Shown here piece after piece: positions 1-30,899 of a stretch of DNA of 30,899 nucleotides (within the stretch, counting starts at the first letter, position 1; the number at the start of each line of letters is the position of its first letter). Under the pieces are notes generated by a model. The model was not told the origin of the DNA and ran no database searches. It saw nothing but the letters and a program-made list of their open reading frames with translations. This DNA is from a virus, in IMG/VR virus record IMGVR_UViG_3300025949_000068, positions 1 through 30,899 of that record. The stretch is one strand, 5' to 3'. Made by a program: the position numbers and the translations under genes.

Positions 1-54
1 TGCAGCCCGGGGCGCCAGGCGCGCCACCCTCACCCTCACAGTCGGGAGGGCCGC

Positions 55-1626
55 ATGATCCGGAACCAATTCGTGTTCGATCTCCATGAGGAGATGATCG
101 TGGACAACTTCGCCGGCGGCGGAGGTGCGAGTACCGGCATCGAGCTCGCGCTGAGGCGCTGCGTCGACATTGCGATCAACCACGATCCGGAAGCGATCGC
201 CATGCACCAGGCGAATCACCCGCAGACTCGGCATCTCGTGGAAGATGTGTTCGAGGTGAACCCGCTGGAAGTATGTGGATGGCACCAGAATGACGCAGGA
301 ATGTGGGTCGGTGGCCGCCGGGTGGGCTTCGGCTGGTTTTCGCCCGACTGCAAACACTTCTCGAAGGCGAAGGGAGGAAAGCCGCGCTCAAAGAAAATCC
401 GCGGTCTGGCGTGGGTGGTCGTGAAATGGGCGATGGCTTTCATCAAAGCCGGCCTGCGTCCGCCGCGGGTGATGGGCATGGAAAATGTGGAAGAGTTTCG
501 GACATGGGGGCCGCTGCTGCGTGACGGTAAGCCGTGCCCGGACGAGGAGTCACGGACCTACGATTGCTTCGAGGCGATCCTGACTACCGGCGTTTCGCTC
601 GATCATCCCGATCTGCCGGACGTGCGTGAGGCATTAGGCGACGTCTGGGATGAAGAACTGGCGCGCCGCGGTCTCGGCTACCTGATGGAATCGCGCGAGA
701 TTCGGGCCAGCACTACGCGGGCCCCCACCATTCGCAAGCGGCTCTATATCATCCTGCGGTGTGATGGGCAGCCTATCGTGTGGCCGGAACCGACACACGG
801 GGATCCGAATAGCCCGGCGGTGAAGGCGAAGAAACTGCGGCCATGGCGGACGGCGGCCGATTGCATCGACTGGAGCATTCCCTGCCGTTCGATCTTCGAG
901 CGCAACCGGCCGCTCGCACCCGCGACCCTGCGCCGAATCGCGCGAGGCATCGAGAAATTCGTCCTCAACTCACCAGACCCGTTCATCGTGAAGGTGAACC
1001 ACAGCGGTGACGGCTTGAACGCGCAGACGACGGAAAACCACGCGGCCATTGCTGCGGTTAATTTGGTGCGCCACTTCGGGAAAAGCATCGGCGGCGAAGT
1101 TTCCGAGCCAGTGGGAACGATCTGCGCGGGCGGCGGCGGGAAGACGGAGTTGGCTGTATCTCACCTCTCGAAGCTTTACGGCACGACCACCGGGCAGGAT
1201 GCGCGCGAGCCCATGCACACTGTCACCGGCGGCGGCAACCATATCGCCGAGGTGCGCGCCTTTCTCGTCAAATACTACGGCAACGAGAAGGAGGCGGTGT
1301 CGATCGAGGATCCGATGCACACGATCACGGCGAAAGATCGCATCGGCCTGGTGACGATCCATGGCGAGGAATACGTCATCACCGATATCGGGATGAGGAT
1401 GCTCGAGCCTCACGAGCTTTATCGCGCGCAGGGGTTCCCGCCGGATTACATCATCGCGCCCGTGGTCCCTCGCAAACGCGGCAAGAAGGTCGTCCACGCC
1501 CCGCTGCCCAAACACGCGCAGGTGCGGATGTGTGGCAACAGCGTTTGCCCGCCAGTCGCTGAGGCTTTGGTACGGGCCAATTGTCCCGAATTGATCGTTC
1601 AGGAGAAAGGGTTCCGCGCCGCATGA
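55..1626 (+). CDS. DNA (cytosine-5) methyltransferase
   Basis: Predicted to transfer a methyl group from S-adenosylmethionine to C5 of cytosine in phage DNA. Visible motifs in order: motif I NFAGGGG (residues 18-24), motif IV SPDCKHFS (96-103) with Cys99 as the likely catalytic nucleophile in a PDC rather than the usual PC context, motif VI ENVEEF (143-148), motif VIII RKRLYII (227-233), motif IX-like around 448-462 (EPHELYRAQGFP) and motif X GNSVCPPVAEAL (494-505). The target-recognition region (about 340-440) contains three repeats exactly 34 residues apart, marked by EPVGTI (351), EPMHTV (385) and DPMHTI (419). A purine-rich ribosome site, GGGAGGG, precedes the ATG. The gene opens an operon-like run and its TGA overlaps the next ATG. 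The family assignment is sure; the target sequence cannot be read from the protein. Confidence 0.95.
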   Translation: MIRNQFVFDLHEEMIVDNFAGGGGASTGIELALRRCVDIAINHDPEAIAMHQANHPQTRHLVEDVFEVNPLEVCGWHQNDAGMWVGGRRVGFGWFSPDCKHFSKAKGGKPRSKKIRGLAWVVVKWAMAFIKAGLRPPRVMGMENVEEFRTWGPLLRDGKPCPDEESRTYDCFEAILTTGVSLDHPDLPDVREALGDVWDEELARRGLGYLMESREIRASTTRAPTIRKRLYIILRCDGQPIVWPEPTHGDPNSPAVKAKKLRPWRTAADCIDWSIPCRSIFERNRPLAPATLRRIARGIEKFVLNSPDPFIVKVNHSGDGLNAQTTENHAAIAAVNLVRHFGKSIGGEVSEPVGTICAGGGGKTELAVSHLSKLYGTTTGQDAREPMHTVTGGGNHIAEVRAFLVKYYGNEKEAVSIEDPMHTITAKDRIGLVTIHGEEYVITDIGMRMLEPHELYRAQGFPPDYIIAPVVPRKRGKKVVHAPLPKHAQVRMCGNSVCPPVAEALVRANCPELIVQEKGFRAA

Positions 1627-1811
1627 AAACGAAATTCCAAAAGCGATGCGGTCGCAAACTGGTCGATAACATTGGCAGCGCGCGAAGTCTTAACGACGCA
1701 CTGAAGGCTGCTCTCAAACGTCGAGATGCCTCCATGCCGACGATGCGGGAAGGGATCACAGCGGAGTTCCGCCGCAGTAAGCATTTTCAAGGGAAGGCGG
1801 TGCAGGGGTGA
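1623..1811 (+). CDS. Small basic hypothetical protein (62 aa)
   Basis: I do not recognise this protein. The ATG at 1623 is chosen because it overlaps the methyltransferase stop as ATGA, the pattern used throughout this phage. An in-frame upstream start (1581) would lie inside the methyltransferase gene. The product is short and Lys/Arg-rich, with a predicted helical middle (RSLNDALKAALKRRDASM) and no cysteines beyond one near the N-terminus. Its stop overlaps the next gene's GTG as GTGA. Its place between modification genes suggests an accessory early protein, but no function can be inferred. Confidence 0.6.
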   Translation: MKTKFQKRCGRKLVDNIGSARSLNDALKAALKRRDASMPTMREGITAEFRRSKHFQGKAVQG

Positions 1812-2005
1812 GCGGAGAACTTGATGCCGCCTTTCTCGAAAAGGGTGCGCAGAAGCTGAAGGAACTTGGTGCCGGTAGGCCAATCGAACGCGCTGGCGTC
1901 AAGCGTATGCCGTTGTCCTGCGCTCACAATTTCCCGGGGCCGATGTGCTCGCAGTGCGCAAATCAGATCATTGGAAACACGGTAGAAGAAAACGCAGAAC
2001 GCTAA
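1808..2005 (+). CDS. Small hypothetical protein with Cys cluster (65 aa)
   Basis: Unrecognised. It starts with GTG at 1808, overlapping the preceding TGA as GTGA. The N-terminal half is charged and probably helical (FLEKGAQKLKELG). The C-terminal half carries Cys38, His40, Cys47 and Cys50 (CAHNFPGPMCSQC), which could bind a metal ion, though this spacing is not a named family I can place. It sits four bases upstream of the DUF5131 gene in the same transcription unit. Confidence 0.55.
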   Translation: MSGELDAAFLEKGAQKLKELGAGRPIERAGVKRMPLSCAHNFPGPMCSQCANQIIGNTVEENAER

Positions 2006-2009
2006 TCTT

Positions 2010-2885
2010 ATGGGACTTACTAACATTCAATGGTGCTGCTATTCTTTTAACCCCTGGCTTGGATGCCGGAAAGTCGCGGACGAATGCAAGAACTGCTATA
2101 TCATCACGACTCCCGCGTTTAAGTTTCGCGGGCTGAAGCATGGAGCGGAACGCATTCGCACGGCGGAGAGCACGTGGAAGAATCCTCTCGCGTGGAACCG
2201 AAAGGCTGCGCGTGAAGGCGTTCGTGAGCGCGTGTTCGGGAATTCGCTCTGCGACTGGCTGGATGATGAGAACGTGCCGATTGAGTGGCTGTCCGATTAC
2301 ATGCGCCTGATATTTTCCACTCCGGAATTGGACTGGCTCCTGCTGACGAAGCGCCCGCAGAACTGGCAACAGCGAATCGAAGGCGCATTCCACAGTCTAT
2401 TCGACCGCGGTTTTCAAGAGGATGCGGGCAGGCTCGAGTCTTGGCTGGCCTGCGCCGGCACTGGTCCGTTGGCCGGTGTTCCGCCACGCAACATTTGGAT
2501 CGGCGTAAGTGCAGGTGCTGACCAAAAGGCAGCACTTAGCATCCCGGCCCGCATTCACTTCCTGAGTTGCGAGCCGATGCTGCGACCGCTCGACACGACG
2601 CACGCTGATCGGTTCGACTGGATCATCTTCGGCGGCGAAAGCGACGGCAAGAGCGGCAAGAATGCGCGCAGGTGCGACGTAGATTGGATTCTGAATGGCG
2701 TCACCTTCTGCAATGAGCGCGGGATTGCCTGTTTCGTTAAGCAACTCGGAGCGAAGCCGTTCCAAAACGTCGATAGTCCGATGGAAGACCTGCATACGCT
2801 GAAAGACTCGCACGGCGGCGACATCAGCGAGTGGCCGGAAGATTTGCGTGTGCGTGAATTTCCAACCGTGGAGGGCAACCGGTGA
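2010..2885 (+). CDS. Phage Gp37/Gp68-like protein (DUF5131 family)
   Basis: The protein matches the widespread phage and bacterial DUF5131 family (Gp37/Gp68). Family features visible are the N-terminal TNIQWCCYSFNPWLGC, a cysteine group GCRKVADECKNCY (residues about 18-30), the middle LLTKRPQNWQQR, a NIWIGVSAGADQKA segment, FLSCEPMLRPLD, the Gly-rich IIFGGESDGKSG, and a C-terminal ACFVKQLGAKPF. The N-terminal Cys pattern resembles a radical-SAM-type Fe-S site, but biochemical function is not established to my knowledge. It lies directly before the helicase, whose GTG overlaps its stop. No good Shine-Dalgarno sequence is seen, so the ATG is chosen from the family N-terminus. Confidence 0.85.
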   Translation: MGLTNIQWCCYSFNPWLGCRKVADECKNCYIITTPAFKFRGLKHGAERIRTAESTWKNPLAWNRKAAREGVRERVFGNSLCDWLDDENVPIEWLSDYMRLIFSTPELDWLLLTKRPQNWQQRIEGAFHSLFDRGFQEDAGRLESWLACAGTGPLAGVPPRNIWIGVSAGADQKAALSIPARIHFLSCEPMLRPLDTTHADRFDWIIFGGESDGKSGKNARRCDVDWILNGVTFCNERGIACFVKQLGAKPFQNVDSPMEDLHTLKDSHGGDISEWPEDLRVREFPTVEGNR

Positions 2886-4285
2886 GCAATACCGTTGAAT
2901 ATAGCGAGTTCCTGAGTCGCAAGACGCATCTAACCGATCAGGCGGGATTCAAGCCGCTATTCCTCCCTGATTACCTGTTCCCATTCCAGCGGGCCCTGGT
3001 CGAATGGGCTGTTCGCAAGGGCCGTGCCGCGATCTTCGCCGACTGCGGCCTCGGAAAGACGCCGATGCAACTCGTGTGGGCTCAGAACGTCGTGGAGAAG
3101 ACCTGCAAGCCGGTGCTTGTCCTGACGCCGCTGTCCGTCGGTGCGCAGACCGTTCGCGAGGGTCACAAATTCGGCATCGAGTGCGCGCAATCGCGTGACG
3201 GCTCGATCGCTGCGCCGATCACAGTCACCAACTACCAGCAGCTTCACAAATTCGACTGGCAGAAGTTTGGTGGAGTCGTTTGCGACGAATCGAGCATCCT
3301 GAAGAATTTCGATGGCCAGATAAAGCAGCAGGTCACCGACTTCATGCGCAAGCTGCCCTATCGGTTGCTGTGCACGGCGACCGCGGCGCCGAATGATTAC
3401 ATCGAGCTCGGCACGTCCAGTGAGGCCCTTGGGCATCTCGGTTTCATGGACATGCTCAGTCGGTTTTTCAAGCAGGACAACTCGATCAGCTTCGCGGCCA
3501 CGGAGCGACTGGATCGCGATGGCAGAGCGGCAGTGGGTGGATTCGGGAAATACCGATTTCGTGGCCACTCGCAACAGGATTTCTGGCGCTGGGTGTGTTC
3601 CTGGGCGCGGGCGTGCCGCAAACCGAGCGATATCGGTTTCTCGGATGACGGCTACTCGCTGCCGGCGCTGATCACGAAAGAACACATCGTTGCAGCAAAA
3701 ACGAGCAATCCTGACTTCCTGTTCGACCTACCGGCCGTCGGGCTGGCCGAGCAGCGCAGCGAACGCCGGCGCACAATCCGGGAGCGGTGCGAGTTGGCAG
3801 CCTCACTAATTGTCGATACAGGGAAACCCGCAGTCGCATGGTGTCATCTCAACGAAGAAGGGAAGCTCCTCAAGAAACTCATCCCTGCCGCGGTCGAGGT
3901 GGACGGCTCTAACTCGGACGACTTTAAAGAAGAGGCGTTCGAAGCCTTCCAACGCGGCGAGATCCGCGTGCTCGTATCGAAAGCGGTCATCGCTGGCTAC
4001 GGCCTGAATTGGCAGCATTGCGCGCACCAAACCTCCTTTCCGTCGCACTCGTTTGAGCAGTGGTATCAGGCGATTCGTCGGTTCTGGCGATTCGGCCAGA
4101 CTCAGCCCGTTCGCGCCGATGTCATCGCCTCCGAAGGCGAGGCTGGCGTGTTGGCCAACCTCAACAGGAAGGCGCGGCAGGCGGAAGCGATGTTTGCTCG
4201 TCTGGTGGAACTCATCGGCAACGAGCTGAGCATCGAAGCCTCCAACGCTCACACCAAAAAAGAAGAAGTCCCCGCATGGCTATAA
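2882..4285 (+). CDS. SNF2-family (SF2) DNA helicase/translocase
   Basis: An ATP-dependent DNA translocase predicted to act on phage or host DNA in the cytoplasm. Lobe 1 has a Walker A motif ADCGLGKT (53-60), a motif Ia-like LVLTPLSV (78-85), a DEAH-box variant DESS (135-138) and motif III CTATAAPND (164-172). Lobe 2 has VLVSKAVIAGYGLN (363-376) and motif VI QAIRRFWRFGQ (396-406) with arginines that would contact the nucleotide. The length (467 aa) fits compact phage members. The GTG start overlaps the DUF5131 stop, and the end overlaps the following methyltransferase by 10 bases. Such helicases often sit beside DNA methyltransferases in phages; whether they work together here is inference. 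Confidence 0.9.
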   Translation: MSNTVEYSEFLSRKTHLTDQAGFKPLFLPDYLFPFQRALVEWAVRKGRAAIFADCGLGKTPMQLVWAQNVVEKTCKPVLVLTPLSVGAQTVREGHKFGIECAQSRDGSIAAPITVTNYQQLHKFDWQKFGGVVCDESSILKNFDGQIKQQVTDFMRKLPYRLLCTATAAPNDYIELGTSSEALGHLGFMDMLSRFFKQDNSISFAATERLDRDGRAAVGGFGKYRFRGHSQQDFWRWVCSWARACRKPSDIGFSDDGYSLPALITKEHIVAAKTSNPDFLFDLPAVGLAEQRSERRRTIRERCELAASLIVDTGKPAVAWCHLNEEGKLLKKLIPAAVEVDGSNSDDFKEEAFEAFQRGEIRVLVSKAVIAGYGLNWQHCAHQTSFPSHSFEQWYQAIRRFWRFGQTQPVRADVIASEGEAGVLANLNRKARQAEAMFARLVELIGNELSIEASNAHTKKEEVPAWL

Positions 4286-5280
4286 TCGATCAACTCATCA
4301 CGGAAAAATACGCTGTCTACAATGGCGATTGCATCGAGGTGATGCGCTCACTGCCTGACGAAAAAGTAGACCTTAGCATCTACTCTCCGCCTTTCTGCGG
4401 ACTCTTCAATTATTCATCGAGTCCACGCGATCTTTCAAATTGCCGAAGCTACTCGGAGTTTTTTGAGCACTACCGATTCGTTGTCTCCCAGATTGCCCGG
4501 CTGACGAAGCCAGGTCGCGTAACCGCGGTGCATTGCATGGACATTCCCGGCACCGGCACCGGCAAAAATGCTCGCCTCGGGTGTGGGGCCAACGCCGGCA
4601 CCGGATTGATAGATTTCCCCGGCGACATCATCCGTCTTCACGAAGAGCTCGGATTCGATTTGTCGGCCCGCTACGGCATCTGGAAGGAGCCGCTGGGCGT
4701 GCGACTGCGCACGATGGCCAAGGGCCTCGCTCACGCGCAAATTGTGGCTGACTCCACGCTCTGCGATGTCGCCTGCGCTGACTATCTCCTGAAGTTTCGC
4801 AAGAAAGGCGAGAACCTCGTTCCCGTGGCGCATCCCACAGGATTGGAGCGATACGCCGGCGAACGGGTAATGCCGGCGGAGCTTCGTCAATTCAAAGGGT
4901 ACACTGGGAAGCAGACAGAGAACCGCTACTCCCATTGGATCTGGCGCCAGTACGCGTCCTCCTACTGGGACGACATTCGCATCGATCGGGTGTTACCATA
5001 CCGCGAGAGCAAAGATGTTGACGACGAGCGGCATGTGCATCCCCTCCAACTTGATGTTATCGAGCGTGGTTGCGTCCTTTGGTCGAATCCGGGCGAGGTG
5101 GTCCTATCTCCGTTCATGGGCGTGGGGAGCGAGGTATTTGGAGCTGTGCTAAATCAGCGCCGTGCAATCGGGATTGAACTGAAACCATCCTACTATAAGC
5201 AGGCCGTTCGAAATCTTGCAGAAGTTGAGCACCACGAAGAGCAGGACCTTATCACCGAGACCGAGGAGGTGCGCGTATGA
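4276..5280 (+). CDS. DNA N4-cytosine/N6-adenine methyltransferase
   Basis: Predicted SAM-dependent amino-methyltransferase. The order is beta-type: catalytic motif IV is SPPF (residues 37-40), early in the protein, and the SAM-binding motif I, FMGVGSE, lies near the C-terminus (about 280-286), followed by IGIELKPSYYKQA. SPPF rather than DPPY favours N4-cytosine, but adenine cannot be excluded. I choose the ATG at 4276, giving MAIIDQLITEKY and 334 aa. A longer in-frame start at 4060 would overlap the helicase by more than 200 bases and add residues unrelated to the family. The stop overlaps the next start as ATGA. Confidence 0.9.
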   Translation: MAIIDQLITEKYAVYNGDCIEVMRSLPDEKVDLSIYSPPFCGLFNYSSSPRDLSNCRSYSEFFEHYRFVVSQIARLTKPGRVTAVHCMDIPGTGTGKNARLGCGANAGTGLIDFPGDIIRLHEELGFDLSARYGIWKEPLGVRLRTMAKGLAHAQIVADSTLCDVACADYLLKFRKKGENLVPVAHPTGLERYAGERVMPAELRQFKGYTGKQTENRYSHWIWRQYASSYWDDIRIDRVLPYRESKDVDDERHVHPLQLDVIERGCVLWSNPGEVVLSPFMGVGSEVFGAVLNQRRAIGIELKPSYYKQAVRNLAEVEHHEEQDLITETEEVRV

Positions 5281-5831
5281 GCTACCGGCCTATCACCGAC
5301 ATGTGGTTCCTGGCGCGCGCGAAGCTGCGCGGCGGGGTGAAGTACTACGGGGCGTATCTGGGAGGATTTCCAGAGCGGGCCCGGGCGCTGTTGGGGGTTC
5401 CGTTGGATGATCCTGTTTTGCATGTCTGCGGGGGAATGGCGAAGCTGTATCCCTACAAGCGTGCCATCGGGCCGCTGGATATGACGCTGGATTTGGATCC
5501 GAGCACGAATCCGGATTTTCTGCAGGACGCGCGCGAGCCGTTGCCGAAGAACCCGCATGGGTGTGACGAATGGGGTGCGATTCTCATCGACCCGCCCTAC
5601 AGCGAGGCTGACGCGGTGCACTACGCGCCGGGAGCGGAGAAATATCCTTCGCCGAACCTTCTGCTAAAAAACGCTCTGGCAGCGGTTCTCCCTGGCGGTC
5701 GCGTCGGCATCATCCACTACCTACTTCCGAGTCCGCCTAAGGGAACGATCTTCGTGGCTGCGGTTGGCGTCATCTGCGGCTTCAATAACCGCATTCGGAT
5801 CTACTCGGTTTTCGAAAGGGGGATGGAATGA
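5277..5831 (+). CDS. DPPY-motif methyltransferase-like protein
   Basis: A 184-residue protein with LIDPPYSEADAVHY near residue 102, the catalytic DPPY motif of N6-adenine methyltransferases, and an upstream VLHVCGGMAKLYP plus TLDLDPSTNPDF that could be a reduced SAM-binding region. A later LPGGRVGIIHYLLP resembles a Rossmann-fold strand. It is much shorter than normal restriction-modification enzymes and lacks an obvious target-recognition domain. It follows the N4/N6 methyltransferase with an ATGA overlap, so the two may form a pair. It could be an active minimal methylase or a related enzyme on nucleotides; the motif is clear, the substrate is not. Confidence 0.7.
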   Translation: MSYRPITDMWFLARAKLRGGVKYYGAYLGGFPERARALLGVPLDDPVLHVCGGMAKLYPYKRAIGPLDMTLDLDPSTNPDFLQDAREPLPKNPHGCDEWGAILIDPPYSEADAVHYAPGAEKYPSPNLLLKNALAAVLPGGRVGIIHYLLPSPPKGTIFVAAVGVICGFNNRIRIYSVFERGME

Positions 5832-6256
5832 GCAGCGTAAAAGTCCTTCCAGAGCACTGCCTGAAGCTGATCGCGAAGAGGGATCGCGAGCCGCTTGGCA
5901 AGGCTGGCCGAACCATGGGAGAGATTTACGAGGCCGCCGATAAAAAGGCTGAGCTCGACCTCCAGGGCGAAATCGCCGGATACCTTCGGCTGCACGAGAT
6001 AGAGTACATCAAGCCCGACGGGCGAAAGAAATCGCCACTCCCCGCGGGTTGGCCAGATTTCACGTTTGCGTATCGAGGCGTTCCGGTAGGTATGGAAGTG
6101 AAGACCGAGAAAGGCGCGCTATCTTCCGACCAGACCTCGCGCCACATGGCCATGCGCGCGAACGGCTGGCGTATGGTGATCGTTCGCAGCATACCGGACG
6201 TGCAGGCGCTGCTGCGGGCGATTGATGCAGAGATTCAACCGAGGGTAAAGCTATGA
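5828..6256 (+). CDS. VRR-NUC domain nuclease
   Basis: Predicted PD-(D/E)XK-type endonuclease of the VRR-NUC family, often acting on branched or structured DNA. The catalytic core is GWPDFTF (about 75-81), then MEVKTEKGALSSDQ (about 91-104) with the D...ExK arrangement, then RHMAMRANGWRMVIVRS, typical of the family's last helix and strand. The N-terminal 50 residues are helical and charged. A strong ribosome site (AAAGGGGGATGGA) precedes ATG 5828, which overlaps the preceding stop. In phages such nucleases may resolve recombination or replication intermediates; that role is inferred. Confidence 0.85.
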   Translation: MSSVKVLPEHCLKLIAKRDREPLGKAGRTMGEIYEAADKKAELDLQGEIAGYLRLHEIEYIKPDGRKKSPLPAGWPDFTFAYRGVPVGMEVKTEKGALSSDQTSRHMAMRANGWRMVIVRSIPDVQALLRAIDAEIQPRVKL

Positions 6257-6780
6257 GCCAAATCACAGCGAAGGATATCACGCGCATTTTGCATGGTCAC
6301 TTCTACCGTGCGTCGCAAATCATCATCCCGCGGTTCACGCCGCTTCACTGGTGGGAATGTGACCTATGGCGATTGAGTAAGACCGGGATGGTTGACGAGT
6401 ACGAAATCAAGCTTTCGGTGGCAGATTTCAAGGCCGACGCGGGCAAGGAAAGGACTGACTGGGAGATTGGTGAGTTGGGCCATTTCGTAAAGAGCGGACC
6501 GAAAAATAAACACGCTCTCCTTGCAGGAAGTGAAAGCGGCCCGAACCGCTTCTGGTTCGTCATGCCAGCAACGATCGCCGATAAGGTGAATGTGCCGTGG
6601 TTTGCTGGTCTGATCGCGGTCGAATCGTGGAGCGGCATAACTGTTCGCCGGCGCGCACCCAAGCGGCATTCGCAGAAATGGGCCGGTGATATCAGTAAAC
6701 TTCTGATGACTTTCTATCACCGCTATTGGCATCACGAGGCCGTGAAAGTCGAAACATCGGAACCCATCGCAGAAATATGA
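6253..6780 (+). CDS. Putative PD-(D/E)XK-like nuclease or conserved phage protein
   Basis: A 175-residue protein with no secure family name. The segment ECDLWRLSKTGMVDEYEIKL (about 36-55) followed by SVADFKAD has the look of a restriction-endonuclease-like core (acidic residue, then E-x-K between hydrophobic strands). The later RFWFVMPATIADKV resembles the strand-helix in MmcB-like and related nuclease folds. It directly follows the VRR-NUC gene with an ATGA overlap, which supports a DNA-processing role. Alternatives are a non-catalytic DNA-binding relative. The CDS itself is well supported; function is tentative. Confidence 0.65.
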   Translation: MSQITAKDITRILHGHFYRASQIIIPRFTPLHWWECDLWRLSKTGMVDEYEIKLSVADFKADAGKERTDWEIGELGHFVKSGPKNKHALLAGSESGPNRFWFVMPATIADKVNVPWFAGLIAVESWSGITVRRRAPKRHSQKWAGDISKLLMTFYHRYWHHEAVKVETSEPIAEI

Positions 6781-7169
6781 CCATCGAACAACGCATCAAA
6801 CTCCAAATTATCCGCGACGCACTTAAGTTCGGAGAATTTCCGATGTTGTTACCTGCCGAAATCAATGAGGAGAACGTTGATTCGCTATACGAGAAATTCG
6901 AAGAATTCAGCAACCTTCAAGACGCCAAAGAAGAGTTTAGGTCCTCTGGCGAGAATACCGGAATACCGTGCAACTTCTCGCGCCATTACGAGGGCGATTC
7001 AGTCGGAAAGCAACTCGACGAAGGAACTTGGGTAGGTTGGACATACTGGCACGGCGGCGGAAAGCACGGTGAGCCGGAAGCTATCGACTGGATGGATTCG
7101 GCGTATGAGCTCGCGGTCACAGAGGAGCAAAAACTCGTCACCGTTCGGACTTTCAAAAAGTCCGAATAG
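6777..7169 (+). CDS. Conserved hypothetical early protein (130 aa)
   Basis: I do not recognise a named family. The ATG at 6777 overlaps the preceding stop as ATGA and gives MTIEQRIKLQII; a further upstream in-frame ATG would sit inside the previous gene. The N-terminal half is helical and acidic. The C-terminal half contains CNFSRHYEGDSVGKQ and WVGWTYWHGGGKHGEPE, a compact aromatic/Gly segment. No membrane segment or signal peptide is seen. The region 7170-7188 after it is a short non-coding gap. Confidence 0.65.
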   Translation: MTIEQRIKLQIIRDALKFGEFPMLLPAEINEENVDSLYEKFEEFSNLQDAKEEFRSSGENTGIPCNFSRHYEGDSVGKQLDEGTWVGWTYWHGGGKHGEPEAIDWMDSAYELAVTEEQKLVTVRTFKKSE

Positions 7170-7188
7170 CCGTGCGATTAAGCAACCT

Positions 7189-7635
7189 ATGAACACAACT
7201 TTCATTGTAACTCTTACTCCGATCCACTGCCCATCATGCGGAGGGGTCTTCGCGATTTCGAAGGAATATAAAGAAGAAGCCCATCGGCTAGGTAACTTCG
7301 CCAAATGCTGGACGTGTCCTTACTGCAAAATTGAGCGCGGGTATGGGCAGAGCCAAGAACAAAAGGAAAAGCGCGAGCTACACGCAAAACTGATCGCGGC
7401 AGAGCAGGAAGCGGCCTGGCAACGCCAGCGCCGGCAGGCTGCCGAGGATCGCGCGACTCATCTCCGCAAGAGCCGGGACGGATTGCGCGGCGTGCTGACG
7501 AAGGAGCGCAAGCGCGTCGGTAACGGTGTCTGCCCGTGCTGCAGCCGGACCTTTCAGAACCTTCAGCGTCACATGGCCAGTCAGCATCCAACGCATGCGG
7601 ACTACCCCATTACACATACGTCAGAGGCGAAGTGA
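7189..7635 (+). CDS. Zinc-finger/coiled-coil protein
   Basis: The 148-residue product has an N-terminal zinc-ribbon-like set CPSC (14-17) and CPYC (43-46), then a long charged helix (about 55-110, rich in Q, E, K, R and A) that should form a coiled coil, then a C-terminal C2H2-type finger with CPCC (115-118) and His128/His133. This suggests DNA or RNA binding with dimerisation. I chose ATG 7189 because it lies after the previous gene ends; an earlier in-frame start overlaps that gene by 100 bases. It lies just upstream of the replication genes and could be a regulator or replication accessory, but this is inferred from position only. Confidence 0.65.
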   Translation: MNTTFIVTLTPIHCPSCGGVFAISKEYKEEAHRLGNFAKCWTCPYCKIERGYGQSQEQKEKRELHAKLIAAEQEAAWQRQRRQAAEDRATHLRKSRDGLRGVLTKERKRVGNGVCPCCSRTFQNLQRHMASQHPTHADYPITHTSEAK

Positions 7636-7982
7636 TGAGTCAACGCGCTGCCAGACCAGGAGGCTACTCGACGAAGGTCGGACGCAAGTTCGTACGCTCC
7701 GACGACGCGTTGCCTACCGCCAAGGAACTCCGGGAGCTTTCCCAGCGATTCAACGCGAGCAGCCGGCGATCCCGATGTGGACGCCCAGGCCGCAACGCCG
7801 ATCAGGAGTATCGCCAACGGATTATTGCGAAGCTCAACGCGGCCTCCAAGGGCGGCCGCGGGCTGCAGTTTCTATCTCGCGACGAGCTCGATGCTGTGAT
7901 TCAGCTCTGCGCAGAGAAGAGGGCCAAAAAGCGCAGGCCCAAGCACCGGAAACACCGGGTCACCTGGGGGACGATGCCTTGA
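7635..7982 (+). CDS. Small basic hypothetical protein (115 aa)
   Basis: Unrecognised and strongly basic throughout (many Arg and Lys, ending in a KKRRPKHRKHR stretch), suggesting nucleic-acid contact. The ATG at 7635 overlaps the preceding stop by one base (TGATG). The next gene overlaps its stop as TTGA. A middle segment (YRQRIIAKLNAASKGGRG and FLSRDELDAVIQLCAEK) is probably helical. Its position immediately before the replisome-organiser-like gene fits an early DNA-metabolism role, without specific evidence. Confidence 0.6.
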   Translation: MSQRAARPGGYSTKVGRKFVRSDDALPTAKELRELSQRFNASSRRSRCGRPGRNADQEYRQRIIAKLNAASKGGRGLQFLSRDELDAVIQLCAEKRAKKRRPKHRKHRVTWGTMP

Positions 7983-8701
7983 TAGATCAACCTTTCCTTA
8001 CGCTTTCCAGGGGGTTCTTTGAACATCCCTTCTGGTCGGAGCCTCGTGTGTTTTCGCGCGCCGAGGCATGGCTGGATTGCGTGCGCTCTGCAGCGTGGCG
8101 CAACCATCGCCGCGTTGTCGGCGGTGTCATGGTCGAGATTCCAAGAGGGGGGATTGTCGCCTCAGAGCGCTTCCTCTCGGACCGCTGGATGTGGTCCCGG
8201 ACGAAGGTCCGTCTATTTCTGGACCTGTTAGTGTCGGAGAAGATGGTCGAACGCAAAAAAGACCACGAAGTTACGATGATTTTACTCTGTAACTTCGAAA
8301 AATATAACGTTCAAAAAGACCACAGAAAGACCAGCGAAGAACCACCGAAAGACCAGGGAAAGACCAAAGAGAAAGAAGATATAGAAGATATAGGCCCCCA
8401 TACAGGCGGCGCGCCGCGACTGGTCGTCCTGCCGACGCTGGATCAGGCAAAGGCCTTCGCGCCATCCGCCGGCGTATCGCCGGAAGCCGCAGAGTCATGG
8501 TGGCTCGAGTGCGATGCGCGTCCACTGACGCCGACCGGGCACTTCACCGATCGCAATGGGCAGCCAATCGCGCGCTGGCAGAGCCATCTCACATCCTACG
8601 GGCGCAAGTGGCAGGCAAATGAAGCCCAGCGACGAGTGGGTAAGACACCGCCACCCCGCACCGATCCACCCAAGCACGACCCGAACAACACCGAATTCTG
8701 A
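7979..8701 (+). CDS. Replication initiator/replisome organiser-like protein
   Basis: Likely the phage protein that binds the origin and recruits the helicase loader. The N-terminal 90 residues (FLTLSRGFFEHPFW, FSRAEAWLDCVRSAAW, then SERFLSDRWMWSRTKVRLFL) match the winged-helix start of many phage replication proteins (DnaD/lambda O-like in role). A charged linker (about 94-138, rich in K, D, E) separates it from a C-terminal part. The linker DNA holds iterons, an inverted repeat and an AT-rich stretch, as in lambda O. I choose TTG at 7979, which overlaps the preceding TGA; no in-frame ATG is better placed, so the start is moderately sure. The helicase-loader gene follows two bases later. Confidence 0.75.
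   Translation: MIDQPFLTLSRGFFEHPFWSEPRVFSRAEAWLDCVRSAAWRNHRRVVGGVMVEIPRGGIVASERFLSDRWMWSRTKVRLFLDLLVSEKMVERKKDHEVTMILLCNFEKYNVQKDHRKTSEEPPKDQGKTKEKEDIEDIGPHTGGAPRLVVLPTLDQAKAFAPSAGVSPEAAESWWLECDARPLTPTGHFTDRNGQPIARWQSHLTSYGRKWQANEAQRRVGKTPPPRTDPPKHDPNNTEF
8266..8297. repeat. Perfect 9-bp inverted repeat beside iterons
   Basis: CGAAGTTAC at 8266-8274 is the exact reverse complement of GTAACTTCG at 8289-8297, separated by 14 bases. A single AAAGACCAC copy (8258-8266) abuts the left arm. The repeat lies inside the replication gene, in front of the iteron array. It could be an initiator binding site or a cruciform-forming part of the origin. Confidence 0.7.
8315..8391. other. Putative replication origin: five 11-bp iterons plus AT-rich tract
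   Basis: Five head-to-tail 11-bp units begin at 8315, 8326, 8337, 8348 and 8359; four share AAAGACCA exactly and the middle one reads AAGAACCA. A sixth isolated copy is at 8258. Because 11 is not a multiple of 3, the repeat cannot come from a repeated peptide, which argues for a DNA-level function. Immediately downstream is a purine/AT-rich stretch containing AGAAGATAT twice in tandem (8374-8391), suited to strand opening. The arrangement mirrors the lambda origin within the O gene: iterons followed by an AT-rich region within the initiator's coding sequence. Confidence 0.7.
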
Positions 8702-8703
8702 TT

Positions 8704-9561
8704 ATGACCGAGCAAACTCAAGACGACCGAGAATCAGCTGCCGGGCGGTCCCGCAGGGCGATCTGCGTGGGCGAATTCATGGCTGAGATGCTGCCCGAGA
8801 TGGTCGCCAGCCTCCAGCGGGCCCAGGCGAAGCATGCGGCCTTCTGCGAGTCCATTCGCCCGCAGTTTGACGCGGCGCCGAGCGAGAAGGCCTGTAGAAA
8901 TCACCCGTGCACGATGCGCCCCAAGCTGTTCGACGAGACGTGCGAGAAAAGCCACAGTGCGCGCGAATTTCGAATTGTTTACGCCCCTTGCCCAGATTGC
9001 AAGGGAGGCGAGGCCAAAGAGCGGCAGCGCGACTTCTGGCGCAAGCGCGGGGTGCCAGAGCGCGTGATCGACGCGACATTTGACTCGTTCGTGATCGACA
9101 CGAAGGAGCGCGCGGCCGCGCGGGCCTCAGCAATGCAGTGGATCAAGGATAATGGCGTTTTCCTGATGCTGCGCGGGACGACTGGCACGGGGAAGGGTCA
9201 CCTTGCGGCCGCGAGCCTCAAGGCGCATACCAACGGCCTGTGGATCACTCACGCCAAGATGCTGGCGGATCTGCGTGAATCCTATTCCCTTCACACGACC
9301 AAATCGCTCATCGCGTCGTGGCAGGACGCTGAATGCCTTGTCATCGACGAACTGGGCGTCTCAGCCGGCGGCAAGGACGAAGAGACGATGTTTTACGAGG
9401 TGATCGCCGACCGCCACGACAAACGGCGCCCGACGATCTTCACCACCAACAAGACCAGCGAGGAATACAAGGCCCTGCTCGGATACCGTCTGGTCGATCG
9501 CATCGCCGAGGAATGCACGACGATCGTATGTGCGTGGAAATCTTGGAGGACTGGAAAATGA
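8704..9561 (+). CDS. DnaC-type helicase loader (AAA+ ATPase)
   Basis: Predicted ATPase that delivers the replicative helicase to the phage origin. The C-terminal AAA+ domain shows a Walker A GTTGTGKG (158-165), a Walker B CLVIDELG (211-218) and a sensor-like IFTTNKTSEEY (about 245-256), followed by the box VII-like YRLVDRI. The N-terminal part has a cysteine group (Cys64, Cys69, Cys80, Cys96, Cys99) that may bind zinc, as in several phage loaders. Oddly, the residue after the Walker A lysine is Gly165, where Thr or Ser normally coordinates magnesium. The gene follows the initiator-like gene by two bases, a pairing like lambda O and P. Confidence 0.88.
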   Translation: MTEQTQDDRESAAGRSRRAICVGEFMAEMLPEMVASLQRAQAKHAAFCESIRPQFDAAPSEKACRNHPCTMRPKLFDETCEKSHSAREFRIVYAPCPDCKGGEAKERQRDFWRKRGVPERVIDATFDSFVIDTKERAAARASAMQWIKDNGVFLMLRGTTGTGKGHLAAASLKAHTNGLWITHAKMLADLRESYSLHTTKSLIASWQDAECLVIDELGVSAGGKDEETMFYEVIADRHDKRRPTIFTTNKTSEEYKALLGYRLVDRIAEECTTIVCAWKSWRTGK

Positions 9562-9584
9562 ACAGAAAGAAAACCTATGAATAA
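9558..9584 (+). CDS. Possible 8-codon coupling ORF
   Basis: An ATG at 9558 overlaps the loader stop as ATGA and reads MNRKKTYE before a TAA at 9582-9584. Its end overlaps the start region of the next gene (ATG 9577). It may simply keep ribosomes on the message between the two genes rather than make a useful peptide. It may equally be chance. Confidence 0.25.
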   Translation: MNRKKTYE

Positions 9585-10017
9585 CGACCAGCAGACAATG
9601 AGCCCGGAGGCGCAGCGCGTTGCGATTGCACGCGCATGTGGATGGACTGCCAATCCTTGTTCGGCTGGAGGACAACCTGCGTTCGTTGCGAAAACACCAG
9701 ATGGAGACACCCTATGGAGGGGAGACAGTTCAACTCAGGAGGATGAGGCAATTTTTAGAAATTGTCCGAACTACACCGAAGACCTGAACGCGATGCACGA
9801 AGCGGAGAAGGTGCTGACCAAGGACCAACAAAGCCAATACTGGAATCACTTGAGAAAGATCACCGACCTAAGCAACTCAAAGCTGACCGACGAAGAGTTC
9901 TACGGAGTGTATTCTCACTTCTTGCTTCTTCACTCCACCGCGGTCCAGCGCTGCAAGGCATTCTTGCTCACAATAGGACTCTGGCAGCCCGACACCCAGC
10001 CGAAAGGAGAGGAATGA
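9577..10017 (+). CDS. Phage ABA-sandwich-like hypothetical protein
   Basis: A 146-residue protein resembling the small phage ABA-sandwich group: an N-terminal segment with PEAQRVAIARACGW, then a short WRGDSSTQEDEA, then NYTEDLNAMHEAEKVLT, a typical family signature, and a helical C-terminal half (HLRKITDLSNSK, EEFYGVYSHFLLLH, AVQRCKAFLLTIGLW). Function is unknown in the family. It is in the early operon after the helicase loader; the next start overlaps its stop as ATGA. Confidence 0.65.
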   Translation: MNNDQQTMSPEAQRVAIARACGWTANPCSAGGQPAFVAKTPDGDTLWRGDSSTQEDEAIFRNCPNYTEDLNAMHEAEKVLTKDQQSQYWNHLRKITDLSNSKLTDEEFYGVYSHFLLLHSTAVQRCKAFLLTIGLWQPDTQPKGEE

Positions 10018-10283
10018 GCGAGCCAATCCCACAGTGGTATCTCGACTGCAAAGAGCGCAGAATGACCGACGCTGAATTGTCAGCATTGCCTGAGTATTCC
10101 ACCACGCTGCCCGACTCATACAAGCGCCCAATCTCTAAGGGGGGAAGGCCGTGGAAGCGAGATTTGAACTTCTTCGGCAAGTTCGCTTCCTCCGGAGAGA
10201 AGATATGGGTCTACTGCGAATACATTCCAGACCCGGACCCGAAGTTTCTCGCTATCCTAAACGAACGAGTCGTTCTGGTATGA
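10014..10283 (+). CDS. Small hypothetical protein (89 aa)
   Basis: Unrecognised. ATG 10014 overlaps the preceding stop as ATGA and gives MSEPIPQWYLDCKERRM; upstream in-frame starts lie inside the previous gene. The sequence is soluble-looking with several prolines and aromatic residues (PSYKRPISKGG-like middle, VYCEYIPDPDPKF near the end). Its stop overlaps the HAD gene's ATG. No motif points to a role. Confidence 0.55.
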   Translation: MSEPIPQWYLDCKERRMTDAELSALPEYSTTLPDSYKRPISKGGRPWKRDLNFFGKFASSGEKIWVYCEYIPDPDPKFLAILNERVVLV

Positions 10284-10756
10284 AAATCCTCTTCCTCGAC
10301 TTTGACGGGGTGATCCTGCATTACCGCACGCTGATCGCCAGCGAGCATCTTGGACATTCGAATGCCGACCCTGACCCGATGCTTTGCGCCCTCCTACGTC
10401 GAGCCTGCGCGCTGGGAATGCGCATCGTCGTATCGTCAACGTGGCGAAGCTCGGAGAAACAGTGTAAGGCGAAGCTGCTGGCCGGTGGTCTGCTGGAATT
10501 TCTACACCCTGACTGGCGCACCGCGGACTATGGCGAAAGCCGGTCGAAGGAGATCGCCGATTGGCTCGCCGCTCATCCCGAGATTGTCGACTATCGCATC
10601 GCCGATGACGACGATTTCCACTGGACGCCAGAGCAGCGCGCGAAGTGGCTGGAGTGCAGTCCGTACGACGGCATGCGCGCCATGGATATGAAAGAACTCG
10701 CCGAATGGGCGGGTGTCGTCAGGACCAAGAAACGGCCTGCCACCGAACAGGATTGA
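10280..10756 (+). CDS. HAD-fold hydrolase (phosphatase-like)
   Basis: A small HAD-superfamily protein, probably a phosphatase. The nucleophile motif I is FLDFDGV (5-11) with Asp7 and Asp9, motif II is VVSSTWR (50-56), and acidic motif IV is IADDDDF (107-113). The short cap-less layout resembles the HAD domains found in phage and bacterial nucleic-acid repair proteins (such as the group linked to RNA repair), so a 3'-phosphatase or nucleotide substrate is possible. The ATG at 10280 overlaps the preceding stop. It is the last gene before the early/late boundary gap. Confidence 0.8.
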   Translation: MKILFLDFDGVILHYRTLIASEHLGHSNADPDPMLCALLRRACALGMRIVVSSTWRSSEKQCKAKLLAGGLLEFLHPDWRTADYGESRSKEIADWLAAHPEIVDYRIADDDDFHWTPEQRAKWLECSPYDGMRAMDMKELAEWAGVVRTKKRPATEQD

Positions 10757-10776
10757 GCCTCAATAGGCGCCGCTGC

Positions 10777-10788
10777 AGGAACGTTCCT
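10777..10788. promoter_or_regulatory. Perfect 12-bp palindrome, possible operator
   Basis: AGGAACGTTCCT reads the same on both strands. It lies in the 146-base non-coding gap between the HAD gene and the small terminase, the longest gap up to that point, so it is a candidate operator. No partner protein can be named, and a 12-bp palindrome may occur by chance. Confidence 0.4.
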
Positions 10789-10808
10789 CCGGTGAAACTC
10801 TACTCCGA

Positions 10809-10845
10809 CCGCCACCGCTCTCCCACCTGCCGCGCGCGGTTTTTG
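10809..10845 (+). terminator. Possible rho-independent terminator
   Basis: A GC-rich stretch ending CCGCGCGCGG is followed at once by TTTTTGTG. The self-complementary GC block, or an ACCGC/GCGGT pairing with a wide loop, could form the stem. The stem is weak on paper, but the U-tract and the location after the last early gene fit a transcription stop. Confidence 0.35.
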
Positions 10846-10863
10846 TGTCAATCATAAAAGTTC

Positions 10864-10903
10864 TTGACCCAGTGGCGGCTGTTGGCATGGCGCCGCAGCA
10901 CTA
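10864..10903 (+). promoter_or_regulatory. Repeated late promoter-like element, copy 1 (small terminase)
   Basis: TTGACC (10864) is followed after 14 bases by GGCATGG (10884), then GC-rich sequence, with the terminase ATG 39 bases from the first T. It shares the TTGnCn-N14-GGCATGG layout with five other copies. If TTGACC acts as a -35 box, transcription would begin at or next to the ATG. Confidence 0.65.
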
Positions 10904-11406
10904 TGCCAACTCCAAAACCGGGCCGTCGGACGACGCCTGGTAGCAATTCATCGCAACAAGGCAACGCACGCGGGCCAAAGGCCATCGATTGGACGCCCGC
11001 ATATTTGGCGGCACTCGCGGAGTGTGGGCAGTGCACAAATGCAGCGGCAGCAGCCGGCGTGAATCACTCGACCGTTTGGCGCCGTCGAAAGGAGGACCCG
11101 GAGTTCGCCGACGCCTACGAGAGCGCTTTGGCGATCGCTGCTGATGCTTTGGAAGCCGAGGCCGTGCGGCGGGCACGCGAAGGACTGCGACAATACAAGT
11201 TTCATCCCAAAACGGGTGAGGCGCTGATCCATCCCGAGACAGGAGAGGCCTACTACGAGCACACCTACAGCGACACGCTGATGACGCTCCTTCTGAAGCG
11301 GTTCTTCCCGAAGGAATATCGCGAGCGCCAAGAGGTGGAACACACCGGCCGCGTGGCGATGACCCTCGATGAGTTCCGCAAACGAGTGGAGGAGGCGCAG
11401 GCGTGA
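10903..11406 (+). CDS. terS: Terminase small subunit
   Basis: Recognises phage DNA for packaging and works with the large terminase. The N-terminus is basic and flexible (PTPKPGRRTTPG), then comes a helix-turn-helix-like segment AALAECGQCTNAAAAAGVNH and STVWRRRKEDPEF, then a helical stretch ending in the common small-terminase tail YSDTLMTLLLKRFFPKEYR. Its length (167 aa) is usual. I choose ATG 10903 rather than an upstream in-frame ATG because the latter would lie within the promoter-like element. The next gene's GTG overlaps its stop. Confidence 0.85.
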   Translation: MPTPKPGRRTTPGSNSSQQGNARGPKAIDWTPAYLAALAECGQCTNAAAAAGVNHSTVWRRRKEDPEFADAYESALAIAADALEAEAVRRAREGLRQYKFHPKTGEALIHPETGEAYYEHTYSDTLMTLLLKRFFPKEYRERQEVEHTGRVAMTLDEFRKRVEEAQA

Positions 11407-11606
11407 TCTATCGCGAAGACGAGTGGAAGCATGCGGACGACAAGCCGCGCGGTGTCATCCTCGGTGCACCCCGCACCCGCGCCGAACAGCAGGCCTGGCT
11501 CGATGAGCAGTATCTCAGCGGCAAGCTCTCACTGAGGGATTGGCGCTTTCAATTCGACATCCTGAGCCTCGAAAACGCGGACGGGAGCTTTCCGCCAATC
11601 TCATGA
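11403..11606 (+). CDS. Small hypothetical protein (67 aa)
   Basis: Unrecognised. The GTG start at 11403 overlaps the small-terminase stop as GTGA. The sequence contains APRTRAEQQAWLDEQYLSG and LRDWRFQFDILS, probably helical, with no membrane segment. Its stop overlaps the next ATG. It could be a packaging accessory because it lies between terminase genes, but nothing in the sequence proves this. Confidence 0.6.
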   Translation: MIYREDEWKHADDKPRGVILGAPRTRAEQQAWLDEQYLSGKLSLRDWRFQFDILSLENADGSFPPIS

Positions 11607-13045
11607 CGACATCACACATCGACTTTTCATCCTGGGCGGCCATTGGAATGCTCACCGCAGCAGTGGCAGCTGGCTGGCGGCAATTCCTGAACATTTGGCG
11701 ATTCCTCCGCGGCCTGCTGATCGTCGACGTAAAGCTCGACGCCGAGGCGAATATAGCTGTCACCCACTATATCCGGACGACCTACCGAAACAGGTCCTAC
11801 CGCGGAAATCGTAAGATTTACAGCCGCACAAGCTATGTTCGTCCGCGGTCACGGTCCCAGAACGTGGCCTGCGAATATCTGAGCATGATGGTATTCTGGG
11901 TCGGTCGGGTACCCTGCCTGGTCTATTTCGGAGGTGATTCTCAACGGAATGAAAGCCAGCCTTCTGGCGGAACTTCCGGCGCTCTTCATCTAATGTTCTT
12001 TCGCGGGATGGTCGACATAGACGACTTTATCGCGAAGGCGATGGATGCCTACGCCGATGTGCGCAGCGGTGAGAGTGGAAATGCTCCTCAACGATTCCGC
12101 ATCGAATACATGGCTGGGTCGCGCGAGAGGGAGCCAGAAGAGTCTAGTAAAGCCGAGCCAAGAGAGGCACGTAATATCGGCTCTCCGCATCCAACCGACA
12201 GCCTCTCGGACCTTCAGTCCGCTTTCATTTATGGCTACGAGTGGAACGATCTTTTGCCACCCGTGGTAAAGACCGCCGTTGATGATCTTGCTCTTAGTGA
12301 TGATGCGCAGGATCTCGTGAATCACTGTGAGCGATGGCTTGGCGCTGAGGCGTGGTTTACCAGGCGCCGCGTGCCGTGGAAGTATGGATTCTGCGTCTAC
12401 GGCGAACCCGGATGCGGGAAGACGTCGCTGGTTCGCGCGATCGCTCAACGGCTCGACTTGCCAATCTACGTCTTCGACTTGGCGACGATGACGAATCGGG
12501 ATCTGAAAAACGCGTGGCGCGAGATGCTTTGCTGCGTTCCCTGTATGCCGCTCTTCGAGGACGTCGATGCGGTATTTAACGGCCGCGAGAATGTGACCGG
12601 CTACAAGAACGGTGTGACATTCGACTGCCTGCTGAATTGCATCGATGGTGTTCAGAAGTCGGATGGCATCCTGCTGGCGGTTACTACGAACCATATCGAC
12701 AAGATTGATCCGGCGCTGGGTGTTCCGCAGCGGGGTGATTCAACAATGAGCACGAGACCGGGCCGGGTTGATCGCGTGATTAAGGTCGGAAAACCTGATG
12801 CAGATGGGCGACGCAAGATTGCCCAGCGCATCCTTTCGGACTGGCCGGAATTGGTAGAGGAGTCTGTGCAGGATGGCGCTCAATTCCAGGCTCGATGTGT
12901 GATCATCGCGGAACGCATGTGGCGCGAGGGCAAAGTGTCTCTTGAAAACGTGCCTAAGATCGTTCGTTTCAATGCCCCCGTGTCGGAAAACTATGACAAG
13001 CCTGTCATGCTTGCGGGTACGGAATCCACCAGGGGTTTTCGATGA
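11603..13045 (+). CDS. BCS1-like AAA+ ATPase, membrane-anchored
   Basis: The 480-residue protein has the architecture of mitochondrial BCS1, which moves folded proteins across a membrane: an N-terminal hydrophobic segment (about 11-40), a BCS1-N-like middle domain (about 41-225) and a C-terminal AAA+ domain. ATPase motifs are Walker A GEPGCGKTS (267-275), Walker B PLFEDVD (316-322), LLNCIDGV (343-350), TTNHIDKIDPAL (361-372) and RPGRVD (385-390). A 12-residue insertion, GVPQRGDSTMST, separates DPAL from RPGRVD. It lies between small and large terminase with ATGA overlaps at both ends, unusual for this family. Homology to BCS1 is strong from motifs; the phage role is unknown. A longer in-frame start at 11540 overlaps the preceding gene and is rejected. 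Confidence 0.85.
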   Translation: MTTSHIDFSSWAAIGMLTAAVAAGWRQFLNIWRFLRGLLIVDVKLDAEANIAVTHYIRTTYRNRSYRGNRKIYSRTSYVRPRSRSQNVACEYLSMMVFWVGRVPCLVYFGGDSQRNESQPSGGTSGALHLMFFRGMVDIDDFIAKAMDAYADVRSGESGNAPQRFRIEYMAGSREREPEESSKAEPREARNIGSPHPTDSLSDLQSAFIYGYEWNDLLPPVVKTAVDDLALSDDAQDLVNHCERWLGAEAWFTRRRVPWKYGFCVYGEPGCGKTSLVRAIAQRLDLPIYVFDLATMTNRDLKNAWREMLCCVPCMPLFEDVDAVFNGRENVTGYKNGVTFDCLLNCIDGVQKSDGILLAVTTNHIDKIDPALGVPQRGDSTMSTRPGRVDRVIKVGKPDADGRRKIAQRILSDWPELVEESVQDGAQFQARCVIIAERMWREGKVSLENVPKIVRFNAPVSENYDKPVMLAGTESTRGFR

Positions 13046-13209
13046 CAACCGCCTGCGGAAAATTCAGATACGAGGACAAGAAGTCCGCTCTCACCGCGGC
13101 CAATTACCGACAGCATCGGCATCACCGGCGGCGGCGCGGCAAGGTGAAGCGTCTGAGGGCCTATGCGTGCCCAGACTGCGACGGCTGGCATCTCACATCA
13201 CGGCCATGA
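13042..13209 (+). CDS. Small zinc-ribbon-like phage protein (55 aa)
   Basis: ATG 13042 overlaps the BCS1-like stop as ATGA. The peptide has Cys5, a helical AALTAANYRQ-like stretch, a basic HRHHRRRRGKVKR block and a C-terminal YACPDCDGWHLT. This C-terminal CPxCxGWHLT pattern with a distant N-terminal Cys is a common small phage protein, probably binding zinc with the three cysteines and a histidine. A nucleic-acid-binding role is likely given the basic block, but its exact job is unknown. The next ORF starts within its stop codon. Confidence 0.7.
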   Translation: MTTACGKFRYEDKKSALTAANYRQHRHHRRRRGKVKRLRAYACPDCDGWHLTSRP

Positions 13210-13250
13210 GCACATCCCACATGAACGTTCTACTCAGCACAGAGATATGA
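13206..13250 (+). CDS. Possible 14-aa micro-ORF linking two genes
   Basis: ATG 13206 overlaps the previous stop as ATGA, and its own TGA overlaps the next gene's ATG as ATGA. The peptide is MSTSHMNVLLSTEI. Having the operon's overlap signature at both ends suggests it is translated, either to pass ribosomes on to the next gene or as a true micropeptide. No function can be given. Confidence 0.4.
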   Translation: MSTSHMNVLLSTEI

Positions 13251-13465
13251 CCGCGGCCCAATCTGCAGCGCTCGACAAAATCACTGAGATCATGCGTGAG
13301 CATTTCGACTCAGCTGTATTTGTCTTCGAGACGGATGCCAACGTTCCCGAAGATCCAAAGCTGTCGGATCTGAGTTATCGGATAAACGGCACGTTTTGTC
13401 AGTCACTTGGCCTGCTGAAGTATGCGGAGCATCGGATGTTGAGCGAATTTGAAAACCAACAGTAA
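13247..13465 (+). CDS. Small hypothetical protein (72 aa)
   Basis: Unrecognised. ATG 13247 overlaps the preceding stop as ATGA; an in-frame upstream start (13163) would lie in the zinc-ribbon gene. The sequence has an N-terminal helix (ALDKITEIMREHFDSAV), a strand-like FVFETDA and a second helix (GLLKYAEHRMLSEF). It is acidic and soluble. Its position before the large terminase suggests a late accessory protein only by context. Confidence 0.6.
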   Translation: MTAAQSAALDKITEIMREHFDSAVFVFETDANVPEDPKLSDLSYRINGTFCQSLGLLKYAEHRMLSEFENQQ

Positions 13466-13478
13466 GGAGCCGAACACC

Positions 13479-13649
13479 ATGGCCATCAAAATCAACCCAC
13501 GCGAAAAAGGCACGTTGCGTGCATTCCTCGGCGCTAAAGCCGGGAAGGATATTCCGACTGCAGCGCTCAACCGGGCGGCGAACAGCAGCGATCCAGCGAT
13601 CAAAAAGAAAGCGGTCTTCGCCAAGAACGCCCGCAAGTGGAAGCACTGA
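13479..13649 (+). CDS. Small basic conserved phage protein (56 aa)
   Basis: A clear ribosome site, AAGGAG, lies about 8 bases before ATG 13479, which decides this start over an earlier in-frame ATG at 13449. The peptide MAIKINPREKGTLRAFLGAK continues with a KAGKDIP segment, an alanine-rich stretch and a Lys-rich end (KKKAVFAKNARKWKH). Similar short basic KINP-starting proteins are common in phages, with unknown function. The large terminase begins 22 bases later. Confidence 0.65.
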   Translation: MAIKINPREKGTLRAFLGAKAGKDIPTAALNRAANSSDPAIKKKAVFAKNARKWKH

Positions 13650-13671
13650 CCCTTTCATTGATGTCGCCGCA

Positions 13672-15648
13672 ATGGTCCCGGTAACAGAACTGCTTCGCAT
13701 CCGCGAAGACCCGCGCCTTTGGTTCCAGGGCTTCGGTCGATATTGCGACGAGCAGACCCGCCAGCCGATCCGCGGCCGGGCGAACGTGCTGCAGCGCCGG
13801 ATGTTCGAGCATTACCGGCGGTGCCGGATGGCGAATAAGCCGTGCCGGATGGCAGTGCTAAAATACCGGCGGGCCGGAAGTTCGACGGGCAGTGAGGCGC
13901 TGATTTACACCCACGCTCACAACTACAACGCGCGCCTCGGTGTGGTCGGCACGGATTACAAGGCGTCGTCGAACATGCTCGAAATGCTTAAGTTCTTCGG
14001 CGAGCACGACGATTTCCCGGGATGGGGCGCAAGCGTGTCGGAGGGCGAAAAGAAGAAGGTGACCTGGCAGGAATGGTTCGGCGGCGATAACCTGGAGGGC
14101 ATCCCTTTTAATGAGCGGGTGGATAAACTGATCGCGACGAAGATCCATTGGTCGCACGGCTCGAGCGTCGAGCTCTATACCGCGAGCAATCCGGAATCCG
14201 CACGATCGGCCGGCCTGAACGGATATCATGCGACCGAATGCGGACGCTGGCAGACCGGCGGCCAGTTGGACGCGGCCGAGACATTGACCTCCATGCGCAA
14301 CACTCTGCCAAAGGCCGGGTTTCACGTGGCGATCGAGGAAAGTACAGCCAACGGTGCGCAGGGAGCGTTCTACGATACCTGTCGGCGGGCGCGCTGGCCC
14401 GAATATGCGCCATGGGTTGAGCAATTCAAATCCTCGTGGCCACTGGATGAGACCGAGTTCGGAAAAGACCTGCAGTTCGTGTTCATCTTCGCCGCGTGGT
14501 TCGAGGACGATCGACACGTTGAGCGGGACACCGCAGAGAGCGTGATGCTCGCAGACCCGACGCTGACACAGGAAGCCGCGGCGGAAATCGCCGATAGCCG
14601 CAATGCTGCCCGCGCAAAACGCGTGCAGGAGACACTGGATGCTGACCCGCGTTACTTTGGTGAAAAGGAGCTGATCGCACTCTACGGCCAGGACGGTCCG
14701 CGCGGGCAACGCCTGGGGGGCGAGGTTGACGCCACGGTATGGGAACAACTGGCATGGAGGCGCGGCATCATCGCCAACGTCTGCACGCGCCGCGGGCTCG
14801 ATGAATTTAAGCAGGAATATCCGGCAACCCCGCTGGAGGCTTTCCGCGCCTCAGGCTCGCCCGTTTTCGACGTCGAGGGGTTAATCGCGCTCGATGAGAT
14901 GCTGCGCGCGGCGCCAAAGCCGGAGTATGGCAACGTCGACCCGCAGCGAGACGGATCGGTCGCATGGCGGAGAACCACCCAGCAGAACGGAATGATCCTA
15001 CGCTGGGAGCAACCGATTGAAGGATGCCGGTATCTCGTCTCGGTGGACACGAAAGAGAACTCCGAGATCATCAAGGGGACGGGTGAACTGGATCGCAACT
15101 CAGTGCAGGTGATTCGCGACGCCTACCGGGACATCCATGACGTGTGGCATGGCGTGAAGGTGGTCGCTCGCGTGGTCGCCCCGAACCAGTGGGACGATGC
15201 GCCGCTCGCCCGACTGATCGCACCGCTGGCCAAGTATTACGGCGACTGCATGATCGTCGTGGAGAATAACCGCGGCCTCGCGCTGATCACACGGCTTCGT
15301 GACGACCACAATTGCCGCATCTACTGCTCCGAGCACTGGGACGCTGTGAAACAGAAGGCGCTGAGCACCTACGGTTGGAGAACCGATGAGGGTTCCCGCC
15401 GGCAGATGGTAAGCACCGGCCAGGAATACATTCGTGAGCAGAAAATAGAGGTCCTGGACCCGCACATAATTGCCGAACTGAAGACCTTCATTTTCGATAC
15501 TAAGGGCAAGGCTACCGCAGCCGCCGGCGCGCACGACGATGATGTGATGGCGCTCCTCATGGGGCTATGCTGCCTCCATGCGGCCACGAATTATCCGAAG
15601 CGCGCCGCGGTGAATTCCCGGCCGCCCGACGAGCACGCTTGGAAATAG
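13672..15648 (+). CDS. terL: Terminase large subunit
   Basis: The packaging motor with ATPase and nuclease activities. The ATPase part shows a Walker A-like KYRRAGSSTGSEA (about 64-76), where the usual lysine-containing loop is altered, as in many large terminases, and a Walker B VAIEEST (about 220-226). The nuclease part shows YLVSVDTKE (about 452-460), MIVVENNRG (about 526-534) and HDDDVMALL (about 620-628), giving the acidic metal-binding residues. The protein of 658 aa is within the family's range. ATG 13672 is the first start leaving no overlap with the upstream gene, but no clear ribosome site is seen, so the start is moderately sure. Confidence 0.9.
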   Translation: MVPVTELLRIREDPRLWFQGFGRYCDEQTRQPIRGRANVLQRRMFEHYRRCRMANKPCRMAVLKYRRAGSSTGSEALIYTHAHNYNARLGVVGTDYKASSNMLEMLKFFGEHDDFPGWGASVSEGEKKKVTWQEWFGGDNLEGIPFNERVDKLIATKIHWSHGSSVELYTASNPESARSAGLNGYHATECGRWQTGGQLDAAETLTSMRNTLPKAGFHVAIEESTANGAQGAFYDTCRRARWPEYAPWVEQFKSSWPLDETEFGKDLQFVFIFAAWFEDDRHVERDTAESVMLADPTLTQEAAAEIADSRNAARAKRVQETLDADPRYFGEKELIALYGQDGPRGQRLGGEVDATVWEQLAWRRGIIANVCTRRGLDEFKQEYPATPLEAFRASGSPVFDVEGLIALDEMLRAAPKPEYGNVDPQRDGSVAWRRTTQQNGMILRWEQPIEGCRYLVSVDTKENSEIIKGTGELDRNSVQVIRDAYRDIHDVWHGVKVVARVVAPNQWDDAPLARLIAPLAKYYGDCMIVVENNRGLALITRLRDDHNCRIYCSEHWDAVKQKALSTYGWRTDEGSRRQMVSTGQEYIREQKIEVLDPHIIAELKTFIFDTKGKATAAAGAHDDDVMALLMGLCCLHAATNYPKRAAVNSRPPDEHAWK

Positions 15649-15650
15649 GA

Positions 15651-15686
15651 TTGACACACTGACTCCCTCCGGCATGGGCAACCGCA
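15651..15686 (+). promoter_or_regulatory. Repeated late promoter-like element, copy 2
   Basis: TTGACA (15651), a perfect consensus -35 hexamer, is followed after 14 bases by GGCATGG (15671), then the ATG at 15686, 35 bases from the first T. The element begins two bases after the terminase stop. No TATAAT-like box is present at the usual spacing. Confidence 0.65.
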
Positions 15687-17179
15687 TGGCCACTCCTTTT
15701 CGCCGCCGTGGGTATCCGTATGTGAACGACAATCCGAATCCGCCGCCGCGCTTTGGGACTGCGCGCCGGGATGCGTACGGCAATCTACTCCCGGGCGAAT
15801 ACAACGGGTTCGGAAGGCCTGTCGGGCAGGAATCGGGCGGCGAAGATATCCAGAACCGTCCGATGGGTTTCACTCCTATGGCGAAATGGCAGGAGCTGTT
15901 TCCGCCCGTCGCGCTCGGGAGTGGCGGCACTACAGCGGCTCCCAGCGTTCAAGCGAGCAGTATGCCGAAGGCTTTTCGAACGGCATCGCCGGGGACCGGT
16001 GCAGCCCCTGACGTGATCAGTCGCATCGCGGGGAACGCCGTGTCCGCCGCGCAGGCCGCAACCGCCGCGCGTTCCGCCGGCGGCGCTCCACAAGGCCCGA
16101 CCCCATCCGGCGCCACGGTTGATGCGGCGCCGAGCGGGCCGCAGATTGGCGATACTCGGCGCACGCCATTCGGCGGCACTGAGACGCTGATGGATTCGCG
16201 TACCGGCCCAAGGTGGGTAGGATCGACGTCGAGCGCGCCGGCGGCGACCAACTTCATGCCTGGTGATGCAGGAACCAACTCGCTGGCCGATGTGGTAACC
16301 CATTCGGGCAAAGCCGCGCCAGCGCCGAAGATTCGACCGGATGGAACGAAGATCGCGCCGAACATCGCGGACAATGCTGCATACTACCGGCCCGGCGGTG
16401 CATTTGGTTCCGTCGTATCCGTCGACAAGCCGGGCGGCTATGGTTCTTCGCGCGTGCTTGGGCAGGATGAACCTGCGGTTGCCCCTACCCAGGATCAAGC
16501 GACGGCCATCGCGAAGAAGTATGGTGATCCCACTGGGGGGACCAACGCTTCGCTCAAGGACTTGGCGGCTTCCGGATTTTACCCGACAAAGGCGAAAACA
16601 AGTGGAGTCGGAATGGGCGACCTGAAGACAGCGGAAAGAACCCCGCTCGACACCTTCAATGAGTCGATTCCGGGCATCGGACCGGCTGCAGGGGCGGGTT
16701 CGGTTCCACCCACTACTTCTGCTGCACCCGTGAGCGTGACTCAGCCTACCGCATCCACTCCGTCGCGACCCGCGCGATTGAGTTGGGAGACGGATGCTGA
16801 TGTCGCAGCCAGGCAGGCCGCGAGTCGTCCGATAGTTTATTCCTCCGATCCCGCTCATGGAACCACCGGTCTCATGGATTCTCTAGGCAAAGGCAATCTA
16901 TCTGCTGCGGGAGTGTGGACTGGGAAGGATATCGGCAACGCATGGGGCGACATCACGCGCGCCGCCGGGAGCGCCATGGGAAGCGCGTCCGATGCGATGC
17001 GGGGCACCGCTGGCGAAGGCAGTCCCATCGACAACCTTCTGAAGAAGGGGCGGACGGCATTCGGAAGTGCAGTCACGCCGCTGAAGGGCGCGGTGGCCAC
17101 GATGCAGCAGGTCAGTGATGATCAGCCAAAGCGGCAGGATCTGCTGCAGAGCGCCGGTTATAGTGGCAGCGACGAATAG
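15686..17179 (+). CDS. Large Pro/Ala/Gly-rich protein, unknown, probably virion
   Basis: A 497-residue protein I cannot assign. It is rich in Pro, Ala, Gly, Ser and Thr, with few predicted helices, consistent with a mostly disordered structural or internal virion protein. The N-terminus is basic (ATPFRRRGYPYVNDN). A few more ordered segments occur, such as GFTPMAKWQELFPPVALG (about 65-85) and a C-terminal helix-rich region near LMDSLGKGNLSAAGVW and ATMQQVSDDQPKR. The ATG at 15686 is preferred over 15674, which lies inside the promoter-like element's GGCATGG. Position between terminase and portal fits a portal- or ejection-associated protein, by inference. Confidence 0.65.
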   Translation: MATPFRRRGYPYVNDNPNPPPRFGTARRDAYGNLLPGEYNGFGRPVGQESGGEDIQNRPMGFTPMAKWQELFPPVALGSGGTTAAPSVQASSMPKAFRTASPGTGAAPDVISRIAGNAVSAAQAATAARSAGGAPQGPTPSGATVDAAPSGPQIGDTRRTPFGGTETLMDSRTGPRWVGSTSSAPAATNFMPGDAGTNSLADVVTHSGKAAPAPKIRPDGTKIAPNIADNAAYYRPGGAFGSVVSVDKPGGYGSSRVLGQDEPAVAPTQDQATAIAKKYGDPTGGTNASLKDLAASGFYPTKAKTSGVGMGDLKTAERTPLDTFNESIPGIGPAAGAGSVPPTTSAAPVSVTQPTASTPSRPARLSWETDADVAARQAASRPIVYSSDPAHGTTGLMDSLGKGNLSAAGVWTGKDIGNAWGDITRAAGSAMGSASDAMRGTAGEGSPIDNLLKKGRTAFGSAVTPLKGAVATMQQVSDDQPKRQDLLQSAGYSGSDE

Positions 17180-17181
17180 GC

Positions 17182-17219
17182 TTGCCATAGTGGGGCTAGT
17201 CGGCATGGCGCGCCGGCGA
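17182..17219 (+). promoter_or_regulatory. Repeated late promoter-like element, copy 3 (portal)
   Basis: TTGCCA (17182), 14 bases, then GGCATGGCGCGC (17202), with the portal ATG at 17219, 37 bases from the first T. GCCAT and ATGGC within the element are also inverted copies, shared with copies 4 and 5. Confidence 0.65.
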
Positions 17220-19660
17220 TGAAAACCGCGTTGCGCACGTCACTGACAGATGACCAATACGACCGACTGAAGCGGGCGGCGCTTACGCGTTACCAGCAAA
17301 TATCAGAGGAGGGTGAGCGATCGAAGATGGAGGATAATCTTCGGCGTTACGAACTGCGCGCGGAGGGCGATTACAGCGATCGCCAGTTGCCGGGAATCAT
17401 GAACCGGCCGCTGCAGAAGATCTTCGGCCTGAAGAACGAGACCCTCGGAATTGTGCGGAGCGTGAAGCGGTTCCTGCTCGCCCGGGTCTGCAAGGATCTG
17501 TTCGGCGGTGAACCATTCTTCTACGTCCGGCCAGAGGGGAAGGTGGACAAGGAACTCGCGGAAGCGATGCAGAAGCACGCCGGCTGGAAGTTGCGACTCG
17601 CTCAATACAAAGCAAAGATCAAACGGGCGATCGATACCTTGCTCGACGTCGGATACGTGCCGATCAAGACGACCTGGGATGTGCAGGAGGATGTTAGTGA
17701 AAGCCTGGAGATGATCTTGGTCCACAAGAGTGACGGGGTGCCGGTGGTGACGGATGACGGCGATTACATCTACGAGGATGACGAGACGACAGAGGTTCAG
17801 TCGCCGGTGGCGAATCAAGGCCCCGGCGAGGATTCCCAATCGGAAGCCCCTGAGCAGAACGAGCAGCAGGTGCAAGCCGCCGGTGGTGAGCAGGCTGAAA
17901 TGGAATCGGTTGACCCTGAAGATTTGGACCAAGGGCAGGACCAATCAAATGCCCAGGCACCGCAGCCGCCCATGCTGGCGTTTGTGAAGGCTCCAGAGGT
18001 CGTGATGGACGCCGAGAAATACACGTGGCGTGAGCATCTCGTGGAGCAGCGCGTGCGGCTATACAACGGCCTGCGCATTGACCCATGCGAGCGGAAGGAC
18101 GTCTTCTGGCCGATGAACGTGCCGGATATTGAAGAGGCGGACATGACGGCGCATCGGTTCGATTGCAAGTTATCGGAGCTCCGTGCGAAATACGCGCCCA
18201 AGAGTTTCGAAGACCAGGACGAGGACGAAGACGGCTCGGAGACGGAGAGCGACGGCGACGAAGATGATCAGATTGATTCGGAGGTGGCCGACATCCTTGA
18301 CGGACTGAAACACGAATCGCAGTCCCCAAAGAGCGAGGCGGACAAGCCCTATAAGAACGAGGCCGAGGTGAGCGGGCAGGAAGAAGACCCAACCATTCAA
18401 GTTGCGGAATGTTCGTTCGATTTCGATTGCTTCGAAGACGGCCGGCCGCGCCGCCTGCATCTCGTGCTCCTTCCGCAGCAGCAGGAATGCATCTACGCAG
18501 AATACCGTGCCGCCCTCGCGCCGCGGGCGGCGAAGAACATCCACATGCTGGCGATCAACCGCCGAAAGAACCGGGCATACGGCCGGGGACTCTACGAGGT
18601 CTATGAGAACCTGGCGGATGCGGCCGACCAGTTGCTCAACGCCATCCTTTACCGGAACCAGTATGTCTCGGACCCGACGAAGATCTGGAACCCCCAGAAC
18701 ACCGTCGAGGGCAAGGCGAATCCGGACCTGAAGTTCGAGCCCGGCTCGACTTACTCGACGTCCGGCCCGCAGATTGACCCAAAGAACATTCTGACGGCCA
18801 TCGAACTGCCGGACCTTGATGAGCGGACGTGGAAGCTGATGGAACTGTTCATGCAGCTGATCCAGTTGGACAGTGGCGTGACCAACGCGAACCAGGGCGA
18901 TGTTTCCAACCTGCCGAGCAACTCGACGGCCACGGGCATCAACTCCATGCTGGAGAGCAGCTCTGTTCTCCATCAATACGTCCTCGAGGAGATTCGTGAT
19001 TGCCTTACTCCTCAGCTGGCGTTCGCGGTCGGGTTGATCTACCTGCGGCAGGATCAGGACGAGACCTACGAGTATCTCACCAATGATGACGATCCCGCGG
19101 CGCAGCAGGTCATGCTATTGAAGGATGCGCGGAAGTTGCGGCATCTTCCGATGAACGTCGACATCCTGCTCACCCGGACGAAACGCCAGGAATGGCGCGA
19201 GGCCAGCACGGCCGCGATCCCGATTGGCGTGCAATATGGGCAGTTGGCTCCGCCGGACCAGGCGCGGATGCGCGAGGCTTTCGTGCAGCTATTCCGCGCA
19301 CTGGACTTTGAGAACCCAGAGGATTTCTTTCCGAAGCCGAATCTCGATGCGGCGCCGCCCTCGCCTCCTCCCCCGAAGGCAACCGAGGCGATTACGATGA
19401 AGGGCGAGGACCTGTCGCCTACGCAGAGGGATGCACTCGCACAACAGTTCGGTTTGCCGGCGACCACGCCCGGGGAACTACAGGGCGCGCACCAAGCTAT
19501 CAGCCCGCCAGCATCAGGAGCGCCCGTGCAGCCGGCGCCGTCCATCGCTGCAGCGTCGAGCGGTCCCCTTCCGTCAAACGTAATTGACGACAACGACACC
19601 AAGCTCCCGGACAACCGCAGCTTTGACGAGGACGCGCCAACTGCGGAGACCAACCTGTGA
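17219..19660 (+). CDS. Portal protein
   Basis: Forms the ring at the head vertex through which DNA enters and leaves. At 813 aa it is large, as in podovirus-like portals. Portal-like features are the N-terminal helical DQYDRLKRAALTRYQQI, a core segment with SVKRFLLARVCKDLFG, and a C-terminal core with DQLLNAILYRNQYVSD, ELFMQLIQLDSGVTN and SNSTATGINSMLES. Two very acidic, Glu/Asp/Gln-rich inserts (about 177-247 and 329-390) interrupt the core. The C-terminal 100 residues are Pro/Ala-rich. The ATG lies next to the promoter-like element without a ribosome site. The next gene's GTG overlaps its stop. Confidence 0.85.
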   Translation: MKTALRTSLTDDQYDRLKRAALTRYQQISEEGERSKMEDNLRRYELRAEGDYSDRQLPGIMNRPLQKIFGLKNETLGIVRSVKRFLLARVCKDLFGGEPFFYVRPEGKVDKELAEAMQKHAGWKLRLAQYKAKIKRAIDTLLDVGYVPIKTTWDVQEDVSESLEMILVHKSDGVPVVTDDGDYIYEDDETTEVQSPVANQGPGEDSQSEAPEQNEQQVQAAGGEQAEMESVDPEDLDQGQDQSNAQAPQPPMLAFVKAPEVVMDAEKYTWREHLVEQRVRLYNGLRIDPCERKDVFWPMNVPDIEEADMTAHRFDCKLSELRAKYAPKSFEDQDEDEDGSETESDGDEDDQIDSEVADILDGLKHESQSPKSEADKPYKNEAEVSGQEEDPTIQVAECSFDFDCFEDGRPRRLHLVLLPQQQECIYAEYRAALAPRAAKNIHMLAINRRKNRAYGRGLYEVYENLADAADQLLNAILYRNQYVSDPTKIWNPQNTVEGKANPDLKFEPGSTYSTSGPQIDPKNILTAIELPDLDERTWKLMELFMQLIQLDSGVTNANQGDVSNLPSNSTATGINSMLESSSVLHQYVLEEIRDCLTPQLAFAVGLIYLRQDQDETYEYLTNDDDPAAQQVMLLKDARKLRHLPMNVDILLTRTKRQEWREASTAAIPIGVQYGQLAPPDQARMREAFVQLFRALDFENPEDFFPKPNLDAAPPSPPPPKATEAITMKGEDLSPTQRDALAQQFGLPATTPGELQGAHQAISPPASGAPVQPAPSIAAASSGPLPSNVIDDNDTKLPDNRSFDEDAPTAETNL

Positions 19661-19962
19661 CAGCCCAAGATTACCAGCGAAAGGTAGCTCTTCTTCGGGC
19701 CTACGAGGCGATGCTGCGAAACCCTGCCTATCTCGAGTTTCATGCGAAGATCGAGGAGGAGTTCGCCAACTGCATTGCCGGCCTCCGAAACCGGAAAATA
19801 CCGGTCTCCGAACGGCAAGAGTTTCAGGAGGGTGCGGACCTTGCCGAGCGCCTCAAGACCTTCGCGGCCGATAGGATCGTCGCCTTGAAAAAAGAGACGG
19901 CGCTCTCGCAAGTTGAACTCGACACGCTGAAGGACGGGTTTGAACCGGAGAACGAAGGATGA
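19657..19962 (+). CDS. Small helical protein after portal (101 aa)
   Basis: Unrecognised. GTG 19657 overlaps the portal stop as GTGA. The product is almost wholly helical and charged (YQRKVALLRAYEAMLRNPAY, EEEFANCIAGLRNRK, QEGADLAERLKTFAADRIV), suggesting a coiled-coil protein that may accompany the portal or neck. It ends before the fourth promoter-like element, so it probably closes the portal transcription unit. Confidence 0.65.
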   Translation: MTAQDYQRKVALLRAYEAMLRNPAYLEFHAKIEEEFANCIAGLRNRKIPVSERQEFQEGADLAERLKTFAADRIVALKKETALSQVELDTLKDGFEPENEG

Positions 19963-19972
19963 GCTTTTTCGC

Positions 19973-20022
19973 TTGCCATACCGCGGACTGTCGGCATGGC
20001 CGCCAGTAGACCTGAATACCCA
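19973..20022 (+). promoter_or_regulatory. Repeated late promoter-like element, copy 4
   Basis: TTTTTCGC then TTGCCATA (TTGCCA at 19973), 14 bases, then GGCATGG (19993). The ATG at 20022 is 49 bases from the first T, so a short leader of about a dozen bases would exist. The upstream T-run is shared with copies 5 and 6. Confidence 0.65.
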
Positions 20023-20342
20023 TGAGCCTATCCATCGCACTTCCCAACGGGTTCACGAATGTGACGACAGCCGGCACGGCAGTTCCGCTGTTCAGCGGGA
20101 GTGATCCGGCTCGATACCTCCTCGGGCGCGCCACATTGCTGCTCACCGCGCGGAAGAACAAGACCACCGCGAACACTGGCGATGTCTATGTGGGGAACCG
20201 TGAGGTGCAAAGCCAAGTGCTATCACCTGGTCAGTCGCTGTCGTTCGAGGTTCATCCCGGAGAAAAACTCGACCTTTCGCAAATCTATATCGATGCCGCC
20301 ACCAACGGCGACGGCGTTAGCTGGCTGATCAAGAGCGTATGA
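20022..20342 (+). CDS. Small beta-rich virion protein
   Basis: A 106-residue protein, apparently mostly beta-strands (ALPNGFTNVTTAGTAVPLF, ATLLLTARKNK, GDVYVGNREVQSQVLSPGQ, LSFEVHPGEKLDLSQIYI). This pattern of VYVGN and a GE-KLDLS-IYIDA turn is common in small phage structural proteins at the head-fibre interface. It begins a transcription unit after promoter-like copy 4 and overlaps the fibre-like gene by ATGA. It may be a decoration or fibre-adaptor protein; the precise role is not seen. Confidence 0.65.
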   Translation: MSLSIALPNGFTNVTTAGTAVPLFSGSDPARYLLGRATLLLTARKNKTTANTGDVYVGNREVQSQVLSPGQSLSFEVHPGEKLDLSQIYIDAATNGDGVSWLIKSV

Positions 20343-20980
20343 GTTCACTTTCCCTCTCTCCAGCGCCATCTTCGGGCGGCAGCGCAGCGACCAAGGACAC
20401 CGGCGTTGCATGGTTCACATCCGACGGAAATACATCCACTGGCGACGGCACGCCGGGAAATCCATACGGTCCGGGAAATGGGCAGAAGGCCTACGACGCG
20501 GGTTTCAGGTCATTTTACGTAGGTCCTGACTGCGATTTCGGTAATATTCTTTTGGCTGACGCCCCTGCAAACTTCTCCATCCGTGGGAATGGGAATACAT
20601 CAGGAACTATTAGCGGAAACCTTGTGCTGAACGCATGGGGGCAAGTGTATTATATTTATTTGGACAACTGCATCATTGGCAACATCGCCGGAAATGCGTC
20701 ATTTGGCGATTCGCCAGTTTTAGTAAACTTGTTTATCAACCCTACGGCATCTGTTGGATATCTTAGCCTGCAAGGAGCAAATGGAGTGGATGATGGAAAT
20801 GGCACACCAGCAGATGGTTCTCCGGGCGGTAGTGCGAATATCTATGGCGGGGGGAGTATCCAATCCTACAGCGTAACCGGTGGCGCCAATGTCAATGGCG
20901 GAACGGACGGAACGAATGGTTCTACATCGGTCAAAGGAGCACTGATCGGCGGCACGTTTTTAGATAATTCCTATCCATGA
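20339..20980 (+). CDS. Gly/Asn/Ser-rich fibre-like protein, possible receptor binding
   Basis: A 213-residue protein rich in Gly, Asn, Ser and Thr with alternating small and hydrophobic residues, which suggests a parallel beta-helix or fibre tip. Segments such as GNILLADAPANFSIRGNGNT and GNLVLNAWGQVYYIYLDNC look like helical rungs, and the C-terminal third (GVDDGNGTPADGSPGGSANI) is very Gly-rich. The DNA from about 20520 to 20980 is visibly richer in A and T than its neighbours, a sign that it may have been acquired recently. ATGA overlap with the upstream gene supports the start. A receptor-binding role is inference. Confidence 0.6.
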   Translation: MSSLSLSPAPSSGGSAATKDTGVAWFTSDGNTSTGDGTPGNPYGPGNGQKAYDAGFRSFYVGPDCDFGNILLADAPANFSIRGNGNTSGTISGNLVLNAWGQVYYIYLDNCIIGNIAGNASFGDSPVLVNLFINPTASVGYLSLQGANGVDDGNGTPADGSPGGSANIYGGGSIQSYSVTGGANVNGGTDGTNGSTSVKGALIGGTFLDNSYP

Positions 20981-20983
20981 TCT

Positions 20984-21355
20984 ATGAACTACTCTGAAGC
21001 TAAATCTAACTTGGCCACCATCCAAGCCGCTATGGCGGCGGCGCAGCAAACTGTGTCCGACGCCCAAGCAACTATCGCCGCCCTTGAGCCCGTGGCCGGA
21101 TCGGCGCAAGCCGCACTCGACCAATTTCACACGTTCCAGTGCAATAGTAACATCGGAGCGGGGGACAGGACTGTTTCCCAGGTGCAATTTCCCGACGACG
21201 CCAGCGTTAACGACACGATCGCCACCGTTGTGCGAACGGCAATGCCCGACCCCGTTCCGTGCATGGTTTCTAACTATGATGGTGTCGATGGGACGTGGAG
21301 CGATCCGGAACCCGGAACCATCGGATGGAATGATATGGGTCCGGTGACGCAGTAA
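20984..21355 (+). CDS. Hypothetical protein with N-terminal helix (123 aa)
   Basis: Unrecognised. The first 45 residues form an alanine-rich, coiled-coil-like helix (YSEAKSNLATIQAAMAAAQQ onwards), followed by a more beta-like domain (TVSQVQFPDDASVNDTIATV, ending in DGTWSDPEPGTIGWND). This helix-then-globular layout is seen in fibre-associated or trimerising phage proteins. It starts three bases after the fibre-like gene's stop and precedes the lysis region. Confidence 0.6.
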   Translation: MNYSEAKSNLATIQAAMAAAQQTVSDAQATIAALEPVAGSAQAALDQFHTFQCNSNIGAGDRTVSQVQFPDDASVNDTIATVVRTAMPDPVPCMVSNYDGVDGTWSDPEPGTIGWNDMGPVTQ

Positions 21356-21367
21356 CCTCTGATAGCG

Positions 21368-21982
21368 ATGGCCGCCCTCCCCGCCGCAAAGGCATTCTTT
21401 CAAAGTTGGGAAGGATTATGCACTGCAATTGCGGGGGCGATCGCTTCGACATTGGGCGTGTTTCATCTCCTTCCTCGCATCTACAAGGTGCTGAGGAACT
21501 TTTATGATGGGGCACTCTTTACGATCGAGATTCGCGACAAGCTGGCGGAGATAAAATCCGAGATGGTGCAGCGGCTTGATAGTCTCGATGACGGGCAGCT
21601 CAACATGATCGTGGTTCGTCGACAGATGCTCGATAACGATTATGAGGTTGCCTATTTCGAAACCAGCCCAACAGGCAAGACTCTGTGGGTAAGCAAGACG
21701 TGGTCGCAGTGGACTGGTCTAAGTGAGAACGAGGCCCGCGGCAATGGATGGGAGAATGGCATCGCGCCCGAGGATTTGTCCCGCGTTCTCCACAACTGGC
21801 AACTGGCCATCGATCATCAGCGCGATTACGTCGATCGATACTCCTACGTCGACCGCGCAGGCTGGCGGCGATCGGTGGAGACCGTAGCGCGGCCCATCCG
21901 GAGGAAGGATGGCACGATCCTCAATTTCTTCGGCAGCGCCCGAATTGTTTCCGACACCGCAGCCAAAGCTCACACCGCATGA
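21368..21982 (+). CDS. Membrane-anchored PAS-domain protein in lysis region
   Basis: A 204-residue protein with an N-terminal hydrophobic segment (about 17-36, CTAIAGAIASTLGVFHLLP), a charged linker helix (about 52-80) and a C-terminal PAS fold (about 90-197). PAS_3-type hallmarks are LWVSKTWSQWTGLSENEARG, then NGWENGIAPEDLSRVLHNW, RYSYVDRAGWRRSV, and ARPIRRKDGTILNFFGSARI. PAS domains sense small molecules, redox state or light, or mediate protein contacts. No histidine kinase or other output domain is fused. It is followed with an ATGA overlap by a lipoprotein and other lysis genes, so a holin-like or lysis-timing role is possible but unproved. Confidence 0.75.
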   Translation: MAALPAAKAFFQSWEGLCTAIAGAIASTLGVFHLLPRIYKVLRNFYDGALFTIEIRDKLAEIKSEMVQRLDSLDDGQLNMIVVRRQMLDNDYEVAYFETSPTGKTLWVSKTWSQWTGLSENEARGNGWENGIAPEDLSRVLHNWQLAIDHQRDYVDRYSYVDRAGWRRSVETVARPIRRKDGTILNFFGSARIVSDTAAKAHTA

Positions 21983-22248
21983 AATACCCCATCCTCATCC
22001 ATTCCCTGGCCTTCATCGCCGCGGTGGCCCTCCTTTCGTTCGCGCTCGTCGGGTGCAAGACAACGGAACCGACCGACGCGCCCGTCACTGCTCGCGCGCG
22101 AAGCCTGGCCGGCGATGCGTCTGCGGCAACGTCTGAAGCAACGAAAGCTTCGCAGCGGTCCAGCACGCACATCCACGAGTTCCGCTCTGACGCTGAGCGG
22201 ATCGATTACAAGGCTTCCCGTGCCCTTGAGATCCTCAACCACCCATGA
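21979..22248 (+). CDS. Lipoprotein, o-spanin-like
   Basis: An 89-residue protein with an N-terminal hydrophobic signal (about 5-22) and a lipobox LVGC (23-26), so Cys26 should be lipidated and the mature part periplasmic. The remaining 63 residues are polar and Ala/Ser/Glu-rich. The ATG at 21979 overlaps the PAS gene's stop as ATGA; a longer in-frame start (21748) is out of register with that gene's function. Size, lipobox and place before a coiled-coil membrane protein and an endolysin suit an outer-membrane spanin subunit for disrupting the outer membrane. Confidence 0.7.
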   Translation: MKYPILIHSLAFIAAVALLSFALVGCKTTEPTDAPVTARARSLAGDASAATSEATKASQRSSTHIHEFRSDAERIDYKASRALEILNHP

Positions 22249-22862
22249 AAACATTCCTCCTCGCCTTCCTCTGCCTGACGCTTCCCCTCTCGGCCGCTAC
22301 TCCGCGCCATGCAGCGTCGGTTGCCCCCACTCCCGCCGCTGCCGAGGCCGCTGCGGAGCCGCTGCCGGAATCAATTCCGATGGCACGTCAGCGCACCGTG
22401 CAGGAAGATCTGGAGTTGCGGGATTGGATCGTGGGAATTCAAACGACGGCGCAGGACGCCGAGAAGCGAGCCGATGATGCCGAGAAGGAAGCAAAGGCCT
22501 CCCGTGACCAGACAGCGATCGCAGGCGTGAAACTTGAGGGATTACAAACCAGCCTTGATGCCGTGCAGAAGGCATTCGATGCCGAGCGTACGGCAAAGGA
22601 AGCCGCGCAGTCCGAGGCCGCGAAACAAAAGGCGATGGCGGACGAAGAACACAAGGCGCGCGTGGCTGCTGATACCCATCTGAGCAAGATCAAAACTTAC
22701 CTCGGCTTTGCCCTCGGGGCCCTGCTCGCTCTGGTAGCCGAATATGTTCTCGCCCAAATCACCCTACCGCCACCGCTGAGCGGGTATCTGTTTTTCATTC
22801 GCATCGGCGCTCCGATCGCGGCCTTTGGGATCGGATGGATGATCGTAGCACGCTTTGTCTAA
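22245..22862 (+). CDS. Signal-peptide coiled-coil protein with C-terminal TM hairpin
   Basis: A 205-residue protein with a likely cleaved signal peptide (1-18, ending LSA-A), an Ala/Pro-rich linker (about 19-45), a long coiled coil (about 55-150, with repeated A, E, K and Q) and two membrane helices (about 151-171 and 181-204). The coiled coil would lie in the periplasm and the hairpin in the inner membrane. An ordinary inner-membrane spanin has one N-terminal anchor, so this has the opposite topology. It overlaps the lipoprotein gene by ATGA, suggesting the two form a spanin-like pair, by inference. Confidence 0.65.
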   Translation: MKTFLLAFLCLTLPLSAATPRHAASVAPTPAAAEAAAEPLPESIPMARQRTVQEDLELRDWIVGIQTTAQDAEKRADDAEKEAKASRDQTAIAGVKLEGLQTSLDAVQKAFDAERTAKEAAQSEAAKQKAMADEEHKARVAADTHLSKIKTYLGFALGALLALVAEYVLAQITLPPPLSGYLFFIRIGAPIAAFGIGWMIVARFV

Positions 22863-22873
22863 CCCCTACGGCC

Positions 22874-22957
22874 ATGTTCCTTTTTCTCCTCCTCCTGCAA
22901 GACGGCAGCGTGATTGCACCGTTGTTTGATCCATCCCTTTTTCAGATCATCGTATGA
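22874..22957 (+). CDS. Possible 27-aa hydrophobic micro-ORF
   Basis: ATG 22874 opens a 27-codon frame whose TGA overlaps the next gene's ATG (22954) as ATGA. The first eight residues, MFLFLLLL, are strongly hydrophobic, followed by a polar middle and FQIIV at the end. It fills the gap between the coiled-coil protein and the holin-like gene, and could be a small membrane peptide or simply couple translation. Confidence 0.4.
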   Translation: MFLFLLLLQDGSVIAPLFDPSLFQIIV

Positions 22958-23295
22958 GCCTGCGACAACGAAGCACGTGGCATAAACTTTTCGTCTGCCT
23001 GCTCGGCATCGCGATAGTCGTTGGAATTTGGCAGTGGGCGACCTGGCATCTTTATTCGTTGCCGCCTGAGTCTATCAGCGCCTTCACCAGTATCACGACG
23101 AGCTGCCTCTACGTCATCAGCTCCATCGTCATGTTCTTCATCACCGGTAAGGTTCTCTACGACTGGAAGAACACGACCGAGAGCGCGGTTTCTCTGGTCT
23201 CGCAGCATATCGATGAGCAGCGCAAGGAAGAGATTGACGAAACGATCCGCGAATTCAACACCCCGGAATTGCAGGACCGCTACTCGGACCGATGA
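22954..23295 (+). CDS. Holin-like protein
   Basis: A 113-residue protein with a short basic N-terminus, two membrane helices (about 11-29 and 45-66) and a charged C-terminal tail (about 70-113), which is the class II holin layout of forming lesions in the inner membrane at lysis. Its ATG overlaps the preceding micro-ORF and its stop overlaps the endolysin ATG, putting it directly before the enzyme it would release. Holin families vary greatly in sequence, so the call rests on topology and position. Confidence 0.7.
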   Translation: MSLRQRSTWHKLFVCLLGIAIVVGIWQWATWHLYSLPPESISAFTSITTSCLYVISSIVMFFITGKVLYDWKNTTESAVSLVSQHIDEQRKEEIDETIREFNTPELQDRYSDR

Positions 23296-23882
23296 AAAGC
23301 TCACAGAACGCCATCGAGTTGATCCACCGTTTCGAAGGGTGGGACATTGCCTCGCAATGGCCTGGAGAAAAGTCAGGCATCACTATCCCCTACGGCTACG
23401 ACTTGGGCTACGAGCAGAATTTCGAGAGCGATTGGAAACCCTTTCTCCAGGCGGCGACAATCGAACGGCTGAAGCCGGCGATCGGAATGAGGGGGCAGTC
23501 GGCGCGACACCTGGCGCCGTCGATGCGCGGCATCCAAATCCCAAAGGAAGGGGCGGAGTCGGTTTTCGAGAATCGAGTCCTTCCGCGAACTGAGGCGGCG
23601 GTCGAGAAGGTATTTCCCGGCAGCGGCACACTCCCGGGGGATGCCTTCGGAGCGCTGGTCTCGTTGATCTTCAACCGGGGCGAACTGATCGATCACTCGG
23701 ACCGGCGCCGCGAGATGCTGCAGCTTCGGCAGTTGTTCCTGAAGGGGCAACCGTACGACCTGCGCAAGATCGCAGATTTGGTGGAGTCGCAAAAACGCCT
23801 GTGGCCACACCGCGGGGATTCTGACGGAGACCTTTGGACCCGGCGCATCGAGGAGGCGAAACTCATCCGGTCAGCGGCATAA
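23292..23882 (+). CDS. Endolysin, lysozyme/pesticin-like muramidase
   Basis: Predicted to cleave peptidoglycan at lysis. The N-terminal active-site region ELIHRFEGWDIA (9-20) gives Glu14/15 as the likely catalytic acid, followed by TIPYGYDLGY (31-40), typical of phage GH24 and pesticin-like lysozymes. A later GALVSLIFNRG (120-130) is the family's conserved helix. No signal peptide or membrane segment is present, so export depends on the holin-like protein. At 196 aa the length is normal. ATGA overlap with the holin-like gene supports the start. Confidence 0.85.
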   Translation: MKSSQNAIELIHRFEGWDIASQWPGEKSGITIPYGYDLGYEQNFESDWKPFLQAATIERLKPAIGMRGQSARHLAPSMRGIQIPKEGAESVFENRVLPRTEAAVEKVFPGSGTLPGDAFGALVSLIFNRGELIDHSDRRREMLQLRQLFLKGQPYDLRKIADLVESQKRLWPHRGDSDGDLWTRRIEEAKLIRSAA

Positions 23883-23891
23883 ACTTTTCGC

Positions 23892-23962
23892 TTGCCATAG
23901 GCGAATCGCACGGCATGGCGCGCAGTAGTCACCTGCCCAACCATCAACCAACCTAACATCCT
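23892..23962 (+). promoter_or_regulatory. Repeated late promoter-like element, copy 5, with leader
   Basis: CTTTTCGC then TTGCCATA (TTGCCA at 23892), 14 bases, then GGCATGGCGCGC (23912). The gene start at 23963 is 71 bases from the first T, so this copy would give a leader of about 35 bases, in contrast to copies whose ATG is at the predicted transcription start. Confidence 0.65.
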
Positions 23963-24664
23963 ATGAGCACTCTTTCCGCCAAACTGGCCGCCGCTGCGAA
24001 AAGCTATCTTCTGCGCTATGCGCTGAAACATTTCGTCGGCGAGCCCGAGATTTCCACCCTCGCCCGCGGCCTGGTCGACAAGAATGGGAATGTCGTGATG
24101 GAGGCGGACGGCGCGACGCCGGCGGTAACTCTGGGAGGAAGTCAGACCTTGACGAACAAGTTGCTGACGGCCGCGAGCAACTTTTTTGCGGATGGGTCAA
24201 CGCCCACGAAGAAGATCGGCTTCGACGCTTCCGGCGCGAGCAGCTCGACCACGACCACCATCGCCGCGGCGCAAACCGCCAACCGGACACTGACGCTGCC
24301 CGACGCGACGGACACGCTCGTGGGCAAGGCGACAACCGATACGCTCACGAACAAGACGTGGGGCGGCGCCTACATCACTTCGATTCAGGCTTTGAGCGGT
24401 GCGGGTGCGGTGGATATCGTTACTGAAATTACGCGCCTGACTACCACGGGCGCTGCGCAGGCCTTGACCTTGGCCAACGGAACGGCTGGGCAGCGCAAGA
24501 CGATCATTCACGAGGTCGACGGCGGCAGCGCGGTGCTGACCCCGACCACGAAGACCGGGTTCACGACCATCACTTTCACGAACGTCGGAGACTCGGCAAC
24601 GCTGGTTTATTTGACTACTCGCGGCTGGATGATCCAGGCGCTCAACGGCGCGGTCGCCGCGTAA
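23963..24664 (+). CDS. Fibre/virion-like protein with LTNK repeats
   Basis: A 233-residue Thr/Ala/Gly-rich protein. The motif TLTNK appears twice (about residues 53 and 127), each within a TLTNKxx(T/W) context common in phage tail and head fibres. The N-terminus (LSAKLAAAAKSYLLRYALKH) is helical and may anchor it. The C-terminal third (ITRLTTTGAAQALTLANGTA to TFTNVGDSATLVYLTT) resembles a beta-sandwich capping domain. It has its own promoter-like element and is followed by the tRNA-like sequences. Confidence 0.65.
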   Translation: MSTLSAKLAAAAKSYLLRYALKHFVGEPEISTLARGLVDKNGNVVMEADGATPAVTLGGSQTLTNKLLTAASNFFADGSTPTKKIGFDASGASSSTTTTIAAAQTANRTLTLPDATDTLVGKATTDTLTNKTWGGAYITSIQALSGAGAVDIVTEITRLTTTGAAQALTLANGTAGQRKTIIHEVDGGSAVLTPTTKTGFTTITFTNVGDSATLVYLTTRGWMIQALNGAVAA

Positions 24665-24670
24665 TCGTTT

Positions 24671-24744
24671 TCGTCGGGGAGAATGGGATTCCAGTCAGTT
24701 TCATAAGCTGACCTTCGTTGGTTCGACTCCAACCCTAGCCACCA
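24671..24744 (+). tRNA. tRNA-Met(CAT)-like sequence with a degenerate 5' acceptor
   Basis: An anticodon arm TCAGT-TTCATAA-GCTGA (24695-24711) with CAT at 24702-24704, a normal 5-base variable region, a perfect T arm GTTGG-TTCGACT-CCAAC (24717-24733) and CCTAGCC-ACCA at the 3' end (24734-24744) are all tRNA-like. A D-arm-like GGA...TCC pair is visible. However, the matching 5' acceptor half, expected to be GGCTAGG, is absent; the bases there (TTTTCGT) do not pair. It may be a decayed tRNA, a tRNA-like element or a tRNA with an unusual 5' end. The start coordinate is approximate. Confidence 0.5.
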
Positions 24745-24751
24745 CCTCAAC

Positions 24752-24826
24752 GCGTCGGTAGCTCAACGGCAGAGCAGCAATCTTCCAAATTGCTCGTTGC
24801 GAGTTCGAATCTCGCTCGGCGCTCCA
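24752..24826 (+). tRNA. tRNA-Gly (anticodon TCC)
   Basis: All arms fold: acceptor GCGTCGG with TCGGCGC (wobble pairs included), D arm GCTC-AACGGCA-GAGC, anticodon stem GCAAT/ATTGC around the loop CTTCCAA with TCC as anticodon, T arm GCGAG-TTCGAAT-CTCGC, and an encoded TCCA end. It would read GGA (and by wobble GGG) glycine codons. It lies seven bases after the Met-like sequence. Encoded CCA and perfect stems suggest it is functional. Confidence 0.93.
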
Positions 24827-24839
24827 ACTTCGAACCCAC

Positions 24840-24953
24840 ATGAAACGCGCTATCATCGTGGCCATCCGCCAGGTTGTAGCGCGTCTTTCTTTGAGTAAGT
24901 CGAGCCTCCGCAAGAAGCTTCGAAAAGCCTGGCGCAAGAGCCTTCGAAAATAG
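24840..24953 (+). CDS. Tiny basic ORF (37 aa)
   Basis: ATG 24840 starts a 37-codon frame ending in TAG. The peptide begins with a hydrophobic-basic stretch (MKRAIIVAIRQVVARLSL) and ends very basic (KKLRKAWRKSLRK), 13 of the 37 residues being Lys or Arg in total. It would form an amphipathic cationic helix. It begins 13 bases after the tRNA and ends 13 bases before promoter-like copy 6. A nucleic-acid- or membrane-binding role is possible; it may also be chance. Confidence 0.45.
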   Translation: MKRAIIVAIRQVVARLSLSKSSLRKKLRKAWRKSLRK

Positions 24954-24966
24954 ATTCCGATTTTTC

Positions 24967-25004
24967 TTGTCATAGCGAGGTCTGTTGGCAGCGCACGCTG
25001 ACGA
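24967..25004 (+). promoter_or_regulatory. Repeated late promoter-like element, copy 6 (scaffold)
   Basis: TTTTTC then TTGTCATA (TTGTCA at 24967), 14 bases, then GGCAGCG (24987), the most divergent right half, with the scaffold-like gene's ATG at 25004, 37 bases from the first T. It probably drives the scaffold and major capsid genes, which end at a terminator. Confidence 0.6.
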
Positions 25005-26221
25005 TGAATACAGCCACCGAGGAAGCGCCGACGGAAGTCGCGAGTCCAGAGCAGAAGCCGGCCGTCGAGACGACGCCGAAACAACGCACCGAAGCTGATT
25101 CGCAGGACGCACGCCAACGGTCCCGCGATCCCGATCGCGCCCGAGCGATTCTGCGGGGAGAAAAGCCCCCGGAGGAAAAGCCCGAGCATGAAGCGGAGAG
25201 TGAGACCGGAGACGAGACGGACGCTGAAGTGATCGCACGGATGTTCGACCCGGAAACCGGGGAGTTCATCGAAGAGGAAGACGCCAACGAAAAACCCGCT
25301 GCCGGAAAGGCGACGGAGAAACCGAAGGCAAAGGCCGAACCGGCGAAAACGGAGGCGGCAGAAGAAACCGGTGAGGATGAGAATCCAGATCCGGAGGAAG
25401 AAACGGAGAAAAAGCCCGAGCCTAAAAAGCGCATCTCGGTAACTCGCGGTCGCCTTGGCGATCGTGATTTTGCCATCGTGCAATTGGCGGACCGGGAAAA
25501 CATCTCGCTCGAAGACGCACGGCAACGGTTGTTCGGCGATACGCCGGCGCCGAAGTCTGCGAAGGCTGAAGAGGAAACTCCGAAGGCCGCGCGGGAAACG
25601 CCGGAAGCCATTCAGGCGAAGATCACCGACCTCGTGGAACAACGCAAGGCCGCCAACAAAGCCCTGGACGTCGATAAAGCCACCGAGCTTACCGACCAAA
25701 TCGCCGAGTTGAAGCTCCAGCAGCGTGAAGCACAGGCGACGTTGCAACAGGAGGCGCAGAGCCGCGCGACCAGCCATCAGGAAGCTGTGATAGCTTCCGC
25801 GAGCAAGGCCGTGGAACTGTATCCTGGCGCGGCTGAGGAAGGGAACGACCTGTTCGAAGCGATCGAGTCCGCGAGGCTGGATCGCGAGAAGTCGGATCCC
25901 AGTTTCTTCCAGAACAAGAATTGGCCAATGGTGCTCGCCGTCGAGGTTGCGACCGAGATGGGTGTTGCACCCACGGCCAAGAAATCTGCCGCCGAAGCTA
26001 CGCCGGACAAAAAGGCTGTCTCCGAGAAGCCCGCGCCGACACCGAAGAAGGTCGCCCGTCCTGCACCACCCAACCCCGCACCCGGGACTGCCACCGGAGC
26101 GGCCAAACCTAATCCAGAGGAAGCTCTGCGCACCAAACTGAAGGAAGCGAAGTCGCGTAAAGACGTTGATGGGATCAAGGCGGTTACCCGCGAGATCGAG
26201 GCGCTTTACGCCAAACGCTGA
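25004..26221 (+). CDS. Scaffold-like acidic protein before the capsid gene
   Basis: A 405-residue, highly charged protein rich in Glu, Lys, Ala and Pro, with little predicted globular structure at its N-terminus (ATEEAPTEVASPEQKPAVET onwards) and helical, coiled-coil-like segments in the middle (ITDLVEQRKAANKALDVDKA and ADLKLQ-type repeats) and at the C-terminus (ALRTKLKEAKSRKDVDGIK). This composition and its place just before the major capsid gene are typical of internal scaffolding proteins that guide head assembly and then leave. No protease motif is evident. The start follows the promoter-like element directly. Confidence 0.75.
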   Translation: MNTATEEAPTEVASPEQKPAVETTPKQRTEADSQDARQRSRDPDRARAILRGEKPPEEKPEHEAESETGDETDAEVIARMFDPETGEFIEEEDANEKPAAGKATEKPKAKAEPAKTEAAEETGEDENPDPEEETEKKPEPKKRISVTRGRLGDRDFAIVQLADRENISLEDARQRLFGDTPAPKSAKAEEETPKAARETPEAIQAKITDLVEQRKAANKALDVDKATELTDQIAELKLQQREAQATLQQEAQSRATSHQEAVIASASKAVELYPGAAEEGNDLFEAIESARLDREKSDPSFFQNKNWPMVLAVEVATEMGVAPTAKKSAAEATPDKKAVSEKPAPTPKKVARPAPPNPAPGTATGAAKPNPEEALRTKLKEAKSRKDVDGIKAVTREIEALYAKR

Positions 26222-26275
26222 CCAGAAGGACGGGACAAAGAGCCGACTTACTAACTCCAAACCTTTTTAAATCTT

Positions 26276-27751
26276 ATGGCTCTCGGATCTACGATCGGCT
26301 TAGCCCAAGCGCTAAGCGAATACCGGGCAATGGCCTCCGGCAAACTCATCGGCGAAGCGTTCGATGACTTGCTCGAGGTCACCATGTCCAACTCCAACAT
26401 CCTGGACGAACTCCAGGGCGGCGAAGACGACGGAAAACCGTTCGTCGTCAAGCAGGACCTCACCAAGGGCGCGAAGGATCGCATCAATTACCCCGTGGCC
26501 ACCACTCTCGGCCAGGCGCCGCGCATGGGCACGGATCAACTGGTGGGCTACGAAGAGCCGCTCTACCAGGGAAACTGGCAGGTCCGTATCGACAACAAGC
26601 GCATCGCGGTCGGCTGGAACGAAATCGTCGCTGCGATGGGCACCACCGGCAAAAGCTGGCGCGAGACCTACGCCGAACTCGTCGGCATCCGGTTCGCCCA
26701 GATCGAGCAGGAAGACATGCTGCACCGGCTGCTCCAGCGGGCGACGCCGAACATCACGATCCTTCCCGGCAGCTGCCGTACGGTCAACGATCTGCGCACC
26801 GCCAACAACCTCGATGTCGACACGATCAAGCGCGGCGCCGCCCGGCTGCGCTCGCTCGGAACGCCCGGCGCGAAGGTCGGCAAGACCCGCAGCGGCCGGC
26901 CGATCCAGAAATACATCGTCTTCGGCGCGGACGCGGCTGTCCGTCAAGTGAAGGACGAAACTGCGTATCTCACCCCGGCCGTGGCGCAAGTCACCGCTGA
27001 TGGGGATGCCGCCGCGATCTTCGAAGGCGATTACCTGCCGGTCGATGGTCACCTGCTCAAGCCGTGGGATATCGTGGATCACGATAACCCGGGCCCGATC
27101 GGGTCGGCCATTCTGCCGAAGGCGTTGCTCGGTGATCCCATCACCACGGCCACGACCACGTTCACCATGTACGGTGGTGCGCGCACGCAAGCTTCGCTCG
27201 GTGACCAGGCCGGTCTCTACCTGCCGTTCATCGACTTCCCGGGATACCTCTACAAGTTCTTCTCGGAAGATGCGCCTGGCGCCGACGGCAACACCTATTA
27301 CTGCGTCGTCTACGATCCGGCCGACGGAATGTGGTGCGTCTACAGCTACACCGGTTCCACCGGCAACACCGGTGCTTCGATCACGATTGTGAACCGCCTC
27401 GCGGGATCCGCGACCGGTGCCGCGGTCACGACGCTCGCCGGCTGGTCCTGGGATGGAACCGTCAACAAGACGGCGTTCCCGACGGGGAGCATCATCATCC
27501 CGGTCAACAGCTCGCTCGTGCCCTACGCCTATTCCCTGATGTGGGGTCGCAGTGCTGGCGGCAAGGCCTACGGGTCGATCAAGAACAAGCGGATCACCAA
27601 CGTCGCTGATTACGGCGCGCACGTGGGCTTCGGCCTCCAGTCGATCTACGGCGTCGATGTCCGCCTCGACACGCTCGGCAATCCCCGTGGCTACATCGTC
27701 ATGCCCTGCGCGGTGCAGCACGAAGGCGTGAACCTGCCGGTCATCAGTTAG
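26276..27751 (+). CDS. Major capsid protein, N4-gp56/DUF4043-like
   Basis: A 491-residue protein that should build the head shell. Family-like features are the N-terminal IGEAFDDLLEVTMSNSNILD, the phrase RINYPVATTLGQAPRMGTDQ, then LVGYEEPLYQGNWQVRIDNK (about 82-101), an R-x-x-I-A-V-G-W segment, and ending strands with VRLDTLGNPRGYIVMPCAVQ. Codon use is strongly biased to G/C at the third position, more even than in its neighbours, which suits a highly expressed gene. The 54-base gap before it holds an AT-rich leader (CCTTTTTAAATCTT) but no clear ribosome site. A strong terminator follows. Confidence 0.85.
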   Translation: MALGSTIGLAQALSEYRAMASGKLIGEAFDDLLEVTMSNSNILDELQGGEDDGKPFVVKQDLTKGAKDRINYPVATTLGQAPRMGTDQLVGYEEPLYQGNWQVRIDNKRIAVGWNEIVAAMGTTGKSWRETYAELVGIRFAQIEQEDMLHRLLQRATPNITILPGSCRTVNDLRTANNLDVDTIKRGAARLRSLGTPGAKVGKTRSGRPIQKYIVFGADAAVRQVKDETAYLTPAVAQVTADGDAAAIFEGDYLPVDGHLLKPWDIVDHDNPGPIGSAILPKALLGDPITTATTTFTMYGGARTQASLGDQAGLYLPFIDFPGYLYKFFSEDAPGADGNTYYCVVYDPADGMWCVYSYTGSTGNTGASITIVNRLAGSATGAAVTTLAGWSWDGTVNKTAFPTGSIIIPVNSSLVPYAYSLMWGRSAGGKAYGSIKNKRITNVADYGAHVGFGLQSIYGVDVRLDTLGNPRGYIVMPCAVQHEGVNLPVIS

Positions 27752-27776
27752 GCGACCTGCGTCATCAAACTCATCA

Positions 27777-27809
27777 CCCCGGTCCCGGCGAAAGCTGGGC
27801 CGGGGTTTT
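27777..27809 (+). terminator. Rho-independent terminator after capsid gene
   Basis: CCCCGG-T-CCCGGC, a GAAA tetraloop and GCTGGG-CCGGGG form a 12-bp stem with one bulged T, followed by TTTT. The stem is long and GC-rich with a stable GNRA loop. It lies 26 bases after the capsid stop and should end the scaffold-capsid transcript, at least partly. Confidence 0.88.
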
Positions 27810-27829
27810 GGGGTGAAAAGACTTCCACT

Positions 27830-28567
27830 ATGAAACTCCTCTCCGATCTCGTCGCACACATCAAATCACTCGAGGCCTACAGCCTCCAACTCGCCGGCGA
27901 ACTCGGCAAAACCCTCGATCACTATGAAGGTTCAGCCTCAGCCGATGGGGCGGCCAAGGCAAAGGCCGTGAAGGACAAGCTGACGAAGGCGGTCACCGAC
28001 CTGCACGCGCAGGCGGACAAAACGGTGAATGAAGCGGAGGTGCACTTGGCCAATATCGCCGCCGGCGGAAGCGCCGCGCCAGCCACGGCGGACCCCGCGG
28101 TTCCTGTCACGATGCGGGCGAAGATGCTCGTCACCGACATCCGATCGTTTGAAAGTTCGAGCGGGGAGGCTGTGTGCGACGTGCTTTCGCTCGTAGCGGT
28201 CGGTGGAGACAAGGTGCAGCACGGCTACCCTGGCGATGGGAGTGACGAGGACAACACTTTCGCGAAGTTCAGCCCGAGCGGGAATCTTGAGCTCACTGTC
28301 GCTAACCCGGCACTGCTGGGGAAGATCATTACCGGCGAAAAATACTATCTCGATTTCACGCTCGCGAATCCCGCGCCCGCGGCTGCAATTCCAGCGAGCC
28401 CGGCCGAGCCCGCTCAATCTGCTTCGAGCCAACCGCCGGTTGCGGAACAAGCGCCCCCTGCTGTTCCGGCGGTGGCGACGCCTGCGGCGATACCCACCAC
28501 CCCGGCCGCTACCGCGGCGCCGGCCCAAACGACCCAGCCCGTGCAACCTGTTTCGGGTGCGAACTGA
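27830..28567 (+). CDS. Coiled-coil plus beta-domain head-associated protein
   Basis: A 245-residue protein in three parts: a helical coiled-coil N-terminus (about 1-75, LVAHIKSLEAYSLQLAGELG onwards), a compact middle domain (about 90-180, MRAKMLVTDIRSFESS to SGNLELTVANPALLGK and EKYYLDFT) and a Pro/Ala-rich, probably disordered C-terminus. The middle domain resembles a small beta-sandwich protein often seen in phage genomes, which may coat or decorate the head. It begins 20 bases after the capsid terminator; no promoter-like element of the repeated family is seen here. Confidence 0.65.
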   Translation: MKLLSDLVAHIKSLEAYSLQLAGELGKTLDHYEGSASADGAAKAKAVKDKLTKAVTDLHAQADKTVNEAEVHLANIAAGGSAAPATADPAVPVTMRAKMLVTDIRSFESSSGEAVCDVLSLVAVGGDKVQHGYPGDGSDEDNTFAKFSPSGNLELTVANPALLGKIITGEKYYLDFTLANPAPAAAIPASPAEPAQSASSQPPVAEQAPPAVPAVATPAAIPTTPAATAAPAQTTQPVQPVSGAN

Positions 28568-28571
28568 TTTT

Positions 28572-29438
28572 ATGAGTTCTCCATCCTCCAATGCGTCCGA
28601 GCCGATCCTGCCAGTGATCGCCACGCTCATCCTCCTTAATGGAGGCTCGAGCACGATCAAGAAGGTTCCGGGCCGGAAGGCGCGCTACGACTTTAAACTC
28701 GTGCAGCGCGCGGGTCCAAACGGTCGGGCGGCCCACGTTCGCGAATACACGTCGCTCGAAGTGTTCCACGTGGAGCAGGCCGACATCTCGCAATCGCATG
28801 TGCGGATGCAGGTGTTAGTCCGGCTGCATGAAATCGATCCTGTCCAGGGTGCGAAGTCGGCAGTTGCGGCCCTCATTCGTCACCTGATGGCGCCACAGGC
28901 AAAGTCCGTGGTGGCCATGGAGTTGCGCAACGCGCTCCAGCTCGAGATCGAACGCCTGAAAGAGGTATCGGCGCCCGATGAACCTTCGGGATCGACTTGC
29001 GCCGACGATGCGGAAGCGCCTGGCGATCAACCGGGGCCGCGGACGGAGCGCGAGATCCGCGGTATGGAACTTCGGCGATGCGGCGAAGAGTTCGTGCGTC
29101 ACCTTCTCCGGGAGGAATACCAGATTGAAGACGTGCCGGTTCTGAACAACCTCGACGGTATGGTCGAGGCGATTCTGAATTTTGAGGGTGAACGTGGCTA
29201 TTTCGGAGCCAGCGAGCCCGCGCAACCCGCTCCAGCTGCGGTGAATCAATCGGCAGCCCCGCAACCAGTATCAGCGGGTGTCGGCAGCGGCGGCGCCGCA
29301 GGAACGGATTCGTTCACCGCGGAAAGTCTGGGCACCATGCCTATCGACGAACTGAAGGCGTTGTCCATCAAGCTGGGCTGCAGGACCGGTAACCGGCGCA
29401 CGATGGTCCGAGACATCCTTGACCGACAGCCGAAGTAA
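28572..29438 (+). CDS. Head/connector-associated protein with SAP-like C-terminus
   Basis: A 288-residue protein I do not firmly recognise. The N-terminal 110 residues look beta/alpha (YDFKLVQRAGPNGRAAHVRE, MQVLVRLHEIDPVQGAKSAV), followed by a charged linker, a helical part (EIRGMELRRCGEEFVRHLLR) and a Pro/Ala linker. The last 27 residues, IDELKALSIKLGCRTGNRRT then MVRDIL, match the helix-turn-helix of SAP or Rho-N-like DNA-binding domains. I chose ATG 28572, four bases after the previous stop; an earlier in-frame start (28203) overlaps that gene by 365 bases. A role near packaged DNA is possible. Confidence 0.65.
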   Translation: MSSPSSNASEPILPVIATLILLNGGSSTIKKVPGRKARYDFKLVQRAGPNGRAAHVREYTSLEVFHVEQADISQSHVRMQVLVRLHEIDPVQGAKSAVAALIRHLMAPQAKSVVAMELRNALQLEIERLKEVSAPDEPSGSTCADDAEAPGDQPGPRTEREIRGMELRRCGEEFVRHLLREEYQIEDVPVLNNLDGMVEAILNFEGERGYFGASEPAQPAPAAVNQSAAPQPVSAGVGSGGAAGTDSFTAESLGTMPIDELKALSIKLGCRTGNRRTMVRDILDRQPK

Positions 29439-29441
29439 CCG

Positions 29442-30374
29442 ATGAGCCTTGCCGCCAAGAACCTGGCAGACCTGATGTTTGCCTACATCGACCAAAGCGG
29501 AACGAGCGGACCGTCCGGCGATGTGAACAACGCAACTGCGGCGGAGAAGGCAGCGATTGCACTCGCGATGACGCAGGCCGTGCAGGAAGCGCGAAAGATC
29601 AATCCAAGCATCTTTGCGCGCCGCGTCGGGACAGTCTTAAGGGCCGCGGCTTCTGGCACGATCACCGTTACTCAATTCAGCACCGCGGCGACTCTCGGCA
29701 CACTCGTGGTACCCAACGACGGATGCACTGTGCGAATCTCAAGCGGACTCGACAACGAGTTGAACCAGAACCCGGGAGACTCAAGCTATGTGCTGCGCCG
29801 GCCACATGAAGGCACGAGCGGATCCCAGACCGCTCAGATTTGGAATGATTGCTGGGTCGTCGATGATGGCACTACCTACGAGGGAATCCTGGGAACGGTT
29901 ACAGCGAATGGACGACCGATCGAGGAAGTTCGATCCGCGAACCAGCTCGATAGATACCGCCTGATCAACGACTACGGCCAGCCGACGTATGCGCGCCTGC
30001 GGACGACCGGGATCATCGCGGCCGTGATGTGCGAACAGTGGGCGTCTCCATTCGTATCGAAGATTCAGATGCGTCTCCGGTTTGCACCGATGCCGGCAAG
30101 CTTGACGACGATCGAAGCTGATCTAGTGATCGCCGCGCCGAAGTTTTCCGCGACCGACATACTCAGCACGACCACCACGTTCCAGATTCCGGAACAGATC
30201 GACGAACTGGTTCTATTCCCGATCGCCATGAAGAAGATGATGGCACAATCGATTTTCCGCGCGCCGAAGGAAACGCGGGATGAACTCAACGAGCAATATA
30301 AGTCGGCGGTCGAGACGTTGAAGAGTCTGCGCGGCCACTACGGTGGCGGGAACCGGATCGACGTCCGCCCCTGA
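29442..30374 (+). CDS. Head-tail connector/adaptor-like virion protein
   Basis: A 310-residue protein starting three bases after the previous stop. The N-terminal helices (AAKNLADLMFAYIDQSG, EKAAIALAMTQAVQEARKIN) are followed by a beta-rich body (SGTITVTQFSTAATLGTLVV; GTVTANGRPIEEVRSANQLD) and a helical C-terminus (KKMMAQSIFRAPKETRDELN, AVETLKSLRGHYGGG). This order resembles phage head-completion or connector proteins that attach below the portal. The assignment comes from overall shape and from the position after the capsid block, not from a diagnostic motif. Confidence 0.65.
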   Translation: MSLAAKNLADLMFAYIDQSGTSGPSGDVNNATAAEKAAIALAMTQAVQEARKINPSIFARRVGTVLRAAASGTITVTQFSTAATLGTLVVPNDGCTVRISSGLDNELNQNPGDSSYVLRRPHEGTSGSQTAQIWNDCWVVDDGTTYEGILGTVTANGRPIEEVRSANQLDRYRLINDYGQPTYARLRTTGIIAAVMCEQWASPFVSKIQMRLRFAPMPASLTTIEADLVIAAPKFSATDILSTTTTFQIPEQIDELVLFPIAMKKMMAQSIFRAPKETRDELNEQYKSAVETLKSLRGHYGGGNRIDVRP

Positions 30375-30380
30375 TCGACC

Positions 30381-30899
30381 ATGGCCACTCCGTTCCAAGC
30401 ACTGGTTGACGAGATCAGGGGGTTAAACGGCGCCCCCAAGGTAACCTATCCAGAGGGTAGTGCCGATCATCCGACGGTCGAACGCGTGCTGAGGTTGAAA
30501 CGCGGACAGGATACACCGAACTTCGGAGAGGCAGACCCCGATAGTGTGCGTTTTCCGGACAACACGCTGGTCGACCAGGTCGAGTTGAAGAGCGACCCGC
30601 AATGGGTGGAGGTCTATCGAAAATACATTGTCCTTCCCGGGCCGATCCTGACGGGCTCGCAGACGGACAAAACGACCGGCATCGTCTTCCCATACCAGAA
30701 GCAGCGCGTAGCCGCCGGCAGCGTGCAAAGTGGTGTCACTGGCGCCGGCATCCTTAGACTGGCCCTGATAAGTGGAGGCGAAGACTTCACCGGAAATGGG
30801 ACGCTGGTGTTCAGTGGTGGTGGCGGTTCGGGCGCAACAGGGACCTTCACCCACACGTCTCCGTTTCCCGCCGGCCAGATTGACGTGGTGACGCTGACA
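30381..30899 (+). CDS. Partial virion protein cut by the window edge
   Basis: ATG 30381 opens a frame that stays open for 173 codons to the last base of the window, so only the N-terminal part is seen. It starts MATPFQALVDEIRGLNG and continues with polar, beta-rich sequence (DNTLVDQVELKSDPQWVEVY, RKYIVLPGPILTG) and a Gly-rich stretch near the end (LVFSGGGGSGATG). It follows the connector-like gene by six bases in the same transcription unit, so it is probably a tail or neck structural protein. The C-terminus and the true length are unknown. Confidence 0.7.
   Translation, partial: MATPFQALVDEIRGLNGAPKVTYPEGSADHPTVERVLRLKRGQDTPNFGEADPDSVRFPDNTLVDQVELKSDPQWVEVYRKYIVLPGPILTGSQTDKTTGIVFPYQKQRVAAGSVQSGVTGAGILRLALISGGEDFTGNGTLVFSGGGGSGATGTFTHTSPFPAGQIDVVTLT

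Follow-up and report, generated by a model that had tools for sequence, protein, structure and literature searches.

The late promoters of phage 7-11 (phiEco32-like) consist of two short blocks, GTAAtg-(16)-aCTA, which stand in eight copies before the late genes and are read by the phage sigma factor gp47 (PMC8948821). In the middle promoters of T4, sigma appropriation by MotA and AsiA keeps one host box, an excellent -10, and replaces the other, the -35 box, by a phage box (PMC6755090). The leaderless genes of Actinobacteria and Deinococcus-Thermus are defined by a -10 box, TANNNT, about 12 bp upstream of the start codon (PMC3160421), and it is by such a box beside the start codon that leaderless bacterial genes have been recognised. 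Here we present a six-copy element from a virus genome that resembles each of these systems in part, together with the corresponding layout in distant relatives.

Like the 7-11 promoters, by analogy with which it may work, the element has two short blocks at a fixed spacing, occurs in several copies and precedes late genes only, and its locations are kept between relatives although the sequences have changed. It differs from them in the sequences themselves, with a standard -35 word and a GC-rich second block, in predicted starts that fall on the ATG, and in that no sigma gene was found in the window record. Compared with the T4 middle promoters it is, in a sense, a mirror image, as it keeps the -35 box and misses the -10 box; the mark of the T4 promoters, a MotA box at -30 combined with a strong -10, was not found. 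With the leaderless genes of PMC3160421 it shares a putative promoter directly before the start codon and the lack of a Shine-Dalgarno site, but not the -10 box.

The window, i.e. the whole stretch of DNA that was analysed, comprises 30,899 bases (59% GC) of the incomplete virus record IMGVR_UViG_3300025949_000068, whose host might be a member of the Verrucomicrobia. Near relatives were not found in the phage collection searched. The genes are read rightward, starting with DNA methyltransferases, a DUF5131 protein, a helicase and helicase loaders, and followed by a late block in the order small and large terminase, portal, lysis-type genes, scaffold and capsid (Table 1). The start of the portal gene is backed by an alignment with the protein of relative L163 that begins at residue 1 in both; L163 also has the capsid protein nearest to that of the window in full-length comparisons. 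The 501-aa product counted from ATG 15674 yielded no family match and a poor single-sequence fold model, and its gene takes the position of a giant gene of the relatives. The early gene at 6253 was considered as a regulator and rejected, as it belongs to a repair/nuclease-like family.

Table 1. Element copies and associated genes in the window (signed distances run from the first T of the element to the ATG).
Feature	Position	Strand	Remarks
Small terminase gene	ATG 10903	+	phrog_4044, E 1e-28
Large terminase gene	13519..15648	+	element absent; own Shine-Dalgarno-like site
Portal gene	17219..19660	+	phrog_1216, E 1e-11; homologues in G001, L163, G003 and others
Scaffold gene	25004..26221	+	assigned by homology; TTGnC-to-ATG distance kept across relatives
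Major capsid gene	26276..27751	+	phrog_334, E 2e-11; relatives known; no element in front
Copy 1	10864..10895	+	before small terminase gene, ATG 10903, +39
Copy 2 (weakest)	15651..15682	+	before 501-aa gene, ATG 15686 (+35), or ATG 15674 inside the element
Copy 3 (best match)	17182..17213	+	before portal gene, ATG 17219, +37
Upstream tract of copy 3	17168..17181	+	43% A+T, least A/T-rich of the six
Copy 4	19973..20004	+	before 106-aa gene 20022-20342, ATG +49, predicted leader ~13 nt
Copy 5	23892..23923	+	before gene 23963-24664, ATG +71, predicted leader ~35 nt
Copy 6	24967..24998	+	before scaffold gene, ATG 25004, +37; second block GGCAGCG

All six copies listed in a preliminary description of this DNA were recovered at exactly the positions it had given. 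The conserved parts are bases 1-8 (TTGnCATA) and 21-28 (GGCATGGC), with constant spacing between the blocks. The first hexamer is TTGnCA in five copies and TTGACC in the remaining one, i.e. a TTGACA-like -35 word; regarding the second block, described as GGCA(T/G)GG-like, the shared GGCA stood, but copy 6 departs from the remainder. A search for TTGnCATA-N12-GGCATGGC with up to three mismatches returned the six copies and no others (0.85 expected). The shorter pattern TTGnC-N15-GGCA occurs six times on the plus and twice on the minus strand. In dinucleotide shuffles the expectation for the two strands together was 1.6, and none of 100 shuffles reached eight. Under a 32-base matrix built from all six, the sites scored 28.6-40.2 bits and the next best position in the window 11.3; when each copy was left out in turn, five of the six outscored all other positions on both strands, and copy 2 was equalled by five other places. 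Motif discovery in the intergenic gaps, which the preliminary description had suggested, gave TTG-N17-GGCA as the most frequent spaced word, its count of six being reached in just one of 30 Markov controls. Matches to the whole element in public collections were at chance level and mostly in coding sequence, and the bacterial ones were scattered (18, against about 8 expected at even base use); the element is therefore not a known class of host promoter.

The copies all lie in gaps, on the sense strand, ahead of packaging and structural genes (the gene behind copy 5 has a weak virion/tail-fibre match), and none was found in the early operon, which confirms the placement claimed earlier; a repeated two-block motif is thus restricted to positions before late genes, as in phage-sigma late promoters. 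Not every late gap is occupied: those before the capsid gene at 26276 and before 27830, 22245 and 22954 have no copy. The start codons behind the copies are all ATG and, as previously noted, four of them follow the first T by 35-39 bases, copy 2 being included through its second ATG. With this T set at -36, four predicted transcripts begin at most 3 nt from the ATG. The 14 nt upstream of the copies average 61% A+T, compared with 41% in the window (P = 5e-5), in the manner of upstream elements. Shine-Dalgarno matches precede none of the six element-led starts, whereas of ten early genes five or six have one. A sigma-70 consensus scan detected no promoters in the late gaps, and the three it detected in the window were all within genes (5.3 expected). 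The comparison with a TATAAT-like -10 at a spacing of 16-18 bp gave 1-2 of 6 matches, no better than shuffled sequence, and a -10 box is absent from every copy. When the corresponding sites of the relatives described below were added, TAnnnT was missing from all 19, the best TATAAT matches remaining at the shuffled level, and none of the 19 had TANNNT some 12 bp ahead of its start codon either; the earlier claim of a -35-like first box lacking a TATAAT-like -10 is borne out.

Relatives were gathered via terminase, lysin, capsid and portal searches. They form an uncultured phage family whose portal and capsid proteins are about 22-36% identical to those of the window and in which the scaffold gene directly precedes the capsid gene. 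The extension to related phages proposed in the preliminary description succeeded for the -35-to-ATG layout at the scaffold gene but not for the complete element, which was absent from all relatives found. In 10 of 18 sequence clusters the scaffold ATG has TTGnC 35-38 bases upstream (0.29 expected, a comparison whose probability is too strong because the clusters share ancestry, with L204, L212, L213 and L221 having more than TTGnC in common), and no cluster of the 18 has it at 28-34 or 39-44 bases. With the window left out, 9 of 16 scaffold genes have TTGnC at 35-38, and of 224 other genes 9 do (Fisher 7e-8). Among the clusters without TTGnC, the words 36 bases before the scaffold ATG are TTTACA (g6), TTGCTA (L222), TTGCAA (L215) and TTGCGC (L163), and L167 has TTGATT at 34 bases; the layout is missing from the scaffold genes of G001, L202 and L203, and a de novo word search in G001 gave no repeated element. 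The TTGACA-like hexamer persists among phages of 46-66% GC. The main point of the comparison is that the distance is constant although the sequence has changed. The cultured Bcep22-like podoviruses (PEp14, Parlo and POI1126) have a distantly related capsid protein (~25% identity) and the same portal-scaffold-capsid order, but their scaffold gene directly follows the portal gene, unlike that of the window, and TTGnC at -35 is absent before their scaffold and capsid genes.

Several relatives carry versions of their own. L163 has TTGCGCGT-N8-GCGCRTCAGG before the portal (ATG +40) and scaffold (+36) genes, each behind a T run. In G003, GTCA-N8-TTGACTTT, which is palindromic around TTGAC (GTCA-N8-TTGAC), precedes the portal gene, the scaffold gene, a 334-aa gene and the giant gene, with the ATG at 34-36. 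L191 has TTGnCnG-N4-ACAACAAC ahead of portal and scaffold. Fair -10-like words are seen in L191 (CATACT) and at a side gene of L221 (TATGGT). The -35-like word thus recurs at a similar distance from the ATG, and the second motif is particular to each phage. The family seems to set its start codons at the expected start of promoters that keep the -35 half only, each branch seemingly adding its own second motif.

We consider it fairly probable that the six copies are late promoters which combine a -35 contact with a phage-specific second block in place of the -10 box and yield mostly leaderless mRNAs. RNA polymerase with a host or phage sigma factor would be held upstream by TTGnCA, contacted by a sigma region-4-like domain, and by the A/T-rich tract. 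The GC-rich block GGCATGGCGCGC, 14 bases further on, would substitute for the -10 box and would be readable by a phage-specific factor only. Because the spacing is 14 in all six copies, one rigid complex probably reads both blocks. The predicted start lies about 36 bases downstream of the first T. In four operons this point coincides with the ATG or is at most 3 nt from it, in the other two it leaves leaders of 13 and 35 nt, and translation of these mRNAs would do without a Shine-Dalgarno site. The element, its placement, the missing -10 box and Shine-Dalgarno sites and the -35-to-ATG distance conserved in relatives are observed; we infer transcription from the element, its start position and the factor replacing -10 recognition. 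The preliminary description had proposed such a late promoter set with leaderless or nearly leaderless products, and the proposal is supported by position, orientation, spacing, A/T tract and ATG starts, further by the missing Shine-Dalgarno sites and foremost by the TTGnC-to-ATG distance at the relatives' scaffold genes. Against it count a GC-rich start region, which is difficult to melt, and the occurrence of the full element, as far as the comparison reaches, in one phage.

The same sites could be ordinary host sigma-70 promoters with a good -35, A/T tracts and a very poor -10, with an incidental GC-rich block and without need of a phage factor. A TTGACA-like hexamer behind an A/T tract is a standard host signal, its retention across the GC range of the relatives is expected of such a signal, and the -10-like words of L191 and L221 point the same way. 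However, TAnnnT is missing from every site, and the second block of the window copies is conserved like the first and at fixed spacing, as an incidental block would not be; we regard host promoters as unlikely. That the copies are operators of a phage regulator, overlapping the true promoter or lying between it and the gene, with TTGnC as part of the operator, is suggested by the palindromic G003 copies and, in three copies of the window, by a weak half-symmetry (GCCAT/ATGGC, 21 bp apart). Copies 1, 2 and 6 do not keep this symmetry, relatives maintain the distance to the ATG although operators need no such constancy, and the late gaps have no other promoter in the scan, which makes operators decidedly unlikely.

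An element acting in RNA, such as a hairpin, a processing site or an enhancer of translation within a 5' leader whose promoter lies further upstream, would fit the location of every copy on the sense strand just ahead of a start codon. A hairpin between the element halves was rejected, as pairing is not preserved where bases differ between copies; the spacing within the element is constant, whereas the ATG follows at distances of 35 to 71, and the upstream A/T tract and -35-like wording suit recognition of DNA better, so that this reading is very improbable. Chance or leftover repeats without function (e.g., a small mobile repeat) might be invoked for just six copies in one incomplete genome, but in view of the matrix, shuffle and spaced-word statistics, the exclusive placement in gaps and the layout in relatives they are hardly conceivable.

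For the favoured reading, late promoters with a replaced -10, the layout makes the factor that would take over -10 recognition a testable question. The phage-modified or alternative polymerase of the preliminary description is supported indirectly by the missing -10 box and by sigma modules in some relatives, but sigma regions or other recognised regulators gave no match in the incomplete window record. The T7/N4-family RNA polymerase profile PF00940 had no match in 13 records, the control genomes giving none either. Relatives with long contigs have in common a giant gene of 4,000-5,400 codons, usually between terminase and portal, the products of which carry polyvalent-protein domains of the kinds already described (helicases, methylase, ART-PolyVal, Kinase-PolyVal and ddrB-ParB) (PMC5512222). 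Some of them, from relatives in three clusters, add a module of sigma-70 region 2 followed by region 4, namely those of G010, G011 and G017 (one clade), G016 and G022; 'sigma' is not a word of the main text of PMC5512222. A sigma match was lacking for the giant proteins of G003, G012, G013 and G014, and sigma-like matches of small ORFs in G013 and G012 were read as Cro/C1-type helix-turn-helix proteins. Because three phages lacking such a match (G003, G013 and G014) nevertheless carry TTGAC at 35-36 bases from the ATG of the scaffold gene, on its upstream side, the module alone is not a general explanation. A phage sigma factor of this kind is a candidate for the specificity factor in part of the family only, and we infer its link to the promoters. 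That this uncultured tailed-phage family controls its late transcription through promoters lacking a -10 box, read by a phage sigma factor supplied as one domain of the giant polyvalent protein, and so makes leaderless virion mRNAs is speculative and unlikely. The sigma modules would add the redirection of transcription to the known activities of polyvalent proteins.

With regions 2 and 4 in order, the module can be assigned by its sequence to the sigma-70 family. The region 2 profile PF04542 scored above the Pfam cut-off in five records (E 2e-10 to 2e-13), and the G010 module shares 27-33% identity with those of G016 and G022. Matches among PDB sequences were sigma factors, except for one weak match. 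The top fold matches of the predicted two-domain model, which is of moderate quality (pLDDT 72-83 across the two domains), were sigma factors or models of transcription complexes.

Shine-Dalgarno sites are present at most early genes of the window (1-30899 examined) and are nearly absent from its late genes (17219 onward), and this holds for late genes with and without a copy of the promoter-like element upstream. Several start codons without Shine-Dalgarno sites in related uncultured phages immediately follow an A-rich motif, ACGAAACRTAAAG / CAGAACATCAAC, which is possibly a translation signal.

A repeat of the form GTCA-N8-TTGACTTT occurs in four copies in the relative G003; these are palindromic, centred on TTGAC, and in all four an ATG lies 34-36 bases downstream of TTG.

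The window's 501-aa gene occupies the position of the relatives' giant polyvalent gene, and a family match sought for its product was not found. Giant polyvalent proteins (3,800-5,000 aa) of the uncultured phages G010, G016 and G022 carry an embedded sigma-70 module comprising regions 2 and 4. Copy 6 of the element is immediately preceded by two tRNA genes. The stem 3' of the capsid gene is terminator-like, and a comparable stem is found at the corresponding place in the relative G001.

Coordinates of features in the window and in relatives (G and L numbers, relatives' records and loci)
Feature	Location	Context
GTCA-N8-TTGACTTT	L176-L178 (G003): 4646, 20667, 45249(-), 46008	
501-aa gene	window 15674-17179	between terminase and portal genes
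GC-rich stem, then TTTTGGGG	window 27775-27815	3' of capsid gene
A-rich motif	L204: 8910, 12869	
A-rich motif	L209: 8146, 8899, 12917	
A-rich motif	L212: 8691, 8908, 13094, 14181	
Sigma-70 module, G010	C1:55100-55900 = L237:15100-15900	within giant polyvalent protein
Sigma-70 module, G016	C1:34084-34629 (L251)	within giant polyvalent protein
Sigma-70 module, G022	C1:9089-9649 (L252, L256)	within giant polyvalent protein
tRNA-Met, tRNA-Gly genes	window 24672-24826	directly 5' of copy 6
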